Shown here piece after piece: positions 1 to 64,000 of a DNA stretch of 64,000 nt (its first letter is position 1; every line of letters starts with the position of its first letter). Made by a program: the position numbers and the translations under genes. The notes under the pieces are model-generated. The model did not search any database. It had not been told where the DNA came from and was given only the letters and a program-made list of their open reading frames with translations. Location: assembly GCF_014230465.1 (NCBI RefSeq), contig NZ_JAAXCY010000004.1, positions 617,956-681,955 of the forward strand, in the 5' to 3' direction. Source of the DNA: Pseudomonas cremoris. Lineage in GTDB: Bacteria > Pseudomonadota > Gammaproteobacteria > Pseudomonadales > Pseudomonadaceae.

Positions 1-1
1 T

Positions 2-589
2 GTCCTGTTCGACTGGAATCCGCAGCACCTCTACCGCAAGCTGATTGCCGACGACCACGAACGGCAATGGTTTCTCGAGAACATCTGCACCCAGGCCTGG
101 AACACCGAGCAGGATGCCGGCCGCTCGCTGGCCGAGGGCACTCGCAGCCTGATCAAGCAATATCCCCAGCATCAAGCGTTGATCCAGTCCTATTACGACC
201 GCTGGCATGAAATGCTGCGCGGCCCGTTGCCGGACGGTGTGGCGATCCTTGAAGCCTTGCATAGCGCCAACATGCCGTTGTTCGGGCTCACCAACTGGTC
301 AGCCGAAACCTTCCCGTATGCCCGAGCCAACTATCCGTTCCTGCAGCATTTTCGCGACATCGTGGTGTCCGGCGAATTGAAGCTGATCAAGCCTGATCCG
401 GCGATCTATCACGCAAGCCTTAGCCAGGTGCGTGTTCATCTGCCGGATATCCAAGCCAGTGAAGTGGTGTTTATCGACGATGTGGCGGGCAATATCGAGG
501 CGGCCGTCGCGCTCGGTTGGCAGGGGATTCACCATGTGTCGGCCGAGCGCACAGCGGCGCGCTTGCGTGAGTTGGGCGTGGGCTTCTAG
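2..589 (+). CDS. HAD-superfamily hydrolase, 5'-truncated by the window edge
   Basis: The reading frame is already open at base 2 and runs to the TAG at 587-589, so the true start and the nucleophile Asp motif lie upstream. About 195 residues are visible, beginning with VLFDWNPQHLY, a segment typical of HAD enzymes related to YihX and the 2-haloacid dehalogenases. HAD motif II appears as LTNWS, motif III as the Lys in LIKPDPAIYH, and motif IV as FIDDVAGNIEAA near the C-terminus. The substrate cannot be told from this part; a small phosphorylated metabolite is usual for the family. The gene converges on the LysR gene behind it and the two stop codons overlap. Confidence 0.85.
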   Translation, partial: VLFDWNPQHLYRKLIADDHERQWFLENICTQAWNTEQDAGRSLAEGTRSLIKQYPQHQALIQSYYDRWHEMLRGPLPDGVAILEALHSANMPLFGLTNWSAETFPYARANYPFLQHFRDIVVSGELKLIKPDPAIYHASLSQVRVHLPDIQASEVVFIDDVAGNIEAAVALGWQGIHHVSAERTAARLRELGVGF

Positions 590-1491
590 CGCGCCCACTT
601 CTCCATCACGAAATCCACGAACGCGCGCAGTTTGGGCAAGCGGTAGCGGTCCTGGCGATACAGCAAGTGCATGGGGCGGCTGGGCAGTTGATAGGTGGTC
701 AACAAGGCCACCAGCTTGCCGCTCTCCAGGTCCGGTTGGACCAGGGCATCGGCCAGCATGATGATGCCCATGCCGTTTACAGCCGCCTGGCGCAAGCCTT
801 GCGAGCTGTTGATGGTCAATGTGCCGGCCACTGGAACCTCCACCTCGCCATCATCGCCCGTCATGCGCCAGAGCTTGTCGGTGTCACGCCAGTTGTCGTT
901 CGCCGGGTAGGCGAACGCCAGGCAGTCGTGATGCTGCAGGTCGTTGGGCGTCTGTGGCGTGCCGCGTCGCGCTAGGTACTCAGGTGAAGCGCAGAGGGTG
1001 AGGGTGTAGGCCTGCATGGGTCTGGCGATCAGGCTGGAGGTTTCCAGCTCGCCGAGGCGGATCGCCACGTCGAAGCCGCTGTCGACCAAGTCCATCCGCT
1101 CGTTGCTCAGCACTACGTACAGGTTGATCAGCGGGTAGCGTTGGGAGAACTCGCTCAAGGCCGGCACGAGGCGTTCGGTGCCGAACACGGGGGGCGCGGT
1201 GATACGCAGGTTGCCTTTGGGGGTTTCGCTGTGGATCTGCTCAGCCAGCAGCTCGGAGTCGGCCACCAGTCCCAGGACTTCCAGGCAGCGTTGGTAATAC
1301 TGCCCGCCAAACTCGGTGAGGCTCTGTTTGCGCGTGGTGCGCTTGAGCAAGCTGACCCCCAGCCGTTGTTCCAGCGCGCGCAGATGGTTGCTGACCATGG
1401 TGGTCGACATTCCGCACTCCTGCGCGGCGGCGGTCATGCTGCCGGTTTCCACCACCTTCACGTACACCGTCATTGCTTGGAACAGGTCCAT
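586..1491 (-). CDS. LysR-family transcriptional regulator
   Basis: The product is about 301 residues, a normal LysR length. The N-terminal winged helix-turn-helix is clear (residues about 16-60, with MTAAAQECGMSTTMVSNHLR), followed by a LysR effector-binding domain from about residue 88 to 295. The N-terminal pattern VYVKVVETGSMTAAAQ matches the large group of AaeR/DmlR-like regulators. The ATG at 1491 is chosen over an upstream in-frame TTG at 1497. The gene is divergent from the class III aminotransferase gene, with about 100 bp between the starts, so that gene is the likeliest target. The effector is unknown. The stop codon shares the palindrome CTAG with the stop of the opposing HAD gene. 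Confidence 0.85.
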   Translation of the reverse strand: MDLFQAMTVYVKVVETGSMTAAAQECGMSTTMVSNHLRALEQRLGVSLLKRTTRKQSLTEFGGQYYQRCLEVLGLVADSELLAEQIHSETPKGNLRITAPPVFGTERLVPALSEFSQRYPLINLYVVLSNERMDLVDSGFDVAIRLGELETSSLIARPMQAYTLTLCASPEYLARRGTPQTPNDLQHHDCLAFAYPANDNWRDTDKLWRMTGDDGEVEVPVAGTLTINSSQGLRQAAVNGMGIIMLADALVQPDLESGKLVALLTTYQLPSRPMHLLYRQDRYRLPKLRAFVDFVMEKWAR

Positions 1492-1593
1492 TATCAAGCC
1501 CAGCTTTAAAGTAATTGCAGGTAAACCCAGTTTATCCAGCTCTGATGGCTAACGATACTGGGCACACCCACACAATGCTTGGAGCTCGACGCC

Positions 1594-2763
1594 ATGACCG
1601 CCGCCTGCCTGATGACCACGTATCAACCTTCGCCCTTGAGCTTCACCCGTGGTCTGGGCACCCGTCTGTGGGATCAGCAGGGGCGTGAGTACCTGGATGC
1701 CGTGGCCGGTGTGGCAGTGACCAACGTCGGGCATTCCCACCCCAAACTGGTGGCCGCCATCAGTGAACAGGCAGGCTTGTTATTGCACACCTCCAACCTC
1801 TACAGCATCGATTGGCAACAACGGTTGGCCCAGCGCCTGACCGAGCTGTCGGGGCTGGACCAGGCGTTTTTCAACAACTCTGGCGCCGAAGCCAACGAGA
1901 CGGCGCTGAAGCTGGCGCGTTTGCACGGTTGGAAAAAGGGCATCGAAGAGCCGTTGGTGGTGGTGATGGAGAACGCCTTTCACGGTCGCACCCTCGGCAC
2001 CATGGCGGCCAGCGATGGGCCCTCGGTGCGCCTGGGCTTCCAACGGTTGCCGGGGGATTTCCTCAAGGTTGGCTTTGGTGATATCGCCGCCATCGAAGCA
2101 CTCACCCAACAGTTTGGAGTGCGTATTGCCGCAGTCCTGCTGGAACCCATCCAGGGCGAAAGCGGTGTGTTGCCAGCCCCGCCGGGTTACCTGCGAGCCT
2201 TGCGCGAACATTGCACCCGTCACGGCTGGTTGCTGATGCTCGACGAAATCCAGACCGGCATCGGCCGTACCGGCACCTGGTTTGCCTTCCAGCACGAAGG
2301 CATCGTGCCTGACGTGATGACCCTGGCCAAAGGCCTTGGCAACGGCGTGCCCATCGGAACTTGCCTGGCCCGGTCCGGTGTGGCCCAGCTGTTCACGCCC
2401 GGCAGCCACGGCAGTACGTTCGGTGGTAACCCGTTGGCCTGTCGGGTGGGCTGCACGGTGCTGGATATCATTGAAGATCAGGGCTTGCTGCAGAATGCCG
2501 CGCAACAGGGTGAACGCCTGTTGGCGCGGTTACGTGTGGAGCTGGCGGATCACCCGCAGGTGGTGGCCATCCGTGGGCAAGGCTTGATGATCGGTATCGA
2601 ACTGGCCAGCCCTTACCGTGACCTTGCCCTACGCGCCGCCCAGGAGCATGGCCTGTTGATCAACGTGACCCGGGGCAAGATCATCCGCCTGCTGCCGCCG
2701 CTGACGCTGGATGCCAAAGAAGTGGAGATGATTGTGCGAGCCGTCACCCGTTTGCTGGATTGA
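1594..2763 (+). CDS. Class III PLP aminotransferase, acetylornithine aminotransferase (ArgD)-like
   Basis: This 389-residue protein has the features of the ArgD/AstC/GabT group: [10 protein letters not shown] for the phosphate/PLP cup (about residues 94-103), [11 protein letters not shown] with the PLP-ring Asp near 217, and the Schiff-base Lys at about 246 in [13 protein letters not shown]. Such enzymes move the omega-amino group of acetylornithine or a related diamine to 2-oxoglutarate. It is probably a paralogue and not the housekeeping ArgD, because it stands beside its own divergent LysR gene and not in an arginine operon. The ATG at 1594 is preferred because GGAG lies 9 nt upstream; a TTG at 1579 is in frame but poorly placed. 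Its real amino donor is not readable from sequence. Confidence 0.85.
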
Positions 2764-2776
2764 AATACGAGCAAAG

Positions 2777-2866
2777 TGTGGGAGCGGGCTTGCTCGCGAA
2801 TGCGGTGTGTCAGTGACAAACCAGCTGACTGATCCACCGCTTTCGCGAGCAAGCCCGCTCCCACAT
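2777..2866. repeat. REP doublet (REPIN-like), GTGGGAGCGGGCTTGCTCGC family
   Basis: A left copy of the 20-base core GTGGGAGCGGGCTTGCTCGC starts at 2778. Its reverse complement ends near 2865 after a spacer of about 40 bp. It sits between the converging aminotransferase and punR genes, where the hairpin may also stop transcription. The same core returns at 5128, 17099 and 22095. Confidence 0.9.
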
Positions 2867-2883
2867 GGGGATCTCCATGTCTT

Positions 2884-3798
2884 TCAGAGGGCATGCCCAT
2901 TCAGCCATTCCTGGTTCATCGTCTCCTTGTCCCCTAAATAGTCCAACAGCCACGCCATCGCCGGGGACAGCTTGTTCTGTGCCCACGCCACGCACGACGG
3001 GCTGGCCGGAAACGGCCGGCTCAACTGCAACGCCACCAATTCGCCGCGTTCGATCCACGGCAATACCTGATGCGCCGGTGCCATGCCGACACACAGTCCG
3101 TCGCGCAGGCAATCGATGGCTGAGGACCAATTCGGTACCACCAGCCGCCGCTGGTTATCCAGGGTCCACGTGTCACGCTTGGGCAAGTTGCGCGAGGTGT
3201 CGGTCATGCACAGCGAGGCGAACGGACGCAGTTGATCATCACTGAGCAAACCCTGCACGGCCGCCAGCGGATGCTTCGCACTGACCACGCACAGCCAGTT
3301 GAGCAAACCCATGTCGCGGAAAGTGAAATGACTGGCTACCGGCACCGCGCTGGTCGCACCGATAACAATGTCGGTGCGCTCATCCGCAAGGGCATCCCAC
3401 ACACCGTTGTACACCTCGTATTCCAGCAGCAATTCCACCTCGGGAAACTGCCGATAGAAATCCAGCACCAATTGCCGACAGCGCTGAGGTTTGACAATGG
3501 AGTCCACCGCCACCTTCAACTGCCCACTCCAGCCATTGGCCACTTGCTGACACAGGCGCCGTGTGCCGAGCATTTTTTTCATCACGCCTCGAGCTTCATC
3601 TATAAACAGGCGACCGGCGGGCGTCAGTTCCACATCGCGATGTCGCCGCACGAACAACGGCACCGCCAGCCACTCTTCAATCTGACGCACCGTATAGCTG
3701 ATGGCCGACGGCACTCGGTGCAATTCCTGCGCGGCGGCGCTGAAACTGCCATGGCGCGCCACCGCATCGACTACATCCAAGGAGTATTCGGACCACAT
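2884..3798 (-). CDS. punR: LysR-family activator PunR
   Basis: The protein is collinear with E. coli PunR (formerly YdhB): it begins MWSEYSLDVVDAVA, continues SFSAAAQELHRVPSAISYTV in the helix-turn-helix, and ends in a matching LLDYLGDKETMNQEWL segment. The ATG at 3798 is chosen because it matches the E. coli N-terminus and has AAGG about 9 nt upstream; a TTG at 3813 would add five residues. In E. coli PunR binds purine ligands and activates punC. Here too punR is divergent from a punC orthologue, with a 122-bp shared promoter region containing a dyad suitable for a LysR dimer. About 304 residues; nothing looks broken. Confidence 0.92.
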   Translation of the reverse strand: MWSEYSLDVVDAVARHGSFSAAAQELHRVPSAISYTVRQIEEWLAVPLFVRRHRDVELTPAGRLFIDEARGVMKKMLGTRRLCQQVANGWSGQLKVAVDSIVKPQRCRQLVLDFYRQFPEVELLLEYEVYNGVWDALADERTDIVIGATSAVPVASHFTFRDMGLLNWLCVVSAKHPLAAVQGLLSDDQLRPFASLCMTDTSRNLPKRDTWTLDNQRRLVVPNWSSAIDCLRDGLCVGMAPAHQVLPWIERGELVALQLSRPFPASPSCVAWAQNKLSPAMAWLLDYLGDKETMNQEWLNGHAL

Positions 3799-3820
3799 GG
3801 CAGTTGCCTTCAAAATTATT

Positions 3821-3843
3821 GATAAGAGTGTTCAATTATTATC
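3821..3843. promoter_or_regulatory. Candidate PunR operator in the punR-punC intergenic region
   Basis: GATAA at 3821-3825 and TTATC at 3839-3843 form an inverted repeat with a 13-base AT-rich spacer, centred 34 bp from the punR start and about 89 bp from the punC start. That spacing suits a LysR-type recognition site serving both genes. It is the best dyad in the interval; assignment to PunR rests on position. Confidence 0.4.
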
Positions 3844-3920
3844 GCTTCACACAGAAACTGTCAGCTTCATAATGGGCGCCAGTCAACAAATAGTTTGATG
3901 GCAGGATCTACAAGGCTTCG

Positions 3921-5105
3921 ATGAAAAATTCTTTTGGTTTTACCTGGTATCTGGCGGGGCTGAGCATGCTCGGTTACCTCGCCATGGACATGTACTTGCC
4001 GGCGTTCGGCGCCATGGGCGAGCAGTTGCAGATCGGCGCGGGCGCAGTAGGCGCCAGCTTGAGCATTTTCCTGGCCGGTTTTGCGCTGGGGCAATTGCTG
4101 TGGGGGCCACTGTCTGACCGCCTGGGGCGTAAACCCATCCTGCTCGCGGGCCTGAGCCTGTTTGTGCTGGGATGCGCCGGGATGTTCTGGGTCGAGACCG
4201 CGCCGCAGTTGCTGGCACTGCGTTTCATGCAGGCGATTGGTGTGTGTTCCGCCGCCGTAAGCTGGCAGGCGCTGGTGATTGATCGCTACCCGGCGGACAA
4301 GGCCCACCGCGTATTCGCCAGCATCATGCCATTGATGTCGCTGTCGCCCGCACTGGCACCGCTGTTAGGCGCGATGGTGCTGAACCACTTTGGCTGGCAG
4401 GCGATTTTCGGGGTCTTGCTGGGCGTTTCACTGCTGTTGCTGCTGCCGACATTATTCCTGCGCAGCGTGCCGAAACGTCATGTGGCTGAAGGCGAAACGA
4501 CGCGCTTGGGCTATGGCCAGTTGCTTACCTCTCGTGTATTTACCGGCAATGTGATGATCTTCGCCGCGTGCTCGGCCAGTTTCTTTGCCTGGTTGACCGC
4601 TTCGCCGTTCATTCTTGGCGATATGGGCTACAGCCCGAATGACATCGGCTTGAGCTATGTGCTGCCGACGCTGGCGTTTCTGGTGGGCGGTTACAGTTGC
4701 CGCAGTGCCCTGCAACACTTTCAGGGCAAGACGCTGTTGCCGTGGTTGCTGCTGGCCTACTGCATCAGCATGGTGGCGTTGTACCTGGTCGCGACATTGA
4801 CCGTACCGACCCTGACCACCCTGTTGATTCCGTTCTGTCTGATGGCACTGGTCAACGGTGCCAGTTACCCCATCGTCGTCGCGAATGCGCTGATGCCTTT
4901 TGCGGAAAACTCCGGCAAGGCGGCGGCACTGCAAAACACCCTGCAACTGGGTCTGTGCTTTCTCAGCAGCCTGTTGGTGTCGTCGATGATCGAGCAACCG
5001 CTGCTGATTACCGTGATCGTGATGTTGGCGACTGCGCCGTTGGCGGTGTTGGGTTACTGGTTGGCGCGGCCGAAGTCGGATAATTCCGAACTGGCGAGCG
5101 CTTGA
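3921..5105 (+). CDS. punC: Purine nucleoside efflux transporter PunC (MFS, Bcr/CflA family)
   Basis: The 394-residue, strongly hydrophobic protein aligns by eye along its whole length with E. coli PunC (YdhC). Shared stretches include DMYLPAF after helix 1, [14 protein letters not shown] (the MFS motif between helices 2 and 3), [15 protein letters not shown], and [20 protein letters not shown] near the C-terminus. About 12 membrane segments are visible. In E. coli PunC exports purine nucleosides and analogues under PunR control. The divergent punR and the nearby Tsx-like channel and NCS2 permease genes agree with a purine role. An REP doublet follows the stop. Confidence 0.92.
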
Positions 5106-5126
5106 TTTGACAATACGATCCAAAAA

Positions 5127-5215
5127 TGTGGGAGCGGGCTTGCTCGCGAATGCGGTGGACCCGTCAGTAAGTCTTTACCTGACACACCGCTTTCGAGAGC
5201 AAGCCCACACACATT
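5127..5215. repeat. REP doublet with a degenerate right arm
   Basis: The left arm is an intact core (ATGTGGGAGCGGGCTTGCTC from 5127). The right arm, about 5190-5213, is degraded: TTTCGAGAGCAAGCCC followed by ACACACATTT in place of GCTCCCACATTT. It lies between the converging punC and Tsx-like genes. Confidence 0.85.
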
Positions 5216-5249
5216 TGATTCGGTTTCTTCAGTTGCAAAGCGCCATGGC

Positions 5250-6083
5250 TTAAAAGGTGATTTCCATATTCACCGTCGGCGTCGACGTGCGGCTACCGCG
5301 GCCGCCATCCACGCCGAACTTGTTATGCCAGTACTCGTAACCCACCCCGAGGTACAGGTTCGGCTTTACGCTTTTACCTGGTCGCACTGCCACCATCAGT
5401 GCCGTGCGCATCAGCGCTTCCGGCGCGGTGTCACGGCCATGGTAGTCCTCACCTTTTTCCCCGACGTAATTAATGAAGCCCTGGAATTTCGCCCCGTGGT
5501 TGGCGATCTCGAACGGGCGCATCCACGTCAGGTTGAGCATGTAGGTCGCGTCGAACGTGTGGTTCGACTCCTGCGCGCCAGGGATGCCGGTGTGGTTCTT
5601 TTCCTTGTAATACATCAGGCTCAGGTCCAGCACGCCGACGGTGTTGAACTTCAAGGTCGGGCCGATCACCAATGCGCGTTTTTTGGCTGAGGCAAAGTTA
5701 TTGTTGCGGTTGGCATCGAAGCCCAGGGTCAGCGCGTAATCCTTGATTACGCCGGTACCCAGCGGCACATCGAACACGCGTGACGCGTACAACTGGTGCC
5801 GGTACACCGCATACACCTCGCTGCCACCATGGTCGGTGCCCTTGCGCGGGTCGCTGCTGTCGGAGAGGAAGACATCGAGGTTCAGGTAGTTGCTGCCGTA
5901 CTGGTAGCCGCTGGCGTGGGTGAAGCTGTAGATGCGCTTGCTGAAATCATCGGGGTTATTCGGATTGGTGAAGTGTTGGCCGTAGCGAAATCCTACGCTG
6001 TTGTTCATCCATTCCACCGCGGCAGCCTCCCCGCCGCCGAGGAGTGTGAGTAATACGGTTGCGCCGTGCAGTGCCTTTTTCAT
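5250..6083 (-). CDS. Tsx-like outer-membrane nucleoside channel
   Basis: A 277-residue exported beta-barrel protein. Residues 1-22 form a signal peptide ending GGGEAAA. The mature part alternates polar and aromatic residues, with barrel segments such as VGFRYGQHFTNP, YLNLDVFLS and LYLGVGYEYWHNKF. The C-terminus is MEITF, with the terminal Phe typical of proteins inserted by the BAM complex. Overall pattern and length match the Tsx/OmpK channel family that lets nucleosides cross the outer membrane. The adjacent LysR gene and the NCS2 permease beyond it suggest a common nucleobase or nucleoside uptake function. GGAA precedes the ATG at a normal distance. Confidence 0.75.
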   Translation of the reverse strand: MKKALHGATVLLTLLGGGEAAAVEWMNNSVGFRYGQHFTNPNNPDDFSKRIYSFTHASGYQYGSNYLNLDVFLSDSSDPRKGTDHGGSEVYAVYRHQLYASRVFDVPLGTGVIKDYALTLGFDANRNNNFASAKKRALVIGPTLKFNTVGVLDLSLMYYKEKNHTGIPGAQESNHTFDATYMLNLTWMRPFEIANHGAKFQGFINYVGEKGEDYHGRDTAPEALMRTALMVAVRPGKSVKPNLYLGVGYEYWHNKFGVDGGRGSRTSTPTVNMEITF

Positions 6084-6226
6084 TGTTTTAATTCCTTTGG
6101 CGTTTGGCTCATGGCGGCCTTGCAGGGGCCGCCGGGCGCAGTATCAGCACAAGGGTGGTGTGCGCCAAAGAACAGAATCTCGCCTGGGGCGATGCCGAAA
6201 CGGCAGCAGCGTAACTGTCTTGTAAG

Positions 6227-7174
6227 TCAGGAAATACGGGGCGCCCAGGCAGTTTCTTCACGCTCGCGCAGGGCAATTTCCTCGCCCAGCAAGTGGGTCA
6301 AGGCTTGCACTGCCACCGGCAGGTCGCGGTCTTTGCGGGCATACACACCGAGGTCGCTGAAAATGCCGCCCTGGTCACTCAAGGGAATGTGCAACAGTTC
6401 GCCGCGCGCCAGGTCGGCTTCGATGCCGATACGGGTCTGAAAGGCGATGCCCAATTGCTGGCGTGCCAACTGCCGGGCCAACTCCATGGAATTACTCTGC
6501 AGCAAAGGTTTGTTTGCCGCCGCGCGCTTGTGCAAAGGCGCGATCAGGTGATGCACCGACAACTCGCTCTTTGCCTGAATCACCCCATGCTCGCAGCACT
6601 GCCCGTAGCTGACGCGGGTTTCAGCGGCCAACGGATGGGCCGGCGTCATCAGCGCGCCCAGGCGGAAATGCCCGACGCACAACTGGGTGATTTCGTTGTT
6701 GCGGGCGAGGGCAAACGCCAGCCCCAAATCTGCCTGGCCATTGATCACCGAACCGGGAATCGACTGCGAGCCTTGTACCGTCACGCCGATCGTCACCTTC
6801 GGGTAGCGCTCGCGCATGCGCCTGAGCGCGGCTGGGAGCAGCTCGACGGCAGCGCCTTCCACCGTAGCGATCTCCACATGGCCGGTCTGCACGCCATGCA
6901 ATCCATCCAGCTCGCCGCGCACGCGCTCCACATCCTGCAACAGCAGCGTCACGTGGCGAGTGAGGATTTCACCGGCGGCAGTCACGCGCAGCCCGCCGGG
7001 TAGACGCTCGAACAAGGCTGCGCCCATCTCGTCTTCCAGCTTGAGGATCTGCCGGTTCACGGCGGATGACGCCACATTCAGGCGGCGTGCGGCCTCGCGG
7101 ATCGAGTGACAGCGCCGCACCATGTCGAAGTAGTAGATCGCGGGGGCGTGAATACGCAGCTTGCGGTTGAGCAT
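6227..7174 (-). CDS. LysR-family regulator, divergent from the NCS2 permease
   Basis: This 315-residue LysR protein has its helix-turn-helix at about residues 20-65 (SIREAARRLNVASSAVNRQI) and an effector domain that begins with the common GHVEIATVEG. It is transcribed away from the nucleobase permease gene, and a perfect TTGTATACAA palindrome lies in the 173-bp gap, so control of that permease is the simplest reading. The Tsx-like gene follows in the same direction 143 bp downstream and may be co-regulated. AGGAC stands about 9 nt before the ATG. The effector, perhaps a purine or catabolite, is not visible. Confidence 0.85.
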   Translation of the reverse strand: MLNRKLRIHAPAIYYFDMVRRCHSIREAARRLNVASSAVNRQILKLEDEMGAALFERLPGGLRVTAAGEILTRHVTLLLQDVERVRGELDGLHGVQTGHVEIATVEGAAVELLPAALRRMRERYPKVTIGVTVQGSQSIPGSVINGQADLGLAFALARNNEITQLCVGHFRLGALMTPAHPLAAETRVSYGQCCEHGVIQAKSELSVHHLIAPLHKRAAANKPLLQSNSMELARQLARQQLGIAFQTRIGIEADLARGELLHIPLSDQGGIFSDLGVYARKDRDLPVAVQALTHLLGEEIALREREETAWAPRIS

Positions 7175-7270
7175 TTTTTTTCAGGTCCTTTTGCGCACGG
7201 CTTCAAGCCACAGGGCAGGGCGGCTGAATGGATTTTTGTAACGGTTGCAAATGGCTTATTGTGGAATTGA

Positions 7271-7280
7271 TTGTATACAA
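7271..7280. promoter_or_regulatory. Perfect palindrome TTGTATACAA, candidate operator
   Basis: A 10-base perfect palindrome lies 97 bp upstream of the LysR start and 68 bp before the permease start. It is short for a LysR site, and its TTGTA/TACAA halves also resemble GntR-type operators, so the binding protein is uncertain. Confidence 0.35.
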
Positions 7281-7347
7281 CTCTATGGACATCTCTCGTT
7301 TCCTTTGCATACAGTGAATGCACAACAAAAACAGAGATCCCCTCACC

Positions 7348-8850
7348 ATGACTATCCCGAAGGCGTCACCGCAGCGGCCCGAAGATGAAAATCTGGGCGT
7401 CGCCGCCAACATGGCTTACGGCCTGCAGCATGTGCTCACCATGTACGGCGGCATCGTTGCCGTGCCCCTGATCATTGGCCAGGCCGCTGGCTTGTCACCG
7501 GCGGATATCGGCCTGTTGATCGCCGCGTCGTTGTTTGCCGGTGGCCTGGCCACGCTGTTGCAAACCCTTGGCTTGCCGTTCTTTGGTTGTCAGTTGCCGC
7601 TGGTGCAGGGTGTGTCGTTTGCCGGCGTGGCAACCATGGTGGCGATTGTCGGCGGCGACGGTGCCGGCGGAGTGCCGGTGATTCTCGGGGCGGTGATGGC
7701 CGCGTCGTTGATCGGACTGCTGATCACACCAGTGTTCTCGCGGATCACCAAGTTCTTCCCACCCTTGGTGACCGGAATCGTGATCACCACCATCGGCCTG
7801 ACCCTGATGCCCGTTGCGGCGCGCTGGGCCATGGGCGGCAATAGCCGCGCGGCAGATTTCGGCAGCATGCCCAACATTGGCTTGGCAGCGCTGACCCTGG
7901 TGTTGGTGTTGCTGCTGAGCAAGATCGGCAGTGCGACCATCTCGCGCCTGTCGATCCTGCTGGCGATGGTAATCGGCACCGTGATTGCGGTGTTCCTGGG
8001 CATGGCTGACTTCTCCGGCGTGACCCAGGGGCCAATGTTCGGTTTCCCAGCGCCATTCCATTTCGGCATGCCAACCTTCCATGTGGCCGCGATCATTTCC
8101 ATGTGCATCGTGGTGATGGTGACCTTGGTCGAGACCTCGGCAGACATCCTGGCGGTGGGCGAGATCATCGACACCAAGGTTGATTCCAAGCGCTTGGGCA
8201 ACGGTCTGCGTGCCGACATGTTGTCGAGCATGTTCGCACCGATCTTCGGTTCGTTTACCCAGAGCGCCTTCGCCCAGAACGTCGGCCTGGTGGCGGTTAC
8301 CGGGGTGAAGAGTCGTTTTGTGGTGGCAACCGGCGGGGTGTTCCTGGTGATCCTCGGACTGCTGCCATTCATGGGGCGGGTGATTGCGGCGGTCCCGACG
8401 TCGGTGCTCGGTGGGGCTGGGATTGTACTGTTCGGGACCGTGGCGGCGAGTGGTATCCGTACGCTGTCGAAGGTGGATTACCGCAACAACATGAACCTGA
8501 TCATCGTCGCTACTTCCATCGGTTTTGGCATGATCCCGATTGCGGCGCCGAACTTCTACGATCATTTTCCAACGTGGTTCGCGACCATTTTCCACTCGGG
8601 CATCAGCTCATCGGCGATCATGGCGATCCTGCTGAACCTGGCCTTCAACCATTTCACCGCCGGCAACTCGGACCAGCAATCGGTGTTTGTGGCGGGGACA
8701 GAGCGCAGCTTGTGCTTCCGGGATGTGTCGGAACTGCGCGATGGGGATTACTTCAGCGGCGGTAAGTTGTTCGATGCCGAGGGTAAGGAGATTCCGTTGG
8801 TCGCGGATACTCCGAGGAAAGCCACTAAGCCTGAGACCACTGAGGTCTGA
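7348..8850 (+). CDS. NCS2-family nucleobase (xanthine/uric acid type) permease
   Basis: About 500 residues with some 12-14 membrane segments. The N-terminal GLQHVLTMYGGIVAVPLIIG and the signature FTQSAFAQNVGLVAVTGVKS, followed by RFVVATGG, place it among NCS2 purine permeases near XanQ and UacT; the Gln-Asn-x-Gly part of that motif lies in the substrate site. Such proteins import xanthine or urate with protons. The ATG at 7348 fits family N-termini and follows an AGAG box; an ATG at 7318 would add ten residues. Neighbours (LysR, Tsx-like channel, PunRC) support purine transport. The exact base transported cannot be fixed from sequence alone. Confidence 0.88.
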   Translation: MTIPKASPQRPEDENLGVAANMAYGLQHVLTMYGGIVAVPLIIGQAAGLSPADIGLLIAASLFAGGLATLLQTLGLPFFGCQLPLVQGVSFAGVATMVAIVGGDGAGGVPVILGAVMAASLIGLLITPVFSRITKFFPPLVTGIVITTIGLTLMPVAARWAMGGNSRAADFGSMPNIGLAALTLVLVLLLSKIGSATISRLSILLAMVIGTVIAVFLGMADFSGVTQGPMFGFPAPFHFGMPTFHVAAIISMCIVVMVTLVETSADILAVGEIIDTKVDSKRLGNGLRADMLSSMFAPIFGSFTQSAFAQNVGLVAVTGVKSRFVVATGGVFLVILGLLPFMGRVIAAVPTSVLGGAGIVLFGTVAASGIRTLSKVDYRNNMNLIIVATSIGFGMIPIAAPNFYDHFPTWFATIFHSGISSSAIMAILLNLAFNHFTAGNSDQQSVFVAGTERSLCFRDVSELRDGDYFSGGKLFDAEGKEIPLVADTPRKATKPETTEV

Positions 8851-8861
8851 AGCGGTACCTG

Positions 8862-8936
8862 ATGTGGGAGCTGGCTTGCCTGCGATAGCTGCGGTGAATT
8901 CACCCTTGTCATCGCAGGCAAGCCAGCTCCCACATT
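8862..8936. repeat. REP doublet, variant core GTGGGAGCTGGCTTGCCTGC
   Basis: An inverted pair with intact arms (8863-8885 and about 8910-8934) using the CTGGCTTGCCTGCGAT variant. It lies between the converging permease and proline iminopeptidase genes, only 12 bp after the permease stop, and is a plausible bidirectional terminator. Confidence 0.88.
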
Positions 8937-8941
8937 TGAAT

Positions 8942-9874
8942 TCAGCCAGCCTTGAGTTCTTTGTACGGCACCGCACACACCTCATCCAAAAACTTCACCA
9001 CGGTCCCCATGCACGCTTGGCGTTCTTCGACATGAGGCATGTGGCTGGAGTCTTCAAACAGCGCCCAGCGCACATCGGCAATCTCATCCAAAAACGGCTT
9101 GACCACCAGCGGCGTGGCCTCATCGTGCCGACCGGAAATCACCAGCGTCGGTACATTGATTGCCGACAGGCGACCGATGGATTTCCAGTCTTTCAAGCTA
9201 CCGATTACATGGAATTCGGTGGGGCCGCTCATGGCGTGGTACACCGTCGGGTCGGAGTCGACTTGGGCAAAGGTACGCGCCACTGCGTCCGGCCATGGGT
9301 TGACCCGGCACACGTGATAGTCATAGAACACCCGTGATGCCGCGAGGTATTCCGGGTCTTGGTAGGTGCCGGTGGCTTCGTGTTTGAGCAGGGTTTCATG
9401 CACGCCTTCGGGCAACAATTTGCGCAGGCGGTTGGCTTCGCTGACCCACGTGCGCATGCACGTCGGCGAGTTGGCCGGGATAAACGCGCGCAGGCCCTTG
9501 GGCTGCAGGATCGCGTGTTCGCTGCCGAGCATGCCGCCCCAGGATTGGCCGAGAATCGCGTAGTTGTCGCTGATCTCCAGATGCTCCAGCAGGTTGTTCA
9601 GCTCTTCGAGAAACAGGCCGACGGTCCAGAAGGATGGGTCTTTGTCAGGGAGGTGGGTGGAGCGCCCGTTGCCCAGTTGGTCGTAGTGGATCACGGCGTG
9701 ACCGCTGGCGGCGACATCCTTGAACGCGTCGACATAGTCGTGGGTGCAACCCGGGCCGCCGTGAATGATCACCAGCGGTGTACGGCCGCTGGACAGGTCA
9801 CCGGTGACGCGGTACCAAGTCTGGTAGGTGCCAAACGCCGCATACCCTTCGTGGATTTTTTCGATGAATTCCAT
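8942..9874 (-). CDS. pip: Proline iminopeptidase (alpha/beta hydrolase, peptidase family S33)
   Basis: A 310-residue hydrolase with the S33 hallmarks: oxyanion-hole HGGPG at 38-42, nucleophile Ser111 in GQSWGG, and a later Asp and His in [10 protein letters not shown] and DSSHMPHVE. The family removes N-terminal proline or related residues from small peptides or amides. The ATG at 9874 is preferred because AGGG lies close upstream. The gene follows the LuxR-solo gene in the same direction. A lux-box-like repeat lies 61 bp before its start, an arrangement known from the pip genes controlled by OryR, XccR and PipR in plant-associated bacteria. Induction by a plant-derived signal is therefore likely but inferred. 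Confidence 0.88.
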
Positions 9875-9934
9875 TTCGTGCCCTGCTCTCAAAAAAAGGA
9901 TCAGGGACACAATAGTCGTCGCGGGAAATTTAGG

Positions 9935-9956
9935 TAACTAGCAAAACAGCTAGGTT
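9935..9956 (-). promoter_or_regulatory. Lux-box-like inverted repeat upstream of pip (candidate PipR site)
   Basis: TAACTAGC and GCTAGGTT flank a six-base AAAACA centre, giving a 22-base imperfect inverted repeat (6 of 8 positions pair). The right half is identical to that of the repeat at 10812-10833. It is centred about 71 bp before the pip start, where a LuxR-type activator could contact polymerase. Confidence 0.55.
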
Positions 9957-9967
9957 TTGCGCGCGGG

Positions 9968-10753
9968 TCAATCTTCGAGCAGGCGGTAATGGGTGGCGCG
10001 CACCACCGCTTGTACGCGGTTCTTGGCCCCCAGTTTGTGCATCGCCGAGGCCAGGTGCAGGGTAACCACCGCCAGTGAACGGCTCAGCTGGCTGGCGATT
10101 TCAGCGGCCGTCAGGCCGTCGGCGGCCCATTTGAGGCACTCGCGCTCCCGTTTGGTCAGGTGGATATGCGGGTAGGTGCGCAGCTCCTTGCTGAACAGCG
10201 GGTAGGCCGCTTCCTGCAAGGCATGGGAAATAAGGCTGAAATCCGACAAGGTTTGCTGCGCATCCTGCAGTACGGTCTGGGCTCTGCCGGTACGCAGCCC
10301 GGTCAGCGACGCAAAACCGCCACGGGGCAGGTGGATTGGCACGCTCACGCCGCAGGTCAGTTGCTGGTCGTGCAGGTAGGACGAAACGGGCGCGTGGCAG
10401 GGATCGATGATCTTTTGTAGCGCGGTATCGGCCTTGGCTTCGTAGGACCACACGAACGGCGACACCGTACTCAGGGCCAAATGCTGCACCGGATCAATCT
10501 GGTAGAACCCTTTGCAGCACCACAAGCTGTGCCAGCCCGGCGGGGTATTGCGCAATGCCAGTACCGAAGGGGTGATGAGTGCACCATCCTGGTCAATCGG
10601 CACCGGGGTGTAGTCATACACCAGTGCATCGAAGCCCAACTGCTGGGCGAGGATAAACGTGTTGTCCATCTGCTCATCCAGGCTCCTGCCCGGCATCAAG
10701 CGGTGATTGAAGGCAGTTAGCTTGGCCAGCATCCGTTCTGCTCCCGAATTCAT
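9968..10753 (-). CDS. pipR: LuxR-solo regulator of the plant-responsive PipR/OryR group
   Basis: The protein (about 261 residues from the ATG at 10753; a GTG at 10786 would add 11) has an N-terminal autoinducer-binding domain (about 20-170) and a LuxR helix-turn-helix at about 195-258 (LTKRERECLKWAADGLTAAEIA). There is no luxI gene nearby. Using Asp87-Pro88 as anchor for TraR D70-P71, W102 equals W85 and W74 equals W57, while the Y61 position holds Trp78. Tyr-to-Trp here is a mark of solos that answer plant compounds instead of acyl-homoserine lactones. The flanking peptidase and peptide-transporter genes match the published PipR locus of a Pseudomonas isolate. PipR identity is inferred from neighbourhood plus this residue. 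Confidence 0.75.
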   Translation of the reverse strand: MNSGAERMLAKLTAFNHRLMPGRSLDEQMDNTFILAQQLGFDALVYDYTPVPIDQDGALITPSVLALRNTPPGWHSLWCCKGFYQIDPVQHLALSTVSPFVWSYEAKADTALQKIIDPCHAPVSSYLHDQQLTCGVSVPIHLPRGGFASLTGLRTGRAQTVLQDAQQTLSDFSLISHALQEAAYPLFSKELRTYPHIHLTKRERECLKWAADGLTAAEIASQLSRSLAVVTLHLASAMHKLGAKNRVQAVVRATHYRLLED

Positions 10754-10811
10754 TTGAATCTCGACTTGCTGCAAGTAGAATGCCACGCCCCGGCGAAGGA
10801 CAGCCAGGCCA

Positions 10812-10833
10812 AACCTATAAGAATTGCTAGGTT
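10812..10833 (+). promoter_or_regulatory. Lux-box-like inverted repeat upstream of the second peptidase gene
   Basis: AACCTA and TAGGTT are perfect inverted six-base arms separated by ten bases; the right end reads GCTAGGTT as in the pip-side repeat. It lies between the LuxR-solo start and the peptidase start at 10915, so it could serve the peptidase-ABC transporter operon, autoregulation, or both. Confidence 0.6.
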
Positions 10834-10914
10834 ATGGACGCGCGGCATCCTCGGTAGTGTTGGCCGCTAAACGGCCGCTACCTGCCAGGCCGACACAACA
10901 CAAGGAATGTATGC

Positions 10915-11802
10915 ATGTGGCGTGAAATTGCCCCCGACCAGCAGTACAGCGTGCAAGTCGACGGCTATGACCTCGTGGTCTACAGCTTTGGCGAAGGCGA
11001 TGAGGTGCTGTTGTGTCTCAACGGCGGGCCAGGCCTGCCGTGTGACTATTTGCGCGACGCCCATGGCTGGCTCAAAGACCATAACCTGCGAGTGGTTGCA
11101 TTCGACCAGCTTGGCACGGGCGCATCAGCCAGACCGACCGATGTTTCCCTGTGGGAAATCCGCCGTTATGTCGAAGAAGTCGAAACCGTGCGCCAAGCCC
11201 TGGGCCTGGGCCGCGTGCATTTGCTTGGGCATTCCTGGGGCGGCTGGCTGGGTATCGAGTACGCCATCCATTACCCCAATGCCCTGAAAAGCCTGATTCT
11301 CGAAAACACCGTCGGCGACATCCCACACCTGTCCCAGGAACTGGAACGCCTGCGCGGCGCCCTCGGCAGCGAAACCGTGGCCATGATGCAGCGCCACGAA
11401 GCCATGGGCACCCTGGACCACCCGCAATACCAAGCCGCGATTACCTTGCTCAACTACCGCCACGTGTGCCGCCTCGACGAGTGGCCAGAGCCGGTCAAAC
11501 GCTCGCTGGGTGACTGGAACATGGGCCCCTACGAAACCATGCAGGGGCCCAACGAATTCCTCTATATCGGCAATCTCAAGGACTGGAACCGTCTCTCTGA
11601 AATGGCCGAATTCAAGATGCCTATCCTGATCACCACCGGCCAGCACGACGAACTCACCCCGGCCTGTGCCATGCGCATGAAGATGGCCGCCAGGCACGCC
11701 GAATTGCATGTGTTCCCCAACAGCAGCCATATGCCGTTCTACGAAGAGCCCCAGGCGTATTTTCCGGTGCTGCTGGACTTCCTTGCGCGTCATCGAGGCT
11801 GA
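10915..11802 (+). CDS. Second proline iminopeptidase-like alpha/beta hydrolase (S33)
   Basis: The 295-residue protein shares family marks with the pip product: NGGPG at 36-40, nucleophile Ser107 in GHSWGG, then TTGQHDELTP and NSSHMPFYEE carrying the likely Asp and His. The two proteins are clearly related but not near-identical. It opens a compact operon with the peptide ABC transporter genes: the first permease begins 4 nt after its stop. The operon layout suggests that an imported peptide or amide is cut in the cytoplasm by this enzyme. No signal peptide is seen. In the PipR literature an adjacent peptidase gene is the induced target; this gene is a good candidate for that role. Confidence 0.85.
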   Translation: MWREIAPDQQYSVQVDGYDLVVYSFGEGDEVLLCLNGGPGLPCDYLRDAHGWLKDHNLRVVAFDQLGTGASARPTDVSLWEIRRYVEEVETVRQALGLGRVHLLGHSWGGWLGIEYAIHYPNALKSLILENTVGDIPHLSQELERLRGALGSETVAMMQRHEAMGTLDHPQYQAAITLLNYRHVCRLDEWPEPVKRSLGDWNMGPYETMQGPNEFLYIGNLKDWNRLSEMAEFKMPILITTGQHDELTPACAMRMKMAARHAELHVFPNSSHMPFYEEPQAYFPVLLDFLARHRG

Positions 11803-11805
11803 CGG

Positions 11806-12753
11806 ATGAACCTGGCGCGCTACCGCTTTGTACTCTCCCGGCCGCTGCAATTGCTGCCGGTGTTGTTTGGCATCAGCCTGATTACCTTTGTGCTGGTGCG
11901 TTCGATTCCGGGCGACCCGGCGCGGGCCCTGCTGGGCTCGCGCAGCACGCCAGACGCCTTGTTGAAAATCCGCGCCCAGTACGGCCTCGACCAGCCGTTA
12001 TGGCTGCAATATTTCTACTTCCTGAAGAACCTGCTCAAGGGCGATCTCGGCCAATCGCTGCTGTACAAGGTCGATGCGCTGAAACTGATCGTCACCCGCA
12101 TCGAGCCGACCCTGGTGCTGGTACTCGGCAGCGTGCTGCTGGCGCTGCTGATTGCGGTGCCGCTGGCAACCGTCGCCGCGCGCAACAAGGGCGGCTGGGC
12201 AGACAACCTGATCCGCGTATTTACCACGGTGGGCCTGGGCATGCCGGCGTTCTGGCTGGGCTTGATGCTGATCCTGTTGTTGAGCGTGCAGTGGGGCCTG
12301 TTTCCGGTGTCCGGTTACGGTCGCACCTGGGTGGACAAGGCCCACCATATGGTGCTGCCGTGCCTGACCATCGCCCTGGCGCTGTCGGCGGTATTGGTGC
12401 GCAACCTGCGGGCCAGCATGTTGATGGAGTTACAGGCCGACCACGTCACCGCCGCCCGTGCCCGCGGGCTGTCGGAAGCGGCGGTGTTTCGCCGCCACGT
12501 GTTGCCCAACTCCCTGGTGCCGGCGGTCAACCTGTTGGCGGTGAATATCGGCTGGCTGATCAGTGGCACGGTGGTGATCGAAAGCCTGTTCGCCATCCCC
12601 GGCATCGGCCAATTGTTGGTGCGCGGCATCTTCACCCGCGACTACATGGTGGTGCAGGGCGTGGCCATGGTGCTGGCCTGTGCCACGGTGGTGGTCAACT
12701 TTATCGCCGACGTGATCACGGTAGCCCTCGACCCACGGGTGAAGATGCAATGA
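11806..12753 (+). CDS. Peptide ABC transporter permease, DppB/OppB type
   Basis: 315 residues with about six membrane segments. The N-terminus LLPVLFGISLITFVLVRSIPGDPA is the standard start of DppB-type permeases. The cytoplasmic EAA loop that contacts the ATPases is seen as ARARGLSEAAVFRRHVLPNS. It forms the inner-membrane channel together with the DppC-type protein encoded next, whose ATG overlaps this stop codon (ATGA). It belongs to a five-gene peptide importer behind the second peptidase gene. Confidence 0.93.
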   Translation: MNLARYRFVLSRPLQLLPVLFGISLITFVLVRSIPGDPARALLGSRSTPDALLKIRAQYGLDQPLWLQYFYFLKNLLKGDLGQSLLYKVDALKLIVTRIEPTLVLVLGSVLLALLIAVPLATVAARNKGGWADNLIRVFTTVGLGMPAFWLGLMLILLLSVQWGLFPVSGYGRTWVDKAHHMVLPCLTIALALSAVLVRNLRASMLMELQADHVTAARARGLSEAAVFRRHVLPNSLVPAVNLLAVNIGWLISGTVVIESLFAIPGIGQLLVRGIFTRDYMVVQGVAMVLACATVVVNFIADVITVALDPRVKMQ

Positions 12754-13607
12754 CCAGCCGCCCGTTGATTGCCCCGTGGCGCCTGCGCTTGCGTTTCGGT
12801 TTTCGCAACGGCCGTCTGACTGCCGCGTGGGGCTTGTTGATTCTGCTGGTGTGGTTTGCCCTGGCAGTGTTCGCGCCGTGGATCGCACCTTATGACCCGA
12901 TTGCACAAAACACTGATATCAGTTTGCTCGGTCCCAGCCTGGCCCATCCATTTGGCACGGATAATTACGGGCGCGACATTCTTTCGCGGGTGATCTGGGG
13001 CGCGCGCATTGACCTGCAACTGGCGATCATCGGCGTGATCTTCCCGTTCATGATCGGCACCTTTATCGGCGCAGTCTCCGGCTACATCGGCGGGCGTTTC
13101 GACAGTTTCTGCATGCGCGTCATCGATGTGATCCTGGCGTTCCCGTTCCTGGTGTTGATGCTGGCGATCATGGCCATTCTCGGGCCGGGCCTGAAGAGTT
13201 TTTACATCGCCATGGCGCTGGTGGGTTGGGTGTCGTATGCGCGGCTGATCCGCTCGCAGATTCTGGTGCTGAAGGAAAGCGACTTTGCCTTGGCGGCCAA
13301 AAGTTTGGGCTTTGGTCATGGGCGCATTCTGTTCCGGCATTTGCTGCCGAATGCGATGTTCGGCTCGATCGTGTTTTCCATGTCCGACGCCGTGCTGGTA
13401 CTGCTCAATGGCGCCGCCGTGAGTTACCTGGGCCTGGGCGTGCAGCCGCCCACCGCCGAGTGGGGCACCATGGTCGCCGAAGGTCAGGCCTTCATCACCA
13501 CCGCCTGGTGGATCTGCACGTTTCCGGGGCTGGCCATTGTGACCCTGGCCATGGGCTTTAGCTTGCTGGCGGACGGCGTGGCGCAGGTATTGGGGGATCG
13601 CTCATGA
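12750..13607 (+). CDS. Peptide ABC transporter permease, DppC/OppC type
   Basis: 285 residues. The family start is present: a membrane segment, then FAPWIAPYDPIAQN and HPFGTDNYGRDILSRVIWGA, typical of DppC/NikC permeases. The EAA loop is AAKSLGFGHGRILFRHLLPN and the segment AAVSYLGLGVQPPTAEWG precedes the last helix. The ATG at 12750 overlaps the DppB stop and its own stop overlaps the next ATG, so the operon is translationally coupled. The frame stays open upstream to 12000 inside dppB; that extension is not part of the protein. Confidence 0.93.
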   Translation: MTSRPLIAPWRLRLRFGFRNGRLTAAWGLLILLVWFALAVFAPWIAPYDPIAQNTDISLLGPSLAHPFGTDNYGRDILSRVIWGARIDLQLAIIGVIFPFMIGTFIGAVSGYIGGRFDSFCMRVIDVILAFPFLVLMLAIMAILGPGLKSFYIAMALVGWVSYARLIRSQILVLKESDFALAAKSLGFGHGRILFRHLLPNAMFGSIVFSMSDAVLVLLNGAAVSYLGLGVQPPTAEWGTMVAEGQAFITTAWWICTFPGLAIVTLAMGFSLLADGVAQVLGDRS

Positions 13608-14560
13608 GTCTGTTGCAGGTGCAGGACCTGAGCGTGATTGCCACTCACCCTGGGCGCGACGTCACCTTGGTGGACCGCGTGTCGTTTGACGTGGCCGAGG
13701 GCGAGATCCTCGGCCTGGTGGGCGAGAGTGGTTCGGGCAAGACCATGGCCTGTCGCGGCCTGATGCGCTTGCTGCCATCGCCCAGCCTGCGGGTGCAGGG
13801 TGGTGCAGTGCGCTTGGCCGGCCAGGATCTGTTGCAACTGGATGATACCGGGATGCGCGCTGTGCGGGGCGGGCAACTGGGCATGATCTTCCAGAATCCC
13901 AGCAGCCATCTGGACCCGTTGATGCGTATCGGCGAGCAGATCGCCGAGGGTATCCGCCTGCATCAAGGTGCCTCGAAAAAGGACGCGCGCCTGCAGGCCA
14001 TCGACGTGTTGCGCCAAGTGGGCATTCCCGATCCCCAGGCACGTGTCGACAACTACCCCCACGAGTTTTCCGGCGGCATGCGCCAGCGCGCGATGATCGC
14101 CGTGGCCTTGGGCTGCAACCCCAAAGTATTGATTGCCGACGAGCCAACCACCGCCCTCGACGTCACCGTGCAGGCGCAAATCCTGCGCCTGCTGCTGGAC
14201 CTGCGAGACACGCGCGGCTTGTCGATCATCATGATCACCCACGACCTTGGCGTGGTGGCGCAAACCTGTGATTCCATCGCGGTGATGTATGCCGGACGCC
14301 TGTGCGAACACGGCAGCAAGTACGACCTGCTGGCCCGTCCGCAACACCCCTACACCGCTGGCCTGATCGACTGCCAACCGGCGCAAAGCAGCGGTCACGC
14401 CTTGCTGCGCACCATCCCCGGCCAGCCGCCGTTGCTGGACTCATTGCCCGCCGGTTGTCGCTTTAATCCGCGTTGCCCGCAGGTTGGCGCCTTGTGCACC
14501 GAGCGCTTGCCGGAAGGGGCGCGGGTCGCCTGTCACTACCCCTTGGGAATGCACCCATGA
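13604..14560 (+). CDS. Peptide ABC transporter ATPase, DppD/OppD type
   Basis: 318 residues with a complete nucleotide-binding domain: Walker [10 protein letters not shown]-loop [10 protein letters not shown], signature FSGGMRQR, Walker [13 protein letters not shown] and the H-loop HD in MITHDLGVV. The C-terminal oligopeptide-transporter extension contains the usual cysteine-rich CRFNPRCPQ segment that can hold an iron-sulfur cluster in this family. It powers import together with the DppF-type ATPase encoded next, with a four-base start/stop overlap. Confidence 0.94.
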
Positions 14561-15576
14561 GCCTATTGCAGATCAAGGACCTGGAGGTGAAGTTTGCCGC
14601 GTCCGGCACCGGGCTGTTCGGGTTGAACAAGCAGTGGGTGAGGGCGGTGAACGGTGTGTCGCTGAACCTGGCGGCGGGTGAAACCCTTGGATTGGTAGGC
14701 GAGTCCGGCAGCGGCAAGAGCACTTTGGGCCGGGCAATTTTGCACCTCAACCCGATCAGTAGCGGCCAGGTGTTGTTCGACGGCATCGATATGGCCCACG
14801 GCAGCGCCGTCGACATTGCGCGTTTGCGTCACGAAACCGCGATGATCTTCCAGGACCCTTACGCAGCCTTGAACCCGCGCCATACCATCGGCGAAACCAT
14901 TGCCGAAGTGTTGCGGGTGCAGCGCAAGGTCCCAGCGGACCGAATTCCGGCTCGGGTCAATGAACTGCTCGACCTGGTCGGCCTGCGCCCCGAACTTGCC
15001 AGCCGCAAAGCCGGCTCCCTCAGCGGCGGCCAGTGCCAGCGCGTCGGCATCGCCCGTGCGCTGGCGGTGGAACCGCGCCTGATCATCGCCGACGAGTGCG
15101 TGGCGGCGCTGGATGTGTCGATTCAGGGCCAGATCATCAACCTGCTGTTGGAGCTGCAACAGCGCATGAACCTGGCGATCCTGTCTATCGCCCATGACCT
15201 GGCGATCGTGCGCCGCCTGTGCGACCGCGTGGCGGTGATGTACCTGGGTAAGATCGTCGAGGAAGGGCCGGTGGAAGCGGTGTTTACCGCACCGCGTCAT
15301 CCCTATACGGCGGCGTTGATTGAGGCGATTCCGGAGATTGATCCCTATCGGCCATTGCCTACAGAGCCCTTGCCAGGTGAACCGCCAAGCCCACTGAACT
15401 TGCCTACAGGGTGTGCCTTTCACCCGCGCTGCCGGCACGCGCAAGCCATGTGTTCCGTGGTGTTGCCGCCTACTCATTTCCTGCACGAGCATCGGTACAG
15501 TTGCGTGCTTGAACAACCATTGACCCTTTCTGCCGTCCATAAACAAGGAGTTATGACATGCAATCGCGCCACTTGA
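14557..15576 (+). CDS. Peptide ABC transporter ATPase, DppF/OppF type, with unusual motif residues
   Basis: 339 residues from the ATG at 14557, which overlaps the previous stop. Walker A GESGSGKS and Q-loop FQDPYAALNP are normal. The signature reads LSGGQCQR where LSGGQRQR is usual, and Walker B continues DECVAALD where DEPVSALD is usual; the catalytic Glu is kept. The C-terminal CAFHPRCRHA segment is the family's cysteine motif. The last 19 bases overlap the start of the binding-protein gene, giving an odd tail. Both Cys changes stand in otherwise conserved positions, so activity should be retained but may be altered. Confidence 0.92.
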   Translation: MSLLQIKDLEVKFAASGTGLFGLNKQWVRAVNGVSLNLAAGETLGLVGESGSGKSTLGRAILHLNPISSGQVLFDGIDMAHGSAVDIARLRHETAMIFQDPYAALNPRHTIGETIAEVLRVQRKVPADRIPARVNELLDLVGLRPELASRKAGSLSGGQCQRVGIARALAVEPRLIIADECVAALDVSIQGQIINLLLELQQRMNLAILSIAHDLAIVRRLCDRVAVMYLGKIVEEGPVEAVFTAPRHPYTAALIEAIPEIDPYRPLPTEPLPGEPPSPLNLPTGCAFHPRCRHAQAMCSVVLPPTHFLHEHRYSCVLEQPLTLSAVHKQGVMTCNRAT

Positions 15577-17072
15577 AGCTGCTTGCAGCCGCCACGTTGA
15601 CCGCTTGGTCCCTCACTGCCGGGTTGGCGCAAGCCGCCGGTGTATTGACCATCGGTTGCCGTGAAGACAGCACCACGTTCGACCCGATCAAAAGCGCGCA
15701 AAACCGCGACACCTGGGTATTCGCCAACGTCTACGACACCCTGGTCCGCGTGGATAACCTGGGCACCAAGATGGAGCCGGGGCTGGCAGAAAGCTGGGAG
15801 ATTTCCAAGGATGGCCTGACCTACACCTTCAAGCTGCGTGACGCGAAATTCTCGGACGGTTCGGCGATCACCGCTGATGACGCGGCGTTTAGCCTGCTGC
15901 GTATCCGCGACAACAAGGCGTCGCTGTGGGCTGACCCCTTCAACCTGATCAACACGGCCAAGGCGGCTGATCCGAATACCCTGGTGGTCACGCTGAAGAC
16001 TCCGGCTGTAGCTTTCCTTTCCCAACTGGCTTCGCCGACGGTGTCGATCCTGTCGGAAAAAGCCATGACCAAAATGGGTGAAGAGGCCTACTCGGAAAAC
16101 CCGGTGACCTCCGGCGCGTTTACCGTGGACGAGTGGCGCAAGGGTGACCGGGTGATCCTGAAAAAGAACCCGAACTTCTGGCAAGCCAAGAACGTCAGCC
16201 TGGACGGCGTGGAGTGGGTCTCGGTGACCGACGACAACACCCGCATGCGCATGGTGCAGAACAACGAGCTGGACACGGCGATCTTCGTGCCGTTTTCACG
16301 GGTTGAAGAGCTGAAGAAAGACAAGAATGTGGTGGTGCATTCCGACCCGTCCACCCGTGAAGATCACCTGCTGATCAACCACGAGCACGGTTTGCTGGCC
16401 AAGCCGGAAGTGCGTCAGGCGCTGGACATGGCCATCGATAAACAATCGCTGGTGAAGACCGCCACGTTCGGTCAGGGCACTGTGGCCTATTCCTACATTC
16501 CAAAGGGCTCGCTGTATCACTACGCCAACAACCTGCAACGCCCGTACGACCCAGCCGAAGCCAAGAAACTGCTGGCCGCCGCCGGTGCCAAGGATTTGAA
16601 GCTTAACTACGTGGTCAACGCCGGTAACGAAGCCGACGAGCAGATCGCGGAGATCATCAAGGACCAGTTGGCCAAGGTCGGCGTGACCGCCAACCTGCAA
16701 AAGGTCGACCCCACCCAAAGCTGGCAGATGCTGGTGGACGGTGACTACGATATTTCGGTGATGTACTGGACCAACGACATCCTCGACCCGGACCAGAAGA
16801 CCACTTTCGTGCTGGGCCACGACACCAACCAGAACTACATGACCCGCTACAAGAACGACAAGGTCAAGGAGTTGGTAGCACAAGCGCGGATCGAGGCCGA
16901 CCCGGTCAAGCGTGAGCAGATGTATGTCGAGCTGCAGAAGCTGGCGAAGCAGGATGTGAACTGGATTGACCTGTACTACAGCCCGTACATCAATATTTCA
17001 CGCAGTAACATCAGCAACTTCCTGCAAAACCCACTGGGCCGCTTCACACTCGAAGAAGTGGTGAAAAACTAA
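15558..17072 (+). CDS. Periplasmic peptide-binding protein (solute-binding family 5)
   Basis: 504 residues. A signal peptide (about 1-26, ending GLAQA) targets it to the periplasm; no lipobox Cys is present. The mature protein follows family 5: TFDPIKSAQNRDTWVFANVYDTL, LAESWEISKDGLTYTFKLRD, then SGAFTVDEWRKGD and the NPNFW segment. It captures the substrate for the DppBCDF-type complex encoded just before it. Placing the binding-protein gene last, overlapping the ATPase gene, is less common than placing it first. The ligand is unknown; the peptidase neighbours and LuxR solo suggest a small peptide or plant-derived amide. Confidence 0.92.
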   Translation: MQSRHLKLLAAATLTAWSLTAGLAQAAGVLTIGCREDSTTFDPIKSAQNRDTWVFANVYDTLVRVDNLGTKMEPGLAESWEISKDGLTYTFKLRDAKFSDGSAITADDAAFSLLRIRDNKASLWADPFNLINTAKAADPNTLVVTLKTPAVAFLSQLASPTVSILSEKAMTKMGEEAYSENPVTSGAFTVDEWRKGDRVILKKNPNFWQAKNVSLDGVEWVSVTDDNTRMRMVQNNELDTAIFVPFSRVEELKKDKNVVVHSDPSTREDHLLINHEHGLLAKPEVRQALDMAIDKQSLVKTATFGQGTVAYSYIPKGSLYHYANNLQRPYDPAEAKKLLAAAGAKDLKLNYVVNAGNEADEQIAEIIKDQLAKVGVTANLQKVDPTQSWQMLVDGDYDISVMYWTNDILDPDQKTTFVLGHDTNQNYMTRYKNDKVKELVAQARIEADPVKREQMYVELQKLAKQDVNWIDLYYSPYINISRSNISNFLQNPLGRFTLEEVVKN

Positions 17073-17094
17073 GATCCAGAGAACACCGCAATAT

Positions 17095-17190
17095 AAATGT
17101 GGGAGCGGGCTTGCTCGCGAATGCAGAGTGTCAGTCAACAGAGATATCGACTGATCTACCGCATTCGCGAGCAAGCCCGCTCCCACATTT
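17095..17190. repeat. REP doublet, intact arms
   Basis: The core starting AAATGTGGGAGCGGGCTTGC (17095) is mirrored exactly at about 17163-17190, with some 40 bp between the arms. It lies between the converging binding-protein and yciK-like genes and could end both transcripts. Confidence 0.9.
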
Positions 17191-17208
17191 AGTTCTGCTG
17201 CGTTCCGA

Positions 17209-17949
17209 CTACTGCGCGTCGAACGCCTGCCCGTTGATACCGGTACTGTCCGGCCCCATCAGGTACAGGTACACCGGCATGATCTCTTCCGGCGTCGGGT
17301 TATCCGTCGGGTTTTCCCCTGGATACGCCTGGGCCCGCATGCTGGTGCGCGTGGCGCCTGGGTTGATGCTGTTGGCGCGTACCGGTGCGACCGTGTCGAG
17401 CTCATCGGCCAGGGTTTGCATCAGGCCTTCAGTGGCGAATTTCGACACGCCGTAAGCGCCCCAATACGCCCGACCCTTGCGGCCCACGCTGCTGGAGGTG
17501 AATACCACCGACGCATCCTGGGACAACTTGAGCAGCGGCAGCAGCGTGCTGGTCAGCATGAACATCGCGTTGACGTTCACGTGCATCACCCGCATGAAGT
17601 TCTCACCGGACAACTGCTCGATCGGCGTGCGTGGGCCGATGATCGAGGCGTTGTGCAGCAGGCCGTCGAGGTGGCCGAACTCTTTTTCGATCATCGCTGC
17701 CAGCTCATCGTATTGATGGGGCAGGGCGGTCTCCAAGTTGAACGGGATTACTACCGGCTGTGGCTGGCCTGCGGCTTCGATCTCGTCATAGACCTGGGCC
17801 AGGTTGGCCTCGGTCTTGCCCAGCAGCAAGACGGTGGCACCATGGGCGGCATAGGTTTTCGCCGCTGCTGCGCCAATCCCGCGACCGGCGCCGGTCACCA
17901 GGATCACCCGGCCTTTGAGCAGTTCTGGACGTGCGGAGTAATCAAACAT
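17209..17949 (-). CDS. Short-chain dehydrogenase, YciK family
   Basis: 246 residues. The nucleotide-binding TGAGRGIGAAAA (about 18-29) and the catalytic YGVSK are both present, with the usual Ser upstream in FTSSSVGRKG. Sequence and length match the YciK-type oxidoreductases. The ATG at 17949 is chosen because GAGG stands 8 nt upstream and it fits the family start; a start at 17964 would add five residues. It is the last gene of the ubiG-mupP-yciK set, the same order as in P. aeruginosa. Substrate unknown. Confidence 0.88.
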   Translation of the reverse strand: MFDYSARPELLKGRVILVTGAGRGIGAAAAKTYAAHGATVLLLGKTEANLAQVYDEIEAAGQPQPVVIPFNLETALPHQYDELAAMIEKEFGHLDGLLHNASIIGPRTPIEQLSGENFMRVMHVNVNAMFMLTSTLLPLLKLSQDASVVFTSSSVGRKGRAYWGAYGVSKFATEGLMQTLADELDTVAPVRANSINPGATRTSMRAQAYPGENPTDNPTPEEIMPVYLYLMGPDSTGINGQAFDAQ

Positions 17950-18003
17950 AAATAGCCTCGACAAAATTCACAGTGATACAGCTCTCAATGTGGAATCCAA
18001 TTC

Positions 18004-18092
18004 CTGTGGGAGCTGGCTTGCCTGCGATGGCGGTCTCTAAGCTGGCACGTGTGCTGGCTGGCACTACGCTATCGCAGGCAAGCCACACATTG
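18004..18092. repeat. REP doublet, GCTGGCTTGCCTGCGAT variant, degenerate right arm
   Basis: Left arm CTGTGGGAGCTGGCTTGCCT from 18004. The right arm, near 18070-18090, keeps ATCGCAGGCAAGCC but then reads ACACATTG in place of AGCTCCCACA. It sits between mupP and the yciK-like gene, which run in the same direction, so it may lower expression of the distal gene. Confidence 0.8.
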
Positions 18093-18121
18093 ACCTCGGT
18101 GTTCGCAGGTTTGATGAGCAA

Positions 18122-18793
18122 TCAGCAACTGCACAGCGCGTTATCCAGCACCTTGCGCAGCTCCAGCGGGTGGTCCACCACCACATCGGCGCCCCAATGA
18201 CGCGGGTTGTCGTCCGGGTGGATATAGCCGTAGGTGACCGCAGCAGTGCGGGTCCCGGCGTCGCGGCCGGACTCGATGTCGCGCAGGTCATCGCCCACGA
18301 ACAACACGCTGGCCGGGTCCAGGTCGAGCATCTTGCACGCCAGGATCATCGGCTCCGGGTCCGGCTTGCTGTTTTTCACATGGTCCGGGCAGATCAACAG
18401 CGCCGAGCGCTCGGCCAGGCCCAACTGCTGCATGATCGGCTCGGCAAAACGCAGCGGCTTGTTGGTGACCACGCCCCAGATCAGGTTGGCTTTTTCGATG
18501 TCTTCCAGCAGTTCGGCCATGCCATCGAAGAGTTTGCTGTGGATTGCACAGCCCTTGACGTAACGCTCCAAAAATTCCAGGCGCAATTCCTCAAAGCCTG
18601 GAGATTCCGGGTCCATCGAGAAGGTCACTGCGACCATCGCCCGGGCACCACCGGAGATCTCATCGCGGATGTGCTGGTCGTTGATCGGCTCCAGGCCACG
18701 GTCAGCGCGCATGGCCTGGCAGATGGCGATAAAGTCCGGCGCGGTGTCCAGCAGGGTACCGTCCATGTCGAAGAGAACCGCTCGCAACTTCAC
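18122..18793 (-). CDS. mupP: N-acetylmuramic acid 6-phosphate phosphatase MupP
   Basis: 223-residue HAD phosphatase. The nucleophile motif [14 protein letters not shown] is at residues 8-21, motif II is VVTNKP, motif III is KNSKPDPEP, and motif IV is [12 protein letters not shown]. By sequence it resembles Gph, but in Pseudomonas the gene beside ubiG encodes MupP, which removes phosphate from MurNAc-6-P in the pseudomonad cell-wall recycling route that bypasses de novo UDP-MurNAc synthesis. The name rests on synteny with P. aeruginosa and P. putida. It starts 4 nt after the ubiG stop, so the two are co-transcribed. Confidence 0.88.
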
Positions 18794-18797
18794 AGGC

Positions 18798-19496
18798 TCA
18801 CTCCTCGCGCAGGGTCTGGATCATGTAGTTGACGTCAACGTCGTTGGCCAGCTTGTAGTGCTTGGTCAGCGGGTTGTACGTCAGGCCGATGATGTCCTTG
18901 ACGGTCAGGCCGGCCTGGCGGCTCCACGCGCCCAATTCGGACGGACGGATGAATTTCTTGAAGTCGTGGGTGCCGCGCGGCAGCAGCTTCATGATGTATT
19001 CGGCGCCGATGATCGCGAACAGGTAGGCCTTGGGGTTGCGGTTGATGGTGGAGAAGAACACCTGGCCACCTGGCTTGACCATGCGGAAGCAGGCACGAAT
19101 CACCGAGGACGGGTCCGGCACGTGTTCCAGCATCTCGAGGCAGGTCACCACGTCGAATTGCTCGGGCATTTCTTCGGCCAGGGCTTCGGCGGTGATCTGG
19201 CGGTATTCCACGCTCACACCGGACTCCAACTGATGCAGTTGGGCTACAGCCAGAGGCGCTTCGCCCATGTCGATACCCATCACGGTAGCGCCGCGCTGGG
19301 CCATTGCCTCACTGAGGATGCCGCCGCCACACCCCACGTCCAATACCTTCTTGCCGGCCAGGTTGACGCGCTCGTCAATCCAGTTGACCCGCAGCGGGTT
19401 GATGTCGTGCAGGGGCTTGAATTCGCTCTCGCGGTCCCACCAACGGTGAGCCAAAGCTTCGAATTTAGCGATTTCGGCGTGGTCGACGTTGCTCAT
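18798..19496 (-). CDS. ubiG: Ubiquinone biosynthesis O-methyltransferase UbiG
   Basis: 232 residues. The SAM-binding motif [16 protein letters not shown] lies at about 50-65, with [10 protein letters not shown] as the post-motif and [13 protein letters not shown] typical of UbiG. It catalyses the two O-methylation steps of ubiquinone synthesis. The start has an AGAGGA box about 8 nt upstream. It is the first gene of the ubiG-mupP-yciK group; the MTA deaminase gene ends 64 bp upstream on the same strand. Confidence 0.96.
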
Positions 19497-19560
19497 GGTG
19501 AATCCTCTAAATCTGATAAATCGGGTTTTCGGTCCTGAATCCGTAGGTTCAAGACTGACG

Positions 19561-20892
19561 TTATTCGTGGTGCCCGCTGATGCGTTGGCCCCAGGCTATG
19601 GCCGTGGCGGTCAACTGTTGTTCATCCATGCGGGTCAGTTGCCGGTCGTCGAGCAATTGCTTGCCGGCGACCCAAAGGTGTTTCACGCAATCACGTCCGG
19701 TGGCATATATAAGCTGTGAGACCGGATCGTAGATCGGTTGTTGCGCCAGCCCCGACAAGTCGAAGGCGACGACGTCCGCGGCCTTGCCCACTTCCAGCGA
19801 ACCGATCTCGCCTTCCAGGCCCATGGCCCGCGCACCATTGAGCGTAGCCATGCGCAGCGCGCGGTGGGCATCCAGGGCCGTGGCCGAACCGGCGACAGCC
19901 TTGGCCAGCATCGCCGCCGTGCGGGTTTCGCCCAGCAGGTCCAGGTCGTTGTTGCTGGCGGCACCATCGGTACCGATGGCCACATTGACGCCAGCCTGCC
20001 ACAGACGCTCCACCGGGCAAAAGCCGCTGGCCAGTTTCAGGTTCGATTCCGGGCAATGGATGATGCTGGTGTTGCTTTCTACCAGCAAAGCCAGGTCATC
20101 CTCGCTGATTTGGGTCATATGAACGGCCTGGAACCGCGGGCCTAGCAGCCCGAGGCGACCCAGGCGGGCGAGTGGCCGTTCGCCGGTCTGCTCGACAGCT
20201 TGCTGCACTTCAAAGGCGGTTTCGTGAACGTGCATGTGGATTGCGGCGTCCAGTTCCTCGGCGATCACCCGGATTTTTTCCAGGTTGTCATCGCACACGG
20301 TGTACGGCGCATGAGGGCCGAAGGTGATCTTGATGCGCGGGTGGTGCTTGAGATCGCCAAACAGCTCGACACCCTGGCGGATCGCCTCATCGGCGGTGCT
20401 GGCGCCGGGGATCGGGAAGTCGAGGATGGGAATCGCGATCTGCGCGCGCATGCCACTGTTGTGCACGCAGTCGCTGGCGACCTTGGGGTAGAAGTACATG
20501 TCGGAAAAGCAAGTGATGCCGCCCTTGAGTTGCTCGGCGATGGCCAGGTTGGTGCCGTCGCGTACGAACGCCTCATCGACCCATTTGGCTTCGGCGGGCC
20601 AGATGTGCTTTTCCAGCCAGGTCATCAGTGGCAGGTCATCGGCCAGGCCGCGAAACAGGCTCATCGCCGCATGCCCGTGGGCGTTGATCAGGCCGGGGCT
20701 GAGTAGCATGCCCGGCAGCTCACGTGTTTCGGTGGCTGAAAGCTTCAGCGCTGCGGCCCGCGGGCCGATAAAGGCGATGCGCCCGTTGCGGATGCCCAGG
20801 CCATGCTCCTTGAGCACCACACCAGCAGGTTCGACGGGTACCAGCCAGGTCGGCAATAGCAACAGGTCGAGCGGGGCGGCAGTGGCGGTCAT
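19561..20892 (-). CDS. mtaD: Methylthioadenosine deaminase (TRZ/ATZ amidohydrolase family)
   Basis: 443-residue metal-dependent amidohydrolase. Metal ligands appear in the order NAHGHAAM (about 71-78), [19 protein letters not shown] and [13 protein letters not shown]. Its orthologue in P. aeruginosa at this exact locus is a 5'-methylthioadenosine deaminase giving methylthioinosine, which then enters methionine salvage. The divergent neighbour is mtnA, of the same pathway; 108 bp separate the starts. S-adenosylhomocysteine is a possible second substrate in the family. The name rests on orthology and context. Confidence 0.88.
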
Positions 20893-20962
20893 CGAAGGCT
20901 TCTTCCCAGGCAGCTATAAAAGAAGGGCGAAGTATACCCGAGCGTCCTGGCTGGCGGATCGC

Positions 20963-20968
20963 TATAAT
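20963..20968 (+). promoter_or_regulatory. Candidate -10 box (TATAAT) for mtnA
   Basis: A perfect TATAAT lies 33 bp before the mtnA ATG in the mtaD-mtnA divergent interval. No good TTGACA-like -35 box is seen at the right spacing, so the call rests on the -10 alone. Confidence 0.45.
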
Positions 20969-21000
20969 CGGCGGCTTTGTTTCTGAGTGCGGAGTAAGGA

Positions 21001-22071
21001 ATGCGCGATCGACTGTTGGCTGCGGAGAAGGTGAAGGCCATCGATTGGCGCGATGGCGCGCTGCACTTGCTCGATCAACGTGCCTTACCGTCTCGGGAAA
21101 GCTGGATTGCCTGCTCTACGGTTGATGAGGTGGCTGCGGCTATCCGCTCGATGATAGTGCGCGGCGCGCCGGCTATCGGGATCAGCGCCGCCTATGGCCT
21201 GGTGCTCGCCGCTCGCCAGCGAATGGCCGAGGGGGGGGACTGGCAAGCGTCGTGGGAAGAAGACTACGCACTTCTGGCGGATACCCGTCCGACCGCAGCG
21301 AATCTGTTCTGGGCGCTCAAGCGCATGCGCGACCGTCTGGACCGCGTCAAGAAGCACGCCGATCCGCTGGCGATGCTGGAAGCCGAGGCGATTGCGATCC
21401 ACGAAAGTGATCGCGAAGCCAATATCACCATGGCCCAGCTGGGCGTCGAGCTGATCCGCAAGCACCAGGGCAATGCCCAGGCGATCCTCACCCATGGCAA
21501 TGCTGGCGCTTTGGCCACTGGCGGCGTCGGCACGGCCCTTGGGGTGATACGGGCTGCTTTCCTGGAGGGCATGGTCGAGCAGGTTTATGCCAATGAAACC
21601 CGGCCTTGGCTGCAAGGTTCACGGCTGACTGCCTGGGAGCTGGCGGGCGAGGGCATCCCGGTGAAGGTGAATGCTGACTCGGCCGGTGCGCATATCCTCA
21701 AGACCAAGGGCGTGACCTGGGTGATTGTCGGTGCCGACTGCATTACCGCCAATGGCGATGTGATCAGCAAGATTGGCACCTATCAACTGGCCGTGTGCGC
21801 CATGCACCACGGCGTGCGCTTCATGGTGGTGGCGCCGAGTTCGACCATCGACTTGATGATGGCGAGCGGCGATGACGTTGCACTGGAACAGCGCGATCCG
21901 GGTGAGCTGCTGGAGATCGTTGGGCAGCGCTTGGGGGTGGATGCGTTCAATCCGGTGTTCGACGTAACGCCTGCTGATTTGATCGATGTGATCGTGACGG
22001 AAAAGGGCATCGTTGAGCGGCCGGATACGGCCAAGATGGCCAAGTTGATGTGCCGTAAGCGTCTGCATTGA
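21001..22071 (+). CDS. mtnA: S-methyl-5-thioribose-1-phosphate isomerase MtnA
   Basis: 356 residues with family motifs [13 protein letters not shown] (about 59-71), [13 protein letters not shown] with the catalytic-site Cys position replaced by Ala-Gly as read here, [17 protein letters not shown], and [11 protein letters not shown] carrying a conserved Asp-Cys. It isomerises methylthioribose-1-P to methylthioribulose-1-P in methionine salvage, directly in line with the divergent MTA deaminase. A run of eight G bases (21231-21238) lies within the gene but the frame is intact. An REP pair follows the stop. Confidence 0.95.
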
Positions 22072-22094
22072 GGGCGTTGGTGTCTGTTGGATTG

Positions 22095-22170
22095 CCTTCG
22101 CGAGCAAGCCCGCTCCCACATTTTAAATGTGTTCACAAATCAAATGTGGGAGCGGGCTTGCTCGCGAAGA
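22095..22170. repeat. REP pair in the opposite relative orientation
   Basis: Here the order is reversed: TTCGCGAGCAAGCCCGCTCC comes first (about 22097-22123) and the GTGGGAGCGGGCTTGCTCGC core second (about 22146-22170), with only about 18 bp between. The other five pairs in the window are arranged the other way. It lies between mtnA and gyrA. Confidence 0.88.
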
Positions 22171-22495
22171 GGCCTTTAAGTCAATAAATTCTTCGGATCT
22201 ACCCTCAAAAAACAAGCTGGATCCTTCTCTAAGCCCCTCTCGTCCCCCTCAAGCCTGTCACCCGTCAACTAACTATGCTCCATGCGCATCAGGGGGATAG
22301 GTGCGTGGCGGCGATTGTGATAACATCCGGCGGTTTCCAGGGCCGCCCCGAGGGGTTGCCTATAACGCGCAGATCCGTGTCATAACTCGTTGATTTGTCG
22401 TAAGTCGTTGTCAGGCACCGTGCCGGCAGCGGCGAGCTTCGTTCGTCCCATATGGATGTGACGAGGTTTCACCCGAAAAAGGAATCAGGCTTCTC
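22171..22495 (+). promoter_or_regulatory. Untranslated region upstream of gyrA
   Basis: These 325 bp hold no plausible gene. They must contain the gyrA promoter. Weak candidates are TATAAC at 22361-22366 and GATAACAT near 22320, neither with a convincing -35 box. AAAGGAAT lies about 12 nt before the gyrA ATG and is the probable ribosome-binding site. Confidence 0.4.
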
Positions 22496-25150
<2,655 letters not shown>

Positions 25151-25160
25151 GCGGACACAC

Positions 25161-25195
25161 AGGGGGCGGATGAAGATTCGCCCCCTTGTTGTTTG
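25161..25195 (+). terminator. Rho-independent terminator after gyrA
   Basis: AGGGGGCG (25161-25168) pairs with CGCCCCCT (25179-25186) around a ten-base loop, followed by a T-rich TGTTGTTTG. It lies 11 bp after the gyrA stop. Confidence 0.8.
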
Positions 25196-25262
25196 TCCCT
25201 TCTGAAAACATTGAAATACCTGTTTATTGCACCACCCCACCAGATCTAGAGTGAGATTGGAT

Positions 25263-26348
25263 GTGAGCAAGAGAGCCTATAACTTCTGTGCCGGTCCCGC
25301 GGCGCTTCCTGAAGCAGTCCTGCAGCGTGCGCAGGGTGAACTCCTCGACTGGCATGGAAAAGGCCTCTCCGTGATGGAAATGAGCCATCGCAGCGATGAG
25401 TTCGTGTCCATTGCCACCAAGGCCGAGCAGGATCTGCGTGACTTGCTGGACATCCCTTCCAACTACAAAGTGCTGTTCCTGCAAGGCGGCGCCAGCCAGC
25501 AGTTCGCCCAGATTCCGTTGAACCTGCTGCCGGAAGATGGCACTGCCGACTACATCGACACCGGTATCTGGGGTCAGAAGGCCATTGAAGAGGCCTCCCG
25601 TTACGGTAACGTCAATGTGGCAGGCACTGCCAAGCCTTACGACTACTTCGCCATTCCTGGTCAGAACGAGTGGAAACTCTCGAAGGACGCGGCCTACGTT
25701 CACTACGTGCAGAACGAGACCATCGGCGGCCTGGAGTTCGACTGGGTGCCAGAAGTGGGCGACGTTCCGCTGGTGTGCGACATGTCTTCGGACATCCTCT
25801 CGCGCCCAATCGATGTATCCAAGTACGGCATGATCTACGCCGGCGCCCAGAAGAACATCGGCCCGAGCGGCATCCTGGTCAACATCATCCGCGAAGACCT
25901 GCTGGGGCGCGCCCGTTCGCTGTGCCCGACCATGCTCAACTACAAGGTCGCGGCCGATAACGGCTCGATGTACAACACTCCGCCGGCCTTCGCCTGGTAC
26001 CTGTCTGGCCTGGTGTTCGAGTGGCTGAAAGAGCAGGGCGGTGTCGCCGCCATGGGCAAGCTGAACGAAGAGAAGAAGCGCACCCTGTACGACTTCATCG
26101 ACGCCAGCGGCCTGTACAGCAACCCGATCAACCTGACCGACCGCTCGTGGATGAACGTGCCATTCCGTCTGGCTGATGACCGCCTGGACAAGCCATTCCT
26201 GGCCGGTGCCGACGCGCGCGGCCTGCTGAACCTCAAGGGTCACCGTTCGGTCGGTGGCATGCGCGCCTCCATCTACAACGCCGTCGACATCCACGCCATC
26301 AACGCGCTGGTTGCCTACATGGCAGAGTTCGAAAAGGAACACGGCTAA
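25263..26348 (+). CDS. serC: Phosphoserine aminotransferase SerC
   Basis: 361 residues starting at GTG 25263 (reading MSKRAYNFCAGPAALPEAVL, the usual start), with GAG about 9 nt upstream. The PLP Lys is in YAGAQKNIGPSG; FLQGGASQQFAQIP and the C-terminal RSVGGMRASIYNAV are family marks. It converts 3-phosphohydroxypyruvate to phosphoserine and can also serve pyridoxine synthesis. It heads the serC-pheA-hisC-tyrA/aroA-cmk-rpsA supraoperon known in pseudomonads. Its stop overlaps the pheA start by one base. Confidence 0.96.
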   Translation: MSKRAYNFCAGPAALPEAVLQRAQGELLDWHGKGLSVMEMSHRSDEFVSIATKAEQDLRDLLDIPSNYKVLFLQGGASQQFAQIPLNLLPEDGTADYIDTGIWGQKAIEEASRYGNVNVAGTAKPYDYFAIPGQNEWKLSKDAAYVHYVQNETIGGLEFDWVPEVGDVPLVCDMSSDILSRPIDVSKYGMIYAGAQKNIGPSGILVNIIREDLLGRARSLCPTMLNYKVAADNGSMYNTPPAFAWYLSGLVFEWLKEQGGVAAMGKLNEEKKRTLYDFIDASGLYSNPINLTDRSWMNVPFRLADDRLDKPFLAGADARGLLNLKGHRSVGGMRASIYNAVDIHAINALVAYMAEFEKEHG

Positions 26349-27442
26349 TGTCTGAGCAAGAACTCAAGGCCCTGCGGGTGCGCATTGACAGCCTGGACGA
26401 GAAAGTCCTGGAGCTGATCAGCGAGCGCGCACGCTGTGCCCAGGAAGTGGCGCGGGTGAAGATGGCGTCCTTGGCAGAAGGCGAAGTGCCGGTGTTCTAC
26501 CGACCTGAGCGTGAGGCCCAGGTGCTCAAGCGCGTAATGGAGCGCAACAAGGGCCCGTTGGGCAACGAAGAGATGGCGCGGTTGTTCCGTGAAATCATGT
26601 CGTCGTGCCTGGCCCTGGAGCAGCCGCTGAAAGTGGCGTACCTCGGTCCGGAAGGCACCTTCACCCAAGCAGCCGCCATGAAGCACTTTGGTCACGCCGT
26701 GATCAGCAAGCCGATGGCGGCCATTGATGAGGTGTTCCGTGAAGTGGCTGCCGGTGCGGTGAACTTTGGCGTGGTCCCGGTGGAAAACTCCACCGAAGGT
26801 GCGGTCAACCACACCCTGGACAGCTTCCTCGAGCACGACATGGTGATCTGCGGCGAAGTCGAACTGCGTATTCACCACCACCTGCTGGTGGGCGAGAACA
26901 CCAAGACCGACAGCATCAGCCGTATCTATTCCCACGCCCAGTCCCTGGCCCAGTGCCGCAAGTGGCTGGACGCCCATTACCCGAACGTCGAGCGTGTGGC
27001 GGTTTCCAGCAACGCCGAAGCGGCGAAGCGGGTCAAGGGTGAGTGGAACTCGGCGGCCATCGCCGGTGATATGGCAGCAGGCCTTTATGGCCTGACGCGC
27101 CTGGCCGAGAAAATCGAGGACCGCCCGGACAACTCCACGCGCTTCCTGATGATCGGTAACCAGGAAGTGCCGCCGACCGGCGACGACAAGACCTCGATCA
27201 TCGTTTCCATGAGCAACAAGCCCGGTGCGCTGCATGAGCTGCTGGTGCCGTTCCACGATAACGGGATTGACCTGACGCGCATCGAGACTCGTCCTTCGCG
27301 CAGCGGTAAATGGACTTACGTGTTCTTTATCGACTTCGTCGGCCATCACCGCGACCCGCTGGTCAAGGGTGTGCTCGAGAAAATCAGTCAGGAAGCCGTG
27401 GCACTCAAGGTGCTGGGCTCTTACCCGAAAGCGGTTTTGTGA
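26348..27442 (+). CDS. pheA: Bifunctional chorismate mutase / prephenate dehydratase (P-protein)
   Basis: 364 residues in three domains: an AroQ chorismate mutase (about 1-90), prephenate dehydratase (about 95-275, with GPEGTFTQAA and the catalytic TRF in DNSTRFLMI), and a C-terminal ACT domain (about 285-360, with GALHELL and the IETRPS element that binds phenylalanine). It makes phenylpyruvate from chorismate and should be feedback-inhibited by Phe. Coupled to serC by a TAATG junction. Confidence 0.97.
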   Translation: MSEQELKALRVRIDSLDEKVLELISERARCAQEVARVKMASLAEGEVPVFYRPEREAQVLKRVMERNKGPLGNEEMARLFREIMSSCLALEQPLKVAYLGPEGTFTQAAAMKHFGHAVISKPMAAIDEVFREVAAGAVNFGVVPVENSTEGAVNHTLDSFLEHDMVICGEVELRIHHHLLVGENTKTDSISRIYSHAQSLAQCRKWLDAHYPNVERVAVSSNAEAAKRVKGEWNSAAIAGDMAAGLYGLTRLAEKIEDRPDNSTRFLMIGNQEVPPTGDDKTSIIVSMSNKPGALHELLVPFHDNGIDLTRIETRPSRSGKWTYVFFIDFVGHHRDPLVKGVLEKISQEAVALKVLGSYPKAVL

Positions 27443-27451
27443 GGCTTTAAC

Positions 27452-28564
27452 ATGAGTGGCAACTTCCTCGCCCTGGCGCAGCCGGGCGTGCAACAACTGT
27501 CGCCTTACGTTCCGGGTAAGCCTGTGGACGAGTTGGCGCGTGAGTTGAATCTGGATCCGTCCAAGATCGTCAAATTGGCGAGCAACGAGAATCCGCTGGG
27601 CCCGAGCCCTAAAGTGCTGGCGGCGATTCGTGAAGAGTTGGCCGAGTTGACCCGATATCCTGATGGCAACGGCTTCGCCCTCAAGTCGCTGCTGGCGGAG
27701 AAATGCCGGGTCGAGCTGAACCAGGTCACCCTGGGTAACGGCTCCAACGACATTCTTGAATTGGTCGGTCGCGCTTACCTGGCGCCTGGCTTGAACGCCG
27801 TGTTCAGCGAGCACGCGTTCGCGGTGTATCCGATTGTCACTCAGGCTGTCGGTGCCGATGCGCGCGTCATTCCAGCCAAGGACTGGGGTCACGACCTGCC
27901 GGCCATGCTGGCTGCGATCGATGCCCAGACCCGCGTGGTGTTTATCGCCAACCCGAACAACCCAACCGGCACCTGGTTCGATGCGCAAGCATTGGACGAC
28001 TTCCTGCAGGACGTGCCTGAGCACGTGCTGGTGGTGCTGGACGAGGCCTACATCGAGTACGCCGAAGGCAGCGACCTGCCAGATGGCCTGGACTTCCTGG
28101 CGGCCTATCCGAACCTGCTGGTATCGCGCACGTTCTCCAAGGCCTATGGCCTGGCTTCGCTGCGGGTGGGTTACGGCCTGTCCACAGCCGTCGTCGCCGA
28201 TGTGCTGAACCGTGTACGCCAACCTTTCAACGTCAACAGCCTCGCCTTGGCGGCGGCCTGTGCAGCGGTGAAAGATGCTGAATACCTTGAAGAAGGTCGT
28301 CGTCTCAATGAAAGCGGCATGCTGCAACTGCAGGAAGGTTTCCGTGAGTTGGGCCTGGGCTGGATTCCGTCCAAGGGCAACTTCATCTGTGTCGACCTTG
28401 GCCAAGTGGCGGCGCCGGTGTTCCAGGGCCTGCTGCGCGAAGGTGTGATCGTGCGTCCGGTAGCCAACTACGGCATGCCGAACCACCTGCGTATCACCAT
28501 CGGCTTGCCGGCCGAGAACGCGCGCTTCCTGGAGGCGCTGGCCAAGGTTCTGGCTCGTGGTTGA
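27452..28564 (+). CDS. hisC: Histidinol-phosphate / aromatic aminotransferase HisC
   Basis: 370 residues, fold type I. ASNENPLGPSPK near the N-terminus, FIANPNNPTGTW in the middle and the PLP Lys in SRTFSKAYGLASLRVGYG are family marks. In this supraoperon the HisC paralogue sits between pheA and tyrA and is thought to work also on phenylpyruvate and hydroxyphenylpyruvate, besides histidinol phosphate. Nine bp separate it from pheA. Its stop lies inside the start region of the next gene. Confidence 0.93.
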   Translation: MSGNFLALAQPGVQQLSPYVPGKPVDELARELNLDPSKIVKLASNENPLGPSPKVLAAIREELAELTRYPDGNGFALKSLLAEKCRVELNQVTLGNGSNDILELVGRAYLAPGLNAVFSEHAFAVYPIVTQAVGADARVIPAKDWGHDLPAMLAAIDAQTRVVFIANPNNPTGTWFDAQALDDFLQDVPEHVLVVLDEAYIEYAEGSDLPDGLDFLAAYPNLLVSRTFSKAYGLASLRVGYGLSTAVVADVLNRVRQPFNVNSLALAAACAAVKDAEYLEEGRRLNESGMLQLQEGFRELGLGWIPSKGNFICVDLGQVAAPVFQGLLREGVIVRPVANYGMPNHLRITIGLPAENARFLEALAKVLARG

Positions 28565-30803
28565 TGTCACTGCATTGCAACCTGCTGTGCCTATGATCGG
28601 TCGCCTGGTAGTGGTCGGTCTGGGGTTGATCGGCGGCTCCTTCGCCAAAGGCCTGCGTGAAAGCGGGTTGTGTGGCGAGGTGGTCGGTGTGGACCTGGAC
28701 CCGCAATCGCGCAAGTTGGCGGTTGAATTGGGGGTAGTGGATCGCTGCGAAGCAGACCTGGCGCTCGCGTGCCAGGGCGCTGATGTGATCCAGCTCGCGG
28801 TGCCGATTCTGGCGATGGAGAAATTGCTGGCGTTGTTGGCCCGTATGGATCTGGGGCAGGCGATCCTCACGGACGTCGGCAGTGCCAAGGGCAATGTGGT
28901 GCGCGCGGCGCAACTGGCTTTTGGCGGCATGCCTGCGCGTTTTGTGCCGGGTCATCCGATTGCCGGTTCCGAGCAGAGCGGGGTGGAAGCCTCCAACGCG
29001 CAACTGTTCCGTCGTCATAAAGTGATTCTCACGCCTTTGGAACAGACCGATCCGGCTGCGCTGGCGGTGGTGGATCGCCTTTGGCGCGCGTTGGGCGCGG
29101 ATGTCGAGCATATGCAGGTTGAGCGCCACGATGAAGTGTTGGCGGCGACCAGCCATTTGCCACACCTGCTGGCATTTGGCCTGGTGGACTCCTTGGCCAA
29201 GCGCAACGAGAACCTCGAGATATTCCGTTACGCCGCCGGTGGGTTCCGCGATTTCACGCGGATTGCTGGCAGCGACCCGGTGATGTGGCACGACATCTTC
29301 CTCGCCAATCGTGAGGCAGTGTTGCGCACCTTGGACACCTTCCGCAGTGACCTTGACGCCTTGCGCGACGCGGTCGATGCCGGGGATGGTCACCAATTAT
29401 TGGGCGTGTTTACCCGTGCGCGGGTCGCGCGTGAGCATTTCAGCAAGATCCTGGCGCGCCGGGCCTACATGGAAACAGCAGTGAACGCTGATGAGCTGAC
29501 CTTCCTCGCCAACCCGGGTGGCCGCTTGAGCGGGCGTATCCGGGTGCCGGGTGATAAGTCGATCTCTCATCGCTCGATCATGCTGGGTTCATTGGCTGAC
29601 GGCGTAACCGAGGTTGAAGGTTTCCTTGAGGGTGAGGATGCCCTGGCGACCTTGCAGGCATTTCGCGACATGGGTGTGGTGATCGAGGGGCCGCATCACG
29701 GCCGCGTGACCATCCATGGTGTGGGTTTGCATGGCTTGAAGGCGGCGCCGGGGCCGATTTACCTCGGTAACTCCGGTACATCCATGCGTTTGCTTTCCGG
29801 GCTGCTGGCGGCGCAGAGTTTTGACAGCGTGTTGACCGGCGATGCGTCGTTGTCCAAGCGCCCGATGAATCGCGTGGCCAAGCCGCTGCGGGAAATGGGC
29901 GCCGTGATCGAGACGGGGCCGGAAGGGCGTCCGCCGCTGACCATTCGTGGTGGCCAGGCGTTGAAGGGGTTGACCTACGCGTTGCCGATGGCCAGCGCCC
30001 AGGTCAAATCCGCCCTGTTGCTGGCCGGGTTATATGCCGAGGGCGAGACTGCGGTGACCGAGCCTGCACCGACCCGCGATCATACTGAGCGCATGCTGCA
30101 TGGGTTTGGTTATCCGGTTGTGGTGGAGGGCGCTACGGCGTCGGTGGAATCTGGCCATGCGTTGACGGCGACCCATATTGAAGTGCCAGGGGATATTTCC
30201 TCCGCGGCGTTTTTCCTGGTGGCTGCCTCGATCGCCGAGGGTTCAGAGTTGCTGCTGGAGCATGTCGGTATCAACCCGACGCGCACCGGCGTGATCGATA
30301 TCCTGCGGCTGATGGGCGCGGATATCACCTTGGGAAACCAGCGCGAAGTCGGCGGTGAGCCGGTGGCTGATCTGCGCGTGCGTGCGGCGGCACTGAAGGG
30401 AATCGAGATTCCTGAGGTTCTGGTCCCGTTGGCGATTGATGAGTTTCCTGTGCTGTTCGTCGCGGCGGCCTGTGCCGAAGGGCGAACCGTGTTGCGGGGT
30501 GCCGAAGAGCTGCGCGTGAAGGAATCCGATCGTATCCAGGTTATGGCCGATGGTCTGCTGGCGCTGGGAGTCAAGTGTGAAGCAACCGCCGATGGGCTTA
30601 TCATTGATGGCGGCCTGATGGGTGGCGGTGAAGTCCATGCCCATGGCGATCATCGGATTGCCATGGCGTTCAGTGTGGCTTCCCTGCGGGCAGCGGCGCC
30701 GATTCGTATCCATGACTGCGCCAATGTTGCTACGTCTTTTCCGAATTTTCTTACACTGTGTGCCCAAGTCGGCATCCGTGTTGCCCAAGAGGCTCAATTG
30801 TGA
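28557..30803 (+). CDS. Fused prephenate dehydrogenase / EPSP synthase (TyrA-AroA)
   Basis: 748 residues joining two enzymes. Residues about 13-300 are a TyrA-type dehydrogenase with the NAD motif [15 protein letters not shown] and the [10 protein letters not shown] segment. Residues about 312-748 are EPSP synthase with [27 protein letters not shown] and RVKESDRI. The fusion is the normal state in pseudomonads and links tyrosine formation with the shikimate step that feeds it. The GTG at 28557 overlaps the hisC stop by eight bases and has AAGG upstream; an ATG at 28593 (MIGRLVVVG) is an alternative start with no clear ribosome-binding site. Confidence 0.95.
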
Positions 30804-31489
30804 ATATCAAAGCACCGGTGATTACCATCGACGGGCCAAGCGGCTCGGGCAAAGGCACGATCGCCGGCATCCTGGCCAAGCGCCTGGGCTGGTGTCTGCT
30901 GGATTCCGGCGCGCTGTACCGCTTGCTGGCTTTTGCCGCACGCAATCATGGCGTTGACCTGACCAATGAAGAATCCTTGAAGCTGCTGGCGGCGCACCTT
31001 GATGTGCAGTTCGTCGGCGCGACGGAAGGTCATCCCCAGCGAATCATCCTTGAAGGGGACGATGTGACGGATGACCTGCGTAACGAACAAGTCGGTTCCT
31101 GGGCCTCTCAGGTAGCCGCGTTGCCGGCGGTACGTGACGCCTTGCTGCAGCGTCAGCGAGCGTTTCAAGAGCCGCCGGGCCTGGTGGCTGACGGTCGAGA
31201 CATGGGCACCGTGGTGTTTCCCGAGGCGCCATTGAAGATTTTCCTGACTGCCAGCGCCGAGGAGCGTGCTCGCCGCCGCTACTTGCAGTTGAAGGGCAAA
31301 GTCGATGGTGTTAGTCTGTCGAGTCTGCTAGATGAGATCCGTGCACGTGATGAGCGTGATACCCAGCGTGCGGTAGCCCCGCTCAAGCCGGCGGCTGACG
31401 CCATACAGCTGGATTCCACGGAGTTGTCCATCGAGCAGGTGCTGGAACGCATCTTGAGTGAAATCGCCATTCGCGATATCGCCGGGTGA
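30800..31489 (+). CDS. cmk: Cytidylate kinase
   Basis: 229 residues from the GTG at 30800, whose GTGA overlaps the stop of the preceding gene. The P-loop is [12 protein letters not shown] (about 10-21), DSGALYR binds CMP, and [12 protein letters not shown] and RRRYLQLKG form the nucleotide lid region. It phosphorylates CMP and dCMP. It stands directly before rpsA as in most gamma-proteobacteria. A strong hairpin follows the stop. Confidence 0.96.
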
Positions 31490-31493
31490 TCAA

Positions 31494-31537
31494 GAAGGCC
31501 GCAGGGGACCAGTCATAGTCCTGCGGTGGCTTCTTTT
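31494..31537 (+). terminator. Terminator or attenuator between cmk and rpsA
   Basis: A long, slightly imperfect stem: GAAGGCCGCAGG and on to 31509 pairs with 31518-31533 (ending GCGGTGGCTTC), then TTTT at 31534-31537. It probably separates the biosynthetic supraoperon from rpsA, or lets part of the transcription through. Confidence 0.75.
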
Positions 31538-31550
31538 AACTGAAACTGAC

Positions 31551-31609
31551 CCACACCGTCTGGGGTGTGGAGATGGGCGTATTCTTCGCCCTTATCAACA
31601 GGAATTAAA
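31551..31609 (+). promoter_or_regulatory. rpsA leader with two tandem hairpins
   Basis: Hairpin 1: CCACACC (31551-31557) with GGTGTGG (31564-31570). Hairpin 2: GGGCG (31575-31579) with CGCCC (31587-31591). Only a weak AGGAATT box separates them from the ATG. In E. coli the rpsA translational operator is also a chain of hairpins with a weak Shine-Dalgarno, recognised by S1 itself; autogenous control here is inferred. Confidence 0.45.
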
Positions 31610-33304
31610 ATGAGCGAAAGCTTTGCGGAACTCTTTGAAGAAAGCCTAAAAACCCTGAACCTTCAGGCAGGCTCCATCATCACCGGTGTTATCGTTGATA
31701 TCGATTACCAAGCTCGCTGGGTAACCGTTCACGCTGGTCTGAAGTCTGAAGCTCTGATCCCGCTGGAACAGTTCTACAACGATGCTGGTGACCTGACTAT
31801 CAATGTCGGTGACGAAGTTCACGTTGCTCTGGACTCGGTTGAAGACGGTTTCGGTGAAACCAAGCTGTCCCGTGAAAAAGCCAAGCGCGCTGAATGCTGG
31901 ATTGTTCTCGAAGCAGCCTTCGCAGCTGAAGAAGTGGTCAAGGGCGTTATCAACGGTAAGGTTAAAGGCGGCTTCACTGTCGACGTTAACGGCATCCGTG
32001 CGTTCCTGCCAGGTTCTTTGGTCGACGTTCGTCCAGTGCGCGACACCACGCACCTGGAAGGCAAAGAACTCGAATTCAAGGTCATCAAACTCGACCAGAA
32101 GCGCAACAACGTTGTCGTTTCCCGTCGCAGCGTCCTGGAAGCAGAGAACTCCGCCGAGCGTGAAGCTCTGCTGGAATCCCTGCAGGAAGGCCAGCAAGTC
32201 AAAGGTATCGTCAAAAACCTCACCGACTACGGCGCATTCGTCGACCTGGGTGGCGTGGATGGCCTGCTGCACATTACCGACATGGCTTGGAAGCGTATCA
32301 AGCATCCATCGGAAATCGTCAACGTTGGCGACGAGATCGATGTCAAGGTTCTGAAATACGATCGCGAACGCAACCGTGTTTCCCTGGGCCTGAAGCAACT
32401 GGGTGAAGATCCATGGGTTGCTATCAAAGCCCGTTACCCAGAAAGCACTCGCGTAACCGCGCGTGTTACCAACCTGACCGACTACGGCTGCTTCGCAGAG
32501 CTGGAAGAAGGCGTGGAAGGCCTGGTACACGTTTCCGAAATGGACTGGACCAACAAAAACATCCACCCTTCGAAAGTCGTACAAGTCGGCGACGAAGTGG
32601 AAGTTATGGTTCTGGACATCGACGAAGAGCGTCGTCGTATCTCCCTGGGCATCAAGCAGTGCAAATCTAACCCATGGGAAGATTTCTCTGGCCAGTTCAA
32701 CAAGGGCGATAAAATCTCCGGCACCATCAAGTCGATCACCGATTTCGGTATCTTCATTGGTCTGGACGGCGGCATCGACGGCCTGGTTCACCTGTCCGAC
32801 ATCTCCTGGAACGAAGTTGGCGAAGAAGCTGTTCGTCGTTTCAAGAAGGGCGACGAGCTGGACACCGTTATCCTGTCGGTTGACCCAGAGCGCGAGCGCA
32901 TCTCCCTGGGTATCAAGCAACTGGAAAGCGACCCGTTCTCTGAATACGTTCAGGACAACGACAAAGGCGCAATCGTTAAGGGCATCGTGAAAGAAGTTGA
33001 CGCTAAAGGCGCCATCATCACTCTGGCCGACGATATCGAAGCGACTCTGAAAGCCTCTGAAATCAGCCGTGACCGCGTTGAAGACGCGCGCAACGTTCTG
33101 AAAGAAGGCCAGGAAGTAGAAGCCAAGATCATCAGCGTTGACCGCAAGAGCCGCGTAATCCAGCTCTCCATCAAGTCGAAAGATGATGCTGAAGAGAAAG
33201 AAGCAATCCAGAGCCTGCGCGACAAGCCAGCTACCTCTGAAATTGCTGCTGGTCCTACCACTCTGGGCGACCTGCTGCGTGCACAAATGGAAAAGCAGAA
33301 CTAA
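31610..33304 (+). CDS. rpsA: 30S ribosomal protein S1
   Basis: 564 residues made of six S1 RNA-binding repeats, each recognisable by a phrase such as [39 protein letters not shown] or [20 protein letters not shown]. The ATG at 31610 follows AGGAATTAAA and gives [12 protein letters not shown], the usual start. Codon choice is strongly biased (GTT, GCT, CGT, GAA), unlike neighbouring genes, as expected for a very highly expressed protein. It helps the ribosome bind mRNA leaders. A classic terminator follows. Confidence 0.98.
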
Positions 33305-33321
33305 GTTCTGTCAGACCATAG

Positions 33322-33350
33322 AAAAAGGGCGACTTCGGTCGCCCTTTTTT
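33322..33350 (+). terminator. Rho-independent terminator after rpsA
   Basis: AAAAAGGGCGAC and GTCGCCCTTTTTT form a near-perfect stem closed by a TTCG tetraloop, ending in six T bases, 17 bp after the rpsA stop. Confidence 0.95.
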
Positions 33351-33465
33351 GTGCCCGAAATTCCTTGAATCAACAACCGAGAACCAAGGTGTGCAGCTCA
33401 GTGTCAGAACTGACTATAGTCTTCACAAAACAAGTGCTCGTGTTATAGCTTCAATAAGGATCTGA

Positions 33466-33750
33466 ATGAACAGGCTTATCGTAGTAATCGCCGTGGTAAT
33501 GCTTGCAGGCTGTGCCGCCACCAGCGCTAAGACCCACGCCAAGCGCGGCGTGAGCGGCATCGAGATCGACTGCTCGGGCTTGGGCAATAACTGGGACAAG
33601 TGCGAAAGCCGTGCCGCCCGTGAATGCAAGATGCAAGGCTACAAGGTGATCACCCGATCCAGCGACGCCAAGGACGAAGAGGGCGACTACCTCTTCGGCT
33701 GGAACCCTGCCGGCGCTGTAACCCGCACCATGCTTGTCATGTGTAATTGA
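33466..33750 (+). CDS. Small putative lipoprotein
   Basis: 94 residues. A short signal sequence (MNRLIVVIAVVMLAGC) ends in a clear lipobox LAGC, so Cys16 should be acylated. The mature part is polar and contains three further Cys residues and the phrase DCSGLGNNWDKCESRAAREC. I do not recognise a functional family; small lipoproteins of this kind occur at the same place in other Pseudomonas genomes. AAGGAT stands 7 nt before the ATG. It has its own spacing from rpsA (161 bp with a terminator), so it is probably transcribed separately. Confidence 0.8.
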   Translation: MNRLIVVIAVVMLAGCAATSAKTHAKRGVSGIEIDCSGLGNNWDKCESRAARECKMQGYKVITRSSDAKDEEGDYLFGWNPAGAVTRTMLVMCN

Positions 33751-33882
33751 GGGTTTGAGGCACGTGTCAGGCGTATGCATCTAACCAGTAGATAAGTTGC
33801 ACCGTGGGCTGTTCAAATTCATCAAGTCATGCTAAAACCTTCGAAGCGCTTTTCCTAGCTGCTTGAAAAAGAAGGGAAAAAT

Positions 33883-34179
33883 ATGACGAAGTCGGAGTTG
33901 ATCGAACGAATTGTCACCCATCAAGGGCTGCTCTCATCCAAGGATGTGGAGCTGGCTATCAAGACCATGCTTGAACAAATGTCCCAGTGCCTGGCGACTG
34001 GCGACCGGATTGAGATCCGTGGGTTTGGCAGTTTTTCGCTGCACTACCGTGCGCCTAGGGTTGGGCGAAATCCCAAGACTGGACAGTCGGTGAGTCTGGA
34101 TGGGAAGTTTGTGCCTCATTTCAAGCCGGGGAAGGAGTTGCGGGATCGGGTGAATGAGGATGAGGAAGAGGGGGTTTGA
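33883..34179 (+). CDS. ihfB: Integration host factor subunit beta
   Basis: 98 residues of the DNABII family: [11 protein letters not shown] at the start, the DNA-binding arm [12 protein letters not shown], and [15 protein letters not shown] before it. With IhfA it bends DNA at specific sites. An AGAAGGGAAAA box precedes the ATG. In P. aeruginosa this gene (himD) marks the left border of the O-antigen locus; the same holds here. Confidence 0.97.
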
Positions 34180-34203
34180 GTGGCTTTGGGGTAGGAGAAT
34201 GCT

Positions 34204-34437
34204 ATGCGTGGTGTTAAGCGCGTTGTTGTAGTGATCGTGCTCTCTATTGTTGTCTTGGCGATCCTGGCTTTTGTTTTGGAAAATCAGCAAGGCGCAGTCC
34301 TTTCGTTTTTCGGATGGACCACTTTTAAGTTGCCGGTTTCTGTTCTGATGGTGTTGTCTCTAATTATTGGGCTTATTACGGGTCCTATTGTTCGCCTTCT
34401 GCTGTGGCGCGATAGCTGTTTTCGAAAATTTCATTAG
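34204..34437 (+). CDS. LapA-domain (DUF1049) inner-membrane protein
   Basis: 77 residues with two membrane helices (about 6-25 and 42-65). Between them lies ENQQGAVLSFFGW, the usual mark of LapA/DUF1049 proteins, which in E. coli (LapA, formerly YciS) act with LapB in control of lipopolysaccharide assembly. It starts 24 bp after ihfB and probably shares its transcript. The usual partner lapB is not seen in this window. Base composition begins to fall here, at the edge of the O-antigen locus. Confidence 0.82.
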   Translation: MRGVKRVVVVIVLSIVVLAILAFVLENQQGAVLSFFGWTTFKLPVSVLMVLSLIIGLITGPIVRLLLWRDSCFRKFH

Positions 34438-34510
34438 GTGTGGCGGCCGAGGGTCATTAGTGGGTTATGTATACCGAGTTACGTTCATATGAAGAAAAAA
34501 TAATAATGTG

Positions 34511-34536
34511 AAGGGGATGAGGCCCTTATTTTTTTG
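34511..34536 (+). terminator. Probable terminator of the ihfB-lapA transcript
   Basis: AAGGG and CCCTT form a five-base stem with a seven-base loop, followed by ATTTTTTTG. The stem is short but the T-run is good. Confidence 0.55.
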
Positions 34537-34779
34537 TTCTCAGTGATGGCGTTGTTTTTGATCCGCTTCCCCGCATAACCTATTCGATGAAGGCTGATTG
34601 TTTAGCCACTTAGAAGCTTGTCTGAGATGGTTTTTATGGTATCAATCAGAATTTTATCGTGGTCTAAATGGCATGACTAATAGAAGAGTTCGATAGGGTA
34701 TGGTTTATACCCGATACAGAAATTATTCTCGCGTCTTACCTCTGCACTCGCTGGTTTTGTAGAGAAACTTTAGTGCGCG

Positions 34780-34914
34780 ATGACGCTTTCCGTCCTGTTT
34801 TTGTACGCGTTTATCTGTGTCCATGCGTTTATTAATTTATTTTTGTTGTGTCGCTTGGAGCAGTACGTCGGAAGGGATAAGTTTCGCAGTTTTTTAATCA
34901 ACGCGTATTTTTAA
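34780..34914 (+). CDS. Possible 44-residue membrane miniprotein (weak)
   Basis: ATG at 34780 to TAA at 34912-34914. The translation starts MTLSVLFLYAFICVHAFINL and continues with LFLLCRLEQYVG, one hydrophobic helix followed by a basic tail. No Shine-Dalgarno box precedes it and no family is recognised. It may be chance or a relic of a removed membrane-protein gene. Confidence 0.15.
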   Translation: MTLSVLFLYAFICVHAFINLFLLCRLEQYVGRDKFRSFLINAYF

Positions 34915-35472
34915 TTTTGTGCTGTGTGTGGTTTATAAGTATTAAATGTACAGTGTGCCGCGGTTTACCGTAATCAGAACAATTAGAATGCAGAGTTTAT
35001 TTCGAGTAACAAATTTCAAGTGGCGGGTGTGGTTACGCAAGGAGCACGCTTTGGAAAGTGTGAGGCGTTGAGTTGGCGCGGCTGCATGAAGTGAAAGCTA
35101 TGATTGGACTGCCGCAAGGCGGGCTGGATCGATTGAGTATACAAATCGCGATGGGTGCGGAATTCGAGAATAGGAGCGCCTCATTGTCTTTACAGTATTA
35201 GATTGTTTCGAAACTTACAGGGGGGGAGGAAGCAAAAAACAGGATCGCGTGTCTCGTGGTCGAATCACCCAAATATCTAGGAATTAAGCAGTTTCAGAGC
35301 AATATGGAAGGTCGGTCTTTGCACGCTGAGCAGCTATGTCTAAATAATCTCAATCTCGATTTGAGTCGGTTGAGGCTGCTGAGGATCGACAAAGTATAGG
35401 GGCAGCAAATCAACCCGAAATCGTGCGTGGGCGCTGTGGATAGCCCTAGTGGCGATAACCCTCCGTATCATG

Positions 35473-35508
35473 AACGGTCATTCGTGGCCTTTTGACCGAA
35501 TGTCCGTT
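35473..35508. repeat. Inverted repeat, 12-base arms with one mismatch
   Basis: AACGGTCATTCG (35473-35484) and CGAATGTCCGTT (35497-35508) pair at 11 of 12 positions around a 12-base loop. It could be a regulator site or an RNA hairpin in the O-antigen leader. Confidence 0.6.
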
Positions 35509-35578
35509 AAGCGCCGAGGTCTCGTCGCCTTCAGTGACGCTTTTAGACGGTCACGGCGCGTAGTCGCCTTGGGATCGT

Positions 35579-35610
35579 GGCCGCTTATCACGAGCGGCCT
35601 AACATTTTTT
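35579..35610 (+). terminator. Terminator-like hairpin ahead of the O-antigen operon
   Basis: GGCCGCT and AGCGGCC form a perfect seven-base stem with a seven-base loop; a T6 run follows after five bases (35605-35610). The gap before the T-run makes termination weaker than textbook. Lying about 215 bp before wbpA, it may insulate or attenuate the operon. Confidence 0.5.
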
Positions 35611-35664
35611 ATGTAGATTCATGGCAAAGCTATGATTTAATTCGTAAGGCTGCTTAGGCGCATG

Positions 35665-35675
35665 GGTGGTAGCCT
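35665..35675 (+). promoter_or_regulatory. Candidate ops (RfaH-recruiting) element
   Basis: GGTGGTAGCCT matches the ops form GGCGGTAGnnT except for one base. It lies in the leader 150 bp before the first O-antigen gene, on the coding strand, the normal position for RfaH loading in long surface-polysaccharide operons. The rest of the JUMPstart sequence is not clearly present. Confidence 0.4.
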
Positions 35676-35824
35676 GGCGTTCTTCATCTAGAGTTATTGC
35701 TCCAGAGCAGGCGGGAGCCGGATTCAAAAACCACCACGTGACGCGTTCGGGCAGGGCGTAGCCCTTGCTGAGCGAAGAGCTATGAGTACGTTGAAATTGT
35801 ATTGTTTAATTTGGGGTATTAGAG

Positions 35825-37138
35825 ATGCACCTGCAAAAACAGGCCAGTGTTGCCAAGTTCAAGAGTAAGGAAGCACTGATCGGGATTATTGGTCTTGGTT
35901 ATGTGGGATTGCCTTTAATGCTTCGGTATAACTCGATTGGTTTTCGAGTGCTGGGTATAGATATAGATTCAACTAAGGTTGAAAAATTGAATGCAGGCGA
36001 TAGTTATATTGAGCATATTTCATCTCTCAGGATTTCTGAGGCGCGAAAATCCGGGTTTGAGGCAACCGAAGACTTTCGTCGCGTTGCCGAATGTGACGCA
36101 TTGATTCTGTGTGTGCCGACACCGCTGAACAAGTATCGCGAACCAGATATGAGCTTTGTGATTGATACGACTGATGCGATTAAACCCTACCTACGAGCGG
36201 GTCAGGTAATTTCGTTAGAGAGCACCACTTATCCGGGTACTACGGAAGAGGAGCTATTACCCCGAGTTCAAGAGGGTGGCTTGATAGTCGGTCAAGATAT
36301 TTTCTTGGTCTATTCACCTGAGCGAGAAGATCCGGGTAACCAAAACTTTGAAACACGTACTATCCCTAAAATTATCGGGGGTGATACGCCAGCCTGCCTG
36401 GAGGTTGGAACGGCCCTATATGAGCAGGCAATTGATCAAGTGGTGCCGGTCAGTTCTACTAAAGCGGCTGAGATGACCAAGCTGCTGGAGAATATCCATC
36501 GCGCGGTGAATATCGGTTTGGTCAACGAGATGAAAATCGTTGCTGACCGCATGGGAATTGATATTTTTGAAGTTGTCGATGCAGCTGCCACCAAACCGTT
36601 TGGCTTCACTGCCTATTACCCTGGGCCCGGCCTAGGCGGCCATTGCATTCCGATCGATCCCTTCTATTTAACATGGAAGGCACGTGAGTATGGTTTGCAT
36701 ACTCGATTCATTGAGTTGTCCGGCGAAGTCAATCAAGCAATGCCCGAGTACGTGGTCAGCAAGCTGGTAGATGGCCTCAATGAGCATGGCAAGGCGCTGA
36801 AGGGGAGCAGGGTCTTGGTATTGGGTATCGCCTACAAAAAGAACGTAGACGATATGCGTGAGTCGCCCTCGGTCGAAATAATGGAGCTGTTAGAGGCTAA
36901 GGGGAGCTTGATCGCATATAGCGACCCCCATGTCCCAGTATTCCCAAAGATGCGAGAGCATCACTTCACACTTAGTAGCGAAGTTTTAACGAGCGAGAAT
37001 CTCGCAAGTTTTGATGCTGTTGTACTTGCTACAGATCATGACAAATTTGACTACGAGTTAATCAAGTCTTCCGCTCGACTAATTGTTGACAGTCGAGGGA
37101 AATACCGTACGGCTGCGCCGCATATCATTAAGGCCTGA
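35825..37138 (+). CDS. wbpA: UDP-GlcNAc 6-dehydrogenase WbpA
   Basis: 437 residues, the length of PAO1 WbpA. The NAD motif [11 protein letters not shown] is at about 20-30, and the catalytic Cys lies in [13 protein letters not shown]. The C-terminal UDP-binding domain contains [15 protein letters not shown]. It oxidises UDP-GlcNAc to UDP-GlcNAcA, the first step to 2,3-diamino uronic acids. It opens the O-antigen operon and is followed by a 77-bp gap holding a hairpin, then wbpB. Codon use is clearly less GC-rich than in genes left of 34 kb. A related Vi-antigen type enzyme is less likely given the wbpB-D-E neighbours. Confidence 0.93.
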
Positions 37139-37156
37139 TCTTTTGCTTGATGTGCA

Positions 37157-37188
37157 TTTCCAGCCACTTAAGCGTTAGTGGCTGGAAA
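37157..37188. repeat. Perfect 12-bp hairpin between wbpA and wbpB
   Basis: TTTCCAGCCACT (37157-37168) and AGTGGCTGGAAA (37177-37188) are exact complements around an eight-base loop. No T-run follows, so it looks more like an mRNA processing or stability element than a terminator. Confidence 0.7.
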
Positions 37189-37203
37189 CCTCTCATTTCA
37201 TAA

Positions 37204-38166
<963 letters not shown>

Positions 38167-38180
38167 CTGTGCATTCATTG

Positions 38181-38200
38181 GGCGGTCGTTGATGACCGCC
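38181..38200. repeat. Short hairpin after wbpB
   Basis: GGCGGTC and GACCGCC form a perfect seven-base stem with a six-base loop, 15 bp after the wbpB stop. The following ATTTATAAC is AT-rich but not a proper T-run. Confidence 0.5.
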
Positions 38201-38348
38201 ATTTATAACTCTGTATTTTCAAAAACGCGTGAATGAATATCACGAGCACTTTCAACGATTCGATAGCTCGATAATTTGAGATATAGACTGCTCGTAATTA
38301 AGGATTTTGCCCTTCGTTATACAGAACTGTCTGATGTGGCCTTTGTTC

Positions 38349-38455
38349 ATATTTTGATCTTCAATGCACTCGGCTATCCGGACAAATTCAGAAAAGGTCA
38401 GGAAAATTCGGTTGCAAAGGTGTTGGATCGCTGCCAGTACGTGCTAGGGCCATTG
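38349..38455 (+). pseudogene. Decayed fragment of the 5' end of a wbpE-like gene
   Basis: Bases 38414-38452 match wbpE 39280-39318 at 30 of 39 positions (AKVLDRCQYVLGP against [13 protein letters not shown] in translation). Just upstream, in another frame, FDLQ and SGQIQKR resemble the FIDLKxQQxRIK start of WbpE proteins, so a frameshift lies between. It fills part of the 464-bp wbpB-wbpD gap and looks like a recombination scar. Confidence 0.5.
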
Positions 38456-38630
38456 AATTCCAGCTTTGTCCCATACCTTTTTTTTGCGAAAACTCCTTTT
38501 TCGATGGTAAATTGCTCTGTTTAGTTAGCCGCTTTCTGAGTGAGGCTGGGTCCCTTGATTGCGCCCAGTTCGTAGCTCGATTAAAAAGAATTGCTCGTCT
38601 CCAATCGTAAATGACCATCAGGTGTTATCT

Positions 38631-39221
38631 ATGCCGCACTATCAACACCCTTCCGCCATTATCGATCCTGGCGCCCAGATCGGTGACTCGTCAAGAATTT
38701 GGCATTTTGTCCATGTTTGCGCGGGTGCGCGCATTGGTGAAGGGGTGTCGTTAGGGCAGAACGTGTTTGTCGGAAACAAAGTTATAATCGGCAACCACTG
38801 CAAGATCCAAAATAATGTTTCTGTCTACGATAACGTTACGTTGGAGGAAGGCGTCTTTTGTGGACCGAGCATGGTGTTCACCAACGTTTATAATCCACGA
38901 TCACTGGTTGAAAGAAAAAGTGAGTATCGAGACACTCTCGTAAAAAAGGGAGCGACGTTAGGCGCGAATTGCACGATCGTATGTGGTGTGACGATTGGTG
39001 CGTTTTCGTTTGTGGGGGCCGGAGCTGTTGTCAACAAAAATGTGCCCGACTACGCGTTGGTGGTTGGCGTTCCGGCTCGCCAGATTGGTTGGATGAGTGA
39101 GTTTGGCGAGCAGCTTGACCTTCCAGTCAATGGTACAGGTGAGGCGATTTGCATTCATACGAGGGCACGCTATGTGTTAGCGGGCGAGCGCGTTAACAAG
39201 GTGGAAGTGGGCCATGATTGA
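38631..39221 (+). CDS. wbpD: UDP-GlcNAc3NA N-acetyltransferase WbpD
   Basis: 196 residues, a left-handed beta-helix acetyltransferase with hexapeptide repeats from about 15 to 150 ([40 protein letters not shown]). [13 protein letters not shown] and [10 protein letters not shown] are typical of WbpD/WlbB. It acetylates the 3-amino group made by WbpE, completing UDP-GlcNAc3NAcA. The ATG at 38631 is chosen because AGGT lies 9 nt before it and it gives the family length; the open frame upstream covers scar sequence. It overlaps wbpE by eight bases. Confidence 0.93.
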
Positions 39222-40305
39222 ATTTATCGATCTGAAGAAGCAGCAGTCACGCATCAAAAGCAACATCGATCGAGCGATCGCAAAGGTACTGGACCACGGC
39301 CAGTATATTCTTGGGCCAGAGGTTTCGGAGTTGGAGACACAGCTCGCGAAGTTTGTAGGGGTGGAATATTGCATTACCTGCGCTAATGGTACTGACGCCC
39401 TTCAAATCGTTCAAATGGCTATGAATATTGGGCCTGGGGATGAAGTAATTACCCCTGGATTTACCTACATTGCTACCGCTGAAACTGTGGCTCTCTTGGG
39501 TGCCAAGCCAGTCTATGTAGACATAGATCCGCGTACTTATAACCTTGATCCTGGAAAGCTAGAAGCCGCCATTACACCCAAGACTAAGGCCATTATCCCA
39601 GTTTCACTTTACGGGCAGTGTGCCGACTTCGATGCGATTAACGAGATCGCCCAGCGTTATGGTATTCCGGTGATTGAGGATGCTGCGCAAAGCTTTGGTG
39701 CTACGTATAAGGGGCGTAGATCTTGTGGTTTATCCAACGTTGCCTGCACCAGCTTCTTTCCCAGCAAGCCGTTAGGGTGCTACGGGGATGGTGGCGCAAT
39801 CTTTACCAATGACGGGGAACTGGCAAGCGTCATGAGGCAGATAGCGCGGCATGGACAAGATCGTCGCTACCATCACGTACGTGTAGGAGTAAATAGCCGG
39901 TTGGATACTATACAAGCCGCTATTCTTTTAGAGAAGCTCAGTATTTTTGAAGAAGAAATATCACTTCGTACTGCCGTTGCGGAAAACTATGAACGGTTGC
40001 TGAGGGCAGTGGGAGTCGAAGGCTTACCGTTCATTGCTGAAGGCAATACTAGTGTATATGCGCAGTACACTTTATGCGTTGAAAACCGAGACAACTTGCA
40101 GTTAAGTCTCAAAGAAAAGGGTATCCCAACGGTTGTTCATTATCCTATTCCTGTGAATCAACAGCCCGCGGTAGCGGATATATCCGTTGATTTGCCTGTA
40201 GGTGACAAAATTGCTAAGTGTGTAGTGAGCCTACCCATGCATCCCTACCTGACACACGAGCAACAACTGTCGGTTGTGTCTGCTTTGGCAGGCGAATGGC
40301 GTTGA
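39214..40305 (+). CDS. wbpE: UDP-3-keto-GlcNAcA aminotransferase WbpE
   Basis: 363 residues of the DegT/StrS family and close to PAO1 WbpE ([40 protein letters not shown]). The PLP Lys is in [16 protein letters not shown]. It transfers an amino group, from glutamate in PAO1, to C3. The wbpA-B-D-E set matches PAO1 without wbpC. The stop lies inside the first codons of wzx. Confidence 0.95.
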
Positions 40306-41567
40306 TCTCTAAATATCTACCGAAGGGGGCATTTGCACGTAATGTGCTGACCCTCATGACTGGCACAACGTTGGCCCAAGCAATCCCTATCGCTGTGAGC
40401 CCGATACTCACTCGGCTTTATAGTCCGAGTGAGTTTGGAGTTTTCGCTGTTTATCTGGCTATTGTTTCTGTACTGGCAATCTTGGCTACCGGCAGATATG
40501 AACTCGCCATCATGGTGCCCAAAAAAGACCGTGATGCTGCTGCGCTGGTAATTGTAGCCTTTTCTTTAAGTGTCTTAGTAAGTCTGGCTATATTGGTAGT
40601 CATACTTATTTTCAATGAGCAGATAGCCCGGATTTTGAAGATTGTTGAATACCGACGCTGGCTCTATTGGATCCCGTTGAGCGTTGTTTTGACTGCTGGC
40701 TACCAAAGCCTGAATTACTGGAGTAATCGTAGAGGCTATTACCGTAGGATGTCTTCTACTCGTATGGCGCAGAGCGCAGGGATGTCGGCAGTACATGTCG
40801 GTGCTGGGTATGCCGGAAGAGGTATGTTGGGTCTTATAGTAGGTGCTGTCGTAGGTCAATTGGTTGCTTTTTGCTTGCTGCTTTGGAGTGTGCGGGGAAT
40901 AGATCAATCTAGCTTTAAAAAATTGAGCGGAGCAAAGTTATTATCGGTTTCCAGGCGCTATATTGATTTTCCAAAATTTTTGGTTATTGCTCATAGTTTA
41001 AATATTGCTTCGTTTCAATCGCCAGTCATGCTGTTGGGTTCGATTTTTGGAGCGGGCGCTGCCGGATATTTTATGTTGACTCAGCGTGTGATTGGGGCTC
41101 CTATGAGCATTGTAGCCGGCGCCATTGGTGATGTATTTCGACAGCAAGCAAGCGAAGCGTACAGTCGAACTGGTAGTTGTCGAGAGATATACAAGAAAAC
41201 TTTTTTTCGTCTGTTGTCCGTGGCGGTTATACCCTTCTGCATGTTTTTTTTTGTGGCGCCAGGCTTCTTTGCCCTCGTGTTTGGGGAGGCATGGAGAGCG
41301 TCGGGGGAGTATGCCCAGATTCTTATTCCGATGTTCTTTGTACAATTTATTACTAGCCCTTTAAGCTCTATGTTTATGATAGCGCAAAGACAAAAAATTG
41401 ATCTACTTTGGCAAATATCACTATTCGCGTCGGTGTTGATTGTTTTTGGGGTAGGGTATTTTTTTGATAGTTTGATTCTTGGGCTATACTTGTTTAGTGC
41501 GGCATATACTTGTATGTACGCCGTCAATGGATTCGTGTCGTTCAAACTGTCTGGGGGATCTAGGTGA
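40296..41567 (+). CDS. wzx: O-antigen flippase Wzx
   Basis: 423 residues from the ATG at 40296, overlapping wbpE by ten bases. About 12 hydrophobic helices fill the protein; LTRLYSPSEFGVFAVYLAIV near the N-terminus is typical of Wzx-type polysaccharide flippases. It should turn the lipid-linked repeat unit across the inner membrane. A T9 run (41244-41252) lies within the gene and the frame is intact. The pattern of a long hydrophobic protein next to a separate Wzy later in the cluster indicates a Wzx/Wzy-dependent pathway. Confidence 0.88.
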   Translation: MALISKYLPKGAFARNVLTLMTGTTLAQAIPIAVSPILTRLYSPSEFGVFAVYLAIVSVLAILATGRYELAIMVPKKDRDAAALVIVAFSLSVLVSLAILVVILIFNEQIARILKIVEYRRWLYWIPLSVVLTAGYQSLNYWSNRRGYYRRMSSTRMAQSAGMSAVHVGAGYAGRGMLGLIVGAVVGQLVAFCLLLWSVRGIDQSSFKKLSGAKLLSVSRRYIDFPKFLVIAHSLNIASFQSPVMLLGSIFGAGAAGYFMLTQRVIGAPMSIVAGAIGDVFRQQASEAYSRTGSCREIYKKTFFRLLSVAVIPFCMFFFVAPGFFALVFGEAWRASGEYAQILIPMFFVQFITSPLSSMFMIAQRQKIDLLWQISLFASVLIVFGVGYFFDSLILGLYLFSAAYTCMYAVNGFVSFKLSGGSR

Positions 41568-41580
41568 GGGCCAAGATAGC

Positions 41581-42144
41581 ATGACACTATCATCACTGTG
41601 CTCCCGAGTTGCCACCGTGCGAAGGGAGTTAAGCTTTTATCTTGAAGTGGGTAGCATTCCCGTTTCGCGATCTGCTGGCGTACTTTATCGTGGTGCGAAA
41701 CGTTCTGAAATTTTTCGTTTCCGCGAGTTCTATCTGACTCATAATCCGGAAGGGACATTTGGTTGTTTTCGACTTCTATTATGCCTAATGACTTGCCCGA
41801 AATTAGTGGTTGTTGCATGTTCAGTAGAACAAAAAAAATTGATCGGTGTTGATTTTTTTTATTTTAACGAACGAGACCTTGAGGAGCTTACCGTTCACGA
41901 GGGTTTTATCGGTGTGGCAAGGTGTTTTGAGGGTAGAGGTATTGCCACCAGTATGCGTTTTTTAGCGAAGTTGCATTTTGCCAGTGCAGGTATTTCCGGA
42001 ATCTCATCGCGGATATCAAAAGATAACTTTGCATCTATGGCCTCCGCGCGGAAGGCAGGGTTTAAACCAGTGTGCCTGGGGGCGGAAAATGAAAAAACCA
42101 ATGATGAGTATTACCTTGTCTGTGACTTGGAATCGGTGAAATGA
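41581..42144 (+). CDS. GNAT-family acyltransferase
   Basis: 187 residues from ATG 41581, with GAGGG about 11 nt upstream; an upstream extension into wzx is unlikely. The C-terminal half looks like a GNAT core: LIGVDFFYFNERDL, then the acetyl-CoA loop region CFEGRGIATSMRFLA and a final strand with ASARKAGFK. It most likely acylates an amino group on a sugar or nucleotide sugar. The A8 and T8 runs at 41831 and 41853 are slip-prone. It overlaps the FemAB-like gene by four bases. Substrate unknown. Confidence 0.65.
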   Translation: MTLSSLCSRVATVRRELSFYLEVGSIPVSRSAGVLYRGAKRSEIFRFREFYLTHNPEGTFGCFRLLLCLMTCPKLVVVACSVEQKKLIGVDFFYFNERDLEELTVHEGFIGVARCFEGRGIATSMRFLAKLHFASAGISGISSRISKDNFASMASARKAGFKPVCLGAENEKTNDEYYLVCDLESVK

Positions 42145-43103
42145 GTTTAGTGCGAGAACAATATCGTCAGCTTTGTGCCGTTGAAACGTCGATTCCTATA
42201 TTCAGCCAAGCGTGGTGGCTTGATGCAGTGGCACATGAAAATTGGGACGTAGTAGTATGCGAAAAAGACGGCAAAATAATTGCCAGCATGCCCTTTATTA
42301 TTAAAAGAAAACTTTTTGTTTCTATTGTAACTATGCCTGTTCTCACTCAGCACTTGGGGCCTTGGTTTAGAGCTACCGAAGACAAGGAATCCAAGCGCTT
42401 AGGAAGAGAAAAAGATTTAATGACTGAGTTGATCTCAAAACTGCCTCGCTATGATCATTTCTCTGCAAGCTGGAGTTATAAGGTTGCTAATTGGTTGCCG
42501 TTCTATTGGGCAGGTTTCCGGCAAACGACGCGTTATACTTACGTATTAGATGGGTTGGACAATTTTGATGCGTTATGGCATCAGTTTCAACAGAATATTC
42601 GCGGGGATATTCGGAAGGCACAAAGCCGTTTTTCGCTTAAAGTTAGAACTGACTTATCTGTAGAAGACTTTTTGGCTCTTAATGAGATGGTCTATCAGAG
42701 ACAGGGATTGTCAGTGCCTTATTCCGATGATGTTGTCAAAAAAATTGATGATGCGTGTGCCAGTCGTTCGTCCAGGGCAATAGTGATCGCTGAGGATGAC
42801 CAAGGGCGGCATCATGCTGGTGTTTATATTGTATGGGATCAACATAGTGCCTACTACATCATGGGTGGCGGCGACCCTGATCTAAGAAACAGCGGCGCTA
42901 CAAGCTTATGCATGTGGGAGGCGATAAAGCTTTGCTCTGGCGTCACTGAAAGATTTGATTTCGAAGGTTCGATGATGGAACCTGTTGAGCGCTTCTTTCG
43001 GGCCTTCGGTGCCTCCCAGAGGCCATATTTTTCGATCAGCAGAACGCCTTCGAAGCTGCTTAGGCTTTATTTCTTCCTGCAAGATCTAAGAGGGAAAGCC
43101 TGA
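42141..43103 (+). CDS. FemAB/CelD-like GNAT-fold transferase
   Basis: 320 residues. SQAWWLDAVAHENWDVVVCEKDGKI at the start and NIRGDIRKAQSRF, VYIVWDQHSAYYIMGGGD, and RFDFEGSMMEPVERFFRAFG further on are marks of the BioF2/FemAB-like double-GNAT group. Relatives use aminoacyl-tRNA or acyl-CoA to modify cell-wall or polysaccharide amines. In this cluster it lies between a GNAT and a deacetylase with 1-4-base overlaps, so the three probably act in one modification. The donor cannot be decided from sequence. Confidence 0.7.
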   Translation: MSLVREQYRQLCAVETSIPIFSQAWWLDAVAHENWDVVVCEKDGKIIASMPFIIKRKLFVSIVTMPVLTQHLGPWFRATEDKESKRLGREKDLMTELISKLPRYDHFSASWSYKVANWLPFYWAGFRQTTRYTYVLDGLDNFDALWHQFQQNIRGDIRKAQSRFSLKVRTDLSVEDFLALNEMVYQRQGLSVPYSDDVVKKIDDACASRSSRAIVIAEDDQGRHHAGVYIVWDQHSAYYIMGGGDPDLRNSGATSLCMWEAIKLCSGVTERFDFEGSMMEPVERFFRAFGASQRPYFSISRTPSKLLRLYFFLQDLRGKA

Positions 43104-44467
43104 TGAACCTATCCGGCTGGCCTGGTGTTGCCGCGCGGCGTTGGATTGAGCAAATTCTACTCGAACGAATGGGTTACCCGTTTGAATTGACATCGACAGA
43201 CGGTGCTGAACTTAAGCTTAGTTTGCCTGGCTTTCAGGGATTTATCCAATTTGAGTGTGATCCTGGGACCTTCAATCGTAATGACTCTGCGCTACCTTGT
43301 GTGAGCTGGGGTGCTGTGAAAGAAGGCTGGATACCTCCAGGCGGTCAGAACCTTCCTGTGCCTGGCAAGCACACTCTTCGGGTGCCCTTGATTCAAAAAG
43401 AAAGCTTTGGTTTTGTGGTCCATTATGACTTGTTGGGGATGGTCTACTGGATTTTATCCCGCAGTGAGGAAGTAGGGCGTTCCGATTTAGACGAGCATGA
43501 ACGGTTCTCTGCAAGGAACTCTCATGCAATGAAGTATGATTATCTAGAGCGTCCCATTGTTGATGAGTGGCTTTCGATCTTACGAGATATAATTTGTATT
43601 AATTGGCCTGAATTAAAGTTGTTGAAGCATAAGTTTTCAATGAGGGTTTCTCACGATGTGGATGAACCTAGCCGGTATGCGTTCCGTTCTTTATCCCGGT
43701 GGCTTCGGGCAATCGGTGGGGATATCATCAAGCGAAGAGATGTTGGCGGTGTTCTTAAAGCGCTCATTGTAAAGTTTACTAGTCGAAAAAGCCTCAGTTC
43801 TTTAGATCCTGCAAACACGTTTGATTGGATAATGGCCCAGTCCGAAAAAGAAGGGATCGCCAGTGCCTTCTATTTTATTTGCGGCAGAACTGACTTAACT
43901 CGAGATGCTGACTATGAGTTAGAGCATCCTGCTATTCGTGAATTGTTGCGCAGGATCAACAAGCGGGGGCATGAGATTGGGCTTCATCCTAGCTACAATT
44001 CCTATCTCTCAAATTCTGTAATACTCGGGGAGGTAGCACGACTACGAAGGGTTTGCTTGGAGGAAGGGATCGTACAAGCAGCCTGGGGTGGGCGTATGCA
44101 TTTTTTGCGTTGGAGTCAGCCGGCGACGTTGAGAGCCTGGGATGAGGCTTCCATGTCCTACGATAGTACGCTGGGATATGCTGAGTTAGTTGGTTTTCGC
44201 TGTGGTACTTGTTTCGAGTATCCCGCCTTTGACCCCGTGTCACAAGAGATTTTGAACGTCAGGATTAGGCCGTTGATTGTGATGGACGTAACGCTTACGA
44301 GCACTAGCTATCTTGCGCTTGGATATGGGGATGCTGCATTTGAAAAAGTGAAAATGCTTAAAGACGCTTGTCGTACGGTGGATGGACAATTCACTTTGCT
44401 TTGGCATAATAATAATTTGGTGACTGAAGAGGAAAGGCGACTTTATTTATGGAGCCTTAAATGTTAA
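43103..44467 (+). CDS. Polysaccharide deacetylase-like protein (NodB fold) with N-terminal extension
   Basis: 454 residues. The first 170 or so form an extension like those of deacetylases found in O-antigen loci. The NodB-type domain follows: MRVSHDVDEPSRYA with the metal Asp, FYFICGRTD, then HEIGLHPSYNSYL with the His pair, and a late LLWHNNN. The usual NodB motif TFDDG is replaced by SHDVDE, as in the atypical group. It may remove an N-acetyl group from a sugar so that a neighbouring acyltransferase can replace it. No signal peptide, so it should be cytoplasmic. Overlaps wzy by seven bases. Confidence 0.7.
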   Translation: MNLSGWPGVAARRWIEQILLERMGYPFELTSTDGAELKLSLPGFQGFIQFECDPGTFNRNDSALPCVSWGAVKEGWIPPGGQNLPVPGKHTLRVPLIQKESFGFVVHYDLLGMVYWILSRSEEVGRSDLDEHERFSARNSHAMKYDYLERPIVDEWLSILRDIICINWPELKLLKHKFSMRVSHDVDEPSRYAFRSLSRWLRAIGGDIIKRRDVGGVLKALIVKFTSRKSLSSLDPANTFDWIMAQSEKEGIASAFYFICGRTDLTRDADYELEHPAIRELLRRINKRGHEIGLHPSYNSYLSNSVILGEVARLRRVCLEEGIVQAAWGGRMHFLRWSQPATLRAWDEASMSYDSTLGYAELVGFRCGTCFEYPAFDPVSQEILNVRIRPLIVMDVTLTSTSYLALGYGDAAFEKVKMLKDACRTVDGQFTLLWHNNNLVTEEERRLYLWSLKC

Positions 44468-45663
44468 AGATTAAATTATCGAGTGGTCTCTATTGTGCTT
44501 TTTTGGTTGCGGTGGTCGTGGGCTATCCTGTCGTGGCTGCTGTTTCTGAATTGTTAGACATAAATAATCGACTTGCTTCGGTGCCCTACAGGGTGATAGT
44601 TCTTCTGCTTTCATTGGCAATACTTTGCACAATGGTGCATGTTCGTTTTCGATTAACGCTTTTCTGGGGCGCTTGGTGGTTGTTTTGGGGCATGTACTTG
44701 TTCCGAATTTTTCTAGACAGTGTTTTGGTACCGGATAGTTTTCCGGTTCCAGTTTATGAGTATTGGATGCAGTCAGTTTTTGTTTGCCTGATACCAGCAG
44801 TCGCCATGGCTGCAAAAGTAGATAATATATCGGAACGCGCTTTGTTATCCGGTATTGCTGCTGTTGGAGTATTAGGCCTTTTACTGACAGGCGTTGTACT
44901 CATTGCAAAAGAACAAGTATCGTTTGGCGAGCTTTTTTCCGGCCGGTTGGAAACACCCACGCTGAATCCTATTGCCTTGGGGCACGTCGCTGTGACTGTC
45001 ATGCTCATAAGTCTATGTGGCTTTAGAATTGGCTCTCTGCCGTCTAAATTCACATATGGGATTTGTTTTCTGATCGGAGTCGCCGGGTTGATCGGCAGCG
45101 GTTCGCGCGGCCCTATATTGTCATTGATCGTAGTTGTGATTGCTTGGGCCATATCTAAGTCGAAGAATTTTTTGGTAATGATGGCCGCAGTTATATTTTC
45201 TGCTCCGTTATTTTTTTTGCTTATAGTTGATAGTAATAGTTATATCGTTCAGCGTGTAGTTAATGGATTTTTTGATGATTCAGGTCGTGCTGAAATATAT
45301 AGGCAATCGCTCGACGTATTATTGTCTAATTTTTTTGATGGTGGTGGAGTTGGGCCTCTGGGAACTTACCCGCATAACCTTATCGTCGAGAGCTTTATGG
45401 CCTTGGGGGTAGTGGGGGGGGCGGCCTTCCTTGCTATGTTCGTTTCTGGCTGGTTTTCAGCTTTAAAAGTTATGGCGTCGGGGCGACACGTTTGGGTTGC
45501 TGTTCTTTATGTTCAATACGCCACGTTCGTGATGGTCAGTAGTTCGCTGTATATAGCAAACGTATTTTGGATGGCATTGGCGTGTGTCATCACAGTTTCC
45601 CATTCTTATAAAGCGGGGCTGGTTCGAATTAATGTTGCGCATAAGGATGAGGAATTGATATGA
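44461..45663 (+). CDS. wzy: O-antigen polymerase Wzy
   Basis: 400 residues, about 11-12 membrane helices, with large periplasmic loops. The segment [20 protein letters not shown] and the later [18 protein letters not shown] are characteristic of Wzy/O-antigen ligase-type proteins; placement among flippase and transferase genes favours polymerase over ligase. It joins repeat units on the periplasmic side. A run of eight G bases at 45414-45421 lies in the coding part and would switch the protein off on slippage. Sequence is very AT-rich compared with the flanks. Confidence 0.82.
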
Positions 45664-46271
45664 CACTTGGTTATGTTTTTGCGAAGCTTTTAAAGAAGTT
45701 GCGTGGGAAAGCGATTCTAAATAGTTCGGTGGCGAATACCTCAAAAGTTGAATCCGGAAGTGCGTTAGTAAATAGCTCTATGGCTGGCCATTCCTTTTGT
45801 GGTTACGATTGCTTATTTATCAATGTTAGTATTGGGAGGTTTTGCTCAATAGCTGGGAGGGTGATTGTAGGAGGGGCCAGGCATCCAATGGAGTACGTAT
45901 CCACAAGCCCTGTATTTTTATCGCATAAGGAGAGCATCAACCAGAAGTTCTCCCGCCATGAATACGGCTCGGAGGCCCATACGAATGTGGGCCACGATGT
46001 CTGGATCGGTGAGGGCGTGTTTGTGAAGGGAGGTGTTACAATCGGCACCGGTGCCGTTATCGGGATGGGAAGTGTAGTGACCAAGGATGTACCACCTTAT
46101 GCAATTTTTGCAGGCAACCCTGCCCGTCTGATTCGGTACCGGTTTGCGGACGATGTCATTGAGGGGCTGCTGAAAAGCGAATGGTGGCTTTATTCAGACG
46201 AGAAGCTACGTGCCTCTGCGCCCCTGTTTAATGACCCGCGAGCGTTTCTGGCTAGTCTCGGTGCGTCATGA
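45660..46271 (+). CDS. CatB-related hexapeptide O-acetyltransferase
   Basis: 203 residues. Left-handed beta-helix: [23 protein letters not shown] (split by the catalytic-loop His), then [20 protein letters not shown] and [20 protein letters not shown] followed by NPARLI. These are marks of xenobiotic/CatB-type and sugar O-acetyltransferases. It probably adds an O-acetyl group to a sugar of the repeat. Starts within the wzy stop (ATGA) and ends in an ATGA with the next gene. Confidence 0.82.
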
Positions 46272-47410
46272 AGGTCCTTCATTTCTGTTTGTCGTGTTTT
46301 TACATCGATGACTATCGATATCAAGAGAATGAGCTCGTTCGCGAGCATGTCGCTGGAGGGCACGACGTTCTGGTTGTGGCGTCTACCGAAACTTATCTGA
46401 ATAACATGTCGTTAGGCTACACGGACTGTGGTGACTATCTAGGCAGTGATGGCGCGCGGGTCATTCGTCTTCCGTATTCGAAAGTAGGACCTTTCTGGCT
46501 TCGAAAAAAGGTTCGGTCCCATCCTGGTGTCTATGAAATTCTCGAGAGTTTCAAGCCTGACGTCATTATGTTTCACGGGCTTTGCGGTTGGGAACTGCTT
46601 ACAGCCGCTCGTTACAAGCGCCAACACCCGCAGGTCCGACTTTACGTCGACAGCCATGAGGATGCCAATAACAGTGCGGTTGGCGCATTGTCCTCCCTGC
46701 TGCATCGTTTTTTCTATCGCCCGATCATCCGGCGCGCGCTCCCTTGGATCGATAAAGTCTTATGCATATCTCTCGAGACTATGGATTTCGCAAAAGAAAT
46801 GTACGGCTTGCCTGGTCACTCTCTTGAGTTTTTTCCACTGGGCGGTTTTGTTGCTGACGAAGAGGTTTATCTTTCGCATCGAAACAGTGCTCGAATGGAG
46901 TGGTGCTTAGACGCACGCCAGACCGTATTCCTTCAATCTGGTAAGTTTGATGAGAAAAAAAAGCTGGTAGAAAGTCTCCAAGCATTCTCTCAAATTAAAG
47001 ATCAGAATTTTGTATTCCTTATTGTTGGTCGCGTGCATGAATCAATTGAGTCGGAAGTGAGGCAGTTGTCGGCTAAAGATGATCGCGTTCGATATTTAGG
47101 TTGGAAAACCGCCGATGAATTGTATCGGTTGCTATGTGGTGCGGATGTTTACATCCAGCCTGGAAGTCAGTCAGCAACTATGCAGATGAGCTTGTGCGCG
47201 CGGTGTCCGGTAGTCATTGCGGACGTGCCCAGTCATCGGCCATTTGTTGACGGTAACGGCTGGAAAGTTTCTACACTGGAGCAACAAATTTCGGTGTTTA
47301 AAGAAGTAGAAAATAACCCGGGTGCCTTGAGTAATATGTCAATTCGCTCATTTGAAATTGCATCAGAGCTTTTGGACTATCAGCGTATGGCCAAGCGTAT
47401 CCTGATTTAA
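46268..47410 (+). CDS. Glycosyltransferase, GT4-like
   Basis: 380 residues with GT-B features: N-terminal [30 protein letters not shown], and a C-terminal donor-binding half ([48 protein letters not shown]). The usual E-x7-E pair is changed in this last segment. It is one of only two ordinary glycosyltransferases in the cluster. Because it precedes wbpG-hisH-hisF, transfer of the diamino uronic acid is a reasonable guess. An A8 run (46955-46962) lies within the gene. Confidence 0.78.
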
Positions 47411-47422
47411 TATGGAAGCTTT

Positions 47423-48559
47423 ATGAAAAATTATCAGATATGCACCCAGTGCATTATGGATACTAGTGATCCAAAAATTTCTTTTGATGATCAAGGCGTT
47501 TGTGATTACTGCAATAATTTCAAGTCCGCCATTCAGCCAAATTGGCACACCGATGGGCGCGGTGAAAAGGAGCTGATGGCTCTTGCTGAAAAGATTAAGG
47601 CAAACGGTAAGGGAAAGGACTTCGATTGTATTATTGGTCTCAGCGGTGGACTTGATAGCTCTTATGCTGCTTATATAGCAAAAGAAAAAATGGGCCTCCG
47701 ACCTTTATTGTTTCACGTTGATGCAGGCTGGAATACGGACCAAGCGGTAGGTAATATCGAGAAGTTGGTAGATGGTATGGGGCTTGATCTCTATACCGAC
47801 GTCATCAACTGGGAGGAAATGAAAGATCTTCAAACTGCTTTCTTCCGGTCCCAAATTCCTGACCAAGATATGCCACAGGACGCTGCTTTTTTTTCAGGCC
47901 TGTACAAGTTTGCACGTCAGCACCGTATCAAGTACGTGTTGACCGGCGCCAACTATTCTACCGAGTGTTGTAGGGAGCCAGAGGAGTGGGGCGCCTATCC
48001 TGGTGTCGACAAGACGTTGTTTCGGGATATTCATCAGCGGTTTGGTTCGCGTAAACTCAAGTCGTTTCCATTGACGGATATTTTTGTTTACAAAATTCTT
48101 TACCAGCGTTTATTGGGAATGCAAGTAGTTAAGCCGTTAAACCTTGTTCCATATATAAAGCAGGATGCAGAGGCGACGCTGGAGCGATTGTATGGCTGGA
48201 AAAAATTTCAGCATAAGCACCACGAATCTCGGTTTACTCGTTTTTACGAAGACTATTGGATGCCACGCAAGTTCGGATATGAGAAGCGTCGCGCCCATTT
48301 TTCCAGCCTGATCATGACCGGTCAGATGACCAGAGACGAGGCAGTTCAGCGGATTGCCAAGCCTGAGCTGGAGGAGCAATTCCTTCAGAGCGAATTTGAG
48401 TATGTGGCCAATAAACTCGACCTAACAGTTGACCAACTCCAGGAAATTTTCGAAGGCGAGAACAAAACTTTCCACAGTTACCGAAATAAGCGCTTCCTCA
48501 TCGGTATAGGTTCGCGTGTAATGAGCGCACTGGGTTTGGAGAGAAGGCTGTTCAGATGA
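47423..48559 (+). CDS. wbpG: N-acetyl sugar amidotransferase WbpG
   Basis: 378 residues. CTQCIMDTSDP and CDYCNNF near the N-terminus form a four-Cys metal site, and the PP-loop ATP pyrophosphatase motif IGLSGGLDSSYAAY follows at about 73-86. This is the WbpG/PseA/LegM-like family that uses ammonia from a HisH-HisF pair to turn an N-acetyl group into an acetamidino group. The next two genes encode exactly that pair, with an ATGA overlap. A T8 run (47887-47894) lies in the gene. The likely substrate is the GlcNAc3NAcA product of WbpABED. Confidence 0.92.
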   Translation: MKNYQICTQCIMDTSDPKISFDDQGVCDYCNNFKSAIQPNWHTDGRGEKELMALAEKIKANGKGKDFDCIIGLSGGLDSSYAAYIAKEKMGLRPLLFHVDAGWNTDQAVGNIEKLVDGMGLDLYTDVINWEEMKDLQTAFFRSQIPDQDMPQDAAFFSGLYKFARQHRIKYVLTGANYSTECCREPEEWGAYPGVDKTLFRDIHQRFGSRKLKSFPLTDIFVYKILYQRLLGMQVVKPLNLVPYIKQDAEATLERLYGWKKFQHKHHESRFTRFYEDYWMPRKFGYEKRRAHFSSLIMTGQMTRDEAVQRIAKPELEEQFLQSEFEYVANKLDLTVDQLQEIFEGENKTFHSYRNKRFLIGIGSRVMSALGLERRLFR

Positions 48560-49170
48560 TCACTATCATCAATTATGGGCTAGGTAATATTCAGGCGTTT
48601 GTAAACGTCTATCGGCGGTTGCATATTCCCGTTTGTGTAGCAACGAACGCTGAAGAGCTGAAGGGTGCATCCCGCTTGATTCTTCCTGGTGTGGGTGCTT
48701 TTGATCACGCCATTGAAAAGCTTGATGCCTCTGGTATGCGGCCGGCGTTGGAACATATGGTGCGGGAACAACGCGTGCCTGTACTGGGGATCTGTGTTGG
48801 CATGCAGATTCTCGCCAGCGGCAGTGATGAAGGTAAGCTACCTGGCCTTGGTTGGGTCTCTGGACGAGTCAAGGGATTTGCTACGGTTCCCGATCTCCAA
48901 GGACTGCCTCTCCCTCATATGGGATGGAATGACGTGCAGCCGATAAACGGTTCGCCGCTATTTAGGGGGATTGAAGATGACGCTCGGTTCTATTTCCTTC
49001 ACTCCTTCTATTTCGATTGTGAGGGTGGCTCTGCTGGCATAGCCTCAGCGTCCTACGGGCGAGATTTTGTCTGCGCCGTCGCCGAAAATAACGTTTTTGG
49101 CGTGCAGTTCCATCCAGAGAAGAGTCATCACTTTGGTACTACTCTTTTGAAAAACTTCGCGGAATTTTGA
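48556..49170 (+). CDS. hisH: HisH-type glutaminase for WbpG (HisH2)
   Basis: 204 residues of class I glutamine amidotransferase type. Nucleophile Cys in VLGICVGMQIL, and the His-Glu pair in VQFHPEKSHHFG. It releases ammonia from glutamine. The genome must have another hisH for histidine; this copy, between wbpG and hisF2, serves O-antigen modification as in PAO1 HisH2. Coupled to wbpG by a four-base overlap. Confidence 0.92.
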   Translation: MITIINYGLGNIQAFVNVYRRLHIPVCVATNAEELKGASRLILPGVGAFDHAIEKLDASGMRPALEHMVREQRVPVLGICVGMQILASGSDEGKLPGLGWVSGRVKGFATVPDLQGLPLPHMGWNDVQPINGSPLFRGIEDDARFYFLHSFYFDCEGGSAGIASASYGRDFVCAVAENNVFGVQFHPEKSHHFGTTLLKNFAEF

Positions 49171-49171
49171 G

Positions 49172-49954
49172 ATGCTCAGGCCCAGAATTATTCCATGTTT
49201 GTTGATCCAGGACGGCGGATTGGTTAAAACCGTTCGTTTTAAGGATCCAAAATATGTTGGGGATCCTATCAATGCCGTGAAGATCTTCAATGAAAAAGAA
49301 GCGGACGAACTGATAGTCCTTGATATAGACGCCACCACAAAAGGCAAAGAACCAAATTATAAGCGAATTGCCCATTTAGCAGCAGAGTGCCGGATGCCAC
49401 TGTGCTACGGAGGTGGCATCCGTACCGCTGAGCAGGCCAAGGCAATCATTAGCCTTGGTGTAGAGAAGGTTGCGATCAGCGCCTCTGCAGTGGAGAACCC
49501 TCAGCTTGTTTCGCGTATTGCCGAAGAAATTGGCACGCAGAGCGTGGTGGTCGTTCTTGATTACAAGAAGCGCTTGCTTAGCAAACATCACGATGTTTGG
49601 ACGCACAACGGAACTGTCAATACTAAGCGAAACGTACTGGATGTTGCTCTCGAGATGGAGCGCTTGGGCGCAGGCGAGATTGTTATCAACTCTATAGATC
49701 ACGATGGGCGAATGGAGGGATATGACCTTAATTTGGCGACTCGGCTCAGGCAGGCTATCAACATTCCAATTACTGTTCTGGGTGGCGCTGGCGCGTTGGA
49801 GCATATGCGGGACGTTGTTGCCGCGTGTGGTGTCGTAGGTGTAGCCGCCGGCAGTTTCTTTGTGTTCAAAGGACCTTATAAAGCCGTCCTTATCAGCTAC
49901 CCGAACGATCAACAGAAGAATGAGGTTGTCTATTCAGCCTTGCGAACTAACTAA
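49172..49954 (+). CDS. hisF: HisF-type ammonia-channel subunit for WbpG (HisF2)
   Basis: 260 residues, a (beta-alpha)8 barrel. Asp130 is kept (VVVVLDYKKR), but the other catalytic residue of histidine-pathway HisF, Asp11, is Leu here (PCLLIQDGG in place of PCLDVxDG). The phosphate-binding glycines CYGGGIR and VLGGAGA remain. Loss of Asp11 argues that it no longer makes imidazole glycerol phosphate and only carries ammonia from HisH2 to WbpG. Starts one base after the hisH2 stop codon. Confidence 0.92.
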   Translation: MLRPRIIPCLLIQDGGLVKTVRFKDPKYVGDPINAVKIFNEKEADELIVLDIDATTKGKEPNYKRIAHLAAECRMPLCYGGGIRTAEQAKAIISLGVEKVAISASAVENPQLVSRIAEEIGTQSVVVVLDYKKRLLSKHHDVWTHNGTVNTKRNVLDVALEMERLGAGEIVINSIDHDGRMEGYDLNLATRLRQAINIPITVLGGAGALEHMRDVVAACGVVGVAAGSFFVFKGPYKAVLISYPNDQQKNEVVYSALRTN

Positions 49955-49984
49955 TAGACAACTACATCGGTTTCAGGACTTATT

Positions 49985-51019
49985 ATGTTTAATGGAAAAA
50001 AGCTTCTAATCTCGGGTGGCACAGGTTCATTCGGCAATGCCGTGCTTAAACGCTTTCTCAATACGGATATTGCTGAAATTCGTATTTTCAGCCGTGATGA
50101 GAAAAAGCAAGATGATATGCGTAAACGTTATGCCAATAGTAAGCTGAAGTTTTACATTGGTGACGTGCGTGATTATCAAAGTGTCCTGAATGCTACTCGA
50201 GGTGTAGATTATATTTTCCATGCGGCGGCATTGAAGCAAGTACCGTCCTGTGAGTTTCACCCGATGGAGGCCGTAAAAACAAACGTTATCGGAACAGATA
50301 ATGTGCTTGAAGCTGCAATCCAAAATGGCGTCAAGCGGGTGGTTTGCTTGAGTACGGACAAAGCGGTGTACCCCATTAATGCCATGGGTATTTCCAAAGC
50401 AATGATGGAAAAGGTGATGGTCGCCAAGTCGCGTAATGTGGACGAAAGCAAGACAGTTATCTGTGGGACGCGTTACGGCAATGTCATGGCTTCGCGCGGA
50501 TCGGTTATTCCTCTGTTTATTGATCAAATCCGTGCCGGAATTCCGCTTTCAATAACCGACCCCAATATGACGCGTTTCATGATGACTTTGGCGGACGCGG
50601 TTGACCTGGTGCTGTATGCCTTTAAGCATGGCAACAATGGAGATATGTTTGTCCAAAAGGCGCCCGCCGCCACAGTGGAAACATTGGCCCGTGCACTGAC
50701 TATCATGGTTAACAAACCTGAGCACCCGATACAAGTTATCGGGACTCGTCATGGCGAAAAGCTTTACGAGGCACTTTTGAGCCGTGAGGAGATGGCGTGT
50801 GCCGAGGACATGGGAGCTTATTTCCGAGTACCGCCTGATTTGCGCGATTTAAACTATAGTAAGTTTGTGGAGCAAGGCGAGGAAAAGATTTCGCACGCAG
50901 TGGACTATAACTCTCATAATACTGAGCGGCTGGATGTTGAAGGGATGCAACAATTGCTTCTCAAGCTTGATTTCATGCATGCCATTCAGCGTGGTGAGCA
51001 TGCGACGCCCGAGGAGTGA
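49985..51019 (+). CDS. fnlA: UDP-GlcNAc C6-dehydratase / C5-epimerase FnlA (WbjB)
   Basis: 344 residues, an extended SDR: SGGTGSFGNAVLKRFL at about 10-25, FHAAALKQVPSCE, and an active-site region STDKAVYPINAMGISK where Met replaces the usual Tyr, as in FnlA, WbjB and the WbpM catalytic domain. It starts the path from UDP-GlcNAc to UDP-N-acetyl-L-fucosamine. fnlB follows within 3 bp. The three fnl genes form a complete cassette. Confidence 0.93.
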   Translation: MFNGKKLLISGGTGSFGNAVLKRFLNTDIAEIRIFSRDEKKQDDMRKRYANSKLKFYIGDVRDYQSVLNATRGVDYIFHAAALKQVPSCEFHPMEAVKTNVIGTDNVLEAAIQNGVKRVVCLSTDKAVYPINAMGISKAMMEKVMVAKSRNVDESKTVICGTRYGNVMASRGSVIPLFIDQIRAGIPLSITDPNMTRFMMTLADAVDLVLYAFKHGNNGDMFVQKAPAATVETLARALTIMVNKPEHPIQVIGTRHGEKLYEALLSREEMACAEDMGAYFRVPPDLRDLNYSKFVEQGEEKISHAVDYNSHNTERLDVEGMQQLLLKLDFMHAIQRGEHATPEE

Positions 51020-51021
51020 CC

Positions 51022-52140
51022 ATGAAAGTACTTGTTACGGGAGTCAACGGATTTATCGGCATGAACTTGATCGCGCATTTGAACGAGCGCAAGGACGTCG
51101 ATATTTTACGGTTTGCCCGCACAGACAGTCTTCATGAATTACGCGATCGGGTGGCTCAAGTGGACTTCATCTTCCATTTGGCCGGTGTGAACCGCCCGGA
51201 AAAGCAGGAGGAATTTCAAGTAGGCAATACTGATTTGACACGAGCGTTGTGTAATGCAGTTGTAGCCAGTGGGCGTAAAATCCCGCTGTTGTACACCTCG
51301 TCTACACAGGCAGAGCACAATAATGCTTATGGGTTGAGCAAGCTTGGTGCTGAGAGGGAACTTGCAGATCTAGCGTCCAAGCATGGGAGCAGGGTCCACC
51401 TTTTTCGGTTGCCGAATGTCTTTGGCAAGTGGGCGCGCCCAAACTATAACTCTGCCGTTGCGACATTTTGCCATAATATCGCTCGCCAACTACCCATACA
51501 GATTAACGATCCTGCCGCAGAAGTCACACTTGTTTATATTGACGATGTAATCAAGCAGTTCATTTCAGTTATGGATGGCGGGCTTGTTGACCCATCCTTC
51601 CCGGTAATCACGCCCCAGTATCGGGTAACGGTAGGCTGGATAGCGGAACAGTTGAGCGCGTTCCGTAAGAGCCGCGAAAATATGACCACTGAGGCGGTGG
51701 GGCTGGGGTTGGTCAGGGCGCTTTATTCAACCTATCTGAGCTACCTACCTCCTGAGGATTTCACTTATGAAGTCCCCAAGTATCAAGACAATCGTGGCAC
51801 TTTTGTCGAAATGCTCAAGACCCGGGACTCAGGTCAATTTTCTTTTTTTACTGCACACCCGGGAATCACGCGTGGTGGGCATTACCACCACACCAAGACG
51901 GAAAAGTTCCTGGTCATTAGAGGCCATGCGCGTTTCTGTTTTCGCCATATCGTTACGGGCGAGTTTTATGAGCTTTTCACCACCGGTGACGAACCGCTAA
52001 TTGTCGAGACGGTGCCGGGATGGACTCACGATATTACTAATATTGGAGGTGAAGAGATGATTGTTATGCTTTGGGCTAACGAGATTTTTGATAGAGAGAA
52101 TCCGGATACCTATGCCCTCCCTGTTGGCACGAAAGTCTGA
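51022..52140 (+). CDS. fnlB: UDP-sugar C4-reductase FnlB (WbjC) with cupin domain
   Basis: 372 residues. N-terminal SDR half: VTGVNGFIGMNL at 5-16 and the catalytic YGLSK after SSTQAEHNNA. C-terminal cupin half from about 245: RGTFVEMLK, GGHYHHTKTEKFLVIRGHAR. This two-part build is the mark of FnlB/WbjC. It reduces the 4-keto intermediate to UDP-L-PneNAc (2-acetamido-6-deoxy-L-talose). The ATG at 51022 has GAGGAG five bases upstream; the in-frame GTG at 51016 lies within that box. Confidence 0.93.
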   Translation: MKVLVTGVNGFIGMNLIAHLNERKDVDILRFARTDSLHELRDRVAQVDFIFHLAGVNRPEKQEEFQVGNTDLTRALCNAVVASGRKIPLLYTSSTQAEHNNAYGLSKLGAERELADLASKHGSRVHLFRLPNVFGKWARPNYNSAVATFCHNIARQLPIQINDPAAEVTLVYIDDVIKQFISVMDGGLVDPSFPVITPQYRVTVGWIAEQLSAFRKSRENMTTEAVGLGLVRALYSTYLSYLPPEDFTYEVPKYQDNRGTFVEMLKTRDSGQFSFFTAHPGITRGGHYHHTKTEKFLVIRGHARFCFRHIVTGEFYELFTTGDEPLIVETVPGWTHDITNIGGEEMIVMLWANEIFDRENPDTYALPVGTKV

Positions 52141-52160
52141 GTGAGTCAGTAGAGAATCTC

Positions 52161-53291
52161 ATGAATAAGTTAAAAGTCGTTACTGTCGTAGGCACCCGTC
52201 CGGAGATTATTCGCCTCTCCAGAGTGATGGCAGCGCTCGATGATCACTGTGAGCACGTTTTGGTTCACACCGGCCAAAACTACGATTACGAACTCAATCA
52301 GATTTTTTTCGATGATTTGGGTATTCGTAAACCTGACTATTTCCTTAATGCCGCAGGCGCCAGTGGTGCTGAAACAATTGGCAATGTGATTATCGCAGTT
52401 GATCGTGTACTGGCGGAGGTAGTGCCCGAAGCGTTGTTGGTATTGGGAGACACAAACAGTTGTATGGCAGTCATTCCAGCGAAGCGGCGTAAGATACCCA
52501 CGTTTCACATGGAGGCTGGAAACCGTTGTTTCGATATGCGAGTCCCCGAAGAAATTAATCGGCGCATTGTTGACCATACTGCTGATATCAATCTTACCTA
52601 CAGCACCATTGCTCGAGATTACTTGTTGCGTGAAGGTCTATCTCCAGACATGGTCATTAAGACAGGGAGCCCGATGTTTGAGGTGCTTACCTATTATCGT
52701 GAGGGTATCGATAGTTCTGATGTGCTTGAGCGACTGGGCCTGGAATACGGAAAGTTTTTCATTGTTAGCGCCCATCGTGAAGAAAATATAGACTCAGACA
52801 CAAATTTTCTTAAACTTGTCGGCGTACTGAATACTGTAGCAGAGCAATTTGGTTTTCCGGTTGTCGTGTCTACTCATCCCCGGACGCAGAAGAGAGTCGA
52901 TGCGTTGGGTGTGACGTTTCATAAAAATGTTCGCTTGCTGAAACCGATGGGTTTTAAAGATTATAATAAATTGCAGGTTAGTTCTAAGGCCGCGCTTTCG
53001 GACAGTGGAACTATTAACGAAGAATCGTCAATTCTTAACTTTCCTGCCCTGAACCTACGGGAGGCTCATGAACGACCAGAAGGGATGGAAGAAGCTGCAG
53101 TAATGATGGTTGGACTTGAAAGTGGTCGCGTTCTGCAGGCGCTTCAGGTTTTGGAGGGACAGAAGCGCGGTTGCGATCGCAGTCTGCGCTTGGTCAGTGA
53201 TTACAGTATGCCAAATGTGTCCGATAAAATTGTCAGGATTATTCATAGCTACCGTGACTATGTAATGCGCGTTGTCTGGAAAAGGTACTAA
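52161..53291 (+). CDS. fnlC: UDP-sugar 2-epimerase FnlC (WbjD)
   Basis: 376 residues of the WecB family. VVGTRPEIIRLSRVMAALDD, HTGQNYDYELNQIFFDDLGI, VLGDTNSCMAVIPAKRRKIP and MEAGNRCFDMRVPEEINRR match FnlC/WbjD rather than WbpI, which begins IGARPQFIKAS. It epimerises C2 to give UDP-L-FucNAc, finishing the fnl path. It is the only 2-epimerase gene in the cluster. Confidence 0.92.
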   Translation: MNKLKVVTVVGTRPEIIRLSRVMAALDDHCEHVLVHTGQNYDYELNQIFFDDLGIRKPDYFLNAAGASGAETIGNVIIAVDRVLAEVVPEALLVLGDTNSCMAVIPAKRRKIPTFHMEAGNRCFDMRVPEEINRRIVDHTADINLTYSTIARDYLLREGLSPDMVIKTGSPMFEVLTYYREGIDSSDVLERLGLEYGKFFIVSAHREENIDSDTNFLKLVGVLNTVAEQFGFPVVVSTHPRTQKRVDALGVTFHKNVRLLKPMGFKDYNKLQVSSKAALSDSGTINEESSILNFPALNLREAHERPEGMEEAAVMMVGLESGRVLQALQVLEGQKRGCDRSLRLVSDYSMPNVSDKIVRIIHSYRDYVMRVVWKRY

Positions 53292-53296
53292 AAGGA

Positions 53297-54529
53297 ATGG
53301 CTGTTCGCGTTTTGCTTTTAACCCAATGGTTTGATCCGGAGCCCACATTCAAGGGGATGATATTCGCCCGCGAGTTAGTTAAGCAGGGGCTTCAGGTCGA
53401 AGTGGTTACTGGTTTTCCAAATTATCCCGGTGGTAAAATTTACCCTGGATATAAAGTGCGGTTACTACAGCGGGAAGTTATTGATGGTGTGTTTGTTACG
53501 CGCCTGCCACTCTACCCGAGCCATGGTCAAAGCGGTTTGGGGCGTATTTTCAACTACGTAAGCTTCGCAGCCGCAAGCCTGTTTTACGGATTATTTTTAG
53601 CAAAGCGTGCGGATGTTATTTACGCCTATCACCCACCTCTAACGGTGGGCTTTGCCGCTTCAATCATTCGTTTTTTTCGAAGAATCCCGGTAGTGTATGA
53701 CGTTCAGGATATGTGGCCTGATACGCTCCGTGCTACTGGGATGTTTTCCAATGAGCGCGCTTTGAAAATCGTGTCGAAGGGGTGTAAGTGGGTTTATAAA
53801 AGTGTCGATCATATCGCTGTGCTTTCGCCTGGATTTAAACGGCTATTGATAGAGCGTGACGTACCCCGCGAAAAGATTGAAGTTATCTATAATTGGTGTG
53901 CTGAAGATACAATTACTGATAGTGACGGTTCGTTGCCTACCGGTTTCCCCGACTCCAGTACGTTCCGTGTCTTATTTGCAGGTAATATGGGGAAAGCGCA
54001 GGCGCTGGATTCGGTTCTGGAAGCTGCCAGAATTCTACAGGCCAAAAACACCGCTGTGACGTTTGTGTTTTTAGGTGGGGGAGTTGAGGTCGCGAGCCTG
54101 AAAAAGAAAGCTGCAGATTACGAAATTCATAATGTTGTATTTTTGGCCGCGGTGCCTATGTCGCAGGTCGGTAACTATCTAAGTAGTGCTGACGCATTAT
54201 TGGTACATTTGAAAAAAGACCCTTTATTTACAATAACTATTCCATCTAAAACTCAAGCTTATATGGCTGCTGGAAAACCATTATTGATGGCTGTCGATGG
54301 GGATGCTGCGGATTTGGTCTCCCAAGCCCAATGTGGCGTTACAGCGCAATCCGAAGATCCTGAATCAATGGTTATGGCTGTTGATTCGCTAATCGCGGCA
54401 GCACCTATTGACAGGAAAGTGATGGCGGAAAATGGAAGACGTTACTACCGCGAAAATTTATCGCTGGAGAAGGGGGTTCAAGCATTTGCTTCAATCTTCC
54501 ATCAGTTAGCACTGCGTAAAAGGCGTTGA
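53297..54529 (+). CDS. wbuB: GT4 glycosyltransferase, WbuB-like (probable L-FucNAc transferase)
   Basis: 410 residues. The start VLLLTQWFDPEPTFKGMIFA, FPNYPGGKIYPGYK, VYDVQDMWPDTLRATGMF and the final IPSKTQAYMAAGKPLL are those of the WbuB/WbjE group, which adds FucNAc to the first sugar. It stands directly after the fnl genes, 5 bp from fnlC, which supports L-FucNAc as donor. Membrane-associated, cytoplasmic face. Confidence 0.82.
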   Translation: MAVRVLLLTQWFDPEPTFKGMIFARELVKQGLQVEVVTGFPNYPGGKIYPGYKVRLLQREVIDGVFVTRLPLYPSHGQSGLGRIFNYVSFAAASLFYGLFLAKRADVIYAYHPPLTVGFAASIIRFFRRIPVVYDVQDMWPDTLRATGMFSNERALKIVSKGCKWVYKSVDHIAVLSPGFKRLLIERDVPREKIEVIYNWCAEDTITDSDGSLPTGFPDSSTFRVLFAGNMGKAQALDSVLEAARILQAKNTAVTFVFLGGGVEVASLKKKAADYEIHNVVFLAAVPMSQVGNYLSSADALLVHLKKDPLFTITIPSKTQAYMAAGKPLLMAVDGDAADLVSQAQCGVTAQSEDPESMVMAVDSLIAAAPIDRKVMAENGRRYYRENLSLEKGVQAFASIFHQLALRKRR

Positions 54530-54571
54530 TTTTGATAATGGTTTTTTATTGTTTTGCATACGAGGTAGAAA

Positions 54572-55165
54572 GTGCTGAAGCGGTCTATTGATATTGTCGC
54601 CTCATTTTTCGGTCTTTTATTTTTATCGCCGATCATAGCGTTTGTTGCATGGCAGATTAGTCGGAAGCTTGGCTCACCTGTGCTTTTTTGTCAGGTACGT
54701 CCGGGATTTCGGGGGAAGCCTTTCAAGATGATAAAGTTTCGCACCATGAAAGACGCTTTTGACTCTCAAGGCAATGCGTTGCCGGACAGTGAGAGAATGA
54801 CTGCCTTCGGTAGCTTTTTGCGGTCGAGCAGCCTGGATGAACTACCTGAATTGTGGAACGTCTTGAAAGGTGATATGAGCTTGGTCGGACCTCGTCCTTT
54901 GCTCATGGAGTACCTGCCCCTATATAATGCTGAGCAGTTGCGCCGGCATGATGCGCTTCCAGGTGTAACCGGTTGGGCGCAGATAAATGGGCGCAATGCG
55001 CTTAGTTGGGATGATAAATTTAAGCTTGATGTTTGGTATGTAGACAATCAAACGATATGGCTGGATTTGAAAATCGTTTTCCTTACCGTCAAGAAGGTTT
55101 TGGTAAGGGAAGGAATCAGCGGAGACGGTGAAGTGACGATGTCTAAGTTCACTGGGAATGATTAA
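54572..55165 (+). CDS. Phosphoglycosyl transferase, PglC-like (initiating enzyme)
   Basis: 197 residues, the size of the small monotopic phosphoglycosyl transferases. One N-terminal re-entrant helix (SIDIVASFFGLLFLSPIIAF), then FKMIKFRTM, the catalytic Asp-Glu dyad in SSLDELPELWNVLKGDMSLV, GPRPLL and PGVTGWAQINGRN. It moves a sugar 1-phosphate from UDP-sugar to undecaprenyl phosphate and so sets the first sugar of the repeat. The start is GTG with GAGG 8 nt upstream. Its PglC likeness and the pglD-like gene behind it point to a bacillosamine-type first sugar. PAO1 uses the unrelated WbpL for this step. Confidence 0.88.
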   Translation: MLKRSIDIVASFFGLLFLSPIIAFVAWQISRKLGSPVLFCQVRPGFRGKPFKMIKFRTMKDAFDSQGNALPDSERMTAFGSFLRSSSLDELPELWNVLKGDMSLVGPRPLLMEYLPLYNAEQLRRHDALPGVTGWAQINGRNALSWDDKFKLDVWYVDNQTIWLDLKIVFLTVKKVLVREGISGDGEVTMSKFTGND

Positions 55166-55237
55166 TTTTGCCTGTACTGCAGTATTGTTTAAGTGTTCGA
55201 TGTTTATAGTCGTAATGATTTGTGCGGTGGAGCCGAT

Positions 55238-55882
55238 ATGGACGTGTCCAAAAGACTGATTATTGTAGGATTTAGTGGTTTCGGTAAAGAGGTCTATTGG
55301 TTGGCGCGCCGATTGGGCATCACTGTAGTTGGCTTTCTCGATGACAATCCTGCCGTGCAGGGAGTGACATATCGCGACTCCCCAGTCTTGGGCACGGTTG
55401 ACAGTTGGGTCAATTATCCAGACTGTTTGTATGTGATCGCGGTTGGTAGCCCACGAATACGGAAAAAAATATATGAGAATATTGCCGCATCAGGGATGCC
55501 TCAATTTGCGACCTTAATTGATCCTGCAGCAGTTGTTAACAGCGAGTTTGTATCGATCGGAGAGGGTAGCATTATCTGTGCTGGCACGATATTGACGGTT
55601 GATATAGTAGTCGGTGCTCATGTCATTATCAATTTGAACTGCACAATTGGTCATGACGCCGTAATTCGAGACTTTGTTACTGTGGCACCATTGGTTGCTG
55701 TGTCGGGTAATGTCAAGTTATCGGAGTGTTGTGAGGTTGGGACCGGTGCGTCTATTCGGCAGGGTGTAACGTTGGGGCAAGGTTCCATGTTAGGAATGGG
55801 AGGGGTGTTAACCAAAAACGTCGCTGAGAATACCGTCTTTTTTGGGAACCCCGCAAAAGCCTTTAAAACAATAGCTGGTTGA
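55238..55882 (+). CDS. NeuD/PglD-like sugar N-acyltransferase
   Basis: 214 residues from the ATG at 55238, which has GGTGGAG just upstream; a start at 55193 lacks one. An N-terminal Rossmann part (IIVGFSGFGKEVYWLARR, GFLDDN) binds the UDP-sugar. A left-handed beta-helix follows (about 90-205) with the catalytic His in LNCTIGHDAVIRDF. This is the PglD build, which acylates the 4-amino group of UDP-4-amino sugars. The next gene, a 3-hydroxybutyryl-CoA dehydrogenase, suggests that the acyl group here may be 3-hydroxybutyryl and not acetyl. The stop overlaps an in-frame ATG of the next gene. Confidence 0.82.
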   Translation: MDVSKRLIIVGFSGFGKEVYWLARRLGITVVGFLDDNPAVQGVTYRDSPVLGTVDSWVNYPDCLYVIAVGSPRIRKKIYENIAASGMPQFATLIDPAAVVNSEFVSIGEGSIICAGTILTVDIVVGAHVIINLNCTIGHDAVIRDFVTVAPLVAVSGNVKLSECCEVGTGASIRQGVTLGQGSMLGMGGVLTKNVAENTVFFGNPAKAFKTIAG

Positions 55883-55896
55883 TGAGGCGTGCTTTT

Positions 55897-56763
55897 ATGT
55901 TTGATTTAGAGAGGCGCCTGCATGTTGGTATCGTTGGCACCGGTACAATGGGCAAGGGAATAGTTCAAATTCTTGTACAGTCGGATTGCGTTGACTCCGT
56001 TTCCTGGAAAGGACGATCGTCTGAGTCCGTAACCAATGCGTTGGCAGAAATTGAACTTCAGTTTGAACGGTTGGTTAATAAAAAACGCTTGGATGCTACG
56101 CAAGCACGGCACTTCATTAAAAAAATTAAAGTGGTTCGTGATTACTCCGACTTTGAGAATGTCGAGATTTTTATTGAGGCAGTCGCGGAGGATATTGACG
56201 TCAAGCGTTTGGTGTTCAGTGAGCTTTCAAAGGTGTCCAGCGAGAATACTCTGTTGGCATCGAACACATCATCTCTTTCAGTTACCCACCTGGCGAGCTT
56301 AACAACGCATCCAGAAAACGTTGTCGGTTTGCATTTTTTTAACCCCGCACCCGTTATGAAACTCGCCGAAGTCATTGCAGGGCTAACGACCTCCAAGGCT
56401 ACGGTTGCTCGCGCCCTGGATTTTGCTCGTATGCTTGGTAAAGATCCGGTGCTCGTGAATGAGGCCCCGGGTTTCATCGTCAATCGTATGCTCATTCCGA
56501 TGATTAACGAGGCTATTGGTATTCTCGCGGAGGATGTTGCTACGGCGGAGGAGATTGACAAGGCGATGCGCTTGGGCGCAAATCACCCTATCGGGCCATT
56601 AGCGCTGGCTGACCTTATTGGAAATGATGTCAATCTTTCCATCATGGAAACCCTTCATAACGAAACCGGCGATCCTAAATACCGTGCGCACCCGCTTCTA
56701 CGGAAGATGGTTCGCGGCAACCTCCTGGGACGTAAAACAGGACGCGGTTTCTTTTCATACTAA
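55897..56763 (+). CDS. 3-hydroxybutyryl-CoA dehydrogenase-like enzyme in the O-antigen cluster
   Basis: 288 residues from the ATG at 55897 (GAGG 9 nt upstream; an ATG at 55882 would add five residues). NAD motif GIVGTGTMGKGIVQ, catalytic His in VGLHFFNPAPVMKLAEVI, then NEAPGFIVNRMLIPMINEA, all as in Hbd/PaaH. It interconverts acetoacetyl-CoA and (S)-3-hydroxybutyryl-CoA. Such an enzyme is out of place among sugar genes unless it feeds an acyltransferase; it lies exactly between the PglD-like and aminotransferase genes. N-(3-hydroxybutyryl) amino sugars are known in Pseudomonas O-antigens and flagellar glycans. The link is inference. Confidence 0.85.
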   Translation: MFDLERRLHVGIVGTGTMGKGIVQILVQSDCVDSVSWKGRSSESVTNALAEIELQFERLVNKKRLDATQARHFIKKIKVVRDYSDFENVEIFIEAVAEDIDVKRLVFSELSKVSSENTLLASNTSSLSVTHLASLTTHPENVVGLHFFNPAPVMKLAEVIAGLTTSKATVARALDFARMLGKDPVLVNEAPGFIVNRMLIPMINEAIGILAEDVATAEEIDKAMRLGANHPIGPLALADLIGNDVNLSIMETLHNETGDPKYRAHPLLRKMVRGNLLGRKTGRGFFSY

Positions 56764-56782
56764 TTGGGAGCGGTAGCCAGAG

Positions 56783-57961
56783 ATGCTCAATACGCCTTTT
56801 TCTGCTTGGCCTTTTTTCAGCGAAGAAGAGGCCAACGCGGTTCGCGACGTCATTTTGTCAAACAAGGTCAATTACTGGACCGGGCAAGAAACCCGAGAGT
56901 TTGAGAAGGAATTCGCAGCCTGGGCCGGCACGAGCTACGCGGTCGCGCTGGCTAACGGCACAGTTGCGCTGGACGTGGCTCTAAAGGCTTTAGGCATCCG
57001 TGAAGGCGATGAGGTCATTGTTACGCCACGTACTTTTTTGGCGTCTGTGTCTTCGATCGTTAATGCTGGTGCGGTCCCCGTCTTTGCTGAAGTCGACCCG
57101 GATTCGCAAAACATTACGGTTGATACTATCAGGGCAGTGTTTACGGAGCGGACCCGCGCGATTATCTGTGTTCACCTGGCCGGTTGGCCGTGCGACATGG
57201 ACCCAATCATGGACTTTGCTGACAGCCATGCTTTGAAGGTCATAGAGGATTGTGCGCAGGCGCATGGCGCTCTTTATAAAGGCCGTCCTGTTGGGTCCAT
57301 CGGGCATATCGGAGCTTGGTCTTTTTGTCAGGACAAAATCATGACAACCGGTGGTGAGGGAGGGATGGTCACCACCAACGATCGGTCTTTGTTCTTGGAC
57401 ATGTGGTCGTTCAAGGATCATGGAAAAAGTTGGCAGGCGGTCTATGAGCGCGAGCATCCCCCTGGATTTCGCTGGGTACATGATAGCTTTGGTACCAACT
57501 GGCGCATGCTGGAAGTACAAGGGGTCATAGGCCGGATTCAGTTGCGTCGAATGGCGTCTTGGCATCGTAGCCGTATCGCCAACGCCCAGCGTATTTGGTC
57601 CGTTGCTAAAGAGATCAAGGGGTTACGTGTTCCTGATATTCCTGCGCAAATCGTCCATGCGGCGTATAAATGCTACGTATTTGTGAAGCCCAATGAGCTT
57701 CGAGCCGATTGGAGCCGCGATCGAATCCTTGCGGAAATTTCTGCGCAAGGTGTGCCTTGCTATTCTGGTTCTTGCTCCGAAGTCTATTTAGAGAAAGCGT
57801 TCGATGGCACCGGGTGGCGTCCTACCACACGCTTTGAAGTTGCCAAGGAGTTGGGCGAAACGAGCCTTATGTTTTTAGTTCATCCTTCCCTCAGCGCGGA
57901 CGAGATAGATAAAACCTGTGGTGTATTATCCGCAGTGATGCGATCAGCAACCCTAACGTGA
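56783..57961 (+). CDS. DegT/DnrJ/EryC1/StrS aminotransferase (probable UDP-4-keto sugar aminotransferase)
   Basis: 392 residues. ANGTVALDVALKALGI, DEVIVTPRTFLASVSSIVNA, EDCAQAHGALYKGRPVGSIG and the PLP Lys in SFCQDKIMTTGGEGG show the sugar-aminotransferase family. It is not close to WbpE. With WbpM providing a 4-keto-6-deoxy UDP-GlcNAc and a PglD-like enzyme nearby, it should put the amino group on C4 (PglE role). GGGAG precedes the ATG at a slightly long distance. Two hairpins follow the stop. Confidence 0.85.
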   Translation: MLNTPFSAWPFFSEEEANAVRDVILSNKVNYWTGQETREFEKEFAAWAGTSYAVALANGTVALDVALKALGIREGDEVIVTPRTFLASVSSIVNAGAVPVFAEVDPDSQNITVDTIRAVFTERTRAIICVHLAGWPCDMDPIMDFADSHALKVIEDCAQAHGALYKGRPVGSIGHIGAWSFCQDKIMTTGGEGGMVTTNDRSLFLDMWSFKDHGKSWQAVYEREHPPGFRWVHDSFGTNWRMLEVQGVIGRIQLRRMASWHRSRIANAQRIWSVAKEIKGLRVPDIPAQIVHAAYKCYVFVKPNELRADWSRDRILAEISAQGVPCYSGSCSEVYLEKAFDGTGWRPTTRFEVAKELGETSLMFLVHPSLSADEIDKTCGVLSAVMRSATLT

Positions 57962-57977
57962 CTATATTGGATCTTGT

Positions 57978-58000
57978 CGCCTGTCACTTTTTGACAGGCG
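57978..58000. repeat. Perfect 9-bp hairpin after the aminotransferase gene
   Basis: CGCCTGTCA and TGACAGGCG pair exactly around a five-base loop. No T-run follows on either strand. Confidence 0.6.
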
Positions 58001-58021
58001 AAAGTGTTGTGGCTAGGCGGC

Positions 58022-58049
58022 TCACTTCACGGGCTAAGCTGTGAAGTGA
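58022..58049. repeat. Second perfect 9-bp inverted repeat
   Basis: TCACTTCAC and GTGAAGTGA are exact complements with a ten-base spacer, 25 bp before the AspH-like gene. It may be an operator or an mRNA hairpin controlling that gene. Confidence 0.6.
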
Positions 58050-58074
58050 CCAATTTTCTGGCGAGGGAAGTGTT

Positions 58075-58746
58075 ATGAATTCTGGAAGCTTTTTAATTCA
58101 GAAGAATTTTTTTGATCAGGACAAGTTGGTAGCTATTAGAGCGCTTGCTTTAGAGTTGGAAAATAAAAAAACAAGTGTTCACGAAGGTGGCAAGTACGGG
58201 GACATACAGTGGCATAAGATTGAGCTTGATCCAAATATCCATTCATTCATGAGTGAGATTTATAATTTTTTGGGTGCTGAGAAAGACGGCATATGCGTTT
58301 TTTACTATTTGTCGCCAGGCGCAGTCTTGCATCCGCATCGCGATCTGACCGGCGCCTCGAGTAATGCCAGAATTCGATTTCATGTTCCTGTTATCACGAA
58401 TGATCGTGTCTTTTTCAATGTTTCAAAAGAGCGTGTGATTATGGCAGAGGGTGAACTCTGGGCATTGGACACATCTTATTTGCATGAGGTAAGAAATGAA
58501 AGTGATTGCACGCGGGTTCATATCGTCATCGAATGTCCGATTAATAAGAGCGTGAGTTCAAAGCTTCCGGCCAAAAATCTGTCTGGTCGAATTCATGATG
58601 TTTATTTCTTGGTTATTTTGTTATCTAGTTTTGTAAAATCTGTTTTGATTAACATTTGGAGAGACCCAAAATACTTTTTGGCTCAAATGCGGATGATTAA
58701 GAAGTTTGTTGCTTGGCGCGTATTTGGGAAAAAAGATGTAAAGTGA
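58075..58746 (+). CDS. AspH/LpxO-type Fe(II)/2-oxoglutarate oxygenase
   Basis: 223 residues. The facial triad is visible: His88-x-Asp90 in LHPHRDLTG and distal His137 in TSYLHEVRNES, with Arg147 (CTRVHIVIE) placed to bind 2-oxoglutarate. RIRFHVPVITND between them is the usual strand of aspartyl/asparaginyl hydroxylases, the family that includes the lipid A hydroxylase LpxO. A hydrophobic stretch at about 176-196 may anchor it to the membrane. GAGGGAAG gives a strong ribosome-binding site. It sits last before wbpM with its own hairpins on both sides. A hydroxylation of an acyl or amino-acid substituent of the glycan is possible; the substrate is unknown. Confidence 0.8.
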   Translation: MNSGSFLIQKNFFDQDKLVAIRALALELENKKTSVHEGGKYGDIQWHKIELDPNIHSFMSEIYNFLGAEKDGICVFYYLSPGAVLHPHRDLTGASSNARIRFHVPVITNDRVFFNVSKERVIMAEGELWALDTSYLHEVRNESDCTRVHIVIECPINKSVSSKLPAKNLSGRIHDVYFLVILLSSFVKSVLINIWRDPKYFLAQMRMIKKFVAWRVFGKKDVK

Positions 58747-58747
58747 G

Positions 58748-58764
58748 GCGGGCAGCCTGCCCGC
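58748..58764 (+). terminator. GC-rich hairpin after the AspH-like gene
   Basis: GCGGGCA and TGCCCGC form a perfect seven-base stem with a three-base loop, directly behind the stop codon. The following AAAGGTTATTT is not a proper T-run, so termination is uncertain. The next 184 bp up to wbpM hold no gene and may carry a wbpM promoter. Confidence 0.45.
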
Positions 58765-58948
58765 AAAGGTTATTTAGTGACAGCATTCATTTTGGCTTTG
58801 TTTTGCACGAGGTTAGGTTGTAGGGAACCCATTGAGTAATAGGCTTGCATCATCAAAAAATTGCTAAATTTCAAGCCAAAGGCTGCTCAGAAATATAAGA
58901 TTGGAAATGTTAAGAAATATCAGGGATTTTCTGAATGGGTAAAGGGTT

Positions 58949-60943
58949 ATGAGTAGATTGCGGACCGCGCTTCTGGGGCTGCCTCGGCGGAAGAAGCGAA
59001 TGATCCAGGTCGCTACCGACATTTTGGTAGTTTGGGCGGCATTGTGGCTGGCTTTTGTCGTCAGGCTAGGATTGGACGAGATGGTGAATCCTCTGAAGCT
59101 TCATCTGTGGCTGTTCATCGCCGCCCCGATTGTCGCGATTCCGCTTTTTGTCCGTTTTGGTCTATATCGCGCAGTGATGCGATATTTTGGTAACGACGCA
59201 CTGATTGCGATCATAAAGGCTGTCACCCTTTCATCGTTGATTCTGGGCATTGTCGTTTATTGGTACGGCAACCACGAAAATGTGGTGCCCCGCTCTATAA
59301 TCTTTATCTACTGGTGGCTCAGCTTGATTGCTGTAGGCGGCCTGCGCCTCGCAATGCGCCAGTATTTTCTGGGCGATTGGTTCACCGCGGCTCAATACGT
59401 TCCTTTCACAAGCCGTGAGGACGGCTTGCCCCGTGTTGCGATTTATGGGGCGGGTGCTGCCGGGAACCAATTGGTGGCAGCGTTGCGCATGGGAAGAGTC
59501 ATGCGACCGGTAGCATTTATTGATGATGACAACGGTATTTCTGACCGTGTCATTTCAGGGTTGCACGTATACAAACCCAAGCATATTCAGCAGATGATCG
59601 AAGCTACCGGCGCCCAGGAAATACTGCTGGCGATTCCTTCATCCAACCGCGGTCGTCGTCGCGAGATCCTCGGTTTTCTTGAGGGCTTTCCTCTGCACGT
59701 ACGAAGCGTCCCGGGTTTCATGGATTTGGCCAGCGGGCGAGTGAAGGTTGATGATATTCAAGAGGTCGATATTGCGGATCTTCTCGGGCGTGATTCCGTT
59801 CCGGCGCAGGATGAGTTGCTTGAACACTGCATCAAGGGGCAAACCGTCCTGGTGACAGGTGCTGGTGGTTCAATCGGCTCTGAACTCTGTCGACAAATAT
59901 TGGCTCTTCGCCCGAAAACCTTGCTGCTGTTCGAGCACAGTGAATTCAACCTGTACAGCATTCTCTCGGAACTCGAACAACGGGTGATCCGCGAAGCGTT
60001 GCCGGTAAGACTTCTACCTATATTGGGTTCAGTGCGAATCCCATCCAAGCTGTTGGACGTAATGAAGAGTTGGCGTGTTGACACGGTTTATCATGCAGCC
60101 GCCTACAAGCACGTACCGATGGTGGAGCATAATATCGCAGAAGGCTTATTGAATAACGTGATTGGAACGTTGAACACCGCTCAAGCAGCACTGCAGGCCG
60201 GGGTGGCCAACTTTGTGCTTATTTCGACGGATAAAGCTGTCAGGCCAACTAATGTGATGGGGAGTACTAAGCGCTTGGCGGAACTCACGTTGCAGGCACT
60301 CAGCAAGGAGCTGGCGCCCGTGATGTTTGGCGACAAATCTAATATATCCCGTGTCAACAAAACCCGTTTTACGATGGTGCGTTTTGGCAATGTATTAGGT
60401 TCTTCCGGTTCAGTAATTCCGTTATTTCATAAGCAAATCAAGTCGGGTGGACCATTAACTGTTACCCACCCCAAAATCACTCGTTACTTCATGACTATCC
60501 CCGAAGCCGCGCAATTGGTCATTCAGGCTGGCTCAATGGGGCAGGGGGGCGACGTGTTTGTACTCGACATGGGCGAGCCCGTAAAAATTGTCGAACTCGC
60601 CGAAAAGATGATCCACCTCTCCGGCTTGAGCGTGCGTTCCGACAAAAACCCCCACGGCGACATCGCCATTGAATTCACTGGGCTACGTCCCGGCGAAAAG
60701 CTTTACGAAGAGTTACTGATTGGCGATAACGTCGTCGCCACCCAGCACCCAATGATCATGAGTGCAAACGAAGACCATCTCTCTTGGGAAGTGCTTAAGG
60801 GCAAGCTGGTCGAGCTTCTGGCCGCAGTGGACCAAGACGACTACACCCGGGTCCGCCAACTCCTTCGCGACACCGTCAGTGGCTACTCCCCCGATGGGGA
60901 AATTGTCGATTGGATCTACCAACAGCGTCGACAGGAGCCCTGA
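58949..60943 (+). CDS. wbpM: UDP-GlcNAc 4,6-dehydratase WbpM
   Basis: 664 residues, the PAO1 WbpM size. Four N-terminal membrane helices (about 18-133), a first nucleotide-binding domain (AIYGAGAAGNQLV, about 170) and the catalytic SDR domain (TGAGGSIGSELCRQ, about 303). The active site STDKAVRPTNVMGSTKR has Met in place of Tyr. It makes UDP-4-keto-6-deoxy-GlcNAc, needed for most Pseudomonas O-antigens, and marks the right border of the locus. The 3' third is visibly more GC-rich than the 5' part. A terminator follows. Confidence 0.96.
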   Translation: MSRLRTALLGLPRRKKRMIQVATDILVVWAALWLAFVVRLGLDEMVNPLKLHLWLFIAAPIVAIPLFVRFGLYRAVMRYFGNDALIAIIKAVTLSSLILGIVVYWYGNHENVVPRSIIFIYWWLSLIAVGGLRLAMRQYFLGDWFTAAQYVPFTSREDGLPRVAIYGAGAAGNQLVAALRMGRVMRPVAFIDDDNGISDRVISGLHVYKPKHIQQMIEATGAQEILLAIPSSNRGRRREILGFLEGFPLHVRSVPGFMDLASGRVKVDDIQEVDIADLLGRDSVPAQDELLEHCIKGQTVLVTGAGGSIGSELCRQILALRPKTLLLFEHSEFNLYSILSELEQRVIREALPVRLLPILGSVRIPSKLLDVMKSWRVDTVYHAAAYKHVPMVEHNIAEGLLNNVIGTLNTAQAALQAGVANFVLISTDKAVRPTNVMGSTKRLAELTLQALSKELAPVMFGDKSNISRVNKTRFTMVRFGNVLGSSGSVIPLFHKQIKSGGPLTVTHPKITRYFMTIPEAAQLVIQAGSMGQGGDVFVLDMGEPVKIVELAEKMIHLSGLSVRSDKNPHGDIAIEFTGLRPGEKLYEELLIGDNVVATQHPMIMSANEDHLSWEVLKGKLVELLAAVDQDDYTRVRQLLRDTVSGYSPDGEIVDWIYQQRRQEP

Positions 60944-61000
60944 TTTAATACCCTGTTACTCAAGTACTTTTGACGAATCCCCAACATCGCCTAAGTTTGA

Positions 61001-61027
61001 AAAGCAGCTTCGGAAAAGCTGCTTTTT
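61001..61027 (+). terminator. Rho-independent terminator of the O-antigen operon
   Basis: AAAGCAGCTT and AAGCTGCTTT form a perfect ten-base stem around a five-base loop, running into TTTTT. It lies 57 bp after wbpM and 27 bp before the comEA-like start. Confidence 0.9.
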
Positions 61028-61053
61028 CACTTATCGATCCCAAGGAGCGTCAA

Positions 61054-61386
61054 ATGCAAACCCCCTACCTAACCTCCCTTATCTTCGCCTTCCTCACTAC
61101 TCTCACCCTCACCACCACCGCAGCCCCTTCCCTCAAGCCCGAAGCCCCGACCCCCATCACCGCCCAACTCTCCAAAACCGAGCAACCCGCCAAGGTCAAC
61201 CTCAACGCCGCCGACGCCGAAACCTTACGCCGTGACCTCTTTGGCATCGGCGCGGCGAAAGCCAAGGCGATCATCGCCTACCGTGAAAGCAATGGCCCGT
61301 TCACGGCGGTGGATGAGTTGTTGGAGGTGAAGGGGATCGGCAAGGCGTTGCTGGAGAAGAATCGCGAGAGGCTGGAAATCAACTAA
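61054..61386 (+). CDS. ComEA-like helix-hairpin-helix DNA-binding protein
   Basis: 110 residues from ATG 61054 (AAGGAG 6 nt upstream). A signal peptide or membrane anchor (about 1-24) is followed by a proline-rich linker and a ComEA helix-hairpin-helix pair (VNLNAADAETLRRDLFGIGA, then AAKAKAIIAYRE and VKGIGKALLEKN). It should bind DNA at the cell surface without sequence preference. A ComEA-like gene follows wbpM in P. aeruginosa too. Codon use is again GC-rich, so it lies outside the imported region. Confidence 0.9.
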   Translation: MQTPYLTSLIFAFLTTLTLTTTAAPSLKPEAPTPITAQLSKTEQPAKVNLNAADAETLRRDLFGIGAAKAKAIIAYRESNGPFTAVDELLEVKGIGKALLEKNRERLEIN

Positions 61387-61399
61387 TACATATCAGGAG

Positions 61400-61422
61400 G
61401 GCCGGTCATTGACCGGCCTTTT
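61400..61422. terminator. Bidirectional terminator between comEA-like and TetR genes
   Basis: GGCCGGTC and GACCGGCC pair perfectly with an ATT loop, followed by TTTT. The last bases of the opposing TetR gene lie inside the stem. Confidence 0.8.
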
Positions 61423-61990
61423 CATCCTCGGGCTCACATATCTGCGCTTTCAAGCTATCACGGACCACATCCATGATCCGCGCCGCCAGGGCCGGATTTT
61501 CGACACTTCTGGCCAGCACCAGCGCTCCAACCAGTGTCGACATCAACAGCAATCCCTGAGTATCGCCTCGTCCATCCGCCAGTGCTGCTTCTATTTGCTT
61601 GAGCCTTGCGCCAAGCACCGCATCGGTCGTTGCGCTTTGCTGGCCTCTTAGCCCTAGTTCAGATGACATGGTGGGCAGCGGGCAGCCTTCACCTGGGGAC
61701 GTGTGGTGCCATTCCGACAGGTAGCTGTCGATAAACGCTTCCAGTGGCCTTTCTTGGCTGAAGAGCATCTCGCAATGGGCATCCAACTCGGCAGCAGCAA
61801 CCTGCAGCGCCTTTTCCACCAATTCGTCCTTGGAGGCGAAATGCGCGTAAAACCCGCCGTGTGTAAGATTTAGTGCTTTCATCAATGGCTGTAGCCCCGT
61901 GGCACCAATACCATCGCGGCGGAAGCGAACGGAAGCTTCCTTGATGATGCGTTGGTGGGTCTGGGCTTTGTGGTCTTGTGAATAACGCAT
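61406..61990 (-). CDS. TetR-family transcriptional regulator
   Basis: 194 residues from the ATG at 61990 (GAGG about 9 nt upstream; a start at 62017 would add nine residues). The helix-turn-helix is typical: TGLQPLMKALNLTHGGFYAHFASKDELV (about 30-57, shown here only as family evidence through GGFYAHF). The C-terminal ligand domain resembles the TetR_C group of stress and efflux regulators. No efflux gene lies next to it in the window; the divergent GntR gene is the only visible neighbour target. Effector unknown. Confidence 0.85.
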   Translation of the reverse strand: MRYSQDHKAQTHQRIIKEASVRFRRDGIGATGLQPLMKALNLTHGGFYAHFASKDELVEKALQVAAAELDAHCEMLFSQERPLEAFIDSYLSEWHHTSPGEGCPLPTMSSELGLRGQQSATTDAVLGARLKQIEAALADGRGDTQGLLLMSTLVGALVLARSVENPALAARIMDVVRDSLKAQICEPEDEKAGQ

Positions 61991-62024
61991 TGGGATGCCT
62001 CGGGGACGTAGCGGCATTCTAACG

Positions 62025-62036
62025 AAGGTGAACCTT
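62025..62036. promoter_or_regulatory. Candidate operator in the tetR-gntR divergent region
   Basis: AAGGT and ACCTT stand as inverted arms with a two-base centre, 35 bp before the TetR start. The position suits autorepression but the dyad is short. Confidence 0.3.
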
Positions 62037-62123
62037 TTTAAACATCACGACAAGACCGCGTTGCATTGGCATGAAAAGTGATGACGTTTGCTTTAGGTAT
62101 TGTTCAACAATCGTGAGGCCGTG

Positions 62124-62768
62124 ATGACGCTTAGCATGTCCTTAGCCGACCAGATCGCCCTGGAACTCCGTGCCGACATTATCGGTGGGCGGTTGCTGCC
62201 GGGGATGGCGTTGGTCGAAGTGGAATTGGTCAAAGCTTACAACGCGTCGCGTAATACGATTCGCGAGGCACTGCATCGTCTGGGGCAAGAGGGTCTGACC
62301 CGATATGTGCGCAACAAAGGCGTGATGGTCCGACGTCTTGAGCGCTCAGAAGTGCGTGATCTATTTGTAGTCCGTCGCACGTTAGAGCTGCAGGCCATCG
62401 CCCAGAGCAGCGCGCTCACTGACGATCAATCTGAACGCATGCAAAACGCCATCGACGCCACCACTCTGGCGCGGGAGCGCGAAGACTGGCGTGCTGTAGC
62501 TACTCACAGTTTGGTATTCCACCAACTGATTGTGGGCTTGATGCGTAGCCCACTGTTCGACGAGTTTTTTGCCCAGGTCATCGCCCAGCTGCGCCTGGTG
62601 TTTTGCGCTGCGCCTGATGAGCAGCGTTTCCAGTCGCCCTGGCTGGAGCGCGACCGTAAGATTTATCAACTATTGGTCCAGCAGGACAAACCGGCGGCAG
62701 GAGAGGCGATGAGCTTGTACCTGGATGATTCGGAACGCCTGTCGTTGGCCCTGTTTTCCACCCCCTGA
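62124..62768 (+). CDS. GntR-family regulator, FadR/FCD subgroup
   Basis: 214 residues from ATG 62124 (GAGG 8 nt upstream; TTG 62100 is a poorer start). The winged helix covers about residues 5-70 (VELVKAYNASRNTIREALHR) and the FCD effector domain about 78-205, with the metal-ligand type His in the phrase VATHSLVFHQLIVG. The DUF1989 gene follows 15 bp after its stop and is probably its regulated partner, in nitrogen-compound metabolism. Confidence 0.87.
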   Translation: MTLSMSLADQIALELRADIIGGRLLPGMALVEVELVKAYNASRNTIREALHRLGQEGLTRYVRNKGVMVRRLERSEVRDLFVVRRTLELQAIAQSSALTDDQSERMQNAIDATTLAREREDWRAVATHSLVFHQLIVGLMRSPLFDEFFAQVIAQLRLVFCAAPDEQRFQSPWLERDRKIYQLLVQQDKPAAGEAMSLYLDDSERLSLALFSTP

Positions 62769-62783
62769 TGGAGGATGCGCATC

Positions 62784-63632
62784 ATGTACAAAGACTATCC
62801 GGCCGCTTATCAGGTCAGTAAAGGTTCGGCGTTACAGGTAGATACGGCGTTTTATGAGCGTATTCGTGATCGAAAGGAGCAGCGCACGCTGATCGAGCAG
62901 TTCGAAGTGCCCATCCGTACGGGCAAGGCGTGGAAGGTGCCGGCGGGGCATGTGTTTCGTGTGACTACGCCAGTGGGCCCGCAGGTGGGCGACTTCAATG
63001 TGTGGAACGCCAACGATCCTCGCGAACGCCTTTGGGCGGCGCGTACCCGTCAGCTACAGGGCGCTCATGTCAGCACCCATGATCGGCTTTGGTCGAACCT
63101 GCCGTTCCTGCGGCCTTTGGTGACGATCACCGATGACAGCCTGGCGAGCTACGGTATCGATGAGCACGGTGGGCGGTTGCACGATTTGCTGGGTACGCGC
63201 TGCGATCCGTATGTGAATCGCATGCTCACGGGCGAGGACTTCCATCATCATTGCCATTCGAACCTGACCCGTGCGGTATTACCTCATGGGCTGACAGAAT
63301 TTGACGTGCATGACGTGTTGAATATTTTCCAGTGCACGGGCCTCAATCATGACGACATGTACTTCATGAAGGCTTGTCCGGCGCAGAAGGGCGACTACCT
63401 GGAGTTTTTTGCCGAGATTGATTTGCTGTGTGCGTTGTCGACCTGCCCAGGTGGGGATTTGTCGTTACCGATGTGGGGGCCGGATGCACAGGACCCGCTG
63501 ACGGTGTGTCGTCCGTTGGGGGTTGAGATTTATAGGTTGGAGGAGGCGCTACTGGGCGGCTGGAGTCAGCCGGAACGTGCTGCCTACAAGGGGCAGCACG
63601 GATTGCAAATTGCTAAGGCGGATTGGGAGTAA
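62784..63632 (+). CDS. DUF1989 (urea carboxylase-associated) family protein
   Basis: 282 residues from the ATG at 62784, which has GGAGG nine bases upstream; the ATG at 62775 directly abuts that box. The family phrases VGDFNVWNANDPRERLWAAR, SNLPFLRPLVTI and HHHCHSNLTRAVLPHG, with clustered His and Cys, suggest a metal site. Relatives accompany urea carboxylase or urea amidolyase genes, but none is in this window and the biochemical role is unsettled. Probable operon with the GntR gene. Confidence 0.85.
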   Translation: MYKDYPAAYQVSKGSALQVDTAFYERIRDRKEQRTLIEQFEVPIRTGKAWKVPAGHVFRVTTPVGPQVGDFNVWNANDPRERLWAARTRQLQGAHVSTHDRLWSNLPFLRPLVTITDDSLASYGIDEHGGRLHDLLGTRCDPYVNRMLTGEDFHHHCHSNLTRAVLPHGLTEFDVHDVLNIFQCTGLNHDDMYFMKACPAQKGDYLEFFAEIDLLCALSTCPGGDLSLPMWGPDAQDPLTVCRPLGVEIYRLEEALLGGWSQPERAAYKGQHGLQIAKADWE

Positions 63633-63640
63633 CCGAGGAT

Positions 63641-63808
63641 TCACCGATCCTGCGCATCTTTGGCATCCGCTTGAGCATTGCGCTCGGCCACACTTTTGCG
63701 TTGTTCATCGGTGAGTTGGACCTTGTTGGCGCTGTCGCGAAGCATCAACAAACCGCCGACGATTGAGCCGATCGCGACGACTAAAATTAACCAGGCATAC
63801 CACGGCAT
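63641..63808 (-). CDS. DUF2897 small membrane protein
   Basis: 55 residues, ATG at 63808 to TGA at 63641, preceded by AAGGAGCGTCCT, a strong ribosome-binding site. The translation starts MPWYAWLILVVAIGSIVGGL, one membrane helix, and has a polar tail ending in QADAKDAQDR. This is the pseudomonad DUF2897 pattern. Function unknown. It converges on the DUF1989 gene with only 8 bp between the stops. Confidence 0.85.
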   Translation of the reverse strand: MPWYAWLILVVAIGSIVGGLLMLRDSANKVQLTDEQRKSVAERNAQADAKDAQDR

Positions 63809-64000
63809 AGGACGCTCCTTGAAGTGCTGACCGTAGGGTAGTTCCCTGCGGTGATGGTTGCTTTGAACGACAGACCCCTTTGGGGTTCATTTTAATCCTT
63901 GCAAGTCCGCGTAGCGAGACATCGCTGCAGGAGTTGTCGGGTATCGTCGTCAGCAAAATACTAGCGCCATGAGGCGCGATCAAATGGATCTGGTAAGCTT
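63809..64000. other. Window end, no gene assigned
   Basis: These 192 bp hold the promoter side of the DUF2897 gene and a small ACCCC/GGGGT hairpin (63874-63886). Open frames here have no ribosome-binding site or recognisable product. Confidence 0.4.

What the first reader, a model, noticed from the sequence alone, without database searches (positions are those of the whole stretch)
54572..57961. PglC, PglD and aminotransferase genes interrupted by a 3-hydroxybutyryl-CoA dehydrogenase gene
Gene order is phosphoglycosyl transferase, N-acyltransferase, Hbd-like enzyme, C4 aminotransferase, with WbpM further on. A fatty-acid-type dehydrogenase has no evident role unless it makes the acyl donor. 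Predicted first sugar: QuiNAc4N carrying (S)-3-hydroxybutyryl on N4. This would be a self-contained donor-plus-transfer cassette.
Basis: inference. Interest (0 to 1): 0.7.

Follow-up and report, generated by a model that had tools for sequence, protein, structure and literature searches.

The report
Swappable acyl cassette in O-antigen cluster
In a Pseudomonas gene cluster for surface sugars, a fat-metabolism-type enzyme sits beside the enzyme that probably attaches its product to a rare sugar, and the two genes together stand where related strains have a single acetyl-attaching gene, so the cell probably makes its own unusual chemical tag for its coat.

Summary
54572-57961 encodes a PglC-type phosphoglycosyl transferase (PGT), a PglD/VioB-type N-acyltransferase (NAT), a 3-hydroxyacyl-CoA dehydrogenase (HBD) and a UDP-sugar 4-aminotransferase (AMT), followed by an AspH-like gene and WbpM. 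Of 50 same-genus loci that have this AMT but no HBD, 46 align to the window's DNA on both sides of one interval and none within it; in 41 of 46 both edges fall within 25 bp of the PGT end and AMT start. In 38 of 50 the NAT is of another clade. So NAT and HBD differ as one block. Glycan-locus HBDs form one clade and lie against a left-handed-helix acyltransferase in 13 of 13 measured loci. Best reading: HBD makes (S)-3-hydroxybutyryl-CoA and NAT puts it on N4 of UDP-QuiNAc4N, probably the first sugar. That sugar, and ACP-based donor-plus-transferase cassettes, are known; I found no description of a CoA/HBD version. Against: four of ten VioB-like NAT loci lack HBD, Acinetobacter makes the sugar with a module listed without HBD, and the donor is untested.

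The parts
54572..55165 (+). PglC-type monotopic phosphoglycosyl transferase (PGT), probable initiating enzyme
   Evidence: PF02397 209.6 bits; 59-82% identical PGT in the same-genus HBD-less loci with this AMT
55238..55882 (+). PglD/VioB-type N-acyltransferase (NAT); longest ORF starts 55193
   Evidence: TIGR03570 above cut-off; AlphaFold model matches VioB 7txp at TM 0.94 and 49% identity; His139, presumed catalytic, invariant in 29 aligned rows
55897..56763 (+). 3-hydroxyacyl-CoA dehydrogenase of the 3-hydroxybutyryl-CoA type (HBD); longest ORF starts 55879
   Evidence: PF02737+PF00725; solved HBDs at 271-276 bits; His146, Glu158, Asn196 conserved in 86 of 86 rows (their catalytic role is recalled); one clade with other glycan-locus HBDs
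56783..57961 (+). UDP-4-keto-6-deoxy-GlcNAc C4 aminotransferase (AMT, PglE/Pcryo_0638 type)
   Evidence: 7L7X at 578 bits; kinetics of Pcryo_0638 in PMC8040287 (passages)
58075..58746 (+). AspH-like Fe(II)/2-oxoglutarate hydroxylase, possible acyl-group modifier
   Evidence: PF05118; H88, D90, H137, R147 invariant in 35 rows; fold matches AspH and prolyl hydroxylases at TM about 0.5; relatives share contig lengths with HBD relatives
58949..60943 (+). WbpM-type UDP-GlcNAc 4,6-dehydratase, supplies the 4-keto substrate of AMT
   Evidence: best NCBIfam PseB and FnlA, below their cut-offs; the name WbpM is recalled
49985..53291 (+). FnlA, FnlB, FnlC: UDP-L-FucNAc synthesis
   Evidence: FnlA 675 bits against a cut-off of 730; third gene wecB-type epimerase above cut-off; middle gene named by position and recall; same order upstream of PGT in many loci
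53297..54529 (+). WbjE-like glycosyltransferase, probable FucNAc transferase
   Evidence: WcaI-type glycosyltransferase, 161.1 bits, below the cut-off of 276; the name WbjE is recalled
35825..40305 (+). WbpA/B/D/E-like set for a UDP-GlcNAc3N-uronic acid
   Evidence: nucleotide-sugar dehydrogenase above cut-off, GFO/IDH/MocA, hexapeptide transferase, DegT aminotransferase; the Wbp names are recalled

Best explanation
An acyl cassette for the first sugar of a Pseudomonas O antigen. WbpM makes UDP-4-keto-6-deoxy-GlcNAc, AMT turns it into UDP-QuiNAc4N, HBD reduces acetoacetyl-CoA from central metabolism to (S)-3-hydroxybutyryl-CoA, NAT transfers that group to N4, and PGT loads QuiNAc4N(S)Hb-1-phosphate onto undecaprenyl phosphate. 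The NAT+HBD pair stands where most related loci have a PglD-type acetyltransferase between PGT and AMT. Shown by sequence: the families, the order, the block difference and the HBD clade. Inferred: the reaction direction, the donor, the acceptor position and the first-sugar role.
For: Families and conserved residues. Block difference: 46 of 50 HBD-less loci align on both flanks, none within, with both edges within 25 bp of the PGT end and AMT start in 41 (examples). In 38 of 50 HBD-less loci NAT is of a different clade, with the PglB domain, while PGT and AMT stay 59-82 and 66-81% identical and WbpM, where fetched, 70-89%. HBD directly beside an acyltransferase of three kinds (VioB-, WeeI- and QdtC-like) in 13 of 13 loci (kinds). 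Lists of HBD and VioB-like NAT relatives share exact contig lengths 21 times against a mean of 0.16 for shifted lengths. QuiNAc4N with N4 (S)-3-hydroxybutanoyl is known in P. fluorescens IMV 247 and others (PMC8074265, passages). Acinetobacter qhbCB/gdr is assigned to the same sugar and qhbAB/gdr to the diacetyl form (PMC9676051, passages).
Against: Four VioB-like NAT loci (L176, L178-L180) have PGT-NAT-AMT without HBD in the 16 kb fetched, and of six order-level hits found by NAT alone two have HBD. The nearest solved NAT, VioB, is entitled an N-acetyltransferase, and I saw no residue that separates HBD+ from HBD- NATs in 11 aligned sequences. The WeeI-like NATs beside HBD in L116-L120 and L032 resemble Pcryo_0637, which uses acetyl-CoA. 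Four HBD-less loci have no room for a NAT between PGT and AMT (110-206 bp; L132, L135, L145, L157), and in L174 the order is AMT-PGT-NAT, so the interval is not always a NAT slot. No thiolase among the locus genes scanned. HBD falls below the cut-off of NF004474 (359.7 against 408). I know of no glycan from this strain.
Confidence: 0.74

Rival explanations
1. HBD supplies 3-hydroxybutyryl-CoA, but for another amino group in the repeat, such as N3 of the GlcNAc3N-uronic acid, through one of the other acyltransferases of the locus (38559, 41479, 42141, 45660).
For: The locus has a WbpA/B/D/E-like set, two hexapeptide transferases, one GNAT and one weak GNAT match below its cut-off. P. shigelloides O51 carries D-3-hydroxybutyryl on GlcNAc3NA next to amidinated L-FucN, an arrangement close to the one predicted here (PMC3210612, passages).
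Against: HBD differs from HBD-less loci together with NAT, not with those genes. Relatives of WbpA, WbpB, WbpD, the two GNAT-type genes and the second hexapeptide gene were found in 0 of 14 HBD loci at E<=1e-10, though only about 10-20 kb of each was at hand. The O51 group is D (R), whereas this family makes the L (S) form (recalled).
Confidence: 0.1
2. NAT is an acetyltransferase that makes UDP-diacetylbacillosamine, and HBD is a metabolic passenger without a role in the glycan.
For: Solved relatives are entitled acetyltransferases and Pcryo_0637 uses acetyl-CoA; NAT occurs without HBD.
Against: HBD is one clade found beside acyltransferases in 13 of 13 loci, keeps its His, Glu and Asn and differs with NAT at fixed borders.
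Confidence: 0.08
3. The final acyl group is not plain 3-hydroxybutyryl: the AspH-like enzyme hydroxylates it further, or HBD reduces a longer or branched 3-oxoacyl-CoA.
For: The AspH-like gene, with intact HxD...H and weak LpxO/OlsC similarity, lies between AMT and WbpM. Of its 24 closest relatives, 19 have contigs of 3 kb or more, and 6 of these 19 share the exact contig length with an HBD relative, against a mean of 0.017 for shifted lengths. Shewanella MR-4 Qui4N carries 3-hydroxybutyrate or 3-hydroxy-3-methylbutyrate depending on medium (PMC3210612, passages).
Against: No match in the 180 loci held, 14 HBD loci among them; the close copy in G335 stands alone, outside the polysaccharide locus of that genome, and G335 has no HBD of this clade. 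One of the six shared lengths is a whole genome. Substrate unknown.
Confidence: 0.25

Closest known systems
Acinetobacter qhbC-qhbB-gdr module (UDP-QuiNAc4NHb)
   Same: Same predicted sugar and the same acyltransferase, aminotransferase and dehydratase steps (PMC9676051, PMC3628348, passages)
   Different: Listed without a dehydrogenase; donor presumably from general metabolism (inference)
P. syringae viosamine island vioS-vioR-acp-vioB
   Same: Acyl-donor genes beside the amino-sugar acyltransferase; 3-hydroxybutyryl on Qui4N; the vioR mutant lacks the modified sugar (PMC3927599, passages)
   Different: ACP-based synthase and reductase; dTDP-Qui4N; flagellin, not O antigen
Flavobacterium psychrophilum wfpC-G R-group genes
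   Same: Fnl and PglE/PglF scaffold with exchangeable R-group genes including a PglD homologue; strains differing in R-group genes differ in LPS antigenicity (PMC6519341, passages)
   Different: Proposed type II fatty-acid-like route to 3,5-dihydroxyhexanoyl
Campylobacter pglC-pglD-pglE-pglF and Psychrobacter Pcryo_0637/0638
   Same: PGT, NAT, AMT and dehydratase steps (Campylobacter gene order recalled; Pcryo enzymes in PMC8040287, passages)
   Different: Acetyl group, no HBD known to me

Membership tests
(S)-3-hydroxybutyryl-CoA dehydrogenase | PF02737 and PF00725 domains over the full length | tested here: met
   182.1 and 117.1 bits
(S)-3-hydroxybutyryl-CoA dehydrogenase | catalytic His-Glu pair and Asn (roles recalled) | tested here: met
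   H146, E158, N196 (numbering from 55897) conserved in 33 of 33 clade rows and 53 of 53 others
(S)-3-hydroxybutyryl-CoA dehydrogenase | curated cut-off of NF004474 (PRK05808) | tested here: not met
   359.7 bits against 408: best model, but outside the curated subfamily
(S)-3-hydroxybutyryl-CoA dehydrogenase | reduces acetoacetyl-CoA | not testable with these tools
   no assay
NeuD/PglB/VioB sugar N-acyltransferase | TIGR03570 cut-off | tested here: met
   210.6 against 160.8
NeuD/PglB/VioB sugar N-acyltransferase | fold and presumed catalytic His | tested here: met
   model matches 7txp; His139 invariant in 29 rows
UDP-QuiNAc4NHb (qhb) module | acyltransferase, aminotransferase and dehydratase genes together | tested here: met
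UDP-QuiNAc4NHb (qhb) module | NAT of the QhbC type | not tested
   no labelled QhbC sequence was at hand; WeeI of strain AYE (4m9c), whose KL1 locus is described with qhbA (PMC3628348, passages), falls in another NAT clade
ACP-type donor cassette (vioS/vioR/acp; wfpC-G) | KAS III, SDR reductase and ACP genes in the cassette | tested here: not met
   the only genes between PGT and AMT are NAT and HBD

The most novel reading that the evidence does not exclude
The interval between the PGT and AMT genes of Pseudomonas O-antigen clusters is a general exchange slot for N4-acyl cassettes: most often a PglD-type NAT, otherwise NAT+HBD, a KAS III-SDR-NAT-KAS III set with a Rieske oxygenase (L152, L153), or GNAT sets (L138, L141). 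In the window's version the HBD-made hydroxybutyryl is further hydroxylated by the AspH-like enzyme, giving a dihydroxybutyryl sugar.
Probability: 0.25. Interest if true: 0.68.

Novelty: new variant of a known kind. Interest (0 to 1): 0.52.

Why it matters
Strains of F. psychrophilum that differ in the genes for the N4 R-group differ in LPS antigenicity (PMC6519341, passages). A gene pair that carries both donor synthesis and transfer would let an acyl group move between strains whatever the host's metabolism, and would let N4 acylation be read from genomes. It gives a direct test: NAT clade and the presence of HBD predict acetyl against 3-hydroxybutyryl. It also assigns a dedicated HBD clade, easily annotated as a fatty-acid enzyme, to glycan synthesis.

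Tried and rejected
Plasmid records: 33 records with an HBD match, all under 60% identity, and one record with a 43% NAT match, so no plasmid spread was seen. A strict NAT-HBD coupling was tested and rejected: four VioB-like NAT loci lack HBD. A residue signature separating HBD+ from HBD- NATs was looked for by eye in 11 sequences and not found. The class-level HBD search found nothing (0 of 369), but the tool notes that this shows little. The genome searches scored only a few candidates per genome (at most 6, 7), so matches can be missed. The contig-length result for the more distant NATs (0 of 43) is confounded, because only the 120 best HBDs were listed. That equal lengths mean the same contig is inference; 119 of the 120 AspH-like lengths were typed, one NAT has no length, and one further AspH/HBD coincidence (4045) lies among the more distant AspH relatives. 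The Fisher value is not used: loci are related and the HBD+ ones were chosen by HBD. Paper searches for anthrose and VioB gave nothing useful.

The NAT tree used 82 rows and carries a long-branch warning for the WeeI-like, L152/L153 and PglB rows.
Full report
What is there. The quartet lies near the 3' end of an O-antigen-type cluster with G+C 0.47 (35825-58746) against 0.61 in the first 30 kb of the window. From 35825 the cluster holds WbpA/B/D/E-like genes, a Wzx-type flippase, one GNAT and one weak GNAT match, a VimE-like deacetylase gene, a Wzy_C-type gene, a hexapeptide transferase, a glycosyltransferase, a WbpG-like amidotransferase with two HisH/HisF-like genes (not scanned; names recalled), FnlA-B-C, a WbjE-like glycosyltransferase, then the quartet, an AspH-like gene and WbpM. 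The four genes of the finding are as described. HBD keeps the family's His, Glu and Asn. NAT has the PglD/VioB fold.

How often. The window's own assembly is not held, so all comparisons are with relatives. In the genus search 10 of 398 genomes have an HBD match at E<=1e-80; nine are 64-70% identical and one (G396) is 49%. A family-level search of 198 genomes adds one (G643). AMT is commoner: 56 of 398 at E<=1e-140. Six of these 56 are HBD genomes; the loci of the other 50 hold no HBD.

Block difference. I aligned the window's DNA to all 50 HBD-less loci; in 46 both flanks aligned. In 46 of 46 the left match ends at or before the PGT end, give or take a base (within 25 bp of the stop in 41; earlier in five), and in 45 of 46 the right match begins within 25 bp of the AMT start (57158 in L175). 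Both hold in 41. No match lies between in any of the 46. In L174 the gene order differs (AMT-PGT-NAT), and in L132, L135, L145 and L157 only 110-206 bp lie between PGT and AMT. In 38 of the 50 loci the NAT falls with the Neisseria PglB acetyltransferase domain, apart from the window's NAT (99*). Nine of the 50 gave no separate NAT. One of these, L142, is a PGT-PglD fusion by Pfam, and L143 and L160 have PGT ORFs of similar length. L152 and L153 carry other genes in the interval: in L152 a Rieske oxygenase, two KAS III, an SDR and a PglD-like NAT by Pfam; in L153 similar ORFs by eye. L138 has two GNAT-type proteins and a partial DegT match, and L141 similar ORFs by eye.

HBD as a glycan clade. 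In a tree of 86 rows, 14 glycan-locus HBDs and 19 database relatives (surroundings not seen) form one set (99*), apart from the Pseudomonas paralogues; a Clostridiales row lies next to it (89). In 13 of 13 measured loci HBD lies within 55 bp (overlaps included) of a left-handed-helix acyltransferase on the same strand: VioB-like in L111, L112, L035 and L122; WeeI/Pcryo_0637-like in L116-L120 and L032; QdtC-like in L113-L115. The types rest on PDB matches of two L116 proteins and of the window NAT. L177 adds a fourteenth case from coordinates. Lists of the nearest HBDs and NATs share exact contig lengths 21 times against a mean of 0.16 after shifting. So this HBD clade occurs with different acyltransferases while staying beside one.

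Results against. The VioB-like NAT is not tied to HBD. In an order-level search by NAT, 6 of 390 genomes had it at E<=1e-40, and 2 of the 6 have HBD beside it (L122, L177). The other four (L176, L178, L179, L180) show PGT-NAT-AMT without HBD in the 16 kb fetched. Over all VioB-like NAT loci here HBD is present in 6 of 10, but four of the six came in through HBD or the window itself. WeeI-like L157 also lacks HBD. Pcryo_0637, a characterised relative, uses acetyl-CoA (PMC8040287, passages). HBD-less loci may draw (S)-3-hydroxybutyryl-CoA from general metabolism or may make acetyl sugars; this cannot be told here.

Chemistry. Three nucleotide sugars are predicted (GlcNAc3N-uronic acid type, L-FucNAc perhaps amidinated, QuiNAc4N-acyl) with two recognised glycosyltransferases and one PGT, which leaves the QuiNAc4N derivative for PGT (inference). 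(S)-3-hydroxybutanoyl on N4 of QuiNAc4N is recorded in P. fluorescens IMV 247, Plesiomonas 302-73, A. baumannii and others (PMC8074265, passages). In Acinetobacter and Hafnia the hydroxybutanoyl groups on Fuc3N and Qui3N are written (R), as is that of pseudaminic acid in Acinetobacter (PMC3726653, PMC4869667, passages), but an (S) group is also reported on a nonulosonic acid of Flexibacter (PMC3210612, passages). That this dehydrogenase family makes the (S) form is recalled. The match of configuration supports the reading without proving it.

Prior art. I saw listings and passages only, never a whole paper. Donor-plus-transferase cassettes are in print: P. syringae vioS/vioR/acp/vioB (PMC3927599) and F. 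psychrophilum wfpC-G (PMC6519341). A 3-hydroxybutyryl-CoA dehydrogenase gene is listed in a table for V. cholerae NRT36S, whose capsule genes lie in the LPS region, without a role in the passages I saw (PMC1847822). My searches showed no paper that assigns such a gene to N-acyl donor supply; most papers listed were not opened, and most subscription papers are not in the library. Hence 'new variant of a known kind'.

AspH-like gene. Its protein has intact HxD...H and Arg and an AspH/prolyl-hydroxylase fold. Of its 24 closest relatives 19 have contigs of 3 kb or more, and 6 of the 19 share the exact contig length with a listed HBD, against 0.017 after shifting; one of the six is a whole genome. 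It was absent from the 180 loci held. Of 22 genomes searched, G335 has a close copy (71%), outside its polysaccharide locus and without an HBD of this clade, and four have weak partial matches. Acyl hydroxylation is therefore an open lead only.

Noticed in passing
window 58075-58746: AspH-like Fe(II)/2-oxoglutarate hydroxylase gene (G+C 0.39) inside the O-antigen cluster; some relatives share contig lengths with HBD relatives.
   Followed up: partly
L152:2880-7529 and L153:3431-8077: Between PGT and AMT: Rieske oxygenase, two KAS III, SDR and PglD-like NAT (Pfam for L152, by eye for L153), probably another acyl-donor cassette.
   Followed up: partly
L138:4749-7580 and L141:4403-7240: Same interval filled by GNAT-type, partial DegT-type and GNAT/FemAB-type proteins (Pfam for L138 only).
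   Followed up: partly
L113, L114, L115: HBD of the glycan clade followed by a QdtC-like hexapeptide transferase, without a NeuD/PglD-type NAT found in the fetched stretch.
   Followed up: partly
L142:6004-7254 (also L143, L160 by length): PGT fused to a PglD-type acyltransferase domain (Pfam for L142 only).
   Followed up: partly
window 43103-44467: VimE-like UDP-diacetamido-glucuronate deacetylase (161.6 bits, below the cut-off of 440) in the same cluster as WbpABDE-like genes, suggesting a de-acetylated or re-acylated uronic acid.
   Followed up: no
window 47423-49954: WbpG-type amidotransferase (TIGR03573 above cut-off) followed by HisH/HisF-like genes directly upstream of FnlABC; suggests amidinated L-FucN, as in P. 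shigelloides O51.
   Followed up: no
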